From: Bacteroidota bacterium
GTDB lineage: Bacteria > Bacteroidota > Bacteroidia > B-17B0 > Aurantibacillaceae
Length of the DNA stretch: 64,000 nt
Direction of reading: 5' to 3'
Assembly (NCBI GenBank): GCA_017303905.1
Contig: JAFLBH010000002.1
Coordinates: 186,001 to 250,000, forward strand
Below the pieces are notes generated by a model, which saw only the letters and a list, made by a program, of their open reading frames with translations, did no database searches and had not been told where the DNA came from. The position numbers and the translations under genes were made by a program. Below, piece after piece: positions 1-64,000 of this stretch. Every line of letters begins with the position of its first letter. The stretch's first letter is position 1.

Positions 1-888
1 GGCCTGACTTTGATTTCTGATAAAGTTATAGGAAGCATTTAATTGTAGTTGAGGTAAAAAACCGGAGCGTGCCTCTTTAATACTTTGCTCGGCTATCATC
101 TCATTTTGCAATGCCATCAATAAAGAAGAATTATTCTTTAGAGCTGATTTTTTTAATTCATCATAAGCCGGGTTATAATTGGTAGCAATTTCAGTTGTTG
201 TTTTAAAGTCTGCATCTGGTGCTACATTCATTAAAACATTCAAACCTGTTTTTGCGCTTAATAACTGCTGTTCCAATTTCAGTAAATTACTTTTTGCTTT
301 GTTCTCATCAGCTTCCGTGAGTAATAAATCAACTTTTGAATCGGAACCTATGTCTAATTTAAGTTTCGCTATTTTTTTTCTTTCCTCATACACTGCCAGA
401 TTTTGTTGTGCCGCTTTCATCAGTTGTTGTATTCGCACCACATCGTAATAAGCATTCACTATTTCATAAACAGTGTTTTCCATTTGTTGCTTTAATTGCA
501 AACTACTCAATTGCTCATTTTGGCTTAAACGCTTTTTAACGGCAAACATTTTCATTCCATCAAACACAACCCAATTCACATTTAAAGAGGCGCCGGTACT
601 ATTGGATTGAGCCCCTTGCCTGTCTTGAACCGTTCCGTTACTGAATTCCTGATACGAATTAAGGTTCGCTAAACTTAAATTACCGTTTAAACTTACTTGT
701 GGCGACATACCCGCATTACCAAAATTATTTTGAGCTTTGGTAATTTCGGTTTCGTTACGAGAAATCATCACCGCGTAATTCTTTTCTAAACCTGTTTTAA
801 TTGCTTGCTCTACGGTTAAAACATCCTGCGCTTTCAGAAACGTTATTCCGAATAAAGCAATGACTATGTTTATCTTTTTATTCAGCAT
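1..888 (-). CDS. TolC-family outer membrane efflux channel (partial)
   Basis: The 5' 296 codons of a TolC/OEP-type channel; the C-terminus lies beyond the left edge. The N-terminus has a signal peptide (MLNKKINIVIALFGITFLKAQ) followed by the TolC-like start DVLTVEQAIKTGLEKN. Long amphipathic helices follow, with the pattern AYYDVVRIQQLMKAAQQNL, and then a Gln/Lys/Ala-rich helical hairpin region. I infer that it forms the outer membrane exit duct for the RND pump encoded just upstream. The start codon overlaps the last 11 bases of the RND gene, so the two are translationally coupled. The family is clear from context and repeat pattern; the transported substrate cannot be told. Confidence 0.85.
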   Translation of the reverse strand, partial: MLNKKINIVIALFGITFLKAQDVLTVEQAIKTGLEKNYAVMISRNETEITKAQNNFGNAGMSPQVSLNGNLSLANLNSYQEFSNGTVQDRQGAQSNSTGASLNVNWVVFDGMKMFAVKKRLSQNEQLSSLQLKQQMENTVYEIVNAYYDVVRIQQLMKAAQQNLAVYEERKKIAKLKLDIGSDSKVDLLLTEADENKAKSNLLKLEQQLLSAKTGLNVLMNVAPDADFKTTTEIATNYNPAYDELKKSALKNNSSLLMALQNEMIAEQSIKEARSGFLPQLQLNASYNFIRNQSQA

Positions 889-3800
889 GTTTCTTCTCCT
901 TTACAAAATATGAATAAACGGATGGAATAACGTACAAGGTTAACACCATCGATAGTAATAAACCACCAATAATTACAATACCCATTCCCATTCTGCTCTT
1001 TGCTCCTGCACCTAATGCCATGGCAATTGGCAAAGCTCCTAAAATAGTTGCTAAACTGGTCATTAAAATCGGTCGTAAGCGCGCTGTTGATGCTTCAATT
1101 AAAGCTTCTCTAACACCCATCCCTTTTTCTCTGAGTTGATTTGTAAATTCCACAATCAAAATTCCGTTTTTAGTTACTAATCCAATCAGCATAATCATAC
1201 CAATCTGACTAAAAACATTCAAAGTCTGATTAAAATACCAAAGTGAGAATACAGCTCCGGCTAAAGCGGTCGGAACGGTCAACATGATTATTAAAGGTTG
1301 TATAAAGCTCTCGAATTGCGCGGCTAACAACAAGTAAATTAAAACCAATGCTAAAACGAAAGCAAATAAGGTATTTGATGAACTCTCTGCAAAATCACGC
1401 GATGAACCGGTTAAGGAAGTTGTAAAGGAGTCATCTAATATTTTTTTAGCAATCTCATTCATAGCGTTTATGCCATCTCCAATAGTTTTACCGGGAGCTA
1501 AACCTGCCTGCACAGTTGCCGATTGATAGCGGTTATAATGATACAACTGCGGCGGACTACTTTGCTCACGCATCTTAGTGATGTTATCCAGCTGTATCAT
1601 TTCACCATTATTATTTTTAATATACAAAGCTGATAAATCTAAAGGGTCGTCTCTGTTTTCTCTGTCTACCTGACCAATAATTTGATATTGCCGGTCATTC
1701 ATAATAAAATAACCAAAACGTTGTCCGCTTAATGCCAATTGCAGCGTTTGCGCTAAATCAGCTATACTCACACCTAAAGTTTTGGCTTTTTCTCTGTCCA
1801 CTTCAATAACTAATTCAGGTTTATTAAACTTGAGATTAACATCCACTCCCTGAAACACCGGATGTTTGCCGGCTTCTTCCATGAATTTTGGAAGTATCTC
1901 CTGAATCTTAGAAAAATCATTGTTCTGCAAGACAAATTGAACAGGTAAACCACCACGTGGACCACCACCCGATGAGATCGTTTGCTCTTGTATAACAAAC
2001 ACTTTTCCTTCCGGGAACATGGCTATATTCTTGTTAATGTAATTGGCGATATCCTGTTGAGAACGTTTTCGGTCTTTTGCCTCTGTTAAAGCCAAACGAA
2101 CAAAAGCTGTGTTTACTGCTCCTGAGCCAACAAAGCCCGGTGCGGTAACCGTTAGACAAACGCGTTTCTCAGGTATTGAATCTCCAACGAACTTCGCCAT
2201 ACGATCTACTACAGCATCTGTTGCTTCAAATGAAGTTCCTTCAGGTCCCGTAAAACTTAAACGTAACCAATCACGGTCTTCCAATGGTGATAACTCTGAT
2301 TGTAATTGTTTTCCGAAAAAGAAAATAGCACCGGTAGAAACAATAATAATAATGAATGCCCACCATCGTTTCGTTAAAAAATTAGTAATTGAATTCTTAA
2401 ACCCTGTATCCAATGCTGCAAAGAAAGGTTCGCTCCAAATATAAAAACGACTTTTCTTATTATGGTCTTTACGCACCAACTTTGCATTTAGCATGGGTGT
2501 TAAGGTTAAGGAAACAAAAGCAGAAATTAGAACAGCACCGGCCAAAACAATCCCGAATTCACGGAATAAACGTCCTACAAATCCTTCCATAAATACAACC
2601 GGCATAAATACTGCAGCTAAGGTTAAGGAGGTGGAGATGACCGCAAAATAAATTTCACGTGTACCTTCAATTGCGGCTTGTTGTGGAAGCATACCTTTCT
2701 CCAATTTCTTAAAAATATTTTCAGTCACCACAATTCCATCATCAACAACCAAACCTGTCGCTAATACAATAGCTAAAAGCGTTAATACATTAATGGAATA
2801 CCCCATAATATACATGATAAAGAAAGCCCCAATCAAAGAAACCGGAATATCGATTAAAGGACGAAACGCAATAAGCCAATCACGGAAGAACAAATAAATA
2901 ATCAGAATCACAAGAAGAATCGCAATCAATAACGTTTCTTGCACTTCTAAAATGGACTTTTTAATGAAGCGTGTATTATCTAAAGCTATATTAATGGTAT
3001 AATCTTTCGGCAAATCTTGCTTTAAGCGTTCGTAACGTTTATAAAATTCATCGGCAATCTCCACATAATTAGCACCCGGCTGTGGCACCAAAGCTAAACC
3101 AATCATTGGTACTCCTGATTCTTTCAATATTGTTTCTTCATTCTCTACACCTAAATCAACATTCGCTACATCTTTTAATCTCACCACTTCATTCGCGTTT
3201 TGCTTCACAATCATTTCTTCAAACTGACTAACGGTTACCAACCTGCCGCTTGTTTTGATGGTTAACTCTGTAGAATTACCGGCAACTTTTCCCGTTGGTA
3301 ACTCTACATTTTCTCTATCCAAAGCTTGTTTAACATCTAAAGCCGTTAATCCGAATGCCGTTAATTTTTTAGGTTCAATGCGAATTCGCATCGCATAACG
3401 TTTTTGTCCCCATATTTGAACATTACTTACCCCTGGAATGGTCTGTAAATTTTGTCCGATAACATTCTCTGCATAATCACTTATCTCGGCATGTGTTCGT
3501 GTATCACTTTTTAAGGTCATGGAGATGATTGCATCCGAGTTAGCATCTGATTTAGTCACCACCGGTGGCGCATCAATATCTTGGGGTAATTGACGAACCG
3601 CTTGAGAAACCTTATCGCGTACATCATTAGCTGCTGCCTCCAGATTAGAACTCAGATTGAACTCTACAGTAATGATGCTTGAACCTTGATTAGATGCACC
3701 GGAAATAGTTCTAATACCCTCGATACCGTTAATGGCTTTTTCGAGTGGTTCTGTAATTTGTGACTGAATAACTTCAGCATTGGCTCCTGTATAATTAGTA

Positions 3801-3943
3801 CGAACCGTAATAACAGGAGGATCGATGGAAGGAAACTCACGCACACCCAAAAATGTATATCCAATTGCACCAAACAGCACAATGATAATCGACATAACGG
3901 TGGCCAGCACCGGGCGCTTAACACTTAAACCTGCTATATCCAT
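878..3943 (-). CDS. RND (HAE1/AcrB-type) efflux pump, inner membrane subunit
   Basis: A 1021-residue proton-driven RND transporter, the usual length for the HAE1 family. The N-terminus MDIAGLSVKRPVLATVMSII is the typical first transmembrane (TM) segment. The porter motif GIRTISGASNQGSS follows. The TM4 proton-relay aspartates are present in GLVVDDGIVVTENI, and the TM10 lysine in GLVTKNGILIVEF. Twelve TM helices are expected, split by two large periplasmic loops. It sits between the membrane fusion protein gene (1-base TAATG overlap) and the TolC-type channel gene (11-base overlap). Together they form a complete tripartite exporter. The substrate is unknown, but drugs, dyes or detergents are likely for HAE1 rather than metals. 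Confidence 0.95.
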   Translation of the reverse strand: MDIAGLSVKRPVLATVMSIIIVLFGAIGYTFLGVREFPSIDPPVITVRTNYTGANAEVIQSQITEPLEKAINGIEGIRTISGASNQGSSIITVEFNLSSNLEAAANDVRDKVSQAVRQLPQDIDAPPVVTKSDANSDAIISMTLKSDTRTHAEISDYAENVIGQNLQTIPGVSNVQIWGQKRYAMRIRIEPKKLTAFGLTALDVKQALDRENVELPTGKVAGNSTELTIKTSGRLVTVSQFEEMIVKQNANEVVRLKDVANVDLGVENEETILKESGVPMIGLALVPQPGANYVEIADEFYKRYERLKQDLPKDYTINIALDNTRFIKKSILEVQETLLIAILLVILIIYLFFRDWLIAFRPLIDIPVSLIGAFFIMYIMGYSINVLTLLAIVLATGLVVDDGIVVTENIFKKLEKGMLPQQAAIEGTREIYFAVISTSLTLAAVFMPVVFMEGFVGRLFREFGIVLAGAVLISAFVSLTLTPMLNAKLVRKDHNKKSRFYIWSEPFFAALDTGFKNSITNFLTKRWWAFIIIIVSTGAIFFFGKQLQSELSPLEDRDWLRLSFTGPEGTSFEATDAVVDRMAKFVGDSIPEKRVCLTVTAPGFVGSGAVNTAFVRLALTEAKDRKRSQQDIANYINKNIAMFPEGKVFVIQEQTISSGGGPRGGLPVQFVLQNNDFSKIQEILPKFMEEAGKHPVFQGVDVNLKFNKPELVIEVDREKAKTLGVSIADLAQTLQLALSGQRFGYFIMNDRQYQIIGQVDRENRDDPLDLSALYIKNNNGEMIQLDNITKMREQSSPPQLYHYNRYQSATVQAGLAPGKTIGDGINAMNEIAKKILDDSFTTSLTGSSRDFAESSSNTLFAFVLALVLIYLLLAAQFESFIQPLIIMLTVPTALAGAVFSLWYFNQTLNVFSQIGMIMLIGLVTKNGILIVEFTNQLREKGMGVREALIEASTARLRPILMTSLATILGALPIAMALGAGAKSRMGMGIVIIGGLLLSMVLTLYVIPSVYSYFVKEKKHAE

Positions 3944-5013
3944 TACTTCTTACCCTGATTTAAAAATTTAAGCTTCGAACCCTTTTTAACTGATAGTAAA
4001 CCTGTCGTTAAAACCGTATCTCCTACCTGAAGTCCTTCCAGTATTTGTATATTTTCATCCGTTCTAACTCCGGTTACAACTTTAGCCTCATCCGCTTCGC
4101 CATTACGTGCAATCATTACTTTTTGTCCTTTAAGAATTGGAATAACGCACTGCGTTGGAATCATTATGCTGTTTTCGGTTTTAATCAAGTCAACATATAC
4201 TTTTACAAAACTGCCGGGATACAATTCAGTACTACCATTATACATGGCTCGGCAGCGAATCGATTTGGTGACATCATCAATTTTTGGTTCAATCGCGTAA
4301 ATAGAAGCTTTCATTTTTTCGTTTGAATTATCGCGACTAAACTCTACCTCTAAACCTTTTTTCAAACTATTGCTGTATTTCTCAGGTAATGCAAACTCAA
4401 TAAATAAAGGTTTTACCTGAACCAGAGAAGCAATGCTTAACGCCGGACTCACATAAGCACCTTCACTGATATTTTTTAATCCGATTCGTCCGCTGAAAGG
4501 AGCAGTAATATTCGTTTTTGCAATTTGCGCGTTAATAAAAGCTTGGTCCGCCATTAAAGATGTTACTTCGTTATCCTGAATTTCATACTCCTCCTTACTA
4601 ACTCCATTCACATCTAAAAGTTTTTTCAGGCGCTCCAGTTTATCCTGAGCTAATTTTATTTGAGCCTTGTTCTTTAATAATTGAGCTTGCAAATCGGCAT
4701 CATTAATTTTAAGTAAGGAAGTTCCTTTCATTACTTCATCACCTTCCTTAAAATAGATAGCCGTTACCTTACCGGAAACTTCCGGTTTAATTTCAATTTC
4801 ATTTAGCGCGCCAATTTTTCCGCTACTGTATACTTTATTGCTAAATGAATTAGATTGAGCAATCATGTAATTGACTGCGACAGGCATTTTGGATTTGTCC
4901 ATACCCTTTGGACCTCCCCCTTTTTCTTCAGGTTTTGAAAGGAAAATAAATTTTATGGCAATGAGAATGCCAAAAAACACAACCACATATAACCATCCGG
5001 GAATCTTTTTCAT
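3943..5013 (-). CDS. Efflux RND periplasmic adaptor (membrane fusion protein)
   Basis: A 356-residue HlyD/AcrA-type adaptor. A single N-terminal TM anchor (residues about 6-26, WLYVVVFFGILIAIKFIFL) places it on the periplasmic face of the inner membrane. It is followed by the first half of the lipoyl domain (EVSGKVTAIYFKEGDEVMKG), a short alpha-helical hairpin (about residues 110-160), the second lipoyl half (ITAPFSGRIGLKNISEGAYV) and beta-barrel/membrane-proximal domains ending in KKGSKLKFLNQGKK. It bridges the RND pump and the TolC-type channel. The gene lies 4 bases after marR, and its stop overlaps the pump start as TAATG. It is not a lipoprotein, since no lipobox is visible. Confidence 0.93.
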   Translation of the reverse strand: MKKIPGWLYVVVFFGILIAIKFIFLSKPEEKGGGPKGMDKSKMPVAVNYMIAQSNSFSNKVYSSGKIGALNEIEIKPEVSGKVTAIYFKEGDEVMKGTSLLKINDADLQAQLLKNKAQIKLAQDKLERLKKLLDVNGVSKEEYEIQDNEVTSLMADQAFINAQIAKTNITAPFSGRIGLKNISEGAYVSPALSIASLVQVKPLFIEFALPEKYSNSLKKGLEVEFSRDNSNEKMKASIYAIEPKIDDVTKSIRCRAMYNGSTELYPGSFVKVYVDLIKTENSIMIPTQCVIPILKGQKVMIARNGEADEAKVVTGVRTDENIQILEGLQVGDTVLTTGLLSVKKGSKLKFLNQGKK

Positions 5014-5017
5014 AATC

Positions 5018-5500
5018 TTAATTTTTTGCTTTTGTTTTCTTGTAATTAAAAAATAAATCGTCGGAAGGAAGGGAATCTAAATTTTTGCAAACTAATTGCA
5101 TCACCTTTAAAAAGGTTTTTCTTTCACCTTCGGAAATATTTAAAAAAGCCTTCTCATCAATTGAATCAAAGGATTGTACTATTTTTTTGGTTTGCTTTTC
5201 GCCTTTCTTAGATAACTTAATGAAATGCTCGCGACGATCGGCCGGATTAGTAGTGCGTTCAATATAGCCGGCCTTACTTAAATAATCCAAAACTTTTACC
5301 ATGGCTGTTTTATCGATACGTAAATTATCACAAACCACTTGCTGACAACAGTTTTGATGATTGTATAAAAAGAAAAGCACCGAATAATAACGCTCCACAT
5401 CTAAATTATCTAAACTCTTTGACAAAGCGCCGTAATACAACTTCGATAAAATAAGCGCTCTGGTTCCAACAGGCAGTTCGTTATTTATCTCACTCTTCAT
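5018..5500 (-). CDS. MarR-family transcriptional regulator
   Basis: A 160-residue winged-helix protein. The recognition region is visible as CCQQVVCDNLRIDKTAMVKVLDYLSKAGYIERTTNPADRR, with the basic wing DRREHFIKLSKKGEKQ. Both ends are helical and typical of MarR dimerisation. It is the first gene of the efflux operon, 4 bases before the adaptor gene. By analogy with MarR/MexR-type systems it probably represses its own operon and is released by a ligand or by oxidation. The adjacent cysteines in NCCQQVVC are candidates for thiol sensing, but that is only an inference. Confidence 0.9.
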   Translation of the reverse strand: MKSEINNELPVGTRALILSKLYYGALSKSLDNLDVERYYSVLFFLYNHQNCCQQVVCDNLRIDKTAMVKVLDYLSKAGYIERTTNPADRREHFIKLSKKGEKQTKKIVQSFDSIDEKAFLNISEGERKTFLKVMQLVCKNLDSLPSDDLFFNYKKTKAKN

Positions 5501-5612
5501 AATAGTTGAATTTTAAAATAGTTGACAAATATAACTAATTCCGGACCAATCATAACCGATTTAACAATTTTATGATTTTTGCCGAATTCGCTTTTTCATA
5601 GACTATTTCTCG

Positions 5613-5620
5613 TATTTTTG
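5613..5620 (+). promoter_or_regulatory. Putative -7 promoter element for the PD40 gene
   Basis: TATTTTTG matches the Bacteroidota consensus TAnnTTTG and lies 15 bases before the ATG at 5636. No well-spaced TTTG/TTG -33 box was found, so the call rests on position and on the -7 match alone. In AT-rich DNA this 8-mer also arises by chance. Confidence 0.4.
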
Positions 5621-5635
5621 TAACCTATTTATTTT

Positions 5636-6673
5636 ATGAAACGTCTATTTTTTATCGCCATTCTATTCTCGGGATTAACAGGAATTAACGCGCAGGAAAA
5701 ACACCTAAAAAATCTACAAAAACTAACCTACGGCGGCGATAATGCTGAAGCCTATTTTTCGCCAAACGGAAAGATGGCCGCGTTTCAGAGTAATAATTCT
5801 AAATGGGGATTACAATGCGATCAGATTTTTGCCTTAGATATTGAAAAAGCAGCGAAAGACAGTACTTATAAACCACCAATGATAAGTACGGGCAAAGGCA
5901 GAACTACATGTAGTTATTACATGCCTAACGGAAAAGATATTTTGTATGCCTCTACACACAAAGCCAATGATTCTTGTCCGCCTGCCCCACAGATTAAAGG
6001 AAAATATTTGTGGGCCGTATACAAAGATTTTGATATTTACGTGGCCGATGAAAAAGGAAAGATAACCAAACAATTAACCAATTCGCCGGGATATGATGCC
6101 GAAGCAACCATTTCACCAAAAGGCGATAAAATAGTTTTCACCAGCGACCGCAGTGGCGATTTAGAATTATGGACCATGGATATTGATGGAAAAAATCAAA
6201 AACAAATTACAAAAGGATTAGGTTATGATGGCGGTGCTTTCTTTTCACCTGACGGAAAGAAATTAGTATTTCGCGCTTCTCGTCCGAAAACAGAAGAAGA
6301 AATTAAAGAATACAAAGATTTATTATCGCAACATTTGGTAGCTCCCACCAATATGGAGATATACACCTGTAATGTGGATGGCAGTGATTTAAAACAAGTG
6401 ACTTCTCTTGGTAAAGCAAATTGGGCGCCGTTTTACCACCCTTCCGGAAAGAAAATTATTTTTTCAAGTAATCATCACAGCGCAAGAGGTTACGACTTTC
6501 AATTATTTATGGTGAATGAAGACGGAACAGGATTAGAACAAATCACAAACGAGAGCATGTTCAATGCCTTCCCTATGTTTTCACCGGATGGTAAGAAATT
6601 AATTTTCTCTAGCAACAGAAATAACCACGGTACCCGTGATACCAATTTATTTATTGCTGATTGGGTGGATTAA
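5636..6673 (+). CDS. Exported PD40/TolB-like beta-propeller protein
   Basis: A 345-residue protein with a signal peptide (MKRLFFIAILFSGLTGINAQ) and repeated PD40 motifs: AYFSPNGKMAAF, ATISPKGDKIVFTSD, AFFSPDGKKLVF, FYHPSGKKIIFSSN and FPMFSPDGKKLIFSSN. These make a six-bladed TolB-like propeller expected in the periplasm or outer envelope. No peptidase, OmpA or kinase domain is attached, so it is probably a binding or scaffold protein. The cysteines in TTCSYYM and NDSCPPAP could form a disulfide. It is transcribed away from the efflux operon, and its 3' end overlaps the minus-strand DUF2892 gene by 23 bases. Confidence 0.85.
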   Translation: MKRLFFIAILFSGLTGINAQEKHLKNLQKLTYGGDNAEAYFSPNGKMAAFQSNNSKWGLQCDQIFALDIEKAAKDSTYKPPMISTGKGRTTCSYYMPNGKDILYASTHKANDSCPPAPQIKGKYLWAVYKDFDIYVADEKGKITKQLTNSPGYDAEATISPKGDKIVFTSDRSGDLELWTMDIDGKNQKQITKGLGYDGGAFFSPDGKKLVFRASRPKTEEEIKEYKDLLSQHLVAPTNMEIYTCNVDGSDLKQVTSLGKANWAPFYHPSGKKIIFSSNHHSARGYDFQLFMVNEDGTGLEQITNESMFNAFPMFSPDGKKLIFSSNRNNHGTRDTNLFIADWVD

Positions 6674-6851
6674 AATCCGTAGCGCATTTACCCGTTGTTA
6701 AACAGCGGTTTAGTAATCCGAAAATTAAAACAACCAGGCCTACTAAAGCCATTAACCATTCTTTGCGTTCGAAAGCAGTATAAATTATCCATGCTCCTAA
6801 AGGAGTTAAAATAATTCGGAATAATCCTATTTTTTGAATGAGTTTAAGCAT
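6651..6851 (-). CDS. DUF2892-type small membrane protein
   Basis: A 66-residue protein with the DUF2892 (YgaP transmembrane-like) pattern: an amphipathic N-terminus, two hydrophobic helices (about residues 10-26 and 31-48), and the tail LLNRCLTTGKCATDFN with two conserved cysteines. It is the last gene of the crtD-cruF-crtYcd unit, and its start overlaps the crtYcd stop by 8 bases. The function is not known; members are often found beside rhodanese or sulfur genes. Its place at the end of a carotenoid operon may be incidental. Confidence 0.75.
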   Translation of the reverse strand: MLKLIQKIGLFRIILTPLGAWIIYTAFERKEWLMALVGLVVLIFGLLNRCLTTGKCATDFNPPNQQ

Positions 6852-7536
6852 GGCTTTTATTCATATAACGGAATTTCTCGTAAAAGAAACACCATAAAAT
6901 GATCATGCTAAAGTTATAAAATAAATCCTCGAATGGAATGGTACCCATCCGAATGGATAAATTTTGGCTATCGTTGTAAATCAAAATGGGCCAAGATGTT
7001 AAAACTCCATTACAAATAGCAAACGGTAAAAGACAAACAGTAAAGGCCAGATAAAACAAATTAAGCTGTTTCCATTTCGCAAAATACGCCACGTAAACTA
7101 TGCATAAGATGGCCACTATTGAGTTAACAAGCGTATAAACCTTATTAAAACCATATACAAGCGTAATTAAGTTTACGGCAATAATGATTTTAGTAATTAA
7201 ATCGGTCACCGAATTAGTATAGTACTTTTTAAAGTAAACCCGAATACATTCATAAATAAAAACCGTTGAATACGGCACCGTAATAAAAAACAAACACTCT
7301 TCAATAGGCAAATTAAAAAAGTAAATACCACTCACAAATTCAGGATTAAACTGCCAGATTCCGCTTTTTGTAAATAGTATATCCCAAATAATAAAACCAA
7401 CACCAACAATTAGAATGGAAAGAAAGAGCGATTTCCACGTTTTATAAAAAGCTACTTTTTTATCAAAGCTTAAAATAAGCGGAAAGAAAATAACAGCCGC
7501 ATCCAATAACAAATATGTAAACTTCGGATTAATCAC
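6844..7536 (-). CDS. crtYcd: Lycopene cyclase, fused CrtYc/CrtYd type
   Basis: A 230-residue polytopic membrane protein made of two homologous halves. This is the small lycopene beta-cyclase type found in actinobacteria as separate CrtYc and CrtYd subunits and in Bacteroidota as a fusion. Each half carries the acidic signature: NLPIEECLFFITVP near residue 75 and IPFEDLFYNF near residue 200. About six or seven TM helices are visible. It cyclises psi-ends of lycopene to beta rings in the inner membrane. Both ends overlap neighbours by 8 bases (cruF upstream, DUF2892 downstream), so translation is coupled. Confidence 0.88.
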   Translation of the reverse strand: MINPKFTYLLLDAAVIFFPLILSFDKKVAFYKTWKSLFLSILIVGVGFIIWDILFTKSGIWQFNPEFVSGIYFFNLPIEECLFFITVPYSTVFIYECIRVYFKKYYTNSVTDLITKIIIAVNLITLVYGFNKVYTLVNSIVAILCIVYVAYFAKWKQLNLFYLAFTVCLLPFAICNGVLTSWPILIYNDSQNLSIRMGTIPFEDLFYNFSMIILWCFFYEKFRYMNKSHA

Positions 7537-8182
7537 GAAATACGTATAAACAGAATAAGAAAAACATGAATTGAGTTACATATAAAGTAAGAGCAGCTTG
7601 ATTCTCCTTTAATGGTAATTTCTTGCGTATGTAAAAGGAGAACAGCAACGAAATACAAAACCAAGCCACATAGTTAGTCATTGGAATATGATTGTCTTTC
7701 CAAAACCAAAATCCCATTATATGAACGCTTTGCTCAATCACCACATCCAATAGCACCATTAGTAATGAAGCGCCAATGACAGACACATAAAAGGATTGTT
7801 TCCGTAAAATCACATGGCAGGCATATAATAACATGATCCAATTTATGCCAATTACTAAAGGTACATTCAATAGTCTAGGGCCAAGATTGGTTCCGTAATA
7901 ATACTCTCCAAAAGGAAAACCGGTATAAACACCCAGTACTTCAATAAAAAAGGCCAATAATGCCACATTCAAAACAACCACATAATGGATTGGCTTTAAT
8001 TCAGCCTTCCAGAAAAGCATGATGGCGGAAAGCACCAGATTAAAAACCGATAGTTTTAAAAAGTAAACCGGGGCAAATAACATCCCAACTGCTCCGATAC
8101 AATGAAACAATATAATAATCGCCGATGGCAACCAGGGATCGTTTATTTTTTTTAAAACATTCAACTTAATTATGCTTATCAA
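7529..8182 (-). CDS. cruF: CruF-like carotenoid 1',2'-hydratase (PF04240 family)
   Basis: A 217-residue protein with about six TM helices. It has the carotenoid-biosynthesis family signature LGVYTGFPFGEYYYG followed by PLVIGINWIMLLYA and, later, LLDVVIEQSVHIMGFWFW. CruF and its archaeal relatives add water across the terminal double bond of the acyclic psi-end, giving a 1'-hydroxy group. The neighbouring crtD would then desaturate the 3',4' bond. The gene overlaps crtD by 17 bases and crtYcd by 8 bases. The family is firm. The hydratase activity is inferred from family and context. Confidence 0.82.
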   Translation of the reverse strand: MISIIKLNVLKKINDPWLPSAIIILFHCIGAVGMLFAPVYFLKLSVFNLVLSAIMLFWKAELKPIHYVVVLNVALLAFFIEVLGVYTGFPFGEYYYGTNLGPRLLNVPLVIGINWIMLLYACHVILRKQSFYVSVIGASLLMVLLDVVIEQSVHIMGFWFWKDNHIPMTNYVAWFCISLLFSFYIRKKLPLKENQAALTLYVTQFMFFLFCLYVFRD

Positions 8183-9632
8183 TTATCATATTACCCGCAA
8201 TTTTTGCCGAAAGTAAACACAAAGGAATTCCGCCACCCGGATGTACACTTCCTCCACAAAAATACAAACCTTTAATCTTACTGCTGTAATTAGCGTGTCT
8301 TAAAAAAGCAGAAAACTTATTATTGGAAGAATTGCCATACAAAGAACCGCCATAAGATGATGTATCTTTCTCGATGGTGAAAGGATCCCAAGTGGATTCC
8401 TCCTCTATGTAAGGAAGAATATCTGTTTTAAGAATACGGTTTATCTTCTTAATCACATTCAATTTCAATTCATCAAAATAACCTACCGGTAAATGCGATT
8501 TATTGTGAGGCGCGTTAATTAAGATAAACCAATTTTCACAACCCGGAGGTGCATCTTTTTTACACACTTTAGAACTGATATGGATATACACAGTTGGGTC
8601 GTGATAAGGTTTATCGGAATTGAAAAGCTGCTCGAATTCCTTCTCATAATTATCGCTAAACAAAATATTATGGACACCCAGCTCTGTGAATTCGCGTTTT
8701 ATTCCCCAATAAAAAATATAAGCAGAAGATGATTTTTCCTGGTTTAGTAATTTATGTGGTGTGTATTTTGAAGGAAGTAATTTCTGATAAACAACATGCA
8801 TATCGGCATCACTCAAAACGATATCACTTTCAAAAAGAGCACCATTCGCTTTTAGGCCTTTTACTTTTTCATTTTCAACAACAATTTCTTCCACCTTGTG
8901 GTTAAAATAAAACTCAACACCTTGTTCCTTTGCTAAACCATAAATGTACTTTGTGATGTCATGCATGCCTTCGTTTGGCATGAATGCGCCAATATTATAT
9001 TCCAAATGCGGAATAATGTTGAGTAAAGCTGGTGCCTTATAAGGATTGGAACCATTATAAGTCGCGTACCGATTGAATAATTGTACTGTTTTTGGATTTT
9101 TAAACCGCTTTGCATTCGCTTCATGCATTGTTTTACTTAATTGCAGTTTTTTAATATTCCCAATAGCCTTAATTGTTTTAATATTAAAAAAATTAAGCGG
9201 CTTGTGTAAAGATTGATGTAAAAACAAATCAGACGTGTAATGATATAACTGAGCACTATGCTCTAAATGCTGCAATACAGCTTCCCTACTCTCACCTAAA
9301 TGATGATGAATTTCATCGGCGAATGCATTTAAATCCGACTTCGCTTTTAAGCGCGTTCCGTCTTCATAAAAATAATGACAAACATCGTTCAGTTTTTGAA
9401 ATTTAAACTGTGTTTTGGTTTTGGTTAGTTCACCCAATTCATTTACCAAATGCGGCATGGTAAATAATGAAGGTCCTTTATCAAATCGATAGCCGCCAAG
9501 ATTCATTTCGCAAAGTTTGCCGCCGGGATGCGCTGCACTTTCGAATACGCTCACCTTAAATCCGGCCTTCGCCAAACGTACTGATGCCGCCAATCCTGCA
9601 ATCCCACCTCCGATGATATGAACCCGCTTCAA
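8166..9632 (-). CDS. crtD: CrtD-like 1-hydroxycarotenoid 3,4-desaturase
   Basis: A 488-residue FAD-dependent phytoene-desaturase-family protein. The dinucleotide-binding site is IIGGGIAGLAASVRLAKAG, followed by the FAD motif PGGKLCEMNLGGYRFDKGPS. The C-terminal signature is GLYFCGGSVHPGGGIPLCLLS. The GYRFDKGPSLFTMP region and its partnership with cruF fit CrtD (3,4-desaturation of 1-hydroxycarotenoids) better than CrtI, a copy of which is encoded divergently. It heads the minus-strand carotenoid unit and shares a 55-base divergent promoter region with crtI. An alternative is a second general carotene desaturase. Confidence 0.8.
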   Translation of the reverse strand: MKRVHIIGGGIAGLAASVRLAKAGFKVSVFESAAHPGGKLCEMNLGGYRFDKGPSLFTMPHLVNELGELTKTKTQFKFQKLNDVCHYFYEDGTRLKAKSDLNAFADEIHHHLGESREAVLQHLEHSAQLYHYTSDLFLHQSLHKPLNFFNIKTIKAIGNIKKLQLSKTMHEANAKRFKNPKTVQLFNRYATYNGSNPYKAPALLNIIPHLEYNIGAFMPNEGMHDITKYIYGLAKEQGVEFYFNHKVEEIVVENEKVKGLKANGALFESDIVLSDADMHVVYQKLLPSKYTPHKLLNQEKSSSAYIFYWGIKREFTELGVHNILFSDNYEKEFEQLFNSDKPYHDPTVYIHISSKVCKKDAPPGCENWFILINAPHNKSHLPVGYFDELKLNVIKKINRILKTDILPYIEEESTWDPFTIEKDTSSYGGSLYGNSSNNKFSAFLRHANYSSKIKGLYFCGGSVHPGGGIPLCLLSAKIAGNMIIDKHN

Positions 9633-9687
9633 AATTTTTACGTTTTTTAATAAACAATTGTAGTGAAAGTTTGTTTAACTTAGGCAA

Positions 9688-11157
9688 GTGAAGAAAAATA
9701 TTTCCATAATCGGTGCCGGATTCTCAGGTTTAGCGGCAGCATGTTATCTGGCAAAAGACGGATATAATGTTACTATTTACGAGAAACATTCACAAATTGG
9801 CGGACGTGCACGTACCATCGAAAAAGATGGTTTTTTGTTTGATATGGGTCCAAGCTGGTATTGGATGCCGGATGTTTTTGAGCGTTTTTTCGGAGATTTC
9901 GGAAAAAAGGTTTCTGATTATTACGAATTAAAAAGACTTTCACCGGGATATCGCATTTACTTTAATGATGAATATTTAGATGTTCCCGCTTCGTTGGAAG
10001 AATTATACGAAGTATTTGAAAAACACGAGAAAGGAAGTGCAGCTAAGCTCAAACAATTCTTAAAAGAAGCCGAATACAAATACAATGTTGGGATTCACGA
10101 ATTGGTTTATAAACCGGGCGTAAATATTTCTGAATTGATGGATGCCCGTTTGATAACGGGAATATTTAAACTGGATGTTTTCAAATCCATCCGAAAGCAC
10201 ATTGCTAAAAATTTCAAAAATCCAAAGCTGGTTCAATTGCTTGAATTTCCTGTTTTGTTTTTGGGCGCTTTGCCGCAAAACACACCCGCGCTTTACAGTT
10301 TAATGAATTATGCTGATTTAGTTCTTGGAACCTGGTATCCTATGGGCGGAATGGCCGTGGTACCGGAGGCTATGAAAAAACTAGCTCTTGAATTAGGCGT
10401 GAAGTTTGAAACGGGGGTTGACGTATCTGCAATAGAATTGAACGGAAACCTGGCAAAAAAATTAAAAGCGCAAAAGGAATATAACGGTTTTGATGCACTG
10501 ATTTCTTCAGCAGATTACCATTTTACCGATCAGGTATTACTTCCTCCTACTCACCGTCATTATACTAAAGACTATTGGGAATCACGGAAAATGGCACCAA
10601 GTTCTATTTTATTTTATGTGGGTATCAATAAAAAATTACCAAATCTTCTTCATCATAATTTGTTTTTCGATGAAGATTTTGAATTACACTCTCAGGAGAT
10701 TTACACAACTCCCAAATGGCCAAGTAAACCTTTATTGTATGTAAGTTGTACTTCCAAAACAGACCCTGTTACCGCGCCTGAAGGTTACGAAAACTTAACC
10801 ATCTTAATTCCGGTTGCCCCGGGGTTAAATGAAAGTGAGGAAATAAAAGAGAAGTATTTCAATTTGGCTATAGAACGTATTGAGAAAAAAATTGGTATGA
10901 GCTTTAAAGAAAACATCATCTTTAAACATATTTATTCGCCAAAAAATTTCATCAACGATTACAACTCTTTTAAAGGAAATGCCTACGGCTTAGCGAACAC
11001 TTTGCTTCAAACAGCGCATTTAAAACCTTCCATTAAGAGTAAAAAAGTGAAAAATCTCTTTTACACCGGACAATTAACTGTACCCGGTCCGGGTGTTCCG
11101 CCTTCTTTAATTTCAGGTAAACTGGTTGCCGATCAAATAAACAATTATTTCAAGTAA
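9688..11157 (+). CDS. crtI: Phytoene desaturase CrtI
   Basis: A 489-residue FAD-dependent desaturase. Rossmann motif IIGAGFSGLAAACYLAKDG, then IGGRARTIEKDGFLFDMGPSWYWMP, and the C-terminal signature NLFYTGQLTVPGPGVPPSL. CrtI converts phytoene to lycopene in several steps at the membrane. The start is GTG, as no ATG fits the conserved N-terminus. It is transcribed divergently from crtD across 55 bases and is followed directly by idi (the stop and next start are 3 bases apart). Both an IPP isomerase and the desaturase are thus made from one message. The phytoene synthase gene crtB is not in this window. Confidence 0.92.
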   Translation: MKKNISIIGAGFSGLAAACYLAKDGYNVTIYEKHSQIGGRARTIEKDGFLFDMGPSWYWMPDVFERFFGDFGKKVSDYYELKRLSPGYRIYFNDEYLDVPASLEELYEVFEKHEKGSAAKLKQFLKEAEYKYNVGIHELVYKPGVNISELMDARLITGIFKLDVFKSIRKHIAKNFKNPKLVQLLEFPVLFLGALPQNTPALYSLMNYADLVLGTWYPMGGMAVVPEAMKKLALELGVKFETGVDVSAIELNGNLAKKLKAQKEYNGFDALISSADYHFTDQVLLPPTHRHYTKDYWESRKMAPSSILFYVGINKKLPNLLHHNLFFDEDFELHSQEIYTTPKWPSKPLLYVSCTSKTDPVTAPEGYENLTILIPVAPGLNESEEIKEKYFNLAIERIEKKIGMSFKENIIFKHIYSPKNFINDYNSFKGNAYGLANTLLQTAHLKPSIKSKKVKNLFYTGQLTVPGPGVPPSLISGKLVADQINNYFK

Positions 11158-11160
11158 GTG

Positions 11161-11661
11161 ATGGAAGAAGTTGTGCTTGTAAATGAGAAGGACGAATCCA
11201 TTGGCCGGATGGAAAAAATAGAGGCGCATGAAAAAGGACTTCTGCACCGTGCCATTTCGGTATTCATTTTCAATGAAAAGGGAGAGATGCTTCTACAAAG
11301 ACGAGCTTTGCACAAATATCACAGCGCCGGTTTATGGACCAACACCTGTTGCAGTCATCCTCGTCCCGGTGAAGACTCTAAAATGGCTGCAGAGCGCCGG
11401 CTTTTTGAAGAAATGGGCATTAATACCTCTTTAATTCATAAGGGACAATTTATTTACAAAACTGAATTTAGCAACGGTCTCACTGAATTTGAACTGGATC
11501 ATGTTTTTACGGGAATTTATACTGAAAATCCCGAATTAAATCCCGAAGAAGCCGCCGATTTTTGCTGGAAATCCATTCCGGATATCAGGTCAGACGTAGA
11601 AAACTTCCCCAAAAACTATACTTCCTGGTTTAAAATAGCCCTCGAGAAGTTTTTTAGTTAA
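11161..11661 (+). CDS. idi: Isopentenyl-diphosphate delta-isomerase, type I
   Basis: A 166-residue Nudix-fold IPP isomerase that supplies dimethylallyl diphosphate for carotenoid and quinone precursors. The catalytic cysteine lies in LWTNTCCSHPRPGE, the metal-binding histidines in the same segment, and the Nudix-like helix in AAERRLFEEMGI. The catalytic glutamate region FELDHVFTG is also present. I place the start at the ATG at 11161; a GTG just before it (11158) is possible. It directly follows crtI, which supports a dedicated carotenoid role. Confidence 0.93.
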   Translation: MEEVVLVNEKDESIGRMEKIEAHEKGLLHRAISVFIFNEKGEMLLQRRALHKYHSAGLWTNTCCSHPRPGEDSKMAAERRLFEEMGINTSLIHKGQFIYKTEFSNGLTEFELDHVFTGIYTENPELNPEEAADFCWKSIPDIRSDVENFPKNYTSWFKIALEKFFS

Positions 11662-11662
11662 T

Positions 11663-11686
11663 ACACGGTTCATATTCCCGTGTTTT
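11663..11686 (+). terminator. Weak hairpin after idi
   Basis: A six-base stem ACACGG/CCGTGT with a loop of about nine bases is followed by TTTTG, starting two bases after the idi stop. It could end the crtI-idi message. The stem is short and the T tract poor, so confidence is low. Confidence 0.35.
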
Positions 11687-11713
11687 GTCGTTTCTAATAA
11701 AATCTTATATTTG
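11684..11713 (+). promoter_or_regulatory. Bacteroidota-type promoter, -33 TTTG and -7 TATATTTG
   Basis: TTTG at 11684-11687 and TATATTTG at 11706-11713 are separated by 18 bases, close to the TTTG-(19-21)-TAnnTTTG pattern of the Bacteroidota housekeeping sigma factor. The ATG of the next gene is 38 bases downstream. This is the best two-box promoter noted in the window. Confidence 0.55.
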
Positions 11714-11751
11714 TTACACGTAAGGTTCTTTTAACGAATTAACTTACTGTT

Positions 11752-12024
11752 ATGAGAGAAAAAGTATTGATTATTCTGTTATTTTGTATTGCTATTGGAT
11801 GCACATTCATATCCATGACACCATATAATACGGGCTTCTTGATTATCTCGGTTGGAATGGGATTAACAGTTTGCAGTTTAATCATGGCCTTTTTCATTAG
11901 TCCGTGGTATTTAGGCACTTTTAAAGACCGTTTTAAAAAATCATTGAAATTGGGTTTCATTTTAGCTTCCTCATTTTATATTTTAGGTTACTGCTTTATT
12001 TTACTTGAATCTTTAATCCGATAA
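11752..12024 (+). CDS. Small integral membrane protein, unknown function
   Basis: A 90-residue protein that I do not recognise. It has three hydrophobic helices (about residues 4-22, 26-47 and 65-86) and a short basic loop (KDRFKKSLK) between the last two. No catalytic motif is visible. A two-box promoter lies 38 bases upstream. It is followed after 5 bases by another membrane-anchored protein gene, so the two are probably co-transcribed. Confidence 0.6.
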   Translation: MREKVLIILLFCIAIGCTFISMTPYNTGFLIISVGMGLTVCSLIMAFFISPWYLGTFKDRFKKSLKLGFILASSFYILGYCFILLESLIR

Positions 12025-12029
12025 GTATT

Positions 12030-12392
12030 ATGTCACCCCTATTTAAAATATTATCAGTTATTACAGTGGTTTTTTGCTGTGTTGGCATGTTCTTTCTAGG
12101 GGGATTTTCGTTACATGAAGGTTACAATCCTGTGAAGCCAGATATTGACACGCAATTTGGTCCCGGTTATTCTGAAGAAAATTTTAACAAAATCACAGAA
12201 GGTATTGACTCATCGGAAGTAATAAAACTTGTGGGCCGTCCAATAGGCGTTATAGGAAGTTCTTCCAAATTATGGTATTATTCCACTGACGGAAAATGTA
12301 AATGGCAAAACTTTGCCTGGTTAGCCAGAGCAGTTGTTATCGACCGAAACGGGAAAGTAAAACAAGTACAAAAATCAGTACGCTACGATTAA
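12030..12392 (+). CDS. Membrane-anchored BamE/SmpA-like small protein
   Basis: A 120-residue protein with an N-terminal hydrophobic anchor or signal (residues 7-26, ILSVITVVFCCVGMFFLGGF). The soluble domain reads ITEGIDSSEVIKLVGRPIG, then SSKLWYYSTDGK, then AVVIDRNGKVKQVQ. That order (helical pair, LVGRP turn, WYY strand, IDRNGKV strand) resembles the SmpA/OmlA/BamE fold. It lacks a lipobox, so it is not a canonical BamE. The similarity is by eye only. Its 3' end overlaps the convergent lipoprotein gene by 4 bases. Confidence 0.6.
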   Translation: MSPLFKILSVITVVFCCVGMFFLGGFSLHEGYNPVKPDIDTQFGPGYSEENFNKITEGIDSSEVIKLVGRPIGVIGSSSKLWYYSTDGKCKWQNFAWLARAVVIDRNGKVKQVQKSVRYD

Positions 12393-13009
12393 TCCTTAAA
12401 TCGGATTTGTTTTGGATTTATCCCCAAACTCTTTAAAATTTCAATTAACTTTTCTTTGGCCTTCGTATTGCCTTTAAGTTCCGGTTGAGAATATTCTTTA
12501 AACTCCTTAACAATAAAAGAATCTCCTTTTCCAAAATTTAAACTTTCCACATAGTTTCTTATCTGTACTTTCTCGTATTCCGAAAAATCTTTCTCAGGAT
12601 ACTTTATCAATAAACTATCTTCGCCCGGAGGATGCGCTTCATTAAAAACCAAAATCAAATAATTTGAATCACCATTTGGATTAGGTGTATATTTCGTGGA
12701 ATCTGTTTTTGCTGATTCTATAGGTTCGTCCTGTTCATTTGAAGAATCATTATTTGACTTAGCATTGACAACCGCTGTTTCATTCATTTTATTGCGTTTC
12801 CTTTTTTTAGCTTCCCGTTTCTTCTTTCTCACTTTGGCATTTGTTTGCATGCGCTTCATCACTACTTTTTTATCGGGCAAACCCACTTGCTTTGCAAAAC
12901 ATCCCCAACGTAAACAGATGTAAGGAAATTTATCGTGAATAGCACAAGAGCTGAGTAAAAGCGTTATGAGAATTAATAACGATACCCGAATATGAACCGC
13001 TTTATGCAT
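12389..13009 (-). CDS. Putative lipoprotein with basic linker, unknown function
   Basis: A 206-residue protein with a lipoprotein signal peptide: hydrophobic LLILITLLL, then the lipobox LSSC. The mature N-terminus contains CLRWGCF, then a very Lys/Arg-rich stretch (KVRKKKREAKKRKRNK), an acidic/Ser-rich linker, and a C-terminal folded region of about 90 residues. That region ends in LIEILKSLGINPKQIRFKD, a pattern seen at the end of some OmpA-like domains. I do not recognise the family. It is a single-gene unit converging on the BamE-like gene. Confidence 0.65.
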   Translation of the reverse strand: MHKAVHIRVSLLILITLLLSSCAIHDKFPYICLRWGCFAKQVGLPDKKVVMKRMQTNAKVRKKKREAKKRKRNKMNETAVVNAKSNNDSSNEQDEPIESAKTDSTKYTPNPNGDSNYLILVFNEAHPPGEDSLLIKYPEKDFSEYEKVQIRNYVESLNFGKGDSFIVKEFKEYSQPELKGNTKAKEKLIEILKSLGINPKQIRFKD

Positions 13010-13099
13010 TTAGTCGAATGTACAAAAACAAACCTTTAGTCTCCTAATTATTTTCTTATATTGCATATACAAATCGGCCTCTCCCTTAAATTTATTGAA

Positions 13100-15262
13100 A
13101 TGAAAAAAATCATTGTCTTACTGTTTTTAGCAGTCAATCTCTTTGCGGCTCCTCCTGCCACTACGGTTGAATTTATTAAAGTAGATCAGTTTGGTTACAA
13201 GCCGAATGATGAAAAAATTGCAGTGATTGCGAATCCTATTACCGGTTACAACAACACAACACCATTCTCGCCAGGTAGTACTTATCAGGTGCGTGAATGG
13301 ACAACCAATAACGTAGTTTTCACAGGATCTATTACGCCATGGAATGCAGGAGCAACACAAACGCAATCGGGTGATAAAGTCTGGCACTTTAATTTCAGTT
13401 CTTTGACAACTCCCGGGAGTTATTACATTTTTGATGTAACAAACAATGTTGGCTCGTATCGATTTGAAATTAGCACATGCGTTTATAACAATGTTATGAA
13501 AGCTGCGGTACGTATGTTTTATTACCAACGTTGCGGCATGGCAAAAGCTTTTCCTTTTGCTGATACAGGATTTGTAGATGGAGTTTGTCACAAAGGAACA
13601 CAACAGGATACTGACTGTCGGCTTTATAATAATACCAATGTATCAACCTCGAAGGATTTATCCGGTGGATGGCACGATGCTGGTGATTACAACAAGTATG
13701 TGAATTTCGCTTACTCTCCATTAATTGATATGTTACTGGCTTATGAATATAATCCTACTGTATTCACCGACGACTATAATTTACCGGAATCAGGAAATGG
13801 TATTCCAGATTTATTAGATGAAGCGAAATATGAATTGGATTGGTTCATTAAAATGCAAGGAAACGACAGCTCCCTTATTTCTGTTATTGGCGGCGGTTCT
13901 GCCAGTCCGAATTCAGCAGATGTCGCGTTCCGACGTTACGGTCCGCCTACCACGGCAGCCAGTTTAACAGGCGCAGCAGCTTTTGCCTTAGCCGCCATTC
14001 AATTTAACGCCATTGGCCAAACTACATATGCAGCAGCACTTCAATCTCGCGCCATAAAGGCATGGCACTGGGCAAACAATCATCCCAATATAACATTTTA
14101 TAATGCCGGAACATTAGCTGCAGGAGAACAACAAACAAGCGCTTATGACACTGATATGCGTAAGTTGGCCGGTGCGATTTATTTGTATGCGCTTACCGGA
14201 AATAATTTTTACAGAACTTATGTAGACGCAAATGTTCCCAATGCACATTTAATAATGTGGACCTATGCCTACCCTTTTGAAGCTGTTGAACAAGATGCCC
14301 TACTTTACTATACCAAAACGCCGGGAGCAACAACAGCTATCCGCAATCAAATAATAAATTCTTATTCGGTAAGTATGCAAACAAATAATGCTGATAATTT
14401 ACCGGCACATATAAATAAAACTGATGCTTACAGAGCCTGGATGGCGAATAACAATTACACCTGGAACAGCAATCAAACTAAGAGTAAACAAGGTATTATG
14501 TTCCTATTAATGAATCAATATAATTTAAATTCTGCCAATTCTACGAATTACACGAACGCAGCTTCCGGATTTGTACATTACATGCACGGTGTAAATCCAA
14601 ATACTAAAGTTTATTTAAGCAATATGAAAAAATACGGAGCTGAAAACTACGTAAAACAATTCTATCATAGCTGGTTTAAAGACGGAAGTGCTTTATGGGA
14701 TGAAGAAGGAGTTTCCACCTATGGTCCTGCTCCCGGTTATATTCCCGGTGGACCCAATCCAAGCTATTCACTTGCTTCTTGTTGTCCGAGTACATGTGGA
14801 AGTGCAGCGAATAATGCACTTTGCTTAACGAATGTAACTCCACCCATGGGACAACCCATTCAAAAGTCGTATAAAGATTTTAATAATGATTGGCCTGTTA
14901 ATAGTTGGGAGATTACTGAAGCCGGCATTTATACGAATGCCGCTTACGTTAGAATGTTATCCAAATTTATCAGTACAGGCTGCAGTACAAGCACCGAAAT
15001 TAAAACTAATCATTTGGAATTACACAGTGGTGCAATGCTATACCCTAATCCTACGGAAAACAAATTGTTTATCCAATTGAGTAATAAAGCTACAGGTTTT
15101 AGTTGCAGAATATATTCGGTAAACGGACAGCTCTTAATGGAGGATAAAGACAATAATATCGGCACAATCGAACTGGTTATCGAAAAACTATCAGCCGGCA
15201 TCTATTTTGCTGAAGTAAGCTATAATAACACTAAGCAAACTATTAAATTTGTAAAAGAATAA
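13100..15262 (+). CDS. T9SS-secreted glycoside hydrolase family 9 enzyme
   Basis: A 720-residue protein counted from the ATG at 13100; an upstream TTG at 13061 would spoil the signal peptide MKKIIVLLFLAVNLFAAPP. Order of domains: a CelD-type N-terminal Ig-like domain (residues about 20-130), a GH9 catalytic domain, and a C-terminal T9SS sorting domain (LYPNPTENKLFIQLS to the end). The GH9 base aspartates are seen in GGWHDAGDYNKY (about residue 190), and the catalytic acid in WEITEAGIYTNA (about residue 605). GH9 enzymes cleave beta-1,4-glucans or related glycans; the real substrate is not known. It is the first gene of a three-gene unit ending in a SpoIIE phosphatase. Confidence 0.9.
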   Translation: MKKIIVLLFLAVNLFAAPPATTVEFIKVDQFGYKPNDEKIAVIANPITGYNNTTPFSPGSTYQVREWTTNNVVFTGSITPWNAGATQTQSGDKVWHFNFSSLTTPGSYYIFDVTNNVGSYRFEISTCVYNNVMKAAVRMFYYQRCGMAKAFPFADTGFVDGVCHKGTQQDTDCRLYNNTNVSTSKDLSGGWHDAGDYNKYVNFAYSPLIDMLLAYEYNPTVFTDDYNLPESGNGIPDLLDEAKYELDWFIKMQGNDSSLISVIGGGSASPNSADVAFRRYGPPTTAASLTGAAAFALAAIQFNAIGQTTYAAALQSRAIKAWHWANNHPNITFYNAGTLAAGEQQTSAYDTDMRKLAGAIYLYALTGNNFYRTYVDANVPNAHLIMWTYAYPFEAVEQDALLYYTKTPGATTAIRNQIINSYSVSMQTNNADNLPAHINKTDAYRAWMANNNYTWNSNQTKSKQGIMFLLMNQYNLNSANSTNYTNAASGFVHYMHGVNPNTKVYLSNMKKYGAENYVKQFYHSWFKDGSALWDEEGVSTYGPAPGYIPGGPNPSYSLASCCPSTCGSAANNALCLTNVTPPMGQPIQKSYKDFNNDWPVNSWEITEAGIYTNAAYVRMLSKFISTGCSTSTEIKTNHLELHSGAMLYPNPTENKLFIQLSNKATGFSCRIYSVNGQLLMEDKDNNIGTIELVIEKLSAGIYFAEVSYNNTKQTIKFVKE

Positions 15263-15269
15263 AAATCAT

Positions 15270-16844
15270 ATGAAATTCTCACTTAATTCAATCGCTCTTT
15301 TAGCTGGTATTCAGCTTTCTATTGCACAACAAAATTCTCCTTATACAGTTAAGGTTTCACAGGAGTTTGAATCTCCTAAACGCCATGTGGTAATGAATCC
15401 GGTTCCTTACGGTGATTTAGGCATCATTCAGGTTAATGCGAAAAAAGTAGAATCTTTTTCATTTCAATTATTTAACAACGATTTGAAGTTTTTAAAAGAA
15501 AACACCGTTAGTACGGAGGGAAAATTAAATGAACATGTAAGTTATAATCGATTCCAGAAGTTCAATAACAAAACTTACTTAATGGTAAGAGATGTTTTTA
15601 AAGACACAGAAACTGAAGGGATTTCCGCACTTGAGTTCTCGCCAGAAAAATTGGATTTTGTAGGGCAATCGCGCAATTTATTTAAATCATCCGATAAGGT
15701 ACGTTCATTTAGTTATCGTTTTTACATGAGTGAAGATGAAAAAAACTTCATGTACACTTATGAGTTGGTAAGTCGTGAAAAGCGTGATAAACTAAATAAG
15801 GATATTGTGGGCATGCACATTTTTGATGAAAACCTGGGAAAAATATGGGGTGCGGAAGTTGAAATGCCATATACCGAAGCAAAAATGGACAACTGGGGTT
15901 ATACATTGGGTGATGACGGAACTGTTTATTTACTGGCCAGAGTATATAACGATGACACACAAAAAGAAAGTATTGATGGTTTACCTAACTATCATTTTGA
16001 AGTTATTATGTATAATGCCGATAATGTTAAACCGAAAATAATAAAAGTAAACCTGGATAATAATTTTCCGAAAGAGGCGTACATCTATGAAAATGAAAAA
16101 CATGAGATTTTTGTGAGTGGCTTTTATTCTAAAGGTGCCAACAAACCAATCGATGGGGCCTATATGGTAACGATAGATACTAAACAGGGCATTTCAATGA
16201 AACCCGAAGGCGGATATTATGAATTTCCTTCCGAATTAATTAAATCATTCATGAGCGACAGAGAAAAGAAGCGTGCAGAAAAGAAAGAACAAAAAGAATC
16301 TGATCTAGGAATCGATTTTTTAAAAATTCGTGCTATTTATAAAATGAAAAACGGATCAACGACCATCGTTTCTGAACAATACCATGTAGTAACGCGTACA
16401 TATTATAATGGAAGAACTACACAAACAACGTATGATACCTATGCAGAGGATGTGTTTGTTATGAACATCGACGCGATGGGCAAAATGAAATGGGTAAAGA
16501 AAATTCCGAAAGCTCAACACAGTAATGATGCTGGCGGACCACAACTATCTATACAATCTTATGCAGTCGATAATGACATTCATGTTTTTTATGTCGACAA
16601 TTTGAAAAATTTAAATTTGCCTGTGAATGAAGCGCCTAAATGGCATGAGCAAGGTCGCGGTGGATTTTTAACCGGCGTAAAAATTGATGAGAACGGCAAT
16701 CAGAGTAAATATAATTTAGGAGAGGTAGAAAAATACGAGACCAATTTTTATATCCGTGAATTCATAGACGGAGGCAGAAATAACATTATAAGCAGTGAAC
16801 GTAAACACAAAATGAACAGCCTTTACTCCATTGAGATAAAATAA
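15270..16844 (+). CDS. Exported protein of unknown function, propeller-like
   Basis: A 524-residue protein with a signal peptide (NSIALLAGIQLSIAQQ). I do not recognise a family. The sequence is a run of beta-strand-rich segments with occasional Asp/Gly turns (NWGYTLGDDGTVYLLAR, EVIMYNADNVKPK, VFVMNIDAMGKMKWVKKI), which suggests a beta-propeller. A charged helix (DREKKRAEKKEQKESD) interrupts it near residue 335. There is no T9SS sorting domain. It sits 7 bases after the GH9 gene and 3 bases before the GldL-like/SpoIIE gene, so the three are very likely one operon. Confidence 0.65.
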   Translation: MKFSLNSIALLAGIQLSIAQQNSPYTVKVSQEFESPKRHVVMNPVPYGDLGIIQVNAKKVESFSFQLFNNDLKFLKENTVSTEGKLNEHVSYNRFQKFNNKTYLMVRDVFKDTETEGISALEFSPEKLDFVGQSRNLFKSSDKVRSFSYRFYMSEDEKNFMYTYELVSREKRDKLNKDIVGMHIFDENLGKIWGAEVEMPYTEAKMDNWGYTLGDDGTVYLLARVYNDDTQKESIDGLPNYHFEVIMYNADNVKPKIIKVNLDNNFPKEAYIYENEKHEIFVSGFYSKGANKPIDGAYMVTIDTKQGISMKPEGGYYEFPSELIKSFMSDREKKRAEKKEQKESDLGIDFLKIRAIYKMKNGSTTIVSEQYHVVTRTYYNGRTTQTTYDTYAEDVFVMNIDAMGKMKWVKKIPKAQHSNDAGGPQLSIQSYAVDNDIHVFYVDNLKNLNLPVNEAPKWHEQGRGGFLTGVKIDENGNQSKYNLGEVEKYETNFYIREFIDGGRNNIISSERKHKMNSLYSIEIK

Positions 16845-16847
16845 TGT

Positions 16848-18989
16848 ATGAATCAAAGTATTAAAGCTAATACATTAATTAAGGTATTAATATGGATTAC
16901 TGTTATCAGTAGTTTATTTGGGCAGTTATTTAAATTAATGCATTGGCCGGGCGCCAGTATATTAATGATGCTTGGTACCTTTGTACTTTGCTTTTTATAC
17001 ATCCCTTTGTATTTTATAGAGGCAAAAAAAGGTTTAGGAACAATTAAATCGAAATTGATCTTATTTGCTCAGAGCTTGGTTATATTTCTATTTGGACTAG
17101 GCTTTTTATTTAAAATCATGCATTGGCCGGGTTCGGGACTTTTATATGATTTAAATTACAGTATACTTTTCTTTGTTGTTACTCCCTATTCCATTTATCA
17201 CTTAATTAAATCCTACAAGAAAAGTATTTTAACTACACACGCGGTTTTTCTTGCAATATACTTTTTTGCGTTCAGCATGAGTTCACTTTTTATGTCGGGT
17301 TCAGGTAAAATAAACGTTAATCCTATTTATGTACAAGGAAATAACATGGAAAATGCCCTGCAATCGGCAAACGCACGTAATATTAACTTATATAATACAA
17401 TAAAAGATGCAGGTGTAAATGATTCTTTGTTCATCTCCATAAAAACTAAGAAATTAAAAGAATTATGCGACACTACTTCCGGATATATTCAGGACTTAAA
17501 ATCTGAGCTAATAAGCAAGTCAGCAGTAATGACGAAAGCTGACGCAGATTCACTGCCTTTTATATATATTAAGAGTCCTAATGAAATGGATATCCCAAAT
17601 TTAATATTGTTCGAAACGGGTGATCCAAAAACCTATAAATACTCAGCGTATCGATTAAAAAAGGTAATAAATAGTTTTAGAGACTCGCTTATTAGCCTGG
17701 TGAGTGAAGAAAAACGCATGGTAATTAGTGAAGGGATAAATTTATCGACTGAAAATTATGAAAGTACAGATGGAGAAATTATTCCGTGGGAAGTCGAAAA
17801 CTTTTCGCATACCCCGCTCTTGTCTGCAATTTATACCTTACTTTCCATACAGTATGAAATTAAAAATGCTGAGTACCAAATATTAATTGACATTCTGAAT
17901 TCAGAAAAACAAAACTTAAGCAGTAGCGTACAAAATAAAATATCTGAATTGAATTCGAATTATACAGAAAACAAAAAGCAAGAAGAGATTAGCAAATTAC
18001 AAAGTGAAAATGAAAAGCGTGAAGAAATGATTAGTCAGCGCGAAGAAGAACTAAATACACAAAAGCAAACCATTCTTGTATTTGTATTAATCACCTTGTT
18101 ATTCCTGGTAATGGTATTTTTTGTTGTAAGAAGTAACTATTTAAGAAAGCAGGCCAATAAAACTTTGTTGAGTCAGAAACAAATAATTGAAAAGCAAAAA
18201 GAAGAGGCAGAGCAACAAAAGCATGTAATTGAAGAAAAGCAAAAGGAAATAATAGATAGTATCTCATACGCAAAACGTTTACAAGAAGCCATTTTACCTC
18301 CTTCCAAATTCATTGATGAAAACGTACCTAATAATTTTGTTATATATCTTCCGAAGGATATTGTGGCCGGTGACTTTTATTGGGCTGAAAAAATTAATGA
18401 GCTTTTCTTTATTGCCGCGGCCGACAGCACCGGACATGGCGTACCGGGAGCGATGGTGAGCGTGGTTTGCAGTAATGCGCTTAATCGTACCGTAAAAGAG
18501 TTTAATATTACTGATACTGGAAAAATACTAGATAAAACCCGTGAGTTAGTTTTAGAGACTTTTTCAAAAAGTAGTAGTGATGTTAAAGATGGTATGGATA
18601 TTTCCTTGTTGTGCCTGGATATAAAGAATAAATTGATTCATTGGAGTGGTGCCAATAATCCACTTTGGTATTTGAGCAACAATGAACTCAACGAAATTAA
18701 AGCCGATAAGCAACCCGTTGGAAAAAGCGATCACGCGAAATCTTTTACAAGTCACCAATTAAGCTATAAAGAAGGAGATATTTTTTACTTATTTACAGAT
18801 GGACTTGCGGATCAATTTGGCGGACCAAAAGGAAAAAAATTCAAGTACAAACAATTTGAAGAACTACTAGTTTCTATTAGAAATAAATCCATGAACGAAC
18901 AAGCTCATGAAATCAAACGTAATTTCATGGATTGGAAAGGCGGACTAGAGCAAGTGGATGATGTTTGTGTGATTGGTATAAAATTATAA
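16848..18989 (+). CDS. GldL-like membrane domain fused to SpoIIE-type phosphatase
   Basis: A 713-residue protein. Its N-terminal third is a four-to-five-TM membrane module with two copies of the GldL-like signature: LFKLMHWPGA near residue 28 and LFKIMHWPGS near residue 87. A periplasmic or cytoplasmic region of about 250 residues follows, then a coiled coil (about 370-405), another TM helix (about 407-430) and a second coiled coil with the linker EIIDSISYAKRLQEAILP. The SpoIIE/PP2C domain starts with DIVAGDFYW (about 505) and carries the metal-site motifs DSTGHGVPGA, DGMDISLL and EQVDDV. It should dephosphorylate a Ser/Thr protein in the cytoplasm in response to a membrane signal. The substrate is unknown. 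Confidence 0.88.
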   Translation: MNQSIKANTLIKVLIWITVISSLFGQLFKLMHWPGASILMMLGTFVLCFLYIPLYFIEAKKGLGTIKSKLILFAQSLVIFLFGLGFLFKIMHWPGSGLLYDLNYSILFFVVTPYSIYHLIKSYKKSILTTHAVFLAIYFFAFSMSSLFMSGSGKINVNPIYVQGNNMENALQSANARNINLYNTIKDAGVNDSLFISIKTKKLKELCDTTSGYIQDLKSELISKSAVMTKADADSLPFIYIKSPNEMDIPNLILFETGDPKTYKYSAYRLKKVINSFRDSLISLVSEEKRMVISEGINLSTENYESTDGEIIPWEVENFSHTPLLSAIYTLLSIQYEIKNAEYQILIDILNSEKQNLSSSVQNKISELNSNYTENKKQEEISKLQSENEKREEMISQREEELNTQKQTILVFVLITLLFLVMVFFVVRSNYLRKQANKTLLSQKQIIEKQKEEAEQQKHVIEEKQKEIIDSISYAKRLQEAILPPSKFIDENVPNNFVIYLPKDIVAGDFYWAEKINELFFIAAADSTGHGVPGAMVSVVCSNALNRTVKEFNITDTGKILDKTRELVLETFSKSSSDVKDGMDISLLCLDIKNKLIHWSGANNPLWYLSNNELNEIKADKQPVGKSDHAKSFTSHQLSYKEGDIFYLFTDGLADQFGGPKGKKFKYKQFEELLVSIRNKSMNEQAHEIKRNFMDWKGGLEQVDDVCVIGIKL

Positions 18990-19001
18990 AACAAAAGAAG
19001 T

Positions 19002-19040
19002 TTAATGCGTAAATCAGATTAGATTTAAACGTTAATTTTT
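19002..19040 (+). terminator. Imperfect AT-rich hairpin after the SpoIIE gene
   Basis: Arms at 19003-19016 and 19021-19034 pair at 11 of 14 positions and are followed by TTTTT. The hairpin begins about 13 bases after the stop at 18989. It may terminate the GH9-to-phosphatase unit. AT-rich pairing makes the stability modest. Confidence 0.35.
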
Positions 19041-19250
19041 ATACCACTCATACATCATGATGTACTTGCTGTTACAAATACTTTCATATTGATTATTCCT
19101 TAAACTTTGAGTTTGATTAATTAATCTTCGCGCATACCTCTTGTTGAGTGTGACATTCTTATGTCCGTGTTTTATAATATGAGTATAAAGTTTGGTATTA
19201 ATATCCAGCATATCGGCATTAAAACTCTTTTTTGCTCGCTTAGTTTTCAT
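19032..19250 (-). CDS. Possible small basic protein
   Basis: A 72-residue reading frame counted from the internal ATG at 19250; a longer start at 19283 adds 11 residues. It is basic (MKTKRAKKSFNADM, GHKNVTLNKRYARRLINQ) and ends in YIMMYEWYKN. No family is recognised and no promoter or ribosome binding site is clear. It lies in a 424-base stretch (18990-19413) with no other supported gene. It could be real, since it is intact and not opposite another gene, but it could also be chance. Confidence 0.35.
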   Translation of the reverse strand: MKTKRAKKSFNADMLDINTKLYTHIIKHGHKNVTLNKRYARRLINQTQSLRNNQYESICNSKYIMMYEWYKN

Positions 19251-19399
19251 ATAATTGATTTTAAAACAAAATAAGTTATTCAATCTTATCTGAATAATAA
19301 TTTCCGATTATCAAACCATTAAGCAAACTCATAGAACAAGCTAACAATTCATTAAAACAAGCTTAATAAAAGCATAATGAACTAAAATCATAATGTTTT

Positions 19400-19407
19400 T
19401 ACTTTTG
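19400..19407 (+). promoter_or_regulatory. Putative -7 element directly before a 35-codon ORF
   Basis: TACTTTTG matches TAnnTTTG and ends 6 bases before an ATG, so transcription would begin at or next to the start codon (a leaderless message). No -33 box is obvious. Confidence 0.35.
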
Positions 19408-19413
19408 TACAGG

Positions 19414-19521
19414 ATGAACTTTGTAAACACATACAAAAGAAGTAGAAGATGGGAATTCCTATGGTACGGTATTATTATAGGTTTTACAATTGGAATTATT
19501 GCCGGAAATCTCATTTTTTAA
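19414..19521 (+). CDS. Putative 35-residue single-TM miniprotein
   Basis: An intact 35-codon frame. It has a basic N-terminus (YKRSRRWEF) followed by one hydrophobic helix, LWYGIIIGFTIGIIAGNLIF, and a stop. The positive-inside N-terminus and glycine-zipper-like spacing (G..G...G..AG) are what a genuine small membrane protein would show. A -7 element ends 6 bases before its ATG. Its last 11 bases overlap the convergent SRPBCC gene. No homologue is known to me, so the call rests on composition and context only. Confidence 0.42.
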   Translation: MNFVNTYKRSRRWEFLWYGIIIGFTIGIIAGNLIF

Positions 19522-19987
19522 TCGATTGTGCCCCATATAATTCTTCAACCTTCCTGCGCCTATAGCTAAAAATATCGTCGAGTTTCGGTTTAATTAGTAT
19601 TGGGTTGAATGTCTTACCAAATAAACCAAATGGTGCTTGATAATTTACAATATCGGTCATTAAAACTCCGCCATCAATTTCCTTTAAATGATGTTGATGA
19701 TGCCACAATTTGTAGGGCCCTACCCTTTGCTCATCAACAAAAAATTCAAAATCGCGTACGTGAGTAATTTCTGTTACCCACGTCATGGGGATATTCAATA
19801 GTGGCCTTACCTTGTAAGTAATTATCATGCCAGGATACATCTTTTCCGGTAAATCTTCGGTAAGGACTTCAAACCCCATGTACTCAGGCGTTATTAGTTT
19901 TAAGTTATATGGAGAAGAAATAAACTCCCATACAGTATGAATAGGCGCAGGTATTTTTTGTATTTGCTGTAGAGTGTAGATAGACAT
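19511..19987 (-). CDS. SRPBCC (START-like) ligand-binding protein
   Basis: A 158-residue SRPBCC-fold protein. It begins with the strand QQIQKIPAPIHTVWEFISSPYNLKLITP, typical of the family's first strand and helix pair. It then has EKMYPGMIITYKVRPLL and WVTEITHVRDFEFFVDEQR, and ends in the long C-terminal helix. The segment RVGPYKLWHHQHHLKEIDGGVLMTDIV is typical of the 'cell division inhibitor/SRPBCC' subgroup. It should bind a hydrophobic ligand in the cytoplasm; the ligand is unknown. It lies 45 bases downstream of the polyphosphate/c-di-AMP operon and could be its last gene. Confidence 0.8.
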   Translation of the reverse strand: MSIYTLQQIQKIPAPIHTVWEFISSPYNLKLITPEYMGFEVLTEDLPEKMYPGMIITYKVRPLLNIPMTWVTEITHVRDFEFFVDEQRVGPYKLWHHQHHLKEIDGGVLMTDIVNYQAPFGLFGKTFNPILIKPKLDDIFSYRRRKVEELYGAQSIKK

Positions 19988-20032
19988 AACAGAACAACAA
20001 ATACAAGAAGAAAATGTTTACGGATTAACGAA

Positions 20033-21229
20033 TTAATCTTGCTTAAAACTTAATTTAAAAACTAAGCCGTTTTGATTGCTGAACTCATACTTACCTTCTA
20101 ATTGCTCCGTTAATGATTTAATAAGTTCAATACCTAAGGCATTGGGCTTATTTAAAGCTTGTTCACTAATACCGGGTCCGTTATCTTTTACGATTAAATT
20201 TATTGACTTACCGATTCTTTTTAGTACAATTAAAACTTGAATGCTCTTCTCATTAGATCCGGCGTGTTTATAGGCGTTTGTGATTAGCTCATTTAATATT
20301 AATCCGCAAGGAATAGCGTTGCTTAATTCCAGATTAATATTCTCAGCCTCTATCGTAACATTTAGTTCCTTGGATCCTCCCAGAGAGTGTTTAATATCCT
20401 TAACCAAATCATAAATATAATCCTTAAAATTTAAGCTCTCCAGGTTTTTGCTATTATACATTTTCTGATGCACAAGAGCCATAGAGTATACTCTGTTACG
20501 GCAATCATCCAATGCTTCTTGAACTTCAGATGATGCAGACATATCCTTTTTTAAACTTAACAAGCTTGTAACGATGTTCATATTGTTCTTAACCCTGTGA
20601 TAAACTTCTGCCAATAAAACCTCCTTTTCATGAAGCATGTTTTTAATGCGTCGTTCCTGACTCATCGACTCGGTAACCACAACAATAATAAATGCAATGA
20701 CAGTCACAAAACTTAAAATAATCATAAATGTACTTAAGTCTTGAATCGTTTCTTTAGACAAGGGAGATTCAAACCAATGATACCTGTAGCTAAGCACAAT
20801 CACAACTGCACAAACAACAACTAGTGAGCTTAAAATGATCAAATGCTTTAACAATTCTCGACGACCAAGTAACTGAACCATACTGATAATAACAGGAAAG
20901 AAAAACAAAAGAATAAATGAGTCTTTCCCCATATGGAGATTAAATGCGGTTAAATAAATGTAACCAACAATATAAAACCAGTAAACTGCCCAAATAACAT
21001 TCTTGTATTTGTTGAACACAAAAACAAGTGGTCCGATAACTAAAACGGTGATACATTCTAAGTTAAATTGCGGTAAACCAATTAAGCTAAAAAACACAAC
21101 GCCGATAATATTATTGAGAAGTGCTATAATCGTAATTGCATTCAGCTTACGTATCAGGTAAACTTCCCAAGTTTGTAAGCCGGGCTTTACACCTATATTT
21201 ACTATTTTATCTAAGAAGGCCCTTATCAT
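20033..21229 (-). CDS. Membrane sensor histidine kinase, HisKA_2 type
   Basis: A 398-residue kinase. Six or seven TM helices (residues about 28-190) form a 7TM-like input module without a large periplasmic loop. They are followed by the HisKA_2 dimerisation motif EVYHRVKNNMNIVTSLLSLK (phospho-His near residue 212) and a HATPase_c domain (N-box LILNELITNAYKHAGS, G1 VKDNGPGIS). It should phosphorylate a response regulator that is not next to it. Its start overlaps the ABC-F stop as TAATG, so it is part of the polyphosphate/c-di-AMP operon. It belongs to the same kinase class as the one at 29111. Confidence 0.88.
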   Translation of the reverse strand: MIRAFLDKIVNIGVKPGLQTWEVYLIRKLNAITIIALLNNIIGVVFFSLIGLPQFNLECITVLVIGPLVFVFNKYKNVIWAVYWFYIVGYIYLTAFNLHMGKDSFILLFFFPVIISMVQLLGRRELLKHLIILSSLVVVCAVVIVLSYRYHWFESPLSKETIQDLSTFMIILSFVTVIAFIIVVVTESMSQERRIKNMLHEKEVLLAEVYHRVKNNMNIVTSLLSLKKDMSASSEVQEALDDCRNRVYSMALVHQKMYNSKNLESLNFKDYIYDLVKDIKHSLGGSKELNVTIEAENINLELSNAIPCGLILNELITNAYKHAGSNEKSIQVLIVLKRIGKSINLIVKDNGPGISEQALNKPNALGIELIKSLTEQLEGKYEFSNQNGLVFKLSFKQD

Positions 21230-23112
21230 TATGCCATTTTCTCTTGCAATTCAAGCCAGCGCATGGTTTTTTCCTCAAGAGTTTCATTATTAATTTTTAA
21301 ATCATTACTTAATTTCTGTAAAGCCTCGTACGCGGTGGTAGTCCCCATACTGTTTTCTAACTCAACCTTCTTTTTTTCTAGTATACCAATCTCTTTTTCT
21401 ATTAATTCCAATTCTCTTTGTTCTTTATAACTTAAGCGCTTGGTATCGGATATTGGTTTGGTTTCGATGTCTTTTACAGGTTCGGGCTCTACTTTTGGTA
21501 ATTTGCTTTCTTCTTTTTGTTCCTGTTTCCATTCGCGGTATTCGGTATAATTACCTGGATAGTCTTTGATAACGCCATTTCCTTCGAACACAAAAACATG
21601 ATCAACTAACTTATCAATAAAGTAACGGTCGTGAGAAACTATAAGCACGCAGCCACCAAAATCAGCCAAAAACTCTTCCAATACTTGTAATGTCACAATA
21701 TCCAAATCATTGGTTGGTTCATCCAGAATTAAAAAATTCGGATTCTTTTGAAGTACGGTTAATAAATACAAGCGCCTTTTCTCCCCGCCACTCAATTTAC
21801 TTACGTAATTGTATTGCATGTCGGGAGGAAAATTAAATCTGGTCAATAATTGAGAAGCGGATAGCTGTGTTCCGTTAGCAAGCGGAATAAAATCAGCAAT
21901 ATCGCGCACCACTTCAATCACACGTTTATCTTCACTTACCTTAATTCCCGCTTGAGAGTAATATCCGAACACCACCGTTTCACCGGTTTGTACTTTACCG
22001 GAATCAACTTGCTCTATTCCTTGCAGTATATTTAAAAAAGTACTCTTCCCTACTCCGTTCTTTCCAATAATTCCAATTTTCTCTCCCTTTTTAAATGTAT
22101 AGGTAAAAGGTTCAAGTATCTTTTTTGCGCCGAATGATTTGGAAATTTTCACTAACTCCAAAATTTTAGAACCCAATCTTTCCATTTTCACGCTCAGTTC
22201 AACTTGCTTATCTATGCGCTTTTGTTTTGCTTTTTGCGCTACATCATCGAAGGCATCAACACGTGCCTTCGCTTTGGTTCCTCTTGCTTTAGGCATTTTA
22301 CGCACCCATTCCAATTCGCGACGATACAAATTACGGGCTTTATCAATCTCAGCATTCAGCATTTGCTCTCTTTCAGCTTTCTTAACCACAAAATATTCGT
22401 AATTGCCCTTGTATTCAAAAAGCTTTCCGCCATCCAATTCAATAACCGTATTACATACTTCATCTAAAAAGTAACGGTCGTGAGTAACCAATAAAATACT
22501 GATTTGTTCCTTGGCTATATAATGCTCTAACCATTCAATCATGTCGATGTCCAAATGATTGGTTGGTTCATCCATGATGAGTAAATCCGGTTTATTAATT
22601 AAAACCTGAGCAAGCGCCAAACGTTTTTTTTGTCCGCCGCTTAGCGTTTTAATTTTTTGTTCCACATCATGTAATTCGAGTCTGGAAAGAATTTCCTTAA
22701 TTGTTTTCTCATAATCCCAGGCGTTCTGCTCATTCATGTCTCGTAAAGCGCTTTCCAACAAATTTGCCGCGCTGGCATGTCCTTCTTCAGATAGTTTCAA
22801 TGCCTTCTCGTAATTTTTAATACAAGCAGTTAATTTATTATCGGCTGAAAAAACATGATCGATGATGCTCAACTCTTCGTTCAAGACAATGTCCTGATCT
22901 AAAAACGAAACCGTAATATCTTTTCGAAAAACAACGTCACCGGAGTCGGCAATTTCTTTTCCCTTTAAAATTTTAAACAAGGTGGATTTACCACTTCCGT
23001 TTTTTGCCACGAGAGCTACTTTATCACCTTCATTGATGCCAAACGATATTTTGGTAAAAAGCACACGATCGCCATATGACTTTGATAGGTTGTTTACAGA
23101 GAGCAAGTTCAT
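21229..23112 (-). CDS. ABC-F family ATPase (Uup-like)
   Basis: A 627-residue soluble protein with two ABC domains and no TM helices. Walker A sites are AKNGSGKSTLF and GKNGVGKSTFLNIL; signatures are LSGGQKKRLALAQ and LSGGEKRRLYLL; Walker B/D-loops are DEPTNHLD and DEPTNDLD. A C-terminal coiled-coil extension (YKEQRELELIEKEIGILEKKK to WLELQEKMA) is typical of Uup-like members, which act on stalled ribosomes or branched DNA. The charged inter-domain linker contains RRELEWVRKMPKARGTKAKAR. The gene lies 9 bases after cdaA and overlaps the kinase start. Confidence 0.9.
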   Translation of the reverse strand: MNLLSVNNLSKSYGDRVLFTKISFGINEGDKVALVAKNGSGKSTLFKILKGKEIADSGDVVFRKDITVSFLDQDIVLNEELSIIDHVFSADNKLTACIKNYEKALKLSEEGHASAANLLESALRDMNEQNAWDYEKTIKEILSRLELHDVEQKIKTLSGGQKKRLALAQVLINKPDLLIMDEPTNHLDIDMIEWLEHYIAKEQISILLVTHDRYFLDEVCNTVIELDGGKLFEYKGNYEYFVVKKAEREQMLNAEIDKARNLYRRELEWVRKMPKARGTKAKARVDAFDDVAQKAKQKRIDKQVELSVKMERLGSKILELVKISKSFGAKKILEPFTYTFKKGEKIGIIGKNGVGKSTFLNILQGIEQVDSGKVQTGETVVFGYYSQAGIKVSEDKRVIEVVRDIADFIPLANGTQLSASQLLTRFNFPPDMQYNYVSKLSGGEKRRLYLLTVLQKNPNFLILDEPTNDLDIVTLQVLEEFLADFGGCVLIVSHDRYFIDKLVDHVFVFEGNGVIKDYPGNYTEYREWKQEQKEESKLPKVEPEPVKDIETKPISDTKRLSYKEQRELELIEKEIGILEKKKVELENSMGTTTAYEALQKLSNDLKINNETLEEKTMRWLELQEKMA

Positions 23113-23121
23113 AAGGCAGAA

Positions 23122-23922
23122 TTATCTAATATTTTTTTCGAGTAAGAATCTTAATTTTTCGCGGGTTAAACCGGCATTAATTTCTCCATGAGTAGTTAGA
23201 GAAACAGCACCGGTTTGTTCGGAAACGCTGATAGCAATTGCATCCGTTGTTTCAGTAATACCAACGGCAGCACGGTGACGCATGCCATAATTAGCCGGAA
23301 AATTTTCTTTTTCGGTAACCGGCAAAACACAACGAGCGGCTACAATTCTGTTGTTTATAATGATGACAGCCCCATCGTGAAGCGGTGAGTTTTTAAAGAA
23401 AATATTCTCGAGCATACGTGCAGTTAAAGCGGAATCCACCTTTTCGCCGGAATTAATGTAAAACTTTAAATCAGACTTTCTGGAAATAATAATTAAAGCG
23501 CCGGTTTTGGTTTCACTCATATTAAAACAGGCGGTAATCAATTCATCCACATCTAATTCAATTCCCTCTTCTGCCTTATTAATGTTAAACTTTAGAATAT
23601 TTCTCCAATTCCTGCTTCTGATAAATTCATTGGAACCAATGTATAACAAAAACTTCCTTATCTCCTGTTGAAACACAACCATGATGGCAATAACTCCTAC
23701 ATTGACAAATTTTCCCATCAAGGAACTAAGTAATTTCAGTTCAAACGCTTTTGTCACAATCCACACCACATAGATTAGGGCTAATCCGATAAAAATATTT
23801 ACGGCGGATGTGCCCTTCACCATATTATAAAGCAAATAAAGGATAATGGCTACTAAAAGTATGTCGATGGCATCGGTGATTCCGAAATGAATAAATAAAA
23901 TATAAAGCTTAGTCAGATACAT
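23122..23922 (-). CDS. cdaA: Diadenylate cyclase CdaA (c-di-AMP synthase)
   Basis: A 266-residue CdaA-type enzyme. Three N-terminal TM helices (about residues 17-33, 41-59, 71-86) anchor it in the inner membrane, followed by a DisA_N/DAC domain. The two active-site motifs are intact: DGA at 183-185 (SPLHDGAVIII) and RHR at 215-217 (YGMRHRAAVG), with SEQTGAVSL completing the ATP site. It makes the second messenger c-di-AMP from two ATP. In this operon it lies 3 bases after ppx and 9 bases before the ABC-F gene, so it is co-expressed with polyphosphate enzymes. Confidence 0.94.
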   Translation of the reverse strand: MYLTKLYILFIHFGITDAIDILLVAIILYLLYNMVKGTSAVNIFIGLALIYVVWIVTKAFELKLLSSLMGKFVNVGVIAIMVVFQQEIRKFLLYIGSNEFIRSRNWRNILKFNINKAEEGIELDVDELITACFNMSETKTGALIIISRKSDLKFYINSGEKVDSALTARMLENIFFKNSPLHDGAVIIINNRIVAARCVLPVTEKENFPANYGMRHRAAVGITETTDAIAISVSEQTGAVSLTTHGEINAGLTREKLRFLLEKNIR

Positions 23923-23925
23923 CTT

Positions 23926-24813
23926 TTATTTACTCTTCTTTTTATAGTTATCATACATATCATGTACAATTCCATCCGATAAACCAATTTGAGGAACGAA
24001 CACTTTTTCAATATCGGCTGTTTTCATCACCGTTAAGAAAATTTTAGCGGCGGGGATAATTACGTCGGCACGATCGGGTTTAAGACCTAATCTTTCAACA
24101 CGTTCTTCATAGGTGTATGAATTAAGCATGTCATATAAGTCTTTGAGTTTATCGTAATTCAGATGCTTAGTTTCCTTTTTGTTGATCATTTTAAACATCT
24201 TATTGATATTTCCGCCGGAGCCAATCGCATATAACGGATGAATACCAACTGTGCTTCGCTTCAACCAAGCCTTCATTTCCTCCCACTCTTCTTTATTTAC
24301 TTTATCCAACAACATCCTTACTGTACCAATGTTAAAAGATTTGGCGGCTATTACTTTTTGATTGAAATACAAGGTGAGCTCTGTACTTCCACCACCCACG
24401 TCGATGTATAAATAAGCAAACTTCGGATTTAATATTTGTTCGATATGATTCGAAAAAACCAAGGCAGCTTCCAATTTACCATCAATAATCTCCACATTGA
24501 GTCCTGATTCTTGTTTAGCACGGGAAATTATTTCTTGTCCGTTTGCAGCATCACGCATAGCACTGGTAGCAACGGCTCTTACACCATCAACCTGATAAGC
24601 CTTTATTAATTCGTTAAAACCCTTTAATGAGGTGATTAAACGCTCTTCTTTTGCTGAAGAAATTTTTCCTTTTAAAAATACATCTTCTCCTAAACGAATA
24701 GGCATACGGATTAATTCTTCTTTATGGAAATGAGGTTTACCTTCCAGCTCATACACCCTGCAAAACAAGAGTCGAATAGCGTTACTTCCAATATCTACTG
24801 CTGCAAAAACCAT
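23926..24813 (-). CDS. ppx: Ppx/GppA-family exopolyphosphatase
   Basis: A 295-residue enzyme of the ASKHA-fold Ppx/GppA family, limited to the catalytic core with no C-terminal HD-like domain. Motifs are VDIGSNAIRLLFCRV (phosphate-1), VATSAMRDAANG, the catalytic glutamate region IIDGKLEAALVF, LYIDVGGGSTELTLY (phosphate-2) and IGSGGNINKM. It hydrolyses polyphosphate from the end, or possibly pppGpp. Its start overlaps the ppk1 stop (TAATG), and cdaA follows after 3 bases. The core-only length fits other Bacteroidota Ppx proteins. Confidence 0.92.
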   Translation of the reverse strand: MVFAAVDIGSNAIRLLFCRVYELEGKPHFHKEELIRMPIRLGEDVFLKGKISSAKEERLITSLKGFNELIKAYQVDGVRAVATSAMRDAANGQEIISRAKQESGLNVEIIDGKLEAALVFSNHIEQILNPKFAYLYIDVGGGSTELTLYFNQKVIAAKSFNIGTVRMLLDKVNKEEWEEMKAWLKRSTVGIHPLYAIGSGGNINKMFKMINKKETKHLNYDKLKDLYDMLNSYTYEERVERLGLKPDRADVIIPAAKIFLTVMKTADIEKVFVPQIGLSDGIVHDMYDNYKKKSK

Positions 24814-26918
24814 TATTTAATATTACTGAGTTCTACTTTTGATTTACTATATGTTTTATTCGATTCTTTGATGTATTCATACACTTCATCCTGCACCCTT
24901 ATTTTGCGTTCTCCGGGTTGGGGCTTCTTGTAAATATTCTCCTGAAAAGGATCTAAGATTCTTACTTTGGTATTTCCCGCTAACTGAATATTGATGATAT
25001 CCTTAATCTGCTTTCTTATTTCCTTATCATATATTGGCACCGCTACTTCACTTCTGCTGTCCAAATTACGACTCATCCAATCAGCCGATGTGAGATATAT
25101 TTTTTCTTCACCGCCATTATGAAAAATAAAAACGCGGGCATGTTCCAAATATTTATCCACGATACTATAAGCCACAATGTTTTTACTATACCCATCAATA
25201 CCGGTAACAAGAGAGCATGCGCCGCGTACAATCAGTTGAACAGGCACACCCGCGTTGGAAGCCTCATACAATTTCACAATCATTTCACGGTCAACCAAGC
25301 TATTCATTTTTAAAATAATGCCTGATTTTTTTCCCGCTTTAGCGTTTGCAATTTCCTTGTTTATTAATGAAACAAAAGTCTTACGCATGTAAAATGGCGC
25401 AACTGCCAAATGTTTAAATTGTCCGACTTTAAAATTATCAACGTAAAAATCAAAAACCTTATTTACTTCATCGGTGATTAATTTATTGGCAGTAAGTAAT
25501 GAGAAATCGGTATAAATTCTTGCCGTTTTTTCGTTGAAGTTACCGGTTCCTACATGCGCCACCTTTACTTCTTTACCTTTAATGCGTGAGGTAATTAAAA
25601 AAAGCTTAGAGTGTACTTTTAATCCGGTTACCCCGTAAATAACATGCGCTCCTTCTTCTTGCAATTTATTAGCCCAATAAATATTATTCTCCTCATCAAA
25701 ACGCGCTTGCAATTCAACCAACACCACAACTTTCTTTCCGTTCTTTATGGCATTAATGAGTGCATTGGCAATTTTGGAAGAATCTGCCACTCGGTATAAA
25801 GTAATTTTAATCGACTCAACGCGTGGATCAATAGACGCTTCCCTCAATAAATTAATAATGTGATTAAATGTATGGTAAGGATAATGCAATAAAATATCCT
25901 TATGAAAAAGTGTGTCCAGAATTGTTTTATTGGTATTCTGCAACAAACCGTGTTCTAAAGGCGGTTGATGCTTGTAAATTAATTTCTTTTCGCCAAGGGT
26001 TGGGAAATTGATGAAATCCTTAAAGTTATGGTATCGTCCACCAGGAATAGCATTATCTTTTTTATCCATTCCAAGTTTCTTCATAATGAACGAAAGCATA
26101 TCGTTTGGCATGGCCGCATCATATACAAATCGAACCGGCAGTCCCTTCTTTCTATCCTTAATACCCTTCGATATTTTTTCGAGCATGCTTTTACTTACGT
26201 CATTATCAATATCGAGCTCGGCATCGCGCGTTAATTTTATATTATATGATTCAACTGATCTGAAACCAAATACCTCAAAAATTTCATTTACACAATAACG
26301 GATAATATCGTCAAGAAGAATAATGTATTTCTTTTCATCTTCTGTTGGTAATACAACAAAACGATTGAGAATTTTAGAAGGAATCTCGATAAGGGCAAAT
26401 TTGTTCTTTTTCTTTTCCGCAATGGAAATCAGCTTCACGAACAAGTAGCCTGACTTATCTTTCATATACGGAAAACTCTTGGTATCATCCACCATGATGG
26501 GAAACAAAGCAGGCAATACATCCGAATGAAAATAATTTTTTATATAGGCAATTTGATTTTCATTTAACTGCCGCTCATTAATCATGAAAATATTATTGTC
26601 GGCCAATTCCTTTAAAATCTCCGTATAAATTTCCTCGAAACGATTTTGCTGCTCAATTACTTTTCGTTGAAGTTTTGGTAATAGTTCTTTAGGATCTTCG
26701 CCATACAAGGAAACCGCTTTACGTCCCAATTTACTTAAACGTCTAACGGTGGCTACCCTAACCCTATAAAACTCGTCACGATTATTACTGAAAATACCAA
26801 GAAATTTAATTCTTTCAATCAGCGGTGTCGTTTTATCGGCGGCCTCTTGCAAAACTCTTTCATTAAATGAAAGCCAGCTGATTTCACGATTGATATATGG
26901 GAAGCTCTTTTTTGCCAT
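24813..26918 (-). CDS. ppk1: Polyphosphate kinase 1
   Basis: A 701-residue PPK1 with the usual N-terminal, head and two phospholipase-D-like catalytic domains. The N-terminus YINREISWLSFNERVLQEA is typical. Catalytic region: ITLYRVADSSKIANALI, VELQARFDEENNI, the phospho-accepting histidine in GLKVHSKLFLI, and GTGNFNEKTARIYTDFSLLT. The second histidine lies in LEHARVFIFHNGGEEKIYLTSADWMSRNLDSR. The enzyme makes inorganic polyphosphate from ATP. It lies 3 bases after the SixA-like gene and overlaps ppx by one base. Confidence 0.96.
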   Translation of the reverse strand: MAKKSFPYINREISWLSFNERVLQEAADKTTPLIERIKFLGIFSNNRDEFYRVRVATVRRLSKLGRKAVSLYGEDPKELLPKLQRKVIEQQNRFEEIYTEILKELADNNIFMINERQLNENQIAYIKNYFHSDVLPALFPIMVDDTKSFPYMKDKSGYLFVKLISIAEKKKNKFALIEIPSKILNRFVVLPTEDEKKYIILLDDIIRYCVNEIFEVFGFRSVESYNIKLTRDAELDIDNDVSKSMLEKISKGIKDRKKGLPVRFVYDAAMPNDMLSFIMKKLGMDKKDNAIPGGRYHNFKDFINFPTLGEKKLIYKHQPPLEHGLLQNTNKTILDTLFHKDILLHYPYHTFNHIINLLREASIDPRVESIKITLYRVADSSKIANALINAIKNGKKVVVLVELQARFDEENNIYWANKLQEEGAHVIYGVTGLKVHSKLFLITSRIKGKEVKVAHVGTGNFNEKTARIYTDFSLLTANKLITDEVNKVFDFYVDNFKVGQFKHLAVAPFYMRKTFVSLINKEIANAKAGKKSGIILKMNSLVDREMIVKLYEASNAGVPVQLIVRGACSLVTGIDGYSKNIVAYSIVDKYLEHARVFIFHNGGEEKIYLTSADWMSRNLDSRSEVAVPIYDKEIRKQIKDIINIQLAGNTKVRILDPFQENIYKKPQPGERKIRVQDEVYEYIKESNKTYSKSKVELSNIK

Positions 26919-26921
26919 AAA

Positions 26922-27422
26922 TTATTTAAAACTTTTCGGGAATTTATTTAACAACAGTTGCCCATGCTTTTTATCTGCCACTTCCTTCCAATTCTCATAA
27001 GGAAAACCAATTTTTATAATTCCGCAGGTTGGTACGTTTTCAAATAACAAATCTTTATTCAGTTCATTCGTCAGATTTGTAATTGCCGGATTATGTCCGA
27101 ATAACATAACACGGTTATTTTTTTTATCGAGTTTAGAAATTATCTCTAAATAATCTTGCATGGTGCTTTCATACAAATCGCCGTTCACCATTACCTGAGC
27201 CTCAGGAATACCAAATGTTCTGGCAAAAATATACGCGGTATTAATGGCACGCGTTGCAGGGCTACTCAGTAATAAATCAGGTAGAGTAAATTCACTTTTA
27301 TACCATTGACTTAACTGATAGGCGTCTGCGTATCCTCTGTCGTTCAAATGACGGTCGATATCTTTAATCGCTTCATTCGCCCAGTCCGACTTAGCATGGC
27401 GTATTAAAATCAGTTCCTTCAT
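26922..27422 (-). CDS. SixA-type histidine phosphatase
   Basis: A 166-residue member of the histidine phosphatase superfamily. The catalytic RHG-type motif is LILIRHAKSDWANE (here RHA, as in SixA), the second arginine lies in LLSSPATRAINTAYIF, and the second histidine in VMLFGHNPAITNLTN. SixA removes phosphate from phospho-histidine in HPt domains, though many family members act on small phosphoesters. It is the first gene of the operon, 3 bases before ppk1. A role in phospho-histidine or polyphosphate chemistry is plausible but unproven. Confidence 0.88.
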   Translation of the reverse strand: MKELILIRHAKSDWANEAIKDIDRHLNDRGYADAYQLSQWYKSEFTLPDLLLSSPATRAINTAYIFARTFGIPEAQVMVNGDLYESTMQDYLEIISKLDKKNNRVMLFGHNPAITNLTNELNKDLLFENVPTCGIIKIGFPYENWKEVADKKHGQLLLNKFPKSFK

Positions 27423-27526
27423 TTCCTCAATATTTTAATGTTATAATTAAGCCAGTTAATTGTTTATAAATATGCGAATTTGTATGTTCTAAAAGCTCTA
27501 AATTTACATAAAAGCTGCGGCAAATT

Positions 27527-28714
27527 ATGAGCAATAAATCAACAATAAAGTGTCCGAACTGTCAGCACGAATTTGAAGCGACCGATGCTTTCAGAGATGA
27601 AGTGCAAAGAGAGCTGAATACAAAAGCAAAGGAATGGCAGGCTAAGAAGGAAGAAGAATACAAAAAGAAGGAGGATTTGTTCCAGCAACAAATGACGGAA
27701 GCCTTAAGTAAACAAAAACTTAACATTGAAGAATCCATTAAGAAATCGGTGGCCGATGAATATGAAAACAAGCTGAAATTATTAGCCGATTCTAATCTGA
27801 AAAACGAAGAAAAACTGAAGGAAGCCCGTCAAAAAGAGCTGGAATTTCTCAAGAAAGAGCAAGAATTAAAGAATAAGGAGGCCGAGCTCGACATACAATT
27901 ACAAAAAAAATTAAACGAGGAAAGAACAAATCTTCTTGCTTTAATTCAGAAACAAGAACAGGAAAGAAATTCTCTTAAGTTTAAGGAGTTTGAAAAACAG
28001 ATTGAAGATCAGAAAAAACTGATTGATGAGATGAAACGAAAGGCCGAGCAAGGCAGTATGCAGCGCCAAGGGGAAGTACAAGAGTTAGCCCTGGAGGAAA
28101 TGCTGAAATCAAGCTTTCCATTTGATAGAATTGAAGAGGTTGGAAAAGGCATCAAAGGGGCCGATTGTATGCAGTTTGTGCGAGACCATACAGGAAGAGA
28201 GTGCGGAAAAATCATCTATGAAAGTAAACGTACCAAAGCTTTCACAAACGAATGGATTGAAAAGTTGAAGAATGATATGCGGGCGCAAAACGCCGATATT
28301 GCGGTTATAGTTACAGAGACTATGCCCAAAGACATGGATAATTTCGGTATGAAAGACGGTGTTTGGATATGTAATTACAATGAAATTAAATCGCTTGCGT
28401 TTGTACTTCGCGACGGACTTATTAAAATCAATAATGCCTTGGTAAGCCAGGATAACAAAGGCGATAAAATGCAAATGCTCTATGATTTTTTAACCGGCAA
28501 TGAGTTCAAACAGCAGATTGAAGCCATTGTGGAAGGATTCAGCGCTTTAAAAGAAGGAATTGGCAAAGAAAGAATTCAAATGGAAAAACTGTGGAAAGAA
28601 AGAGAAAAGCAGCTGGAAAAAGTGCTTTTGAATACCTCACATTTTTATGGATCCGTTAAAGGAATTGCCGGAAATGCTATCGGTGATATTAAAACTTTGG
28701 AACTAGGCGAATAA
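27527..28714 (+). CDS. DUF2130 protein: CxxC finger, coiled coil, nuclease-like core
   Basis: A 395-residue soluble protein. It starts with a zinc-finger-like KCPNCQHEF (one CxxC only), followed by a long coiled coil (about residues 25-190) rich in Lys, Glu and Gln, and then the DUF2130 domain. In that domain the order GADCMQF ... GKIIYESKRTKAF ... WIEKLKNDM ... IAVIVTETMP looks like a PD-(D/E)XK core with D (GAD) and ExK (ESK). Fold similarity to restriction-like nucleases is my inference. Function is unknown. The gene is followed after 2 bases by the STAS-like gene. Confidence 0.8.
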   Translation: MSNKSTIKCPNCQHEFEATDAFRDEVQRELNTKAKEWQAKKEEEYKKKEDLFQQQMTEALSKQKLNIEESIKKSVADEYENKLKLLADSNLKNEEKLKEARQKELEFLKKEQELKNKEAELDIQLQKKLNEERTNLLALIQKQEQERNSLKFKEFEKQIEDQKKLIDEMKRKAEQGSMQRQGEVQELALEEMLKSSFPFDRIEEVGKGIKGADCMQFVRDHTGRECGKIIYESKRTKAFTNEWIEKLKNDMRAQNADIAVIVTETMPKDMDNFGMKDGVWICNYNEIKSLAFVLRDGLIKINNALVSQDNKGDKMQMLYDFLTGNEFKQQIEAIVEGFSALKEGIGKERIQMEKLWKEREKQLEKVLLNTSHFYGSVKGIAGNAIGDIKTLELGE

Positions 28715-28716
28715 TT

Positions 28717-29106
28717 ATGCAAGTACCTCCGTACGCAACTGAAATAAAGAAATATTTTACCTGGATGGGTGAAGACGGTATTTGTCGCACCAAAGTGAAG
28801 GAAGGCTCTGAAATAGTATTAGAAGACGCTTTGGAAAACTCGGCACTTGTTACTTCCTTCTATAAAGGCAAAAAATTTCCGATTATGATTGACTCAAGGG
28901 GAATCAAATCGATGTCGCGCGAAGCGAGAAATCACTTTTCTGCAAGAGGACGTGATTCTAAAACTAATTCATTCGGAATTATCGTTAAATCTCCAATAAG
29001 CCGAGTTGTTGGTAACTTTTTCTTAGGAATTAGTAAACCATCTGTTCCAACAAAACTTTTCGAAACTGAAGATGAGGCTAAAGCCTGGCTCAAAAACTTC
29101 ATTTAA
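28717..29106 (+). CDS. Small STAS/SpoIIAA-like protein (DUF7793-like)
   Basis: A 129-residue protein with the order beta-strand, ILEDALEN-like helix, then PIMIDSRGIKSMSREARNHF (about residues 55-72), FGIIVKSPISRVVGNFFLGISKP and a C-terminal ETEDEAKAWLKNF helix. The IDSRGIKSMS segment sits where STAS anti-sigma antagonists carry their regulatory serine (D-L-S-x-V-x-x-x-D-S). I recognise the family as one that Bacteroidota often encode beside kinases. The ligand or partner is unknown. It lies 2 bases after DUF2130 and 4 bases before a histidine kinase. Confidence 0.7.
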   Translation: MQVPPYATEIKKYFTWMGEDGICRTKVKEGSEIVLEDALENSALVTSFYKGKKFPIMIDSRGIKSMSREARNHFSARGRDSKTNSFGIIVKSPISRVVGNFFLGISKPSVPTKLFETEDEAKAWLKNFI

Positions 29107-29110
29107 GATA

Positions 29111-29902
29111 ATGACTGATAACATAGATACAAAATTTTCCAGCAATAACAGAGTAAACGAAATTCTGGAAGTAATCTATGCTTTTGCTCGACTTGATTTC
29201 AATAAAAAGGTAACAATCAGCGGAGAAAATGATGCCTTGGACGGAATTGGAACTGGCGTAAATATGCTGGGAGAAGAACTGAATCATTCTTCAGTAACTG
29301 TTCGCGAAAAAGAACAACTCTTAAAAGAGATACATCATCGCGTTAAAAACAACCTTCAAATAGTTTCCAGCTTATTGAGTTTACAATCAGAAAGTGTTGA
29401 AGATGCACGCTATTTAAACATGATCCGTGAGAGTAAAAACAGAATCAACTCCATGGCTTTGGTGCATGAAATGCTTTACAAATCCAAAGACTTAAATAAA
29501 GTTGAATTAAAAGAATACATTCACAGGCTTACGCAAAGTTTAGTTTCATCATTTTCTACAGAAAAAGATAAAGTGGCTATGCAACTAACTGTTGGAGAGA
29601 ATATATTTTTAGAAATAGATAAAATGATTCCTGTTGGATTAATATTAAACGAATTAATTAGTAACAGTTTCAAATACGCATTTACTACGCCTGAAAACAA
29701 CGAAATTAAAATACTTCTTATCAGAGCCGGTGATTTACTAAAATTAGAAGTAAGCGACAACGGTATAGGTATTGATGAATCTCAAAGTAAATCCAGCAGT
29801 TTAGGCTTGCAATTAATCAGGATGCTAAGTGAACAATTAAATGGAACTTGTATCTTTAGAAATGATAATGGTGCTAAATTTGAATTAATTTTCCCGCTAT
29901 AA
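29111..29902 (+). CDS. Cytoplasmic histidine kinase, HisKA_2 type
   Basis: A 263-residue kinase counted from the ATG at 29111; a longer frame from 29072 would overlap the preceding gene. No TM helix is present. The N-terminal 70 residues (ILEVIYAFARLDFNKKVTI, then LDGIGTGVNMLGEEL) look like a HAMP-type signalling helix pair. The phospho-acceptor motif is LLKEIHHRVKNNLQIVSSLLSLQ (His near residue 75), followed by HATPase_c with LILNELISNSFKYAF and VSDNGIGID. It overlaps the response regulator by one base (TAATG), so the two are a cognate pair. The input could be the upstream STAS-like protein. Confidence 0.9.
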   Translation: MTDNIDTKFSSNNRVNEILEVIYAFARLDFNKKVTISGENDALDGIGTGVNMLGEELNHSSVTVREKEQLLKEIHHRVKNNLQIVSSLLSLQSESVEDARYLNMIRESKNRINSMALVHEMLYKSKDLNKVELKEYIHRLTQSLVSSFSTEKDKVAMQLTVGENIFLEIDKMIPVGLILNELISNSFKYAFTTPENNEIKILLIRAGDLLKLEVSDNGIGIDESQSKSSSLGLQLIRMLSEQLNGTCIFRNDNGAKFELIFPL

Positions 29903-30594
29903 TGAAAAAAGGAAAGATATTAATTATTGAAGACGAGGAAGCTTTATTGAGCACTTTAAAGTTAAATCTTGAATTAGAGAATTACGCGGTTTTAACGGCA
30001 GCAAACGGAAAAGACGCGCGTAATCTGTTTATGGAGAATAACAAAACAATAAACCTTGTTTTATTAGATGTAATGCTTCCTGAAATTAGCGGGTTTGATT
30101 TATGCGCCGAATTCAAAAAAACAAATCAAAATGTCCCTATCATTTTCTTAACGGCCAAAAGTATGAGTGCCGAAAAAATTACGGGATTAAAATTAGGTGC
30201 TGAAGATTACATCACAAAACCATTTGAATTGGAAGAATTGCTTTTGCGCATTAACAATGTGATAAAGCGCAATCCGGTGAAACATGAAAACAAATACATG
30301 TTTGGCAACTGTGAAATTAATTTCGATAATTACGAAGTAAAAGACATTAATGGAAAGTTACATACTTTATCAAAACGTGAAATAGGTTTATTGAAATTGC
30401 TAACCGAAGCAGATGGAAAGGTTATTTCCCGCGATGAAATTATTGACGCTCTATGGGAAGAAGATGAAAATGCTTCTTCTAGAACCATCGATAATTACAT
30501 TCTAAATTTCAGAAAGCATTTTGAAAATAACCCAAAAGAACCGCGACATTTCCATTCCATTCGCGGTGTAGGCTATAAATTCACTTCCAATTAA
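29902..30594 (+). CDS. OmpR/PhoB-family response regulator
   Basis: A 230-residue regulator. The receiver domain has the acidic pair EDE (residues 10-12), phospho-acceptor Asp56 in LVLLDVMLPEISG, Thr in FLTAKS and Lys in YITKPFE. The C-terminal winged helix (about 125-228) has LSKREIGLLKLLTEADGKVISRDEI and the wing RTIDNYILNFRKHF, ending GVGYKF. It should bind DNA when phosphorylated by the adjacent kinase. The gene converges on the DUF4476 gene with a 4-base overlap. Confidence 0.95.
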   Translation: MKKGKILIIEDEEALLSTLKLNLELENYAVLTAANGKDARNLFMENNKTINLVLLDVMLPEISGFDLCAEFKKTNQNVPIIFLTAKSMSAEKITGLKLGAEDYITKPFELEELLLRINNVIKRNPVKHENKYMFGNCEINFDNYEVKDINGKLHTLSKREIGLLKLLTEADGKVISRDEIIDALWEEDENASSRTIDNYILNFRKHFENNPKEPRHFHSIRGVGYKFTSN

Positions 30595-31280
30595 GGGTTT
30601 TTCTTAATCCAATTTTGAAGTTCTCTCTTATCAGGATCAAAAGTTAAAACATCCACCACTTTATAATAATTCTTCTTATCAACTGTACGTTTATAAGCCC
30701 ATTTTGCGAATTCCACTTTACGGTTTTCGAAACTGAAAGCTTTACACACCGAAGCCACTTGAGCTGAACTCAAATACTCATCGTCAAAAACAAACTTAGC
30801 TTTATCCATTTTACTGTCATCAAAACTTTCATTTTTAACGGTGTTTAATTTATCATTAAACTCATTGCCATTCATGGCAACAATAACAGGAGTTGTAGGT
30901 GTAGGCGTGGGCGTAGGAGTCACAGTTGGCGCAGTTGTTATAGGTTGGTTAGCACCGATTAAAACTTTACTTATTAAATTTAAGGTAAAGGCTCCGTACT
31001 GATCTTTACCCAGTTGATAGGTGCTCTCATATCCGGGTGTACTCTGAATATTAAAATTAATCGGATACTGATTGCCTTGAATCCAAACTTTGGTGCGGTA
31101 TTCATTTTCTTCTGCAAATTCAAATGTTGATTTAATCGCATATTGATTGCTTAAACGAATACCATTTAACGATACCATGAATGGCTGATTAGTATTGGTG
31201 TAAATAATAACCTTTCCGAAATTTTGAGCCAAAATGGCCATTGAAATCAGAACAAAAACTAAGGTAAAAAGCTTTCTCAT
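30591..31280 (-). CDS. Exported DUF4476-domain protein
   Basis: A 229-residue protein with a signal peptide (FTLVFVLISMAILAQNF), a beta-rich N-terminal domain of about 100 residues (KVIIYTNTNQPFMVSLNGIRL), a Thr/Pro linker (TVTPTPTPTPTT) and a C-terminal DUF4476 domain. That domain has the tell-tale helical repeats FDDSKMDKAKFVFDDEYLSSAQV and KVEFAKWAYKRTVDKKNYYKVVDVL. DUF4476 proteins are common in Bacteroidota and have no known role. The gene stands alone. Confidence 0.85.
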   Translation of the reverse strand: MRKLFTLVFVLISMAILAQNFGKVIIYTNTNQPFMVSLNGIRLSNQYAIKSTFEFAEENEYRTKVWIQGNQYPINFNIQSTPGYESTYQLGKDQYGAFTLNLISKVLIGANQPITTAPTVTPTPTPTPTTPVIVAMNGNEFNDKLNTVKNESFDDSKMDKAKFVFDDEYLSSAQVASVCKAFSFENRKVEFAKWAYKRTVDKKNYYKVVDVLTFDPDKRELQNWIKKNP

Positions 31281-31412
31281 AATTTAAATTTGTGTTTCTA
31301 AAATTAGAAATTATTTTGTTAAAAGAATGAATTAAATCTTATTAGTTTTCTATTGAATTAATGGGGTAATTATTATATTTAAACTCTCAGTTAATTTAAC
31401 ATTCCATACAAT

Positions 31413-33515
31413 ATGAACTCATTAATGAACTACGCCTGCGGACAATGGGTAGCAGGTGCCGATAAAGGACAAGAATTATATAATGCTATTAATGGAGATT
31501 TAATAGCCACGGCCAGCAGTAAAGGCCTCGACTTTGGAAAAATGCTGGACTATGCCCGCACAGTGGGCGGACCAAAACTTCGAAAGATGACGTTTCAGGA
31601 ACGTGGTTTGATGTTACGTGCTTTAGCCATGCATCTTCTAAGTAAAAAAGATTTATTCTATAAAATAAGTTGGGCAACCGGTGCTACGAAAATTGACAGC
31701 TGGGTGGATATCGAAGGAGGAATTGGTAATTTATTTACCTATGCTTCATTGCGTAAACAATTTCCTAATGAACCTTTTTGCTATGAGGGTGAAGTTGCCC
31801 GTTTATCAAAAAACAACACTTTCATTGGGCATCACATTTGTGTACCAAAAGAAGGCGTCGCCATTCATATCAATGCGTTTAACTTCCCTGTATGGGGAAT
31901 GCTGGAAAAAGTAGCAGTTAACTGGTTTGCAGGTGTTCCTGCCATTGTAAAACCTGCTACACTTACCTCCTACCTCACAGAAGCTGTAGTAAAAGAGATT
32001 ATTGCCAGTAAAATTTTACCGGAAGGCGCATTGCAATTAATTTGTGGCAGTGCCAACGGAATATTAGACCATGTCATTAATCAGGATGTAGTTACTTTCA
32101 CCGGATCTGCCTTAACGGGAAAAATGTTGAAATCGCATCCTCGCTTAATGGAAGAATCGGTGCATTTTAACATGGAGGCTGATTCACTAAACTGCTGCGT
32201 GCTTGGGCCGGATGTTACACCTGACAAACCTGAATTCGATATTTTCATTAAGGAAGTGGCAAGAGAAATCACCACGAAAGCAGGACAAAAATGTACGGCT
32301 GTGCGTCGTGTAATTGTTCCTGAAAACATGGTGGAAGATGTACAAATTGCTTTAGGCAAACGTTTAGCTCAAACGGTAATCGGAGATCCTAACGTGGAAG
32401 GGGTAAAAATGGGTTCGTTGGCAGGAAAATCTCAATTGACTGAGGTACGCGAGAAAGTTGAACAACTCAGCAAAACACAAAAAATCGTTATTGGTAATTT
32501 CGAAAACTTCGAAGTAAAAGGCGCCGATAAAAACAAAGGTTGCTTCATGCCTCCGATTATCTTCTTAAATGAAAATCCGTTTAAAAACACCGATTGTCAC
32601 AATATTGAAGCTTTTGGTCCGGTAAGTACCATCATGCCATACAAAAACATGGATGAAGCCATTGCATTAAGTAAATTAGGTAAAGGTTCATTAGTAAGTT
32701 CAATTGTAACAGCCAATGATAAAGCTGCAAAAGAGTATGTTTTAGGTGCAGCGTGCATGCACGGTAGAATTTTAATACTAAACAACGACTGTGCCAAGGA
32801 AAGTACCGGCCATGGTTCTCCAATGCCAATGTTAGTACATGGCGGACCGGGACGTGCAGGTGGTGGTGAAGAAATGGGTGGTAAACGCGGTGTGTTTCAT
32901 TATTTGCAGCGTACCGCTATTCAAGGTTCGCCAACAACCATTACAAACGTGTTAAATAGTTACCAATATGGTGCTAAGCATATCATTAAGGATGTTCATC
33001 CGTTCCGTCAATATTTTGAAGATTTAGAAGTAGGTGAAACATTAATTACCGATACACACACAGTAAGCGAAGATGATATTAAAAACTTTGCCAATCTGAG
33101 TGGAGATAAATTCTATGCGCATTTACAACCCGATGCTTTGGAAGGAACAATTTTTAAACGCACCGTGGCACATGGTTACTTTATTTTATCGCGTGCAGCC
33201 GGATTATTTGTAGACCCGCCAAAAGGTCCGGTATTATTAAACTACGGTATTGATGAGTGTCGCTTTACAAAACCAATTTATCCTGGTATGAGCATTGGAG
33301 TTCGTTTCACTTGTAAAGAAAAAATTGAGAATGATAAACCATTAAAAGCAGCAAGCGGTGAAGATGTAAAAGTTGGAATTGTTAAATGGGTGGTTGACAT
33401 TTATGACGCAAGTGAGCAATCGGTACGCGATCAATACGGCTTGGATGGTGCAACCGGAGATACTGTTGGCATTGCTACCATTTTAACCATGGTAAAGAAA
33501 AAACAACAGTCTTAA
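31413..33515 (+). CDS. paaZ: PaaZ: oxepin-CoA hydrolase / semialdehyde dehydrogenase
   Basis: A 700-residue bifunctional protein. The N-terminal aldehyde dehydrogenase (about 1-520) has the catalytic cysteine in TTKAGQKCTAVRRV, glutamate in FNMEADSLNCC and the NADP region VTFTGSALTGKML. The C-terminal MaoC-like hot-dog hydratase (about 535-690) has DLEVGETL, the hydratase motif GDKFYAHLQPDAL and VAHGYFILSRAAG. In phenylacetate breakdown PaaZ opens the oxepin ring and oxidises the aldehyde. No other paa gene is present in the window. A phosphatase gene follows only 16 bases later. Confidence 0.92.
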   Translation: MNSLMNYACGQWVAGADKGQELYNAINGDLIATASSKGLDFGKMLDYARTVGGPKLRKMTFQERGLMLRALAMHLLSKKDLFYKISWATGATKIDSWVDIEGGIGNLFTYASLRKQFPNEPFCYEGEVARLSKNNTFIGHHICVPKEGVAIHINAFNFPVWGMLEKVAVNWFAGVPAIVKPATLTSYLTEAVVKEIIASKILPEGALQLICGSANGILDHVINQDVVTFTGSALTGKMLKSHPRLMEESVHFNMEADSLNCCVLGPDVTPDKPEFDIFIKEVAREITTKAGQKCTAVRRVIVPENMVEDVQIALGKRLAQTVIGDPNVEGVKMGSLAGKSQLTEVREKVEQLSKTQKIVIGNFENFEVKGADKNKGCFMPPIIFLNENPFKNTDCHNIEAFGPVSTIMPYKNMDEAIALSKLGKGSLVSSIVTANDKAAKEYVLGAACMHGRILILNNDCAKESTGHGSPMPMLVHGGPGRAGGGEEMGGKRGVFHYLQRTAIQGSPTTITNVLNSYQYGAKHIIKDVHPFRQYFEDLEVGETLITDTHTVSEDDIKNFANLSGDKFYAHLQPDALEGTIFKRTVAHGYFILSRAAGLFVDPPKGPVLLNYGIDECRFTKPIYPGMSIGVRFTCKEKIENDKPLKAASGEDVKVGIVKWVVDIYDASEQSVRDQYGLDGATGDTVGIATILTMVKKKQQS

Positions 33516-33531
33516 TTATTACTGATTAAAA

Positions 33532-35562
33532 ATGAAAAACCATAAAAGCCGTAAAATATTAATTTATTTAACGGCTTTTCTATTGGTCTTTTTTTATTCC
33601 AGGTCCGAAAACAAATCTGACTCTCTTAAAATTGAAATTGTAAATCACCAAACGGATGATAGTACAAAAGTAAATTTGTTGTTTCAACTTGGGAATCAAT
33701 ACGAATACTTTAAATCGAAAGAGCGAATAGAATACTATATTGCGGCACTAAATCTCGCAAAAAAAATCGACTTTAAAGATGGCATTCACCGCATTTCGGT
33801 TCAGTTAATTACCAATTTATCGCATCGGCAATTATATGATGTAGCTCTGGAATATTGTAACAATTACATTCAGTATTTAATTGAGAGCAAACAAGAAAAT
33901 TACTTTAAGAAGGTTTACAAAGTATACGCTACGCTTCTTAGCAAACAAGGTAAATACAAAGAATCATTAGAATATAACTTTAAAGCTTTAAATTATTATT
34001 TAGAAGAGAAAAATGAAGTATCTGTAGCAACCGTGTTAAGTAATATTTGTTTACTTCATTTAATCAATAACCAACCTGATAGCGCTTATTTTTACGGCTT
34101 AAGAGCCATCGATTTATTTCGAAAAAACAACCGCCAGAGCGAAATGGCCAACTCTATTCTTAGTATTGCCGAAATTAAACTGGCAAAAGCAGATTATGCT
34201 AACGCTAAGCTAAAAGCTTTAGAGGCTTTAAATGTTTATTCCGGAATTAATTTAAAACTAGGATTAATGCAAACCTATTTTGTAATTGGTCAGATAGATC
34301 TAAAACAAGGCTTGAATGATTCTGCCATCGTTAATTTTGAAAGAACATTAGAAATCACGAATGAATACTACAACGCTGAAATGAAAAGAGATTGTTATGC
34401 TTTCCTTGCAAAAATCTATCAGGTAAAGGGAGATTATAAGAAAGCATACGAGAATCAAACCAATTTTTCTTCCTATAACGACAGTGTTTCGGATCAAGAA
34501 TTAAAAGCCAAAACATTGGAAATGGATGCTCGTTACAGTATCAGCAGAAAGGAAGGAGAAATAAAAGATAAAGAACATTTAATTGAGGTCCAAAACAAAC
34601 AACGGAATTTTTTGATACTTGGCATAATAGGTGTTATTGCGCTCTTAATAGCCTCCTATAGAAGTTACTTACAAAAGAAAAAAGCAACCGACATTATTAC
34701 TGAACAAAAGAAATTAGTAGACGAGAAACAAAAAGAAATACTGGATTCTATTCAATACGCTAAAAGAATTCAGAATACGCTCTTAGCACATACCGATTTC
34801 ATCAATAAACACATTCCTGATAATTTCATTTTATTCATGCCAAAAGACATTGTGAGCGGTGATTTTTATTGGGCAACATTTGTACGCAATAAAACAGTAA
34901 ATCCGGAAACCGGTAATGTTTATGGAAAATTCTATCTGGCAGTCTGCGATTCAACCGGACACGGCGTTCCCGGTGCTTTCATGAGTTTACTCAACATCAA
35001 CTTCCTTAACGAAGCCATCAATGAAAAAGGAATAGAGAGACCTGATGAAGTTTTTAATTTCGTTAGAAAAAGATTAATTGATAATATCAGTAAAGAAGGA
35101 CAAAAAGACGGATTTGACGGTATATTGTTATGCATTGAAACATTACCATCATTAATGAGCGAAGGGCCTAAAACCATAGTAACTTACGCTGCCGCCAACA
35201 ATGCGCCTATTTTAATTAGAAAAAAAACGGAAACTAAGGCTGTCGAGGCACCGGAATTAAGAGAACTCGAATCAGATCGTATGCCAGTTGGAATTGGAGA
35301 ACGAAAAGAATCCTTTACCCTGCATAACTTAGAATTAAGTAAAGGCGACACACTTTATTTGTATACCGACGGATTTGCCGATCAATTTGGTGGGCCAAAG
35401 GGAAAAAAATTCAAATACAAACAACTCAACGAATTGCTTTTAAATATTAACTCATTAACACTAGTAAACCAAAAACAGAATCTTGAAAATGTCTTTACTG
35501 AATGGAAAGGTAATTTAGAGCAAGTAGATGATGTTTGTTTAATTGGATTAAAAATCAGATAG
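33532..35562 (+). CDS. TPR-sensor SpoIIE-type phosphatase (paralog 1 of 3)
   Basis: A 676-residue membrane protein. An N-terminal signal or anchor (residues 8-26) is followed by about seven TPR-like repeats (60-330) such as ESLEYNFKALNYYLEE and AYFYGLRAIDLFRKN. One TM helix (359-378, FLILGIIGVIALLIASY) leads to a coiled-coil linker KQKEILDSIQYAKRIQNTLL and a SpoIIE/PP2C domain beginning DIVSGDFYW (about 438). Metal motifs DSTGHGVPGAF and DGFDGILL and the final EQVDDVCLIG are intact. A TPR exterior, one TM and a cytoplasmic phosphatase suggest signal transfer across the membrane. It starts a one-base-spaced triplet. Confidence 0.9.
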   Translation: MKNHKSRKILIYLTAFLLVFFYSRSENKSDSLKIEIVNHQTDDSTKVNLLFQLGNQYEYFKSKERIEYYIAALNLAKKIDFKDGIHRISVQLITNLSHRQLYDVALEYCNNYIQYLIESKQENYFKKVYKVYATLLSKQGKYKESLEYNFKALNYYLEEKNEVSVATVLSNICLLHLINNQPDSAYFYGLRAIDLFRKNNRQSEMANSILSIAEIKLAKADYANAKLKALEALNVYSGINLKLGLMQTYFVIGQIDLKQGLNDSAIVNFERTLEITNEYYNAEMKRDCYAFLAKIYQVKGDYKKAYENQTNFSSYNDSVSDQELKAKTLEMDARYSISRKEGEIKDKEHLIEVQNKQRNFLILGIIGVIALLIASYRSYLQKKKATDIITEQKKLVDEKQKEILDSIQYAKRIQNTLLAHTDFINKHIPDNFILFMPKDIVSGDFYWATFVRNKTVNPETGNVYGKFYLAVCDSTGHGVPGAFMSLLNINFLNEAINEKGIERPDEVFNFVRKRLIDNISKEGQKDGFDGILLCIETLPSLMSEGPKTIVTYAAANNAPILIRKKTETKAVEAPELRELESDRMPVGIGERKESFTLHNLELSKGDTLYLYTDGFADQFGGPKGKKFKYKQLNELLLNINSLTLVNQKQNLENVFTEWKGNLEQVDDVCLIGLKIR

Positions 35563-35563
35563 T

Positions 35564-37510
35564 ATGAAATTTAACAATTACATCCTTTCTCTACTCTTAT
35601 TTCTATATGTGAATTTATTTGCAGATAAAGCAGATTCTTTAAAGCACACCTTAAACCAAAACAAGGTGGACACAACTTTATTAAAAACTTATTACTCAAT
35701 TGGCCGCGAATACTATTATAATGGCATGTTGGATTCATCTTTACAGTATCATCGTACAGGATTAGAAAAGGCTATTGAATTGAATGATCAAAAATATATT
35801 TGCACCTTTTATAGTGAATTAGGTTTGGGGCATAGAGAAAAAGGCCTTTATGATATAGCTTATGACTATATGGTAAAATCATTAGACGTTGCAGAAAAAA
35901 ACAACTTCGATGTGAAAAAAGCGAATTGCTATAATGGAATGGCGGTTATTCATGCGGTTCAAAAAGAGTTTGATAAAGCCATTGAGTACTATAACAAAGC
36001 CATGATTATCTACATCAAAAAAGGAAATATTGGCGGACAAGCATCGATAAATAACAACGTAGGATTAATCTATCTTGAAAAAAAGGATTACGAGCATGCT
36101 CTTGAACTTTTTCATAAGGCAAGAGGCTTCAACGATAAAGCCGGAAACGATTATGGCGTGGCGGCCAATTTAGAAAATATCGGATTAATCTACGATGGAA
36201 AAAGAAATTATGATTCAGCCAAAGTATATTTATTGAAAGCTTATGATATTTGGAAGCAACGAAAAGACACGCATAGTTTAGCAATAAACATGAGTTACAT
36301 TGGCAATTCATTAATACAACAAAAAAAATACAGTGAGGCAATCGATATATTAACTAAAGCGCTTGTATTTGCCAAACGAGTGGATGCAAGAAGCACCAGC
36401 CGAGATTTATTATACTATTTATCGAGTGCTTACGAACAAACAGGCGATTTTAAGAATTCGTTGCGTTATTATAAAACAGCCAAGCAAATTGGCGACAGTT
36501 TATTAAACGATACAAAAAAGCAGGAAATAACCGAAATGCAATTAAATTATTCCTTCAACAAGGCTAAAATTCAAGACTCGTTGAAATATCAAATAGAAGT
36601 AACTAATAAAGAAAAAGAGTTAATTAATGAGAAGAAAAATACTTCCATAACATTGGTAGCATTATTTTTGATTGTCATACTCCTCTTCTTTTCTTACAAA
36701 GGATATCGCGATAAAAAGAAATCGAACACCATTATTACCCAACAAAAAACATTGGTTGAGCAAAAACAAAAAGAAATTTTGGATTCTATTAATTATGCAA
36801 AAAAGATACAATCCGCTTTGTTAGCCAACAAAGACTTTATTAATGAAAACATTGAAAAGAATTTCATCTTTCATAAATCCAAGGATATAGTTAGTGGCGA
36901 TTTTTATTGGGCTACTCGAAAAAATGATTATTTCTACTTGGCTGTATGTGACAGTACCGGTCATGGTGTGCCGGGAGCATTTATGAGCTTATTGAACATT
37001 GGATTTATTAACGAAGCTATTAATGAGAAAAACATTTTGGAGCCGGATGCTATCTTCAATTTTGTGCGTGATAAATTAATCTACAGTATTGGAAAAGACG
37101 GACAAAAAGACGGTTTTGACGGAATTTTACTTCGGGTTGACACCAAGAACAAAAAACTCGACTACGCTGCCGCGCATAACCGTCCGGTAATTATAAGTAA
37201 CAATCAAATCACCGAATTAGAAAGCGATAGAATGCCGGTTGGAATTGGGGAAAGAAAAGAAGTGTTCAAATTAAGAAGTATTGAAACAGAAAAAGGAAGT
37301 TTGCTTTACTTATATACGGATGGTTATGCCGACCAATTTGGCGGACCTGCCGGAAAAAAATATAAATACAAGCAATTAAATCATTTATTACTTGACATTC
37401 ATAATTTGACTTTACAGGAACAATGCGCTCGTCTGGAATCGGAATTCGAGAAATGGAAAGGCAATCTGGAACAAGTGGATGACGTTTTAATCATTGGAAT
37501 AAAAATATAG
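35564..37510 (+). CDS. TPR-sensor SpoIIE-type phosphatase (paralog 2 of 3)
   Basis: A 648-residue protein with the same plan as the gene before it, one base away. The signal peptide is YILSLLLFLYVNLFADKAD. TPR repeats span residues about 40-310 (AIEYYNKAMIIYIKKGN, ALELFHKARGFNDKAGN, AKVYLLKAYDIWKQRKD). The TM helix is near 361 (ITLVALFLIVILLFFSY). The linker is KQKEILDSINYAKKIQSALL, and the SpoIIE domain begins DIVSGDFYW (about 440). Its metal motifs DSTGHGVPGAF, DGFDGILL and EQVDDV are all intact. The DSTGHGVPGAFMSLLNI segment matches paralog 1 closely, which suggests recent duplication. Confidence 0.9.
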   Translation: MKFNNYILSLLLFLYVNLFADKADSLKHTLNQNKVDTTLLKTYYSIGREYYYNGMLDSSLQYHRTGLEKAIELNDQKYICTFYSELGLGHREKGLYDIAYDYMVKSLDVAEKNNFDVKKANCYNGMAVIHAVQKEFDKAIEYYNKAMIIYIKKGNIGGQASINNNVGLIYLEKKDYEHALELFHKARGFNDKAGNDYGVAANLENIGLIYDGKRNYDSAKVYLLKAYDIWKQRKDTHSLAINMSYIGNSLIQQKKYSEAIDILTKALVFAKRVDARSTSRDLLYYLSSAYEQTGDFKNSLRYYKTAKQIGDSLLNDTKKQEITEMQLNYSFNKAKIQDSLKYQIEVTNKEKELINEKKNTSITLVALFLIVILLFFSYKGYRDKKKSNTIITQQKTLVEQKQKEILDSINYAKKIQSALLANKDFINENIEKNFIFHKSKDIVSGDFYWATRKNDYFYLAVCDSTGHGVPGAFMSLLNIGFINEAINEKNILEPDAIFNFVRDKLIYSIGKDGQKDGFDGILLRVDTKNKKLDYAAAHNRPVIISNNQITELESDRMPVGIGERKEVFKLRSIETEKGSLLYLYTDGYADQFGGPAGKKYKYKQLNHLLLDIHNLTLQEQCARLESEFEKWKGNLEQVDDVLIIGIKI

Positions 37511-37511
37511 C

Positions 37512-39467
37512 ATGCGTAAATATTGTATATCCATACTTTTATTTATAGGTGCATTTACACATGCGCAAAATCGAAAACAAGATTCAATCAGAGAAATTGT
37601 GCTTAAACCAACGCAAGACACATTCAGATTGTATAATATGTATAAACTTTCGTTTTTTTACCTGAATCAAAGTGATTTCGAAACCGCCGATTCACTTAGG
37701 AATTTAGTAAGTGAACTTGGAAAACGATTAGGATATAAAAGAGCGGAAGCCTATGCTACCATCATTCAAGGGCGTGTTGCAGAAGGCAGAGGAAATTACA
37801 CGGCCGCTCTGGACGCTAATTTAAAAGTAATACATCTTTCAGAAAAAAACGGATACTCAGAACTTCTGCCAGCAAGTTATAATACACTTGGAATTATTTA
37901 CTTTTCACAAAAACAGTACGATAAAGCCCTTGAAAGTTATCTTAAAGCGGTTAAGTTGTCCGAATCAAATCAGAACGCGAATCTATCCATATACTACAAC
38001 AACATTGGCAACATCTATTATACAAAAAAACAATACGACATCGCCTACAGCTATCACGAAAAAGCACTCCGTAAAAGAGAAGAACGCGGGGATAGTTCAG
38101 GTATAGCGAATTCTTATAACAATTTGGGTGAGATATTAAGAATTAAAGGTCAAAATCAAAAAGCCCTCGATTACTTTAATAAAGCCGCTGTTATTCAAGA
38201 AGCGGAAAATAACAAATGGGAATTAACTATTTCACACTTAAACATTGGATTGGTGTACTCTTCGGAAAACAATTTAAAAGAGGCGAAATCACATTTTTTT
38301 AAAGCTTATGAAATAGCTTCAGAAACCGGTGCACCGGATCTATTACGGGATGTACACCAAATGCTAATTGACTTTTACGAGAAACAAAATGACACTAAAA
38401 ATGCTTTATTCCATTACAAAAGCTTTATTAAATTAAAAGATAGTTTAAGTAATGCCGATATACAACGTGAGTTCACCCAAAAAACTCTACAGTTTGAGTT
38501 TGAACAAAAGGAATTGAAAACACGTCTCGAAACCGAAAAAAAAGAATTAGAATTTCAACAAAATTCGAGACGACAAAAATCAGCAATCGCATTTATCACA
38601 GTAATTTTAATCATCATTCTGGTTTTTTCATTTTTTCTTTACACTAAATACAAGGAAACAGCAAAACAAAAAACGATCATAGAAAAACAAAAGCATGAGG
38701 TAGACGATAAAAACAAAGAGATAACCGATTCTATCAATTATGCTTCCACCATTCAGGAGGCTTTACTTCCTGCTAAAGAATTAAAGCAAAAACTTTTTCC
38801 TAAATCATTTGTGCTATTTAAACCTAAAGACATAGTAAGTGGTGATTTTTATTGGTATACCGAAAAGAATAATAGAAAACTAATTGCAGCGGTGGATTGT
38901 ACCGGACATGGCGTACCCGGTTCATTGATGAGCATGATTGGTAATAATTTTCTAAATGAGTTAGTTGAGCATGAAGGCCTCACCAATCCTTCGGAAATAT
39001 TAAATCAATTAAAATTTAAAATCATAAACGCGCTTAAGCAATCGGAAACAAATCGCTCACGCGACGGAATGGACATTGCCCTGTTGAGTTTTAATTCTAA
39101 TATGACTGAGGTTGAATTTGCCGCCGCTAACAATCCGGTGTGGATAATCAGGAACAAAGAATTAATAGAATTTAACGGCGATAAACAGCCCGTTGGTTTT
39201 TTTATTAAAGAACACAAAACTTTCACTTTACAAAAGCAGAACTTACAAGCCGGCGATAGTGTTTATATTTTCACCGACGGGTATGCCGATCAATTTGGCG
39301 GACCGAACGGAAAGAAATTTAAATATAAAGCATTAAAAGAATTACTGATTGCAACCGGAGATTTAAGTCCTGCCGAACAAGAAGCAAAGATTTTAGCTGA
39401 GTTTGAAAGTTGGAGAGGCAATAACGAACAAGTAGACGATGTATTAATAATCGGAATAAAAATATAA
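37512..39467 (+). CDS. TPR-sensor SpoIIE-type phosphatase (paralog 3 of 3)
   Basis: A 651-residue protein of the same architecture as its two neighbours: signal peptide (YCISILLFIGAFTHAQN), TPR repeats about 40-310 (ALESYLKAVKLSESNQN, AYSYHEKALRKREERGD, ALDYFNKAAVIQEAENN), a TM helix near 356 (SAIAFITVILIIILVFSFF) and the linker KNKEITDSINYASTIQEALLP. The SpoIIE domain starts with DIVSGDFYWY near 439. It reads DCTGHGVPGSLMSMIG where the other two read DSTGHGVPGAFMSLLN, so it is the most divergent copy. It is 1 base after paralog 2 and 2 bases before the ABM gene. Confidence 0.9.
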   Translation: MRKYCISILLFIGAFTHAQNRKQDSIREIVLKPTQDTFRLYNMYKLSFFYLNQSDFETADSLRNLVSELGKRLGYKRAEAYATIIQGRVAEGRGNYTAALDANLKVIHLSEKNGYSELLPASYNTLGIIYFSQKQYDKALESYLKAVKLSESNQNANLSIYYNNIGNIYYTKKQYDIAYSYHEKALRKREERGDSSGIANSYNNLGEILRIKGQNQKALDYFNKAAVIQEAENNKWELTISHLNIGLVYSSENNLKEAKSHFFKAYEIASETGAPDLLRDVHQMLIDFYEKQNDTKNALFHYKSFIKLKDSLSNADIQREFTQKTLQFEFEQKELKTRLETEKKELEFQQNSRRQKSAIAFITVILIIILVFSFFLYTKYKETAKQKTIIEKQKHEVDDKNKEITDSINYASTIQEALLPAKELKQKLFPKSFVLFKPKDIVSGDFYWYTEKNNRKLIAAVDCTGHGVPGSLMSMIGNNFLNELVEHEGLTNPSEILNQLKFKIINALKQSETNRSRDGMDIALLSFNSNMTEVEFAAANNPVWIIRNKELIEFNGDKQPVGFFIKEHKTFTLQKQNLQAGDSVYIFTDGYADQFGGPNGKKFKYKALKELLIATGDLSPAEQEAKILAEFESWRGNNEQVDDVLIIGIKI

Positions 39468-39469
39468 TT

Positions 39470-39793
39470 ATGCCCTGGAAAAAATCACCACCCACATCAG
39501 GATATTACGCTGTTATCTTTTCATCCACTAAGTCGGATAACCTGGAAGGTTATAAAGAAATGGATGATGAAACCATGCGATTAGCACAGGAACAAAACGG
39601 TTATCTGGGTTATGAAAGCGTGAGTAACGGTAATACCGGAATCTTTATTTCCTATTGGGAAAGCATGGAAGCCATAAACGTGTGGCGTCAAAACTCAACA
39701 CATCTCATGGCGAAAGCAAAAGCCAATCAATGGTCTAAACGGTATTTAAGTCAGATTTGTAAAGTAGAGCACTCCCATTTAATGGAAAAATAA
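39470..39793 (+). CDS. ABM-family (antibiotic biosynthesis monooxygenase-like) protein
   Basis: A 107-residue dimeric alpha-beta barrel protein. The pattern YYAVIFSSTKSDNLEGYKEM, then NGYLGYESVSNGNTGIFISYWESMEAINVWRQNSTHLMAKAKANQW matches the ABM family, which includes heme-degrading and quinol-forming enzymes as well as many of unknown role. No heme-ligand histidine can be assigned by eye. It follows the phosphatase triplet after 2 bases and is probably in the same transcript. It converges directly on yjjG with no gap. Confidence 0.8.
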   Translation: MPWKKSPPTSGYYAVIFSSTKSDNLEGYKEMDDETMRLAQEQNGYLGYESVSNGNTGIFISYWESMEAINVWRQNSTHLMAKAKANQWSKRYLSQICKVEHSHLMEK

Positions 39794-40483
39794 TTAATAC
39801 AATTCGGGCAATTGATTCAAATGATCAATCACCGAAAGATTTTTATGCTCGAACAAAGCCCTCTCACTCACCTTATAAAAAACCGCCTTCCACCCTGCTC
39901 CTAAAGCGCCTTCAATATCACTCAACCAATTATCACCAATCATTACACATTCTTCTTTTGTAGCCTGGGCTTTCTCTTGCGCCAATCGGAATATTTCGAT
40001 GTTCGGTTTTGTTAAACCATGTTCTTCCGAAATAATAATTTGTTTGAAATAGGGACGTAATCCGCAATTATCAATTTTAATATTCTGCACTTCTTTAAAA
40101 CCATTCGTGATGATGTGTAACTCATGATTCTTCACTAAGGCCTCCAGCGTTTCCACCGTACCCGGCTTTAATGCTTTTGAATAAGGGGAAATACGCACAT
40201 ACTCCTCCGAAAGATGTTTGCTTAATTCAATGTCATCCAGTCCGAAATTTAAAAACGAATCGTAAAAACGTTTGTATCGTAATTCCGATTTCTGAATCAT
40301 TTGTTTGTAATACAAATGCCATAACTCATCATTTTTCCTTTTATAAAACGAATGAAAATTATCGAATTCTACATTAAGTTTTTCCTTCAATTCAAGTGAA
40401 GAGTACAGATTTTGTAACACCCTATATGAGTTCAAATCAAAATCCCAAAGGGTATTATCCAAATCAAAAAATAAATGCATCAA
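39794..40483 (-). CDS. yjjG: YjjG-type HAD pyrimidine nucleotidase
   Basis: A 229-residue HAD-superfamily phosphatase. Motif I is LFFDLDNTLWDFD (nucleophile Asp, then Asp+2), motif II is IITNGFKEV, motif III is the Lys in GLTKPN and motif IV is MIGDNWLSDIEGA. The cap region (FYKRKNDELWHLYYKQ) matches YjjG, a non-canonical pyrimidine nucleotidase that removes damaged nucleotides. It overlaps the membrane-protein gene upstream by 4 bases (ATGA), so the two are translated from one message. Confidence 0.88.
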   Translation of the reverse strand: MMHLFFDLDNTLWDFDLNSYRVLQNLYSSLELKEKLNVEFDNFHSFYKRKNDELWHLYYKQMIQKSELRYKRFYDSFLNFGLDDIELSKHLSEEYVRISPYSKALKPGTVETLEALVKNHELHIITNGFKEVQNIKIDNCGLRPYFKQIIISEEHGLTKPNIEIFRLAQEKAQATKEECVMIGDNWLSDIEGALGAGWKAVFYKVSERALFEHKNLSVIDHLNQLPELY

Positions 40484-40950
40484 AGAAATTTGCTAAACGA
40501 TTCCTTAAAGAAAAACATGAGGAAATAAATAAGCGTGTACCAGAATAACACACCACTGCCAATCACAAAAATCACTTTTCGTTTATCTTTATAAAAGCGC
40601 TCCGCAATAAAAGTTCCAACCGGTGTGGACAATCCAATGGGTGTAAAAAACGCGATGCCCCATATTCCAAACTTCTTTCTGATTTTAATAATTCTTCTGT
40701 TACCCTTGGTAAAGCGCTTTGGCTTTTGCGGATTCTTCGAGTATTTACTTTTAATCCGCTCAATCCATTTCAAAAAAACATCACTGATAAACGTAAACAA
40801 TACCACACCTGTTAATCCTCCCGCCCAGGTTACACCCAATACCATGAAATGATTAAAGCCGAATAATCCAACTGCCGATGGCACCGATATCTTGCCAAAA
40901 CCCAACATTCCTGCAAAAAACACAGGTAATATTTTCCAAATTTCTTCCAT
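40480..40950 (-). CDS. Small multi-pass membrane protein, DedA/Sm_multidrug-like
   Basis: A 156-residue protein with about four hydrophobic segments. It has a basic cytoplasmic loop (ERIKSKYSKNPQKPKRFTKGNRR) and the motif IRKKFGIWGIAFFTPIGLSTPVGTFIAERF. That loop plus a Pro/Gly-rich re-entrant-like segment resembles the small multidrug export/DedA-like family (PF06695), but the match is by eye. Function unknown. It is the first gene of a two-gene unit with yjjG. Confidence 0.6.
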   Translation of the reverse strand: MEEIWKILPVFFAGMLGFGKISVPSAVGLFGFNHFMVLGVTWAGGLTGVVLFTFISDVFLKWIERIKSKYSKNPQKPKRFTKGNRRIIKIRKKFGIWGIAFFTPIGLSTPVGTFIAERFYKDKRKVIFVIGSGVLFWYTLIYFLMFFFKESFSKFL

Positions 40951-41048
40951 GAGTCAGAATGTAAAATAAGAGGTAAAGTGCTCAATTCGCAAATTAATGT
41001 TTGTTAATATTTTAATCGTCAAAAACACCTGTTTTATCTAAAAACGCA

Positions 41049-41098
41049 GGGTTAATTTTATATTGCTGGCATATTATAAAATTTATTAATTTTAACCC
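41049..41098. repeat. Inverted repeat upstream of glutamate dehydrogenase
   Basis: GGGTTAA at 41049-41055 and TTAACCC at 41092-41098 form arms of an AT-rich inverted repeat ending 25 bases before the gene. It lies in a 172-base gap between divergent genes. It could be an operator or a leader hairpin. The arms are only seven bases, so chance is possible. Confidence 0.3.
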
Positions 41099-41122
41099 CC
41101 AGCTAACTAAAACTATTTAAAT

Positions 41123-42400
41123 ATGTCGACACAAACTGCTAACGCAGCTGCTGCAACCCACGAAAGTATGTTTGAAGCAGTATTGGCCCGCTTAGATGTG
41201 GCTGCCAAATTAATGAACCTTTCGGATGATGTTGCAACAGTATTAAGGAACCCTATTAAGCAGGTGAAAGTAAGTTTACCTGTAATGATGGATAATGGTA
41301 AAGTTCAGGTTTTTGAAGGATACCGTGTTGTGCATTCAATGGCTATCGGTCCCTCTAAAGGCGGTATCCGTTATGCAATGGATGTAAATCAAGATGAAGT
41401 AATGGCTTTAGCTGCCTGGATGAGCTTTAAATGTGCTGTTGCAAACTTACCTTACGGTGGTGCAAAAGGCGGTATTAAATGTGATCCTCGTGCAATGAGT
41501 GTTGGCGAATTAGAGCGTTTGTCTCGCGCCTATGCTAAATCCATGAAAGATGTATTTGGTGTTAATCGCGATATTCCTGCTCCTGATATGGGAACAAGCG
41601 GACGCGAAATGGCTTGGATTTTAGATGAATTTAATAAAGTAACAGGAGAAGATTCTCCGGGTGTAATTACAGGTAAACCAATTGCTATCGGTGGTTCTTT
41701 AGGTCGCGATGCGGCTACAGGACGCGGTGTAATGGTAAATACTTTAGCCGCCTTAAAGAAAATGGGATTAAATCCTAAAAACGTAACGGCGGTTGTTCAA
41801 GGTTTTGGTAATGTAGGTTCTCATGCCGCACGTTTATTATCTGAACAAGGATTAAAAATTGTAGGTATCGGTGATCATACCGCTTCATTCTATAACGAAA
41901 ACGGAATTGATATTAAAGCGGCTTTAGAATACGCTTCAAAAAATAAAAACACATTAAAAGGCTTTACAGGTGCAACCGAAATTCCTTCGAATCAATTATT
42001 GATTTCGAAGTGTGATGTATTGGTGCCTGCAGCTTTACAAAATGTAATTACTGAAGAAAACGCAGCTAAAATTCAGGCGAAATTAATCGTGGAAGGCGCA
42101 AACGGACCAACTCGTCCGGAAGCTGACGTTATTTTAAACGACAAGAAAATCATCTGCGTTCCGGATATTTTAGCGAACAGTGGTGGTGTTACTGTATCTT
42201 ATTTTGAGTGGGTACAAAACAAAGCCGGTTACTACTGGACAGAAGATGAAGTAAATACAAAGCATGACCACAAAATGGAAATCGCTTTTGAAAGTGTTTG
42301 GAATAATGCAGACCGTTTCAAAACCAGCATGCGTATTGCTGCTTATATTACTGCCCTTCAAAAAATTGAGCAGGCAGTTAAATTAAAAGGTGCTTACTAA
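41123..42400 (+). CDS. gdhA: Glutamate dehydrogenase (Glu/Leu/Phe/Val family)
   Basis: A 425-residue hexameric-type amino acid dehydrogenase. The substrate-binding and catalytic lysines lie in GPSKGGIRYAMDVN and LPYGGAKGGIKCDPR, the catalytic aspartate in IPAPDMGTSGREMAW, and the dinucleotide fold motif is VVQGFGNVGSHAARLL. It interconverts glutamate and 2-oxoglutarate plus ammonia. The glycine pattern and following acidic or hydrophobic residues do not let me decide NAD from NADP. It is a single gene ended by a strong hairpin. Confidence 0.92.
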   Translation: MSTQTANAAAATHESMFEAVLARLDVAAKLMNLSDDVATVLRNPIKQVKVSLPVMMDNGKVQVFEGYRVVHSMAIGPSKGGIRYAMDVNQDEVMALAAWMSFKCAVANLPYGGAKGGIKCDPRAMSVGELERLSRAYAKSMKDVFGVNRDIPAPDMGTSGREMAWILDEFNKVTGEDSPGVITGKPIAIGGSLGRDAATGRGVMVNTLAALKKMGLNPKNVTAVVQGFGNVGSHAARLLSEQGLKIVGIGDHTASFYNENGIDIKAALEYASKNKNTLKGFTGATEIPSNQLLISKCDVLVPAALQNVITEENAAKIQAKLIVEGANGPTRPEADVILNDKKIICVPDILANSGGVTVSYFEWVQNKAGYYWTEDEVNTKHDHKMEIAFESVWNNADRFKTSMRIAAYITALQKIEQAVKLKGAY

Positions 42401-42432
42401 GCCTTTAAATGCTTAATAAACAATAAATTAAC

Positions 42433-42473
42433 AAAAAACTGTTTGTATATTAACTTATATAAACAGTTTTTTT
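42433..42473 (+). terminator. Rho-independent terminator after glutamate dehydrogenase
   Basis: AAAAACTGTTT pairs with AAACAGTTTTT around an AT-rich inner stem and a short loop, followed by a run of T. It begins 33 bases after the gdh stop. Stem length and position support a working terminator. Confidence 0.8.
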
Positions 42474-42497
42474 ATGCCCTTAGCTTAATTTTTAGTT

Positions 42498-42505
42498 TAT
42501 TTTTG
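42498..42505 (+). promoter_or_regulatory. Putative -7 promoter element for plsY
   Basis: TATTTTTG matches the TAnnTTTG consensus and lies 20 bases before the TTG start of plsY, just after the gdh terminator. That position is right for an independent promoter with a short leader. Confidence 0.45.
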
Positions 42506-42525
42506 CTTAACCAAAATTTAAACCC

Positions 42526-43161
42526 TTGGAAATTCTTTATATAGGTATATTTTTATTTACAGCTTATTTATTAGGCTCTATCCCTACTTCGGTGTGGATT
42601 GGCAAGCTGTTCTTTAATATAGATGTACGTGAATTCGGAAGCGGTAATGCCGGAGCCACCAACACTTTCAGAGTATTGGGTAAAAAGGCCGGGATTCCCG
42701 TTTTAATCATCGATATCTTAAAAGGAAGTGCAGCCGTTGCTTTATCCTATTCAAGCGGCTTCGATCCGGGTTCTGATTTCTTTATCAATTTTCAAATTGC
42801 TTTAGGTGTGGCGTCTTTAATCGGACATATCTTCCCGATTTTTGCCGGCTTCCGCGGCGGTAAAGGTGTTGCTACTTTATTAGGAGTAGTTATCTGTATT
42901 CATCCTGTAGCTTGTTCAATAGCTTTATTGGTGTTTTTGGCGGTATTATTTACAACCCGTTATGTTTCATTAAGCTCAATGAGCGCCGGTTTAAGTTTCC
43001 CGATTATTTTGAATGTGATCTTTAAAAACGATAACGCGAATCTGATGATTTTTTCAATCCTGGTTGCTGTGGTATTAGTGATTACACACCGTAAGAACAT
43101 TACCCGTTTATTAAATAAGCAGGAAACCCGCGTGAGACTTTACAATAAAGCGTCTCATTAA
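42526..43161 (+). CDS. plsY: Acyl-phosphate glycerol-3-phosphate acyltransferase PlsY
   Basis: A 211-residue, five-TM inner membrane enzyme that makes lysophosphatidate from acyl-phosphate and glycerol-3-phosphate. Motif 1 is LLGSIPTSVWIGK, motif 2 GSGNAGATNTFRVLGKKAG and motif 3 FAGFRGGKGVATLLG, all intact. The start is TTG: the first ATG-like choice would remove the first TM helix, and the frame begins MEILYIGIFLF, as the family does. The length is normal. Confidence 0.95.
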   Translation: MEILYIGIFLFTAYLLGSIPTSVWIGKLFFNIDVREFGSGNAGATNTFRVLGKKAGIPVLIIDILKGSAAVALSYSSGFDPGSDFFINFQIALGVASLIGHIFPIFAGFRGGKGVATLLGVVICIHPVACSIALLVFLAVLFTTRYVSLSSMSAGLSFPIILNVIFKNDNANLMIFSILVAVVLVITHRKNITRLLNKQETRVRLYNKASH

Positions 43162-43204
43162 TCGTTAATAAATCTTATTTATCCATTTAATTGTCTTCAA
43201 ATTG

Positions 43205-43212
43205 TATTTTTG
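43205..43212 (+). promoter_or_regulatory. Putative -7 promoter element for the T9SS plug gene
   Basis: TATTTTTG fits TAnnTTTG and lies 25 bases before the ATG at 43238. No convincing -33 box is found. Confidence 0.4.
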
Positions 43213-43237
43213 GCAATACATTTGATTTATCACGTTT

Positions 43238-44542
43238 ATGCGTTTACATAAAACATATCTTCTTCTGTTCCTTTTACTCGGCTTTAGTGATGCTTATTTG
43301 GCGCAAGAAGATGATTATGTAAACGATAATCAATTGCGCTACGAAGATTATATCTACAAACCAAACATTAAAACCGCGCAACTTTACGAATCCACCTGGG
43401 AGTTTTCGGCGCCGCTCATTAAATTTAATTCCGGTGAGCAATTGCGTTTGAGTTTTGATGATTTGGATGGCGACCAAAAACAATATTCCCTCAGTGTGAT
43501 TCATTGCGATGCGAAATGGAATCCCAGTGATCTCATGCAGCAGGAATATTTACAAGGCTTTTACGATTTAAACATCATCAACTTTAGTTTCTCCATCAAT
43601 ACGCTGCAGAAATACACGCACTACTCCATTCTCTTTCCAACGCAAAACATGATTCTCACCAAATCCGGGAACTACATTGTTTACGTTTATAAAGATGGCG
43701 ATAAGAAAGATTTAGTGCTAAGTCGCCGTTTTATGGTGTACGATGAGAAGGTAACGGTTGTTTCTACCATTCAGCAAGCCATTGGCGATGACGCGCAATA
43801 CGAAAAGCAGCACATCGATTTTTCCATTATTAATTCGTCGTACGATATCACGAATAACCATGTCGATTTAAAAGTGGTACTTACTCAAAATAACCGTTGG
43901 GATAATGCGGTATATGATATCAAACCAACGTTTAATACGCCACAAAAACTAACTTACTCGCTCGATAACACCAGCACCTTTAATGGCGGCAATGAGTTTC
44001 GTTATTTCGATACGCGTTCTCTTCGCACTTACACCGAACGCATTCAAAACAGTTATAAAGACGAAAACAATAAGAATCACATTGAACTCACGCCCGAAGA
44101 AAATCGTCGTATTAAAAATTATATTTTTTATCCAGATTTCAACGGCTCTTTCTTAATTAAGAATAAAGACATGAACGGTAATCAGGATACGGAAGCGGAC
44201 TATGCCTACGTGCATTTCTTTTTGCCATATCCGGCTCCTGAAGCAAGCGGTAATTTTTATTTACTCGGAAAAATGAGTAATTGGAAATTGGATAAAGCCA
44301 ATAAAATGGAGTACGATTATTCCAAGAAAGGTTACAAATGGACGCTCTACTTAAAACAAGGTTATTACAATTACATGTACGCGTTTTTAAGCGACAATAC
44401 GAAAGCCGGCGATGAAACTATGGTGGAAGGAAATCATTGGGAAACCGAAAACGATTACAGCATTTACGTGTATCACCGTCAGCGCGGCACCTATTACGAT
44501 CAACTGATTGGCATCAGACGATTAAATTCTAGAAAACCATAA
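43238..44542 (+). CDS. Type IX secretion system plug protein (DUF5103)
   Basis: A 434-residue exported protein with a signal peptide (TYLLLFLLLGFSDAYLAQ). It has the DUF5103 layout: YKPNIKTAQLY, the Ig-like middle with CDAKWNPSDLMQQEYLQGF, and the long C-terminal domain ending with YSIYVYHRQRGTYYDQLIGI. In Flavobacterium the DUF5103 'Plug' protein closes the periplasmic side of the SprA/Sov translocon pore. Its presence indicates a working T9SS, which agrees with the sorting-domain proteins in this window. The TAA stop is formed at the edge of a palindromic element. Confidence 0.88.
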   Translation: MRLHKTYLLLFLLLGFSDAYLAQEDDYVNDNQLRYEDYIYKPNIKTAQLYESTWEFSAPLIKFNSGEQLRLSFDDLDGDQKQYSLSVIHCDAKWNPSDLMQQEYLQGFYDLNIINFSFSINTLQKYTHYSILFPTQNMILTKSGNYIVYVYKDGDKKDLVLSRRFMVYDEKVTVVSTIQQAIGDDAQYEKQHIDFSIINSSYDITNNHVDLKVVLTQNNRWDNAVYDIKPTFNTPQKLTYSLDNTSTFNGGNEFRYFDTRSLRTYTERIQNSYKDENNKNHIELTPEENRRIKNYIFYPDFNGSFLIKNKDMNGNQDTEADYAYVHFFLPYPAPEASGNFYLLGKMSNWKLDKANKMEYDYSKKGYKWTLYLKQGYYNYMYAFLSDNTKAGDETMVEGNHWETENDYSIYVYHRQRGTYYDQLIGIRRLNSRKP

Positions 44543-44684
44543 CCCCTCTGTCCTTCGGACATCTCCCCTTAGCAGGGGAGAAAGCATTATTACTCTTAAA
44601 ATTCTTTTTTGAAAACGAAATCTTTCTCCCCCTTTTTTTAAGGGGGAGTCCGCGAAGCGGGAGGGGGTCACGGGCGAGGGGGTT
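44541..44684. repeat. Compound palindromic intergenic element
   Basis: It fills the whole gap between two convergent genes. Each side carries two short hairpins: left GTCCTTCGGAC and CTCCCCTTAGCAGGGGAG, right CTCCCCCTTTTTTTAAGGGGGAG and TCCGCGAAGCGGGA. The two halves are also inverted copies of each other, with ends TAACCCC and GGGGGTTA and inner edges GGGGAGAAAG and CTTTCTCCCC. The outer TAA/TTA are the stop codons of both neighbours. It probably acts as a two-way terminator and looks like a REP or non-autonomous element. Confidence 0.75.
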
Positions 44685-45954
44685 AATCAAACCTCAATGT
44701 CCGAATCGGAGTAAGGCGTGTGAGAATTAAAGTGGGGAAAAACATCATCAGCATACAGCTAATAATTATACCCATGTTTAAGAGCACAATGTATCCCACG
44801 TTAAAAATCACGGGTACAAAATCAACATAATACGTATCGCTGTTTAATTTGATGAGATGGGTGAAGTATTGAATCAATACCGCTCCTATTCCAATGATGT
44901 TTCCTATGATTAATCCTCTGGCGAGTAATTTCACCGACACATAGAAAAATATTTTTCTTACCGACGCATTGCTCATGCCCATGGATTTTACCAGTCCCAC
45001 CATGTTGGCGCGCTCTAAAATTAAAATCAATAAAGCCGTAATCATATTTACACCCGCCACCAATAACATTAAGGTAATGATGATAACACCATTTACATCC
45101 ACCATCTCCAGCCAGGAAAACAAACTGCTGAAAATTTCGTTGACAGGCAAAACCTGATAATCGTAACCCGTTAAATCCTGAACAGCTTCCGTGTTCGCTT
45201 CCAGTTGCGAAAAATCCTTGATGAATATTTCGTAGCTACCCGTTTGACCTTCGTCCCAGTAATTTAATTTCTGAATGTGTTTTAAATCCACCAGAGCCAA
45301 ATTATTATCGAAATCAGAAAAGCCGGTATTCACAATGCCACACACGGTAAAAGCTCGCGAGCGTTGTTCAAATTCCACATAATTAGAACCACTGAAAGTT
45401 GTATCGTTTAATTTCTTCTTGGTGATAAAATAAGCTATGAGTTTCTGACCAACACTAGCGCTTAATTTATCGGCCAGCTTTTTCGACAATAAAATATCCT
45501 TGCTCACTGCTGTATCGCTTAGTTGCGGCAATCGGCCTTCACTCAAATACTGCTTTAAAAACTCAACATCATAATTGGCATCAATGCCTTTTAATAAAAC
45601 GCCTTCATTTTCGGCTTTGGTTTTAATAATACAGTTTTTGGTGGCTACCGACTGCACATGCTTCACAAAAGGCAGGGCTTTAATCATTTTTAACGTGTCG
45701 GGCGATAACCTTACCGGGTCGCGCTCGTTAGAGCTGTTAATGCCCATGCTGTTAATGGTGATATGCGAAGTAATGCCGGTGATTTTTGTGATGATTTCCT
45801 GTTTAAAGCCCAATACAATGGAGATAGTCAGAATCATCACACTAATACCCAAAGCAATGCCCGTAATACCAATTTTCACAATGGGTTTAGAAATGTTATT
45901 TTTACCTTTGTTAGAAAGGGTGATTCGGTCGGCTATGTATTTTTCGGCGCTCAC
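44683..45954 (-). CDS. LolC/LolE-type lipoprotein-releasing ABC permease
   Basis: A 423-residue permease of the FtsX/MacB_PCD family. The first TM is IGITGIALGISVMILTISIVLGFKQEI, followed by a periplasmic domain (about 50-265) and three C-terminal TM helices with the FtsX features VSVKLLARGLIIGN and LTRLTPIRTLRF. LolC/E extracts lipoproteins from the inner membrane with an ATPase partner that is not encoded here. I place the start at GTG 45954 (VSAEKYIADR); a TTG at 45963 is also in frame but would lie inside the probable promoter. It is divergent from the NamZ gene with 21 bases between. Confidence 0.85.
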   Translation of the reverse strand: MSAEKYIADRITLSNKGKNNISKPIVKIGITGIALGISVMILTISIVLGFKQEIITKITGITSHITINSMGINSSNERDPVRLSPDTLKMIKALPFVKHVQSVATKNCIIKTKAENEGVLLKGIDANYDVEFLKQYLSEGRLPQLSDTAVSKDILLSKKLADKLSASVGQKLIAYFITKKKLNDTTFSGSNYVEFEQRSRAFTVCGIVNTGFSDFDNNLALVDLKHIQKLNYWDEGQTGSYEIFIKDFSQLEANTEAVQDLTGYDYQVLPVNEIFSSLFSWLEMVDVNGVIIITLMLLVAGVNMITALLILILERANMVGLVKSMGMSNASVRKIFFYVSVKLLARGLIIGNIIGIGAVLIQYFTHLIKLNSDTYYVDFVPVIFNVGYIVLLNMGIIISCMLMMFFPTLILTRLTPIRTLRFD

Positions 45955-45960
45955 TCTACA

Positions 45961-45968
45961 CAAAAATA
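45961..45968 (-). promoter_or_regulatory. -7 element giving a leaderless LolC/E message
   Basis: On the minus strand TATTTTTG (consensus TAnnTTTG) ends 6 bases before the GTG at 45954. Transcription should start within a few bases of that codon. This supports GTG rather than TTG as the start and suggests leaderless translation. Confidence 0.45.
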
Positions 45969-45975
45969 CTATTTA

Positions 45976-47196
45976 ATGCATAAAGTCCTTGTTATACTTC
46001 TTGTTTTTATCAGCTATTCGCTAAAACCGCAGGCATTAAAAGTACTCAGTGAAAAAGACGTAGTATTAGGTGCGCAGCAATTTAACGCCTATTTACCCCT
46101 GCTTGCGAAAAAAAAGGTAGCCATTGTTACCAACGTTACCGGTGTGATTGGAAACACCAGCATTGTTGACACCTTGATTAAATTAAAAGTGAACATTAAA
46201 AAAATATTCGGACCGGAACATGGCTTTAGAGGAAATGTGGATGCAGGGGAAAAAGTAAAAAGCAATATCGATAAAAAAACAGGCTTACCCGTTGTTTCCT
46301 TATACGGCTCGCACAAAAAACCAACGGCCGAAGATTTAAAAGGCATTGATGTAGTGGTGTATGATATTCAGGATGTAGGTGTACGTTTCTACACCTTCAT
46401 ATCAACTTTGTGTTATGTGATGGAAGCCTGCGCCGAGCAAGGTAAAGAAGTGATTGTATTGGATCGTCCGAACCCCAATGGTTTTTATGTAGACGGACCG
46501 GTGATGAAAGACAAATACAAAAGCTTTTTAGGCTTGCATAATGTACCGATTGTTTATGGCATGACCACCGGCGAATACGCACGCATGGCGAATGAAGAAG
46601 GCTGGTTAAAAACGAAAGTAAAGACTGTAAAAAAAGACAGCTTTGAATTAAAGACCGTACGTTGTAAGCTCACCGTTATACCCGTAAAAAATTACGAGCA
46701 CAGCATGACCTACAATTTACCGGTGAAGCCCTCGCCTAACCTACCCAATTTAAACGCCGTATTAATGTACCCCGGCATGGGATTATTTGAAGGCACGGTG
46801 ATGAGTGTTGGCAGAGGAACTGATATGCCTTTTGAAGTTTTAGGCCATCCGCAATACAGTAAGCAAACCTTTAGCTTTACTCCAAAAGCAACGGTATTGA
46901 GTAAAGAACCCAAGTATAAAGACCAAATTTGTTACGGTGTAGATTTACGACAAGAAAACTTTGTAGAAAAACATCCGCGGAAAGTAGAATTAAAATGGCT
47001 GCTATTATTTTATGCCGACCTAAAAGTGCCGGAGTTTATGGATAAGAACTTTAACTGGCACAGCGGCAATGATGAATTAAAAGAGCAAATAAAAGCCGGC
47101 AAAAGCGAAAATGAAATACGCGCCACGTGGCAAAACGACATCAGCGCCTTTAAAAGCATACGCAAAAAGTATTTATTGTATAAAGATTTTGAGTAA
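45976..47196 (+). CDS. namZ: NamZ-like exo-beta-N-acetylmuramidase (DUF1343, GH171)
   Basis: A 406-residue protein counted from the ATG at 45976, which starts a signal peptide (HKVLVILLVFISYSLKPQ). Family marks: VAIVTNVTGVI, KIFGPEHGFRGNVDAGEKV, VYDIQDVGVRFYTFISTLCYVMEA, VLDRPNPNG, PSPNLPNLNAVLMYPGMGLFEGT and VGRGTDMPFEVLGHP. DUF1343 enzymes cleave terminal N-acetylmuramic acid from muropeptide glycans in the periplasm, in peptidoglycan recycling. The identity is based on these motifs. No other recycling gene is in the window. Confidence 0.88.
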   Translation: MHKVLVILLVFISYSLKPQALKVLSEKDVVLGAQQFNAYLPLLAKKKVAIVTNVTGVIGNTSIVDTLIKLKVNIKKIFGPEHGFRGNVDAGEKVKSNIDKKTGLPVVSLYGSHKKPTAEDLKGIDVVVYDIQDVGVRFYTFISTLCYVMEACAEQGKEVIVLDRPNPNGFYVDGPVMKDKYKSFLGLHNVPIVYGMTTGEYARMANEEGWLKTKVKTVKKDSFELKTVRCKLTVIPVKNYEHSMTYNLPVKPSPNLPNLNAVLMYPGMGLFEGTVMSVGRGTDMPFEVLGHPQYSKQTFSFTPKATVLSKEPKYKDQICYGVDLRQENFVEKHPRKVELKWLLLFYADLKVPEFMDKNFNWHSGNDELKEQIKAGKSENEIRATWQNDISAFKSIRKKYLLYKDFE

Positions 47197-47254
47197 ATTA
47201 GTATACCTATCGGGATGATTAAATCAGTCCTAAATTGTAGTTAAGCTCAAGTTC

Positions 47255-47806
47255 ATGCCAAGAAAGAGACCAAGAATTAAAGTAAACATCCCTGTCGATG
47301 ACGGAAGCGAAGACCGAAGAAAAATCTATGCATCAATAATTAGCTTTTTTGCGACATTTATTAATATCTATATTTTTCTTGCAATTGGATGCCAGACACT
47401 GATTCCCACCAATTGGCTAATCGCAAGTTATTTTTTATTAGGCATTGTTGGTTTTCTAGTGTTAAAGAAACGAAAAGTTAAACAATCCGCTTTGAAAGCT
47501 TATGTAGTTTTTCCTCTTTCAATAAATATTATTCTCTGCTTAAACTACTTTATTAGTTTCAACGAGCAAAAAGAGACTTACAAATTTCACAGAAGCTACT
47601 ATTGGGCAGCTAGTGGGCGGACAAATTTATCACAGCCTGACAGACAAATGAGCACCCAAATTTCATTCGACAACAACAAGTATGAAGATTTTTGGGGCAT
47701 TAGGACATTCATCAGTGTTGAAAATATCGGTCCGACTGAAAGAATCACTTACACATTTAAGAGAGGAATTCTCGGATTACGTGTAATGACTGACTATGAA
47801 TTTTAA
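47255..47806 (+). CDS. Orphan membrane protein, unknown function
   Basis: A 183-residue protein that I do not recognise. A basic N-terminus (MPRKRPRIKVNIPVDDGSEDRRKI) is followed by three hydrophobic helices (about residues 25-45, 53-70, 82-98) and a soluble C-terminal domain of about 80 residues (KFHRSYYWAASGRTNLSQPDRQ). It stands alone. The segment downstream contains a hairpin-like sequence unlike the surrounding non-coding DNA, which hints at recent acquisition. Confidence 0.6.
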   Translation: MPRKRPRIKVNIPVDDGSEDRRKIYASIISFFATFINIYIFLAIGCQTLIPTNWLIASYFLLGIVGFLVLKKRKVKQSALKAYVVFPLSINIILCLNYFISFNEQKETYKFHRSYYWAASGRTNLSQPDRQMSTQISFDNNKYEDFWGIRTFISVENIGPTERITYTFKRGILGLRVMTDYEF

Positions 47807-47874
47807 TGCCGGCGCCTAGCATCTAATATTGGGATGGAGATAAAATTTTTATTTGTATCTTTAAGTATACGTTT

Positions 47875-47906
47875 CGGTAGCCACAATCATTAACAGGGGC
47901 TAGCCG
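47875..47906. repeat. Imperfect hairpin downstream of the orphan gene
   Basis: CGGTAGCC (47875-47882) and GGCTAGCCG (47898-47906) pair with one bulged base across a 15-base loop. It lies in the 214-base stretch (47807-48020) that holds no supported gene. There is no T run after it, so it is not a standard terminator. Confidence 0.4.
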
Positions 47907-48020
47907 ACAGCAGGCATAATCTTCATCTTCCAAACACTCTATTAATCATACAAACTCACCTTAATTTTAATCTCAATTTTTTCCATTATTTTTTATCTTT
48001 ATTCCATTAATAAATACACA

Positions 48021-48428
48021 ATGAAAGTAACCGTAACAGTCACCATCAATACCAATGCCAAAAAGGCTTGGGAAGCTTATACCCTGCCCCAACATATTAC
48101 TAAATGGAATTTCGCCAGTGATGATTGGCAATGTCCGAGCGCTGAGAATGATTTGCGTGTAGGCGGAAAATACAAAGCCCGCATGGAAGCCAAAGATGGC
48201 AGCTTCGGTTTTGATTTTGAAGCCATCTACGATGAAATTATTCCCCTGCAAAAAATCACTTATACCATGGGCGATGGTCGTAAAACTACCACCACTTTTG
48301 TTGAGCAAAACAACAGCACTACCGTAACAACCGTGTTTGATGCTGAAACGGAAAATCCCGTAGACATGCAACAACAAGGCTGGCAGATGATTTTAAATAA
48401 TTATGCAAAACACGCTCAAACACTTTAA
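48021..48428 (+). CDS. SRPBCC/AHSA1-domain protein
   Basis: A 135-residue single-domain AHSA1-like protein. It starts TVTVTINTNAKKAWEAYTLPQHITKWNFASDDW, followed by the family's GGKYKARMEAKDGSFGFDFEAIYDEIIPLQKITYTMGDGR, and ends with the C-terminal helix QQQGWQMILNNYAKHAQT. These proteins bind small hydrophobic molecules or act in stress responses. The real ligand is unknown. A second SRPBCC gene starts 4 bases after its stop. Confidence 0.88.
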   Translation: MKVTVTVTINTNAKKAWEAYTLPQHITKWNFASDDWQCPSAENDLRVGGKYKARMEAKDGSFGFDFEAIYDEIIPLQKITYTMGDGRKTTTTFVEQNNSTTVTTVFDAETENPVDMQQQGWQMILNNYAKHAQTL

Positions 48429-48432
48429 ACCC

Positions 48433-48891
48433 ATGATTAAAAAAACCTATTCCGTTCAAATCAAAGCACCGGCTGCTAAAGTTTATGCAACCATGCTTGG
48501 TATCGATAACAAAAAAACCTACGAACAATGGACGGCCGAATTCAATCCAACTTCTACTTTCGAAGGCAACTGGAACAAAGATTCGAAGATGTATTTTGTA
48601 GGTACAGGTGAAGATGGTAAACGCGGCGGAATGATCTCCATGATTGCAGAACACATTCCCGCTAATTTTGTTTCCATTAAACATATTGGTATGCTGATGG
48701 GTGATGATGAAATTACCACCGGTCCGGATGTAGAGAAATGGGCCGGCGGCTGCGAGAACTATACCTATAAAGAAAACAACGGCCTCACCCATTTGAGCGT
48801 TGATATTGATGTAATCGAAGAATACGAAGACTATTTTGATGGCACGTATCCTAAGGCTCTACAAAAACTAAAAGAAATAATTGAGAAATAG
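48433..48891 (+). CDS. SRPBCC-family protein (second of a tandem pair)
   Basis: A 152-residue protein from the ATG at 48433; a longer frame from 48403 would overlap the previous gene. It starts KKTYSVQIKAPAAKVYATMLGIDNKKTYEQWTAEFNPTS, then MIAEHIPANFVSIKHIGML and ends with the helix FDGTYPKALQKLKEIIEK. The fold is that of its neighbour but the sequence is only distantly similar, so the pair is an old duplication or two separate acquisitions. Role unknown. Confidence 0.85.
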   Translation: MIKKTYSVQIKAPAAKVYATMLGIDNKKTYEQWTAEFNPTSTFEGNWNKDSKMYFVGTGEDGKRGGMISMIAEHIPANFVSIKHIGMLMGDDEITTGPDVEKWAGGCENYTYKENNGLTHLSVDIDVIEEYEDYFDGTYPKALQKLKEIIEK

Positions 48892-48896
48892 AAGCT

Positions 48897-51800
48897 CTAA
48901 GCTTTTAATCCGATTACCAATAAATCGTCTACCTGCTCGTAGTTTCCTTTCCAGGAATTGATTTTATCTTTTACCAATTGCTTTTGCTCTTCAACAGACA
49001 GATGTTTGATGCCGCGTAAAAAATCTTTCATGTTCTTTGCCATGAATTTTTTTCCGTACTCTCCGCCAAACTGATCAGGATAACCGTCGCTGGTTAAATA
49101 CACCATGTCGCTCTTCTCTAACACCACCTCACTTAATTCATATTTAAAATTAAATGGCGTGAAGCTGGCAATACTGGCTTTGGTTGGTTTTACTTCTACA
49201 AACTCGCCGTTATTTTTAAAAATCCACAACGCACGATTCGCACCTGCATATTGTAATTGCTTTGTTTTATGATTGTATTTAACGAGGGCAATCTCCATAC
49301 CGTCTTTATTGGTACCATCGGCCGTGGCATCTTGTTTCAATACTTTTTTAATGGCGTTGTTGGCTTCAAATAAAATTTGTGAAGGTTCACTGCTGCGCAA
49401 GGCGGCCTCCGTTAGTTTCTCAGAGCAAATCGTACTCATGAAAGCGCCCGGAACACCATGTCCGGTACAATCGGCACAGGCTATTAAAAATTCATTTTCG
49501 TTAACTTTGCTGAACCAATAAAAATCGCCACTTACAATATCTTTTGGCTGGAAGAAAACAAAAGTATCTTGATACGCCGCGGTAATCTCAGCGTAAGATG
49601 GTAAAATGGATTGCTGAATGCGCTGCGCGTAATTGATACTATCGGTGATTTCTTTCTTCTGTGTTTGAAGTTCGTGCTTTTGTTCTTCCAACATATTCAC
49701 TTGCTCTTCAATGGTGGCAGTACGTTGTTTAATAACAGCTTCGAGTTTTAAATTTTGTTCCACCAATCGCTTTGAATATAATTTAACGATTAAGGCCACG
49801 AATAAAACAAATAAAATCGCGTAAGCTATGTAGGCCCACACCGTACGGTACCATGGCGGCAAGATTTTAAACGGGAAATGTATTTCTAATTCTTTGGTGT
49901 TCATGTCGCAGCGGGCTTTGGCATGAAAAATATATTTTCCTTCGGGTAAATTGGTGGTTTTAATGTTATTTTGTGTACTCCACACGCTGTAATTTTCCTC
50001 ATCGCTGCCTTCAATCCAGTAACTGAATTCAACCGCGTTTTTATTCTCAAAGCAATTATACCCTAAAATAAAACTCAATTGATTATGAGAATAAGTAATA
50101 TTAAAATCAAAGCCGGAAGCATCATCCCCCGACGCTACGTTATTGATGATGGTATCTTTTTTAGAAATTACGGAGGTTAGAAAGAAGTTGTAAGAGCGTT
50201 TTAATTTTTCTTTTTGCTTGTTCACTAAAAACAAACCTTCGTCGGTACAAATAAACGTTGTTTTGTTTAAGCTGTCGTAAGTAATTAAGTTGACTTTGGT
50301 GTCTTTTAATTTATTGGTGATTTCGTTGTTGATATAGCTTTTTCCGTTTTCGGAAGTAATATAAATCACTTTGTTTTCAATGCGGTTGAGCTTTCTATTT
50401 TCGTACGACTGCGAACAAATTAAATCGCCTTCCAACTCCGCCGCTCTGAATATTTCGGAACTTTTTGTCGCGGTATAAAACTCAGGTGATTTAATACACT
50501 CTACTCTATTGTCGGCTCTTTTTCTTACGGCAAACACGCCGCTGTCGGTACCAATTAATAATTTGTTCTTATAAGTAAATACGTAATTCTCGCCTAACAT
50601 CTGAGGTAATCCTTCTTTCTTTTGAATAGAATCCAATAAGAAGGAACGGTAGTAATTCAAATAATAAATACCGTTACTGGCGCAACCAAAATAAATATTC
50701 TTATGAAAATCGGAGGCTAAACTTAATACCGGAATGTTTAACTGATAGGTCTTGATATAGGTGAATTTTTTCTCGATGTAGCTGTACACATCCACACCTT
50801 CATCGGTACCTGTATAAATTAATTCCTTTTTATAAGGGTCGGATAAAATGCAAAAACTGCGCGTGTCGTTTCCTTGTCGGATGGTTTTTCCGTCGTAAAT
50901 AAAAACACCCTTCTCGGTAGAGATAAATAAATCGTTATCAATTTTGGTGAGATTCCAGGTTTGCTTGTTGAAACCTTGCAAAAATTCGAAGACATTATTA
51001 ACCGGATTAAAAAACTGTACGCCTTTATCGGTTGACACAAATAATTTTCCATCGTAATAGGCTGCACCGGTTACGAGTCCTGATATGCCGGTCTGACGAT
51101 CGTATTTAAATAATTTGGAGTTTAGCTCTACAAAGGAAACCCCATAGTAAGTGGCTAACCATAAATTATTGTTTCGGTCTTGAAATCCTGACTTAACATT
51201 ATCCTCATAAATTCCGGTTTTAGAATTTAAGCGTTTAATGATTTCTAAATTTTTATTGATGAGGAAAGCGCCTTTCTTATTGGAAGTAATCACAAAGTTT
51301 CCGTCCTTTAATTCGCAACCGTTGTTAAACTCCGACTCCAATAATTCCGCGTCGCTGCTGTTATTCCATTTCTCAAATTTGGTTTTGGTAGGCGTGATGG
51401 AATCGTAAGTGACTTTGTAAATCCCGAGATTACGATAACCCATCGCGAAGGTGTTGGCGTTGATGCGGTAATTAAAAAATGCTTTTTCAGAAATTAAACT
51501 TTCGGTGTTGGCTACATAATTCATCACCGCATTGTCGAGCACCAGCACATTATTGTCAAGGTCTGTTACAAACAAATGCTTCCCCATGGCAAAAGCACGG
51601 ATGTGAAAAGCATTTTGCGGTGAATAGGCGCGGTAAGAATTTCCTTTTTTCTCGATGAGTTTATCGGCAGATAAAAAATAGAGATTCCCGTTTAAAGAAA
51701 GAATTTGTTTGATGGGTTCTTGCGGCTGCTCGTTGGTGTTAAGATTTCCTTTCAAAGAAACGCTTACATAGCGACCATTCTTGTTTTTTTCAATGGTAAA

Positions 51801-52100
51801 AAATTCGCCATTATCACCCCCAACGTAAATATTTCCTTCCGAATCATTAATGATACTATAGGCCGGAATCAAATCCGGTAAGGCTATGATTTGCCAGTTG
51901 AGTCCGTCGTAAACCAAAACCCCACTTTGGTTAGCCATAAACACACGACCTTCTTTATCTTGCGCTACCCCGTTGTTATTGGCACCCTGGTTGTATTCTT
52001 TGGGTAAATAATTATGAATGAAATACTCCCCTTTTTGAGCCCGGATGGTTAAAGCCGCAAAAAGAAACAGAAATAAAGCGTATTTAAGTTTTGTAAACAA
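48897..52100 (-). CDS. Reg_prop/Y_Y_Y sensor fused to SpoIIE-type phosphatase
   Basis: A 1067-residue protein. The signal peptide is followed by a periplasmic two-component-regulator-type propeller with repeats such as GVAQDKEGRVFMANQSGVLVYDG, SIINDSEGNIYVGGDNGEFF and VKSGFQDRNNNLWLATYYGVSFV. A Y_Y_Y domain (about 650-740), one TM helix (about 750-772, VWAYIAYAILFVLFVALIV), a coiled coil and the linker QKKEITDSINYAQRIQQSILP come next. The SpoIIE domain begins DIVSGDFYWF (about 857). Its motifs DCTGHGVPGAF, DGMEIAL and EQVDDL are present. No kinase domain is fused, unlike hybrid systems with the same sensor. The start codon is TTG. Confidence 0.88.
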   Translation of the reverse strand: MFTKLKYALFLFLFAALTIRAQKGEYFIHNYLPKEYNQGANNNGVAQDKEGRVFMANQSGVLVYDGLNWQIIALPDLIPAYSIINDSEGNIYVGGDNGEFFTIEKNKNGRYVSVSLKGNLNTNEQPQEPIKQILSLNGNLYFLSADKLIEKKGNSYRAYSPQNAFHIRAFAMGKHLFVTDLDNNVLVLDNAVMNYVANTESLISEKAFFNYRINANTFAMGYRNLGIYKVTYDSITPTKTKFEKWNNSSDAELLESEFNNGCELKDGNFVITSNKKGAFLINKNLEIIKRLNSKTGIYEDNVKSGFQDRNNNLWLATYYGVSFVELNSKLFKYDRQTGISGLVTGAAYYDGKLFVSTDKGVQFFNPVNNVFEFLQGFNKQTWNLTKIDNDLFISTEKGVFIYDGKTIRQGNDTRSFCILSDPYKKELIYTGTDEGVDVYSYIEKKFTYIKTYQLNIPVLSLASDFHKNIYFGCASNGIYYLNYYRSFLLDSIQKKEGLPQMLGENYVFTYKNKLLIGTDSGVFAVRKRADNRVECIKSPEFYTATKSSEIFRAAELEGDLICSQSYENRKLNRIENKVIYITSENGKSYINNEITNKLKDTKVNLITYDSLNKTTFICTDEGLFLVNKQKEKLKRSYNFFLTSVISKKDTIINNVASGDDASGFDFNITYSHNQLSFILGYNCFENKNAVEFSYWIEGSDEENYSVWSTQNNIKTTNLPEGKYIFHAKARCDMNTKELEIHFPFKILPPWYRTVWAYIAYAILFVLFVALIVKLYSKRLVEQNLKLEAVIKQRTATIEEQVNMLEEQKHELQTQKKEITDSINYAQRIQQSILPSYAEITAAYQDTFVFFQPKDIVSGDFYWFSKVNENEFLIACADCTGHGVPGAFMSTICSEKLTEAALRSSEPSQILFEANNAIKKVLKQDATADGTNKDGMEIALVKYNHKTKQLQYAGANRALWIFKNNGEFVEVKPTKASIASFTPFNFKYELSEVVLEKSDMVYLTSDGYPDQFGGEYGKKFMAKNMKDFLRGIKHLSVEEQKQLVKDKINSWKGNYEQVDDLLVIGLKA

Positions 52101-52113
52101 GCTTCTAATTTAC

Positions 52114-52149
52114 AAAAAAAGCCCTGAAGTACGAAGACTTCAGGGCTTT
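52114..52149 (-). terminator. Rho-independent terminator of the first large T9SS cargo gene
   Basis: On the minus strand AAGCCCTGAAGT pairs with ACTTCAGGGCTT around a short loop, followed by seven T. It begins 26 bases after the stop at 52175. The GC-rich stem and T run are strong. The next gene starts only 14 bases further on. Confidence 0.85.
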
Positions 52150-52174
52150 ATGAATTTTTGAAAAAAAGACCTTT

Positions 52175-55100
52175 TTACCTTTCAATTACCGCTTTTTTAA
52201 CGGCAATGATTTTGTCGTTTTGTTTAATCTGCACCATGTAAACGCCGGCAGCAAAACTTTCGGTATTGATTACTAAATGCTGATTTAATGATTTAACTGA
52301 ATAGACTGTTTGTCCGAGTGTATTTACTAAATCCACCGTCGTTTCAGATTTTGGTAAACTATTTAAATCGATGTTCATGACTGAATTAGCAGGATTCGGA
52401 TAAATACTGATACGCGATGCTAAAGCGTTTAAATCCGCAATAGAAGTTGCACCGATTTTGTCATTTGATTGATTACTGCGTGTTTTGGTTTTTAAAACCA
52501 TTGGTGAATTGACACCGTATTTTGCGGTAGCATTACAGTTAAAGCCGCTGGCATCTACAAACCATTTTACACCCAATGGCCAGAAAGATGAATAAAACGG
52601 ATCGTTCGCTAAATTTCCTACGGTGCTGGCAATTAATGTTTCAGTACCGGTGGCAATCGTTCTGCGTTTTACATTATAAATAGTTACCGGTGGCACGCTT
52701 GATTCAATCGCATAACTATTCCAATTGAAATTACCATTCATTTGATCCTGAATAAAAATAGTTTCGTGCCATTTACTCATGGCGCTGTAATTACCGCAAG
52801 AATCGCGTAATTGTAATTTATATTTATAATAGGTTAAGTTAGGGTCGCCGTTAGCCGGACCAACACTTCTGTTCGTATCTACGTACATGCTAAATGCAGA
52901 CTTGTGTACCGATGCAATACGTTTGTAAGTATTTAAGCTTACTTCACGGTAAACGATGAAGCTATCGGCAGATGGATATAAAGTTTTCTCCCAATAGATT
53001 TCATTATTAACACTTAAACTGTCAACCGTAACCTGACAAATATCCGGAGTTGGCGGATTAACTAAATTAACTGTAAATGTAGCGGAGTTGCGACAACCGT
53101 TAGATCCGGTAGCGCTTACTGTATAAACGGTATTTACTGTTGGTGTAACTGAAATGGTTTGGTTAGCAACTGTACCAGGCGACCAAGTATAAGTGGATGC
53201 GCCATTACCCGTTAAAACTTGTGGTTTGTTTAAACACACTAAATTTTTTCCACTGATTGTAACAGTTGGATTATTAATTAGCGCTACGTTAATCGTTCCA
53301 CTGTTTACGCAGTTATTAGAATTCGTTCCGGTTACAGTGTAAACTTGTGTTGCTGTTGGTGTAAAGGCTACTCCGTTGCTTACTCCGCTACTCCAAGTAT
53401 ACGTTGAGGCACCGGCTCCGTTTAAGGTTAACAAACTTCCTGTACAAACAGCCGTTGGTGAAGCCACACCGGTAACGGTTGGCAATGGATTAACCGTTAT
53501 ACGATTTACACTGGTAGTGGTAGTTCCACAAGCGTTAGTGGCAGTTACGATTACACTAAAAGTATTAGAAGCTGTAAAACTCATTGAGGTATTAGTACCT
53601 GTAGTTGGAGAAAAACTAACACCGCTTGCTCCTACTACAGTCCATCCATAATTAGTAAGAGGTTCAGTTGAGGATAAAGTTAAAGGTGATGTTGTAACAG
53701 TTCCGGCACATAACGTGTAATTAGATGCCGTTGTAGTTACAGTTGAAGGTAAAGTACAACTTAACTTTTGAATGTAACCATCGGTTTGTCCTACAGCTGT
53801 TAAATTCGCAACGCCTGCATCCGGGTTAAAATCAACGGTAGTCCAAAATGTTCCAATTGTATACACATTTCCCTGTGTGTCTAAATCAATGTCGGAAGGA
53901 TAATCACCAAGGTTATTGCTACCAAATGATTTTGCCCATACAAAATTCCCATTGTTATCCCATTTCAAAACATAACAATCCTGATTAGTACCTTGAGCTT
54001 GTAAAGTATAAGTTCCGGCATTAGGGTCAAAGTCTACTACTCCATCAAAGGCGCCGGTTACATAAACATTTCCTCCCGGATCCAATACACATTCGGGAGC
54101 ACTTTGTGTATTTATACCTCCAATTTGTTTAGCCCATTGATAAGCGAGTGTTGAATTTAATTTCAACACAAAAGCATCCGCACTTCCTAAAGAACCTAAT
54201 GATTGGTTAAGTGGTCCCGGATCCATGTCACAAGCCGCACTGAATTGTCCGCAAACAAAAACGTTGCTATTAGCATCCAGCGTAATACCAACACCATAAT
54301 CAGTTCCGGTTCCGCCCATCACAGCGGCAGAGTTAAATCCGCCTCCGCTACAGGTTAATTTTACAACATAAAAATCGCTGCCTCCCTGTGATGTATAGGT
54401 TGGACAAGAACATCCCGGAGAAAGAGTAACTGTAGTTCCTGCGAAAATACCTGTACAATAAACGTAATTATTTAAATTATCAACTTTTAGATCATATCCG
54501 TAATCAGCTACAGTTCCTCCCATCGATTGAGCCCATACGTAATTTCCATTTACATCATACTTTCCAACAAATATATCTTGTCCGCCACGAATAACTAAGT
54601 TATTGGTTGTAGCACTTGGATTAAAATCCGCTGTCCCAATAAAAGTTCCGGTGATATAAACGTTAGCGTTAAGGTTATCAATATCAATGGCGCTTGCCCA
54701 GTCGGAACCTGTACCACCCATTTTACGTGCCCAAACAAAATTTCCTAAAGAGTTTAATTTAAACATACACACATCGCTGCTACCTGCAGATGTAAGATTA
54801 GTAACACCGGCTCCCGGATCAAAATCTACGGTACCGTTAAAACTACCTACAACATAAATATTGGAAGAAGCATCGCAAATAACATCTGCTGCAACTTCGT
54901 CAGTTGTAGTACCCAGGCGACGAGCCCAAACGAAATTTCCTGCAGAAGTTAATTTCATAATAAAAATATCATCACCACCTGCAGTAGCTGTTAAATTATA
55001 AACACCTGCACCCGGATCGAAATCGACGGTACCTGAAAATGAACCTACGGCAATAACATTTCCGGCTGCATCTATGGCAGTTGCACGCCAATCGTCGTAA

Positions 55101-55204
55101 GTAGGACTACCGAACGAACGAGCCCACACATAATTTTGAGATTTTAAAAGATTAGTTGAAGCAACTAAAAATGCGATAAAAAAGAACGAAATAATTTTCT
55201 TCAT
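52175..55204 (-). CDS. Large T9SS-secreted propeller/Ig-like protein, paralog A
   Basis: A 1009-residue protein counted from the ATG at 55204 (KKIISFFFIAFLVASTNLLKSQ is the signal peptide); the 21 extra upstream codons lack a signal-like start. It has about seven propeller repeats of 62-67 residues, each with a VDFDPGAG-like motif and NFVWARxxGGT. Two or three Ig/PKD-like repeats (CTGSLLTLNGAGASTYTW, CLNKPQVLTGNGASTYTW) follow, then a roughly 190-residue module shared with paralog B, and last a T9SS sorting domain (ISIYPNPANSVMNIDL to the end). It should be surface-exposed or secreted. Function is unknown; adhesion or binding is likely. Confidence 0.85.
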   Translation of the reverse strand: MKKIISFFFIAFLVASTNLLKSQNYVWARSFGSPTYDDWRATAIDAAGNVIAVGSFSGTVDFDPGAGVYNLTATAGGDDIFIMKLTSAGNFVWARRLGTTTDEVAADVICDASSNIYVVGSFNGTVDFDPGAGVTNLTSAGSSDVCMFKLNSLGNFVWARKMGGTGSDWASAIDIDNLNANVYITGTFIGTADFNPSATTNNLVIRGGQDIFVGKYDVNGNYVWAQSMGGTVADYGYDLKVDNLNNYVYCTGIFAGTTVTLSPGCSCPTYTSQGGSDFYVVKLTCSGGGFNSAAVMGGTGTDYGVGITLDANSNVFVCGQFSAACDMDPGPLNQSLGSLGSADAFVLKLNSTLAYQWAKQIGGINTQSAPECVLDPGGNVYVTGAFDGVVDFDPNAGTYTLQAQGTNQDCYVLKWDNNGNFVWAKSFGSNNLGDYPSDIDLDTQGNVYTIGTFWTTVDFNPDAGVANLTAVGQTDGYIQKLSCTLPSTVTTTASNYTLCAGTVTTSPLTLSSTEPLTNYGWTVVGASGVSFSPTTGTNTSMSFTASNTFSVIVTATNACGTTTTSVNRITVNPLPTVTGVASPTAVCTGSLLTLNGAGASTYTWSSGVSNGVAFTPTATQVYTVTGTNSNNCVNSGTINVALINNPTVTISGKNLVCLNKPQVLTGNGASTYTWSPGTVANQTISVTPTVNTVYTVSATGSNGCRNSATFTVNLVNPPTPDICQVTVDSLSVNNEIYWEKTLYPSADSFIVYREVSLNTYKRIASVHKSAFSMYVDTNRSVGPANGDPNLTYYKYKLQLRDSCGNYSAMSKWHETIFIQDQMNGNFNWNSYAIESSVPPVTIYNVKRRTIATGTETLIASTVGNLANDPFYSSFWPLGVKWFVDASGFNCNATAKYGVNSPMVLKTKTRSNQSNDKIGATSIADLNALASRISIYPNPANSVMNIDLNSLPKSETTVDLVNTLGQTVYSVKSLNQHLVINTESFAAGVYMVQIKQNDKIIAVKKAVIER

Positions 55205-55291
55205 GATATTTAAAAATAATAGATTAAAAGTAACAAAATTCCTGATATAACAAGGTAGAATTATCAACTAATTGCAGCCATTAATAATGCA

Positions 55292-55324
55292 AAAGAGCCT
55301 GAATTTTAACAATTCAGGCTCCTT
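55292..55324 (-). terminator. Rho-independent terminator of the second large T9SS cargo gene
   Basis: On the minus strand GAGCCTGAATT pairs with AATTCAGGCTC, followed by TTTT. It begins 17 bases after the stop at 55341 and separates paralog B from paralog A. Confidence 0.8.
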
Positions 55325-55340
55325 TCGTTCAATTTACTAT

Positions 55341-58094
55341 CTATTGAATAACTACTTTTTTTATGCTCTCCTGATTACCTTGCTTAACGATTAACATGTA
55401 TACACCCGATTGAAGTGTAGAAACATTAATCACCATATGTTGATTTAAAGACTGAGTTTGGTAAATACTTTGACCTAACACATTTTTTATCTCCACGGTA
55501 ATTTCTTCTTTTGATAAAGAAGTCAAATCAACATTAATTAAATCTTTAGCCGGGTTTGGATACACCTGAATATTTTCATTAAAAATAGCAAGTGAATTTA
55601 TTCCTGTCGGGAATAATTTATCGTTAGATTGGTTACTGCGTGTTTTGGTTTTTTGCACTAACACTTTTGCAGTAGGATTACAGTTAAACCCAACCGCGTC
55701 AACAAACCATTTTACCCCTAAAGGCCAGAAGGTATTATAGGCAGGGTCGGTTGCTAAATTTCCTGTGGTACTTGTTACTAATGTTTCTGTACCTGTTGCA
55801 GGCGTACGACGTTTTAAGTTATAAATAGAAATTGGTGTTGCCGTTGTAGATTCAATCGCGTAACTATTCCAATTGAAGTTACCATTCAATTGATCCTGAA
55901 TAAAAATAGTTTCATGCCATAAGCTTAACGGACTCAAGTTTCCGCAACTGTCTTTTATTTGCAATTTGTATCTGTAATAACTGGTGTTTGGATTTCCATT
56001 AGCCGGACCAATACTTCTATTGGTATCTACATACATACTAAACGCTGTACGGCTCACTGCGCCAATACGCGTGTAATTATTTAAACTTGTTTCGCGATAC
56101 ACGATAAAACTATCGGCACGCGGATACAAGGTTTTCTCCCAATAAATTTCATTGTCGTTTCCTAAACTATCAACAGTTACCATACAAATATTCGGGGCTT
56201 GTGCGCCGGATTGAACGGCAACTGTACTCGATTTAGAACAACCGTTATTTAAATTCACATTTACGGTATAAATGGTTGTTCCAAAATTTCCGGTAACAGA
56301 TGGTGTTAAAATAGTTGAACTACTTAAGTTGGTGGTTGGCGTCCACGCAACAGAAGTTGCCGCCGGACTGCAAGTAGCATTGATGACCGCTTTTTGTTTA
56401 CATAATAAGTTTATGTTAGATCCCGCGCTAACACTTGCAGGAAGTAAAGTTATACTGGCACTGGCAGGCGTACCGACACAAGAGCCTGTTGTGCCTGTAG
56501 CCGTATATACGGCACTAGCTGTTGGAGAAACAACAATACTGGAACTCGTAGCACCGGTACTCCAAGAATAGGTTGTGGCACCGGTTGCGGTAAGTGTGGC
56601 CGAACTGCCTGTACATACCGTAAGTGGCGCAATAATTCCTGTTGTTAAACAACCGATTTTAGCTAAGAAAATATCATAACCACCTACCGACGTTACAGTA
56701 TTAGTAGAGAATACGCCCATTCCATCAACATAACCGCCCACGTATACATTTCCAATAGCATCTACATCAATTGCCGCAGCCGGTGCTTCATTAGCAGTTC
56801 CTGTTGACTTTGCCTGCCATTGATATGTGCCTGATGTGTTATATTTAGCAACAAACAAATCGTAAGTTCCAAGAAATGTATTTGACATGGTAGATGTACC
56901 AACAGTACAAGTGCTACCGTCAAAATAACCTAAGAAGTAAGAATTACCTGCAGCATCCACTGTAACGCCACCCGCATAATCATTGTTAGCACCATAAGCT
57001 CTTACGGCCCATTGCGGCACACCTGATGAATTATATTTTGCAAGATATCCATCGTAACCACCACTATTCGGTAATGCAAATGATCCGAAATTCATCGCGC
57101 CTTGTCCGCTAACTGCAACATACACATTATTGGAACCATCCACATCAATATTGCTTGGAAAATCACTGGAAGTACTTCCTAAATTACGTGCCCATGTGAA
57201 GGTTCCGGCAGAAGAATATTTTGCTAACCATAAATCTGTAGAGCCATTACTTGTTAAAACGGTACTCGTACCAATGGTAGTTGTCGCATTTGTGATGGAA
57301 CCTTGAAACGTTCCAACTACATTCGGATTTCCATTCACGTCAGGTTCTACATCATTTGCATATTCATCACAAGAAGACGAACCCAATACTCTACCCCAAT
57401 TAACACTCCCATTGCTGTTAAATCGCATTAAAAATCCTTCGGCCTTACCTGTTAAACTTGAATTGTTTAATGTAACAGCACCAATAGATAAAGTTGGATC
57501 ATAAAAAGTTCCTACAACATATAATCCGGATACAGCATTTGAATATGCACATCCTCCGGGTAACTCCTGACCGGTTCCTCCATAGGTATTAAACCATTGC
57601 GGTGTACCCAATGAATTGATACAGGTAACAAACATATCGTTGGTTGGTGAAGCTGTGTTTGAATTGGCAGCTGTGTAGGGTGGGAATGAAATACTCGGAC
57701 TAATAAAATGCCCTACTACATAAATTCTTCCCGATGCATCGGAAGTTAAACCGGTAACATACTCACTCATGGTTCCTGTGATACGTTGTACCCACTGAAC
57801 ATCGCCTGCCGAATTATACTTAGCAATGAAAATATCTCTTCCCGAAGTACCGCCATTATTAACAGTGATGGTTCCAACGGTAATGGAAACACTTTCAAAA
57901 CTTCCGGCTACATAAACGTTCCCGGAGGCATCAACAATAGTACGACTTACGAAATCGTTAACAGTTCCACCACCTCTTTTAGCCCAAGCCCAAGCCGTTG
58001 CTTGAGAAAATACTGAATTCGATAATACTAATAGAACAGCCAAGAAGGTTATTGCTTTCGTTTTTGAATAACCACTTTTCGTGTTTAATTTCAT
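55341..58094 (-). CDS. Large T9SS-secreted propeller/Ig-like protein, paralog B
   Basis: A 917-residue protein. After a signal peptide (AITFLAVLLVLSNSVFSQ) come about seven SBBP-like propeller repeats with YNSAGxxQW and NVYVAGS patterns, and then one or two Ig-like repeats (CTGSSATLTATGATTYSW). It shares with paralog A a C-terminal module beginning ICMVTVDSLGNDNEIYWEKTL and ending KTKTRSNQSNDK, and then a T9SS sorting domain (IQVYPNPAKDLINVDL). Its propeller has lost the DFDPGAG calcium-like motifs seen in A. It is transcribed in the same direction as A but has its own terminator. Confidence 0.85.
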   Translation of the reverse strand: MKLNTKSGYSKTKAITFLAVLLVLSNSVFSQATAWAWAKRGGGTVNDFVSRTIVDASGNVYVAGSFESVSITVGTITVNNGGTSGRDIFIAKYNSAGDVQWVQRITGTMSEYVTGLTSDASGRIYVVGHFISPSISFPPYTAANSNTASPTNDMFVTCINSLGTPQWFNTYGGTGQELPGGCAYSNAVSGLYVVGTFYDPTLSIGAVTLNNSSLTGKAEGFLMRFNSNGSVNWGRVLGSSSCDEYANDVEPDVNGNPNVVGTFQGSITNATTTIGTSTVLTSNGSTDLWLAKYSSAGTFTWARNLGSTSSDFPSNIDVDGSNNVYVAVSGQGAMNFGSFALPNSGGYDGYLAKYNSSGVPQWAVRAYGANNDYAGGVTVDAAGNSYFLGYFDGSTCTVGTSTMSNTFLGTYDLFVAKYNTSGTYQWQAKSTGTANEAPAAAIDVDAIGNVYVGGYVDGMGVFSTNTVTSVGGYDIFLAKIGCLTTGIIAPLTVCTGSSATLTATGATTYSWSTGATSSSIVVSPTASAVYTATGTTGSCVGTPASASITLLPASVSAGSNINLLCKQKAVINATCSPAATSVAWTPTTNLSSSTILTPSVTGNFGTTIYTVNVNLNNGCSKSSTVAVQSGAQAPNICMVTVDSLGNDNEIYWEKTLYPRADSFIVYRETSLNNYTRIGAVSRTAFSMYVDTNRSIGPANGNPNTSYYRYKLQIKDSCGNLSPLSLWHETIFIQDQLNGNFNWNSYAIESTTATPISIYNLKRRTPATGTETLVTSTTGNLATDPAYNTFWPLGVKWFVDAVGFNCNPTAKVLVQKTKTRSNQSNDKLFPTGINSLAIFNENIQVYPNPAKDLINVDLTSLSKEEITVEIKNVLGQSIYQTQSLNQHMVINVSTLQSGVYMLIVKQGNQESIKKVVIQ

Positions 58095-58310
58095 AGGGTA
58101 TAGATTTTATTTAATCCATTAAAGATATATAAATTATTTCGATACAAACACCTGATTTTTAGTTAAATTATATGGTTTTTATTAAGTAAAGCGTTAATTC
58201 ATTAGCACCTAAAAAACTCGGTGTTTTTTAGCTTCTGACTGTTAATTACTTTGCTTATTAGAAATATTACCAACGCAGTGACTTCTTACTTTAGCAATAT
58301 ACAATAACAT

Positions 58311-59489
58311 ATGTCGGATATAGCGCATTTTTTCACCCCGGTAAGTTTCAACATGGTAGTTGAAAATAAAGAATTTGTAGAAGGACAATTTGGTCACGAC
58401 TTTAAAATTTACAAAGAAGGTGATGAGTTTCCTGAATTGGAAAACATAGATATGGCCATTATTGGTGTATGCGAAGACAGAAATGCTGTGAATAATGAAG
58501 GTTGCGCATTAGCTCCCGATACAGTAAGAAATTATTTATATAGTTTATATAGCGGTAACTTCAGAGCTAATGTGGTAGACTTAGGAAATATTATGGCGGG
58601 TCATAGTGTGGATGATACCTATTATGCTGTAAAAGCAAGCATCGATTTTTTAATTCGTAAAAATATTGTTCCGGTTATCATTGGCGGCAGTCAGGATTTA
58701 ACCTATGCACAATTTTTAGGTTACAAAGATTTGGAACAAACCATTAATATCGCTTCCATTGATTCTATTTTTGATTTAGGAAATCCGGAAGATGATATCA
58801 CTAACACTTCTTATTTAGGAAAGATCATTTTACATCAACCGAATTATTTATTTAATTACAGTAATATCGGTTATCAAACGTATTTGGTGAGTCCGGCTTC
58901 TACAGCCATGATGACTAAATTATATTTTGATGCTTATCGATTAGGACAAATACGCGATAAAATAGAAGAAGCAGAGCCAATCATTCGTCAGGCCGACATG
59001 ATTAGTTTTGATATTACTTCCATTAAGCATGCCGATGCTCCTGCTAATCCAAATGCCTCTCCTAACGGTTTGTATGCCGAGGAAGCTTGTCAGATTATGC
59101 GTTATGCCGGCATGAGTGATAAATTAACTTCGGTGGGTATCTACGAAATCAATCCGGCATTTGATGCGTACGGAAAAACGTCGCACTTAGCTGCTCAAAT
59201 GATTTGGTGTTTCATGGACGGATTTTACAATCGTAAAAGTGATTATCCTTCGCGCACCAATCCTGATTACATCCGTTTTAATGTGGTGTTACAGGATGAG
59301 AAATATGAAATTAATTTCTATAAGAGTAAAAAAAGCGACCGTTGGTGGATGGAAATCCCCTATCCTCCACACAAAGGATTAAAATTTGAAAGGCATACTT
59401 TAATTCCTTGCTCGTATAAGGATTACTCTATGGCAGTAAACAATGAAATCCCTGATCGTTGGTGGCAAACTTATCAGAAACTGGCTTAG
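58311..59489 (+). CDS. Ureohydrolase-fold (formimidoylglutamase-like) protein, degenerate site
   Basis: A 392-residue arginase/agmatinase-fold protein. Landmarks are VIIGGSQDLTYAQF (about 122), IASIDSIFDLGNP (about 149), MISFDITSIKHADAPANP (about 230) and YEINPAFD. In active enzymes these hold the dimanganese site as GGxHS, DAHxD and SFDxDxxD. Here His is replaced by Gln in the first, by Ile in the second, and the second Asp of the third by Thr. I therefore expect weak or no hydrolase activity. Automatic annotation as formimidoylglutamase or arginase would be misleading. The protein is intact and of family length. Confidence 0.85.
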   Translation: MSDIAHFFTPVSFNMVVENKEFVEGQFGHDFKIYKEGDEFPELENIDMAIIGVCEDRNAVNNEGCALAPDTVRNYLYSLYSGNFRANVVDLGNIMAGHSVDDTYYAVKASIDFLIRKNIVPVIIGGSQDLTYAQFLGYKDLEQTINIASIDSIFDLGNPEDDITNTSYLGKIILHQPNYLFNYSNIGYQTYLVSPASTAMMTKLYFDAYRLGQIRDKIEEAEPIIRQADMISFDITSIKHADAPANPNASPNGLYAEEACQIMRYAGMSDKLTSVGIYEINPAFDAYGKTSHLAAQMIWCFMDGFYNRKSDYPSRTNPDYIRFNVVLQDEKYEINFYKSKKSDRWWMEIPYPPHKGLKFERHTLIPCSYKDYSMAVNNEIPDRWWQTYQKLA

Positions 59490-59545
59490 ATAAATCCCCT
59501 TTTTTACGTGAGTAAATGTCATGAATGAAGTTGTAACTTCATTAC

Positions 59546-60274
59546 ATGAAAAACAAATTATTTTTAGTCCTGCTTTTTTTATCGGTTCAGGTATTTTCTC
59601 AAAAAATACAGAGCGGTAAAGATGTCATTAATGAAATGTATAAAATGTATCATGGAAAATGGTACACCTATTTTACATTTACGCAGGATGCTTTTTTTTA
59701 TAAGGACGGAAAAGAAGAACGAAAAGAAGTTTGGCATGAAGCGGCCTCCTTCCCGGGAAAATTGGTAATTAAATACGACAGTATGAATAGCGGAAACGGT
59801 GTTGTGTTTGCCAACAATACGGTAACCGGAATAAAAGATGGGGTGGCGAAAACACCACGACCGTTTATTCATGATTTGTTATTGGTTGGCTTTGATATTT
59901 ATTATCTACAGCCTGAACAATCCTGCAAAACATTAGATTCATTAGGTTATAATTTAAATACAGTTCGTGAAGATGTTTTTGATGGCAGAGCTGTTTATGT
60001 GGTAGGCGCAGAAAAAGGAAATGACAGTATCCCGCAATTTTGGATAGATAAAGAAAGATTATACATGCATCGAATTATTTATAAAAAGGGAAAACAAATG
60101 GATGTTGTATTTTCCGATTACGAAAAGATGCAAGGCTATTGGGTGGCAAAAAAAGTAATTTTTAAAAGCATGGGCGAATTACAAATGATAGAAAAATATT
60201 ACAATATTCAATTTCCGAAAAATCTAAATGCAACAATTTTTGATCCTAACTTATTCCAACAAGCGAAGTGGTAG
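59546..60274 (+). CDS. Exported LolA/LolB-fold-like protein
   Basis: A 242-residue protein with a signal peptide (KLFLVLLFLSVQVFSQ). A helix DVINEMYKMYHGKWYTYFTFTQ is followed by alternating strands (EVWHEAASFPGKLVIKYD, GNGVVFANNTVTGIKDG, PQFWIDKERLYMHRIIYKKGKQMDVVFSDYEKMQGYWVAKKV). This order of strands and the D-x-x-R-Y-x-W-x-D-like segment are those of outer-membrane lipoprotein-sorting-like (LolA-fold) proteins. It is not canonical LolA. It may bind a lipid or lipid-like ligand in the periplasm. It stands alone downstream of the ureohydrolase gene. Confidence 0.65.
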   Translation: MKNKLFLVLLFLSVQVFSQKIQSGKDVINEMYKMYHGKWYTYFTFTQDAFFYKDGKEERKEVWHEAASFPGKLVIKYDSMNSGNGVVFANNTVTGIKDGVAKTPRPFIHDLLLVGFDIYYLQPEQSCKTLDSLGYNLNTVREDVFDGRAVYVVGAEKGNDSIPQFWIDKERLYMHRIIYKKGKQMDVVFSDYEKMQGYWVAKKVIFKSMGELQMIEKYYNIQFPKNLNATIFDPNLFQQAKW

Positions 60275-60367
60275 TTTTTAAGTGTTAAATTGTTCATTTA
60301 ATGCTTTAATATTATTTTGAGATATAGTAGTATTTGTTATCTTAGGAAAAATTTTTCAGAGAATTAT

Positions 60368-61393
60368 ATGAACCTATTACATTTTAGAAAGTTCCTCTTA
60401 GCTCTGTTACTATCTTTTAGCTATTTTGTTAACAAGGCAGCTACCTGTATTTCAACTGGAAACGGTGCATGGAATAACGCGGCAACTTGGTCATGCGGAT
60501 CTGTTCCGGGATGTGGCGACTCCATTATTATTTTAGCCGCGCATGTTGTTACGATTACTACTCAACAAGATTATTCTGGATGTCCGGCTGGACCAAATCT
60601 CGTTATTTATGGTACGCTTCAGTTCGATAATGGAAATAAACTAAGATTGCCTTGTAATTCAAGAATCTATATTATGGCAAGTGGTAGTATAAGACCCGGA
60701 ACCGGTGGAGGTAACTCTAACTTTATTGAAATATGCGGTGACGTTTTATGGAGTGCAGGTGATGGACCGTTGAATGGCCCTGCTTGTTTACCTGCAACAA
60801 GCGTATGGTGTACGGGGGTGGTTTTACCCGTTGAATTAGTTGATTTTAATGCGCAATTAAACAACCATAAAGTAGATGTCATCTGGATGACATCTACTGA
60901 AAAAAACAACAGTCATTTTGAAGTACAAAAAAGCACCAACGCACATTCTTTTGAAATTATTGGTACTGTAAAAAGTGCGGGAATTAACGGTAATAGTCAA
61001 ACTATTTTACAATATGTTTATGAAGATGTATCACCGTTATCCGGTGTGAGTTACTATCGTTTAAAACAAGTTGACAAAGATCTGTCGTATAACTACAGTA
61101 AAATTGTTAGTGTTAATTACATTAAAGGAAAAAACATTCGATTTGTCATTTATCCTAATCCTAACAATGGTGAGTTTACCGCTGATGTTTCGGGTATCGA
61201 AAATAATCATGAAATTAAAATCAGCCTGAAAGGTGAAAAAGGTGAACACGTATACGAATCCTCTTTTTATATTAATGACCAAACAAACACAAAATTCCGA
61301 ATTATACCACAACACAAATTAAGTTCCGGTGTTTATGTTTGTACCTTAACCTTAGAAGGTATCGAATATAATGTAAAAGTAGTTGTATCTTAA
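60368..61393 (+). CDS. T9SS-type secreted protein, small
   Basis: A 341-residue protein counted from the ATG at 60368, which starts a signal peptide (LHFRKFLLALLLSFSYFVNKAA); the upstream frame start adds 17 non-signal residues. It has a 'G.W.N.ATW.....P..GD' domain (TGNGAWNNAATWSCGSVPGCGDSIII), common in Bacteroidota surface proteins. A fibronectin-like region with the PVELVDFNAQLNNHKVDVIWMT ... NNSHFEVQKSTN pattern follows, and last a T9SS type A sorting domain (FVIYPNPNNGEF to the end). Cys-rich segments may form disulfides. Function unknown. Confidence 0.85.
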   Translation: MNLLHFRKFLLALLLSFSYFVNKAATCISTGNGAWNNAATWSCGSVPGCGDSIIILAAHVVTITTQQDYSGCPAGPNLVIYGTLQFDNGNKLRLPCNSRIYIMASGSIRPGTGGGNSNFIEICGDVLWSAGDGPLNGPACLPATSVWCTGVVLPVELVDFNAQLNNHKVDVIWMTSTEKNNSHFEVQKSTNAHSFEIIGTVKSAGINGNSQTILQYVYEDVSPLSGVSYYRLKQVDKDLSYNYSKIVSVNYIKGKNIRFVIYPNPNNGEFTADVSGIENNHEIKISLKGEKGEHVYESSFYINDQTNTKFRIIPQHKLSSGVYVCTLTLEGIEYNVKVVVS

Positions 61394-61404
61394 AAATTAA
61401 TCGC

Positions 61405-61887
61405 ATGAAAAAATTCATTGCACTTTTCTTAATTATTAGCGCAACAGCAAGCGCTCAATTAAAAGTAACCACCGGCGATGCGGATTTGGATAATTCTTTA
61501 ATTGCTTTAAATAAAGATGCGAAAAACGCATTAGAAGCATTTAAAAACGATGCCATTGAGAAATTCAATACAACAAAAAGTATTGTCGAAAATTTATTAA
61601 ACATTCACAAAATGGAGCCATCTGATGTACTGATGACCTTAGAGATTGCCCAAATTACCACCAAGCCTGTTGAAACAGTAGCTACCAGCTTTGATAAAAA
61701 TAAATCAAAAGGTTGGGGAGAAATTGCAAAAGAAATGGGAATTAAACCAGGCTCCAAAGAATTTCATGCACTCAAAAACGATGCAAAAGGAAAAAGCAAG
61801 GGCATGAAGGGAAAAGGTAATGGTAATAGTAATAGTAATGGTAATGGTAATGGTAACGGCAAGGGAAAAGGAAAAGGCAAGAAATAA
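61405..61887 (+). CDS. Exported protein with Gly/Asn/Lys repeat tail
   Basis: A 160-residue protein with a signal peptide (KFIALFLIISATASAQ), a helical middle (DNSLIALNKDAKNALEAF ... MEPSDVLMTLEIAQITTKP) and a conserved-looking motif GWGEIAKEMGIKPGSKEFHALKNDA. The tail is GKSKGMKGKGNG followed by NSNSNGNGNGNGKGKGKGKK. The tail arises from a GGTAAT/AGTAAT microsatellite (61817-61860). Function is unknown, and the tail is likely to vary in length between strains. A two-way terminator separates it from pnp. Confidence 0.75.
   Translation: MKKFIALFLIISATASAQLKVTTGDADLDNSLIALNKDAKNALEAFKNDAIEKFNTTKSIVENLLNIHKMEPSDVLMTLEIAQITTKPVETVATSFDKNKSKGWGEIAKEMGIKPGSKEFHALKNDAKGKSKGMKGKGNGNSNSNGNGNGNGKGKGKGKK
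61817..61860. repeat. GGTAAT-type microsatellite inside the coding tail
   Basis: About seven hexamer units (GGTAAT with some AGTAAT and a final GGTAAC). They keep the reading frame and code for Gly-Asn and Ser-Asn pairs. Length change by slippage would alter the protein by whole dipeptides only. Confidence 0.85.
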
Positions 61888-61905
61888 AATTGAAATGAAT
61901 ACATA

Positions 61906-61937
61906 ATAAAAAAGCCCCCGATTAACGGGGGCTTTTT
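61906..61937. terminator. Bidirectional rho-independent terminator before pnp
   Basis: AAAAAGCCCCCG pairs with CGGGGGCTTTTT around ATTAA. A-rich and T-rich flanks allow it to end transcription from both sides: the exported-protein gene on the plus strand and pnp on the minus strand. Confidence 0.9.
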
Positions 61938-61938
61938 G

Positions 61939-64000
61939 TTAGGCTTTATTTTCAGCGCTCTCTGTCTTTTCAGGTTTTGGTAACAAAACCTTACGCGATA
62001 ATTTATACTTCTTGGTTTTAGGATCATTACCCATAAACTTCACTTGTATCTTATCCCCTTCTTTTAAAACACCTTCTAATGTATCTAAACGTTTCCAGTC
62101 TACTTCACTAATGTGCAATAAACCTTCTTTGCCAGGTAAAAATTCAACAAAGGCACCATAAGGCATAATTGTTTTTACTGTAGCGTCGTATACTTCTCCT
62201 TCTTCCGGCATTGCTACAATTCCTTTAATGCGCGTTAATGCAGCAGTAATGGATTCAAGGTTCTCACCAAAAATTTCAACTACACCCATTTTCTCTACTT
62301 CAGTAATGCTGATAGATGTACCTGTAGCTTTTTGCATCTCCTGAATCACTTTTCCACCAGGACCGATAATTGCGCCAATGAATTCACCCGGCACTTCAAT
62401 CTTAGTAAAGCGAGGTGCGTGTGCTTTATAATCCGCACGTGGTTCAGTCATGGTTTTCATCATCTCACCCATAATGTGTAAGCGACCTTCTTTTGCCTGG
62501 ATTAAAGCTTCGCGCATTACTTCATATGGTAATCCGTTTACTTTTAAATCCATTTGCACAGCTGTAATACCATCCTTGGTACCACACACTTTAAAATCCA
62601 TATCACCTAAATGATCTTCATCACCTAAGATATCCGACAATACAACATAATTGTTTTTATCGTCAGTGATTAATCCCATGGCAATACCAGATACCGGTTT
62701 CTTGATTTTTACACCAGCATCCATTAAAGCTAAAGTACCGGCACAAACTGTAGCCATACTACTTGAACCGTTACTCTCTAAAATATCAGAAACTACGCGA
62801 ATGGTATATCCTGAATCTGTAGGAATCACTTTGCTTAATGCACGTTGTGCTAAGTTACCGTGACCAACTTCACGACGGCCCGGACCACGATTTGGTTTTG
62901 CTTCACCGGTTGAAAAACCAGGGAAGTTATAATGCAACATAAAACGTAATTCATCTTGCATAAAAGCGGCATCAATCATTAATGCGTCTTTAGGTGTACC
63001 TAATGTTACAGTGGTTAAAGATTGAGTCTCTCCACGTGTAAATACAGCGCTACCGTGAGCTGCAGGTAAATAACCTACTTCACTCCAAATCGGACGAATC
63101 TGATTTGTTTTACGACCATCCAAACGAATCTTTGTATCCAATGCAGCCTTACGCACCGCATGGTATTCAACTTCGTGATAATATTTCTCAATTAAAGCTT
63201 TTTTCTCTGCTAATTCTTCTTCTGTGAAAGTTGCCTTGAATTCTTCTAATACAGCTTTAAACGCTTCCTTGCGCTTGTTTTTATCAGGATTAGCCATTTT
63301 AGCTACGTTATACACTTTGTCGTAAGTAGCGGCCTTTACTTTTTCTTTTAATTCAAGATCGTTTACTTCATGGCAGTATTCACGTTTTGGTTTTAATCCC
63401 GCTTTTGCTGCGAATTCATTGATAGCTTTAATTTGTACTTTAATGGCAGTGTGTGCAAACTGAATCGCTTCTAACATTTCGTCTTCGCTAATCTCGCTCA
63501 TTTCACCTTCCACCATTACAATATCCTTATCAGATGCTGCAATAATCATATCGATGGTAGACTTTTCTAAATCATCCACGTTAGGATTAAGAACTAATTT
63601 ACCGTCAATTTTTCCTACGCGAACTTCTGAGATAGGTCCGTTGAACGGAATATCAGATACAGCCACTGCAGCAGAAGCAGCTAAACCTACTAATGCATCC
63701 GGCATTGTTTTACGATCAGAAGAAATTAAAGACAACATGATTTGAGTATCGGCATGATAATCTTCAGGGAATAAAGGACGCATAGCGCGGTCAACGATAC
63801 GGCTAATCAATACTTCATAATCTGAAAGTTTAGCTTCACGACGGAAGAAGCCTCCGGGAAATCTTCCGGCAGCTGCAAATTTTTCTTGATAATCTACGGT
63901 TAAAGGTAAAAAGTCAACGCCTTCCTTTGCTTCTTTAGAGCTTACTACGGTAGCTAAAATCATGGTATCACCCAATTTTACGACTACAGCGCCATCGGCT
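61939..64000 (-). CDS. pnp: Polyribonucleotide phosphorylase (5' end cut by window)
   Basis: At least 686 codons of PNPase. The frame stays open to the right edge, and the ATG at 63975 lies within the conserved [17 protein letters not shown], so it is not the true start. Two RNase PH domains (second active-site region [22 protein letters not shown]), a KH domain ([21 protein letters not shown]) and an S1 domain ([30 protein letters not shown]) are in the expected order. The enzyme degrades RNA 3'-5' with phosphate and is part of RNA turnover. It ends with the bidirectional hairpin. Confidence 0.97.

Follow-up and report, generated by a model that had tools for sequence, protein, structure and literature searches.

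Ion-driven motors of 5:2 stoichiometry are known as machines that perform work, and the GldL-GldM motor has this ratio, with five GldL to two GldM (GldL5GldM2). In the stretch of Bacteroidota DNA analyzed here (64,000 nt; hereafter the window), one gene encodes GldL-type and GldM-type parts in a single chain with a SpoIIE-type phosphatase. This raises the question of what the membrane part does for the enzyme: it might respond to membrane energy, report on the cell's own T9SS motor, simply anchor the phosphatase, or serve as a receptor in its own right.

Domain architecture of the 713-aa protein

The gene and its parts are as follows (TM, transmembrane helix).

16848..18989, + strand: whole gene, 713 aa from an ATG start; two GldL hairpins, GldM-like TM, GldM D1, TM, coiled coil and PP2C (ORF, Pfam, AlphaFold)
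16872..17027, + strand: GldL-type hairpin 1, residues 9-60, two TM helices (Pfam GldL_N, AlphaFold helices, hairpin profile)
16929..16952, + strand: motif 1, FKLMHWPG, residues 28-35, predicted periplasmic turn
17043..17210, + strand: GldL-type hairpin 2, residues 66-121, two TM helices (Pfam, hairpin profile, AlphaFold helices)
17109..17132, + strand: motif 2, FKIMHWPG, residues 88-95
17226..17300, + strand: fifth TM helix (TM5), residues 127-151, at the GldM TM position, with His131 where GldM has Arg9
17310..17912, + strand: GldM/PorM domain 1 (D1), predicted periplasmic, residues 155-355 (PF12081, E 5.6e-16; Z 17.6-21.4 to PorM/GldM structures)
17922..18293, + strand: predicted long helix, residues 359-482, which leaves D1, crosses the membrane as the sixth TM and continues in the coiled coil, partly of low confidence (AlphaFold)
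18072-18128, + strand: sixth TM, residues 409-427, within the long helix
18333..18983, + strand: SiaA/SpoIIE-like PP2C phosphatase domain, residues 496-712 (PF07228, 64 bits; SiaA-PP2C, Z 31.5; phmmer E 1e-31; conserved Asp residues)

The initial annotation had noticed two copies of LFKxMHWPG about 60 residues apart. The pair is present: FKxMHWPG starts at residues 28 and 88, a spacing of exactly 60. Even one copy was absent from all shuffled versions of the protein (0/20,000), which together with the profile and fold matches rules out a chance origin of the motif. The suggested likeness to GldL, for which an HMM comparison of the N-terminal part had been proposed, reflects real homology, as Pfam GldL_N (PF22827) matches in two stretches at 29.1 bits (cut-off 24). 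The fusion to a SpoIIE phosphatase was likewise borne out, with PF07228 matching the C-terminal residues 521-712 at 64 bits. What had been overlooked is that residues 155-355 are GldM domain 1: Pfam GldM_1st (PF12081) covers residues 165-351 (59.6 bits, E 5.6e-16, cut-off 25), and a PDB sequence search matched residues 143-354 to GldM/PorM and, weakly, residues 22-46 to GldL (E 0.26). In place of the 'second TM helix' then described, the protein has about six membrane helices.

An AlphaFold2 model, based on an alignment of 14 orthologues (mean pLDDT 77, pTM 0.40, linker of low confidence), has helices at residues 9-31, 36-60, 66-91, 96-121 and 127-151, a helical domain at 159-352, a long helix at 359-482 and a PP2C fold. 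Fold comparison of residues 155-355 returned PorM 7cmg (Z 21.4), GldM 7sau (21.0), PorLM 7sat (20.6), 7sb2 (19.7) and 6ys8 (17.6); identity to GldM in the structural superposition is low, about 20%. The predicted C-terminal fold superposes on SiaA-PP2C (6k4e) with Z 31.5. Hydropathy and the K/R-rich loops fit a predicted topology in which the HWPG turns and D1 are periplasmic and the phosphatase is cytoplasmic. TIGR03513 (GldL) scores 23.7 bits, below its cut-off of 68.3, and TIGR03517 (GldM) scores 48.7 bits, below its cut-off of 180, with the match stopping at profile position 228 of 524; the D2-D4 shaft (about 520 aa in GldM) is missing. We regard the domain composition and the homology to the named families as virtually certain.

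Loss of the proton-handling residues

Glu49 (E49) in TM2 of GldL is strictly conserved and required (PMC8986121). In our hairpin alignment this position is Glu in 14/14 canonical GldL and acidic in 0/264 distinct fused hairpins, a collection which also establishes that the HWPG motif is not limited to this protein. Both window hairpins have Leu at the E49 position, and no column of the alignment holds a conserved replacement acid in either membrane helix of the fused hairpins. The equivalents of GldL K27 and H30 are kept in 254/263 and 251/263 fused hairpins, respectively, and in 248/261 a Pro stands close to the TM2 end in place of the Phe or Leu of GldL. Arg9, with which the GldM TM begins, is present in 16/17 GldM and essentially absent from the fusions, which have His, hydrophobic or polar residues there; among phosphatase fusions it is His in 11/15. 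Furthermore, the wheel and axle parts form one chain (a single ORF) in the window protein, whereas 5:2 rotary motors have separate chains. With E49 and Arg9 lost and the wheel fused to the axle, proton-driven rotation is unlikely, and on sequence grounds the window protein is unlikely to be a proton-driven motor. The contrast at E49 and the loss of Arg9 also speak against the earlier idea that proton flow is read by a GldL-type mechanism. A plain GldL relative is ruled out by the presence of D1 and the absence of E49.

The retained residues bear on an alternative in which the hairpin/TM5 core is a live energy sensor, responding to the proton gradient via K27, H30 and the TM5 His so that the phosphatase reports membrane energy. 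Conservation of K27 and H30 equivalents in >95% of hairpins and of His in the 11/15 phosphatase fusions is consistent with this, as is the finding that the PMF alters the periplasmic conformation of GldM in the real motor (PMC8986121); but with E49 missing in every hairpin, no acid in its place, Arg9 lost and wheel and axle in one chain, we consider it quite unlikely. Some proton- or voltage-linked behaviour may exist, given the K27 and H30 equivalents and the near-constant TM5 His of the phosphatase branch. The initial annotation had proposed that membrane energy or motor state is linked to protein dephosphorylation; the coupling of a membrane module to a phosphatase stands, while the energy and motor part is reduced to a minority explanation.

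A family of single-chain fusions with fixed hairpin numbers

A scan of named genomes yielded 79 Bacteroidota loci (one record labelled Chlorobiota), which were sorted with local profiles. Residues 1-361 have a match in 74/87 genomes of the same order, canonical GldM and fused relatives included. A phylum-wide scan gave 21/296 matches, and since most of these are canonical GldL, the fused family appears patchy outside the window's order. Single-chain GldL-GldM fusions are numerous in Bacteroidota. Type A is a tandem pair, in which a gene for an N-terminal domain of ~88 aa (N-domain), three GldL hairpins and a GldM-type TM/D1 region (~477 aa) is followed by a gene for two hairpins and TM/D1 (~315 aa). 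The hairpin count is exactly 3+2 in 22/22 tandem pairs and each protein has a C-terminal GldM-like region, the D1 region lying above the profile threshold in many, not all, of the 22 pairs. Type B (~380-430 aa) has the N-domain, two hairpins and a D1-like tail. Type C, the window type (LLM-SpoIIE, ~700-790 aa), has the order hairpins-D1-SpoIIE and is without the N-domain. A further variant carries SpoIIE on hairpins without D1; it is encoded next to genes of type A or B and divergently from them (L064, L084 and L085).

Pfam confirmed GldL_N and GldM_1st on example relatives. A second AlphaFold model, of the type A three-hairpin protein of L053 (tandem pair at 4554-5990 and 6019-6975), matched nine GldM/PorM entries at Z 18.0-23.4, with the best unrelated chain at 9.6, and its last TM aligns to the GldM TM in 7sax and 6ys8. 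In a D1 tree that is limited by long branches and one mislabelled row (L027) and fixes neither the root nor the number of fusion origins, the LLM-SpoIIE sequences group together. The tandem relatives have five hairpins to two shafts (22/22), which equals the GldL5GldM2 ratio; the window protein has 2:1. The 3+2 count suggests that the tandem relatives may form a fused 5:2 ring. Own-genome partners that would complete such a ring for the window protein were considered and rejected, the only other hairpin proteins found there being a 382-aa N-LLM protein and canonical GldL.

Several single loci depart from these arrangements. The LLM-SpoIIE copy at L027 (G055:C84) is broken by a TAA stop. Proteins of ~145 aa at L092:5947-6381 and L119:5983-6423 consist of two GldL-like hairpins with no GldM domain. 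At L028:1294-3326 (G057:C318) a three-hairpin and D1 protein occurs without N-domain or phosphatase; the next gene encodes a 260-aa multi-TM protein in which one HLPGAN hairpin can be recognised, and the two may be a further kind of pair. The window's own genome has a second full-length GldM paralogue, a 565-aa frame at L013:556-2232 (around G000:C1:156306-156947), away from the gldL-gldM locus; its canonical GldL match is single and does not lie at this paralogue.

Relatives beside PadR genes

Fusion of the module to other outputs, which the initial annotation had proposed to count, does occur: relatives carry the N-domain beside PadR instead of a phosphatase. A PadR gene lies <=200 nt upstream at 19/22 type A and 25/29 type B loci (44/51 non-phosphatase) and at 0/6 type C loci, PadR identity being confirmed by Pfam on four loci. 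Three helices are predicted for the N-domain, and its DH-x-CC motif, DH(I/V)CC, is invariant. It found no match in Pfam, for which reason we do not class it as HAAS, and a weak one to the NCBIfam permease-prefix (E 0.025); it is possibly a divergent HAAS-type domain (e.g. L090:5722-5970), and perhaps redox- or metal-linked. The window's own genome has the N-domain on a further protein as well, of 288 aa and encoded immediately next to PadR (65% identity over 87 aa). In the HAAS-PadR dyads described earlier, the HAAS domain of the sensor signals to PadR (PMC11237479). Since PadR and the N-domain are found in types A and B and neither in type C, the outputs of the membrane module appear to be swapped. 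This fits interchangeable outputs, from the N-domain to PadR or through a phosphatase at the other end.

The phosphatase and its candidate pathway

The closest solved PP2C to the phosphatase domain is SiaA, with a phmmer match (E 1e-31) that covers the PP2C and the preceding helix; the NCBIfam SiaA model gives 169 bits, far below its cut-off of 700. The PP2C Asp residues, which we take to be the metal-site acids of the family, are invariant in 14 relatives. The window's own genome (3.95 Mb) has 59 SpoIIE/PP2C matches, and 8 SiaC-family proteins score over cut-off versus one STAS protein; a STAS protein as substrate was therefore set aside. From family and genome content we infer a SiaC-family protein as the probable substrate. 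In Pseudomonas, SiaA and SiaB set the phosphorylation of SiaC (PMC7647112).

This genome has a very large SiaA-type phosphatase network. Its other hairpin fusion sits in a run PadR - 288 aa - 206 aa - N-LLM - SiaB x2 - SiaC, convergent with two SiaA-type phosphatases (L136:6-7926, G000:C1:604006-611926; sister species L068:3956-12018). Between the two species the PadR proteins agree at 100%, although two adjoining genes reach only 35-53% identity. In the sequence stretches retrieved, SpoIIE genes are found close to 3/22 type A, 4/29 type B and 0/14 canonical gldLM loci, a comparison across differing genomes that is only suggestive.

A passive anchor, in which the membrane part merely localises and dimerises a constitutive phosphatase regulated elsewhere, would agree with the complete, conserved phosphatase domain and with the several other front ends, such as TPR repeats, on which SpoIIE is found in this lineage. 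We judge it unlikely: the module recurs beside PadR, where its output is another, and its hairpin numbers are fixed; moreover, D1 and the HWPG turns stay conserved in distant relatives, beyond an anchor's needs.

Neighbouring genes

Two genes precede the fusion, with intergenic gaps of 7 and 3 nt along the run.

13061..15262, + strand: GH9 cellulase with a T9SS sorting tail (Por_Secre_tail), adjacent here and in the sister species only
15270..16844, + strand: 524-aa gene of no family, adjoining here and in the sister species only

The initial annotation had placed the gene in one unit with a T9SS cargo enzyme. The cellulase is there, but the arrangement occurs only here and in the closest relative (the sister species, 89% identical over residues 1-361), and an operon logic with the cellulase was rejected for this reason. 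The other loci retrieved gave no homologue of the 524-aa gene, and neither siaB nor siaC was detected adjoining the 713-aa gene. Elsewhere in the window, by ORF reading only, lie a carotenoid-type cluster (7529-11661; two CrtI-like oxidoreductases, a multi-TM protein and an isopentenyl-diphosphate isomerase-like gene) and a polyphosphate-type run (23926-27422; Ppx/GppA-like, polyphosphate kinase-like and SixA-like genes).

These surroundings also bear on whether LLM-SpoIIE joins native GldL/GldM, via a hairpin or D1, and reports T9SS assembly or load. In favour of this, the protein has the same fold elements as GldL and GldM D1, and the genome has a canonical gldL-gldM locus plus the extra GldM. 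However, E49 and R9, which bind the motor helices together, are not kept, GldM identity is about 20%, no T9SS genes lie beside the orthologous loci beyond the closest relative, and the tandem relatives with their 3+2 hairpins (22/22) look self-sufficient. We found nothing that links the window protein to the native T9SS motor or to the state of that motor, and consider this earlier proposal improbable.

A proposed motor-derived receptor

By the profile, alignment and model evidence, one chain combines two GldL-type hairpins, GldM D1 and a PP2C with intact metal-site acids, and has lost the proton-harvesting residues. We think it rather likely that the window protein is a motor-derived, proton-dead envelope receptor controlling a SiaA-type PP2C; its sensor role, ligand, substrate and assembly we infer. 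In the predicted scheme, the hairpins and TM5 would pack like the GldL/GldM membrane core, which could not rotate, wheel and axle being one chain. The periplasmic D1 would dimerise and read a periplasmic or envelope cue. The change would pass down the long helix (359-482) through the membrane into the coiled coil, which would turn the PP2C dimer on or off, and the phosphatase would dephosphorylate a SiaC-family protein and thereby counteract a SiaB-type kinase. The relatives would use this membrane module for another output, an N-terminal helical domain beside the PadR transcription factor. For the family as a whole, we speculate, at somewhat less than even confidence, that a T9SS rotary motor has been turned into a family of locked, proton-dead receptors, in which the 3+2 pair forms the 5:2 ring as a 1:1 heterodimer, with at least two outputs, PadR and SiaA-type.

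If true, a rotary motor has become a receptor, with wheel and axle kept and fused and the proton-handling residues dropped, and the family would allow a clear test of the residues on which being a motor depends; with their 3+2 hairpins, the tandem relatives make the stoichiometry directly testable. The large SpoIIE/SiaC networks found in some Bacteroidota would also gain a first candidate input in the window protein. GldL_N or GldM_1st matches alone are no marker of T9SS motor genes. In the open-access library searched we found neither a published GldL, GldM and SpoIIE combination nor a relevant report of GldL with PadR.

Comparison with known systems

With the GldL-GldM (PorL-PorM) motor the window protein shares the FKxxHWPG hairpin, the GldM TM position and the D1 fold, and the tandem relatives add an LLALNVS-like TM and the 5:2 hairpin count. 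In contrast to that motor, it is one chain without E49, R9 or the D2-D4 shaft to the outer membrane, and a phosphatase has been added. SiaA of the Pseudomonas aeruginosa SiaABC system shares the PP2C domain, the preceding helix and a presumed SiaC-type target, but the window protein's sensor part is GldL/GldM-derived. As in the RsbU/RssB/SpoIIE-type phosphatases, a coiled-coil linker would feed a PP2C dimer, a switch shown for RsbU (PMC12143880), whereas the sensor is of another type and the substrate is probably another (SiaC, not STAS). Finally, the relatives resemble the HAAS-PadR dyads (PMC11237479) in that their multi-TM sensor carries a three-helix domain at its N-terminus and has a stand-alone PadR gene as its neighbour; the window protein differs in lacking the N-domain and its orthologues in lacking PadR, and none of the fusions that the consulted passages of that report name has a GldL/GldM membrane part.
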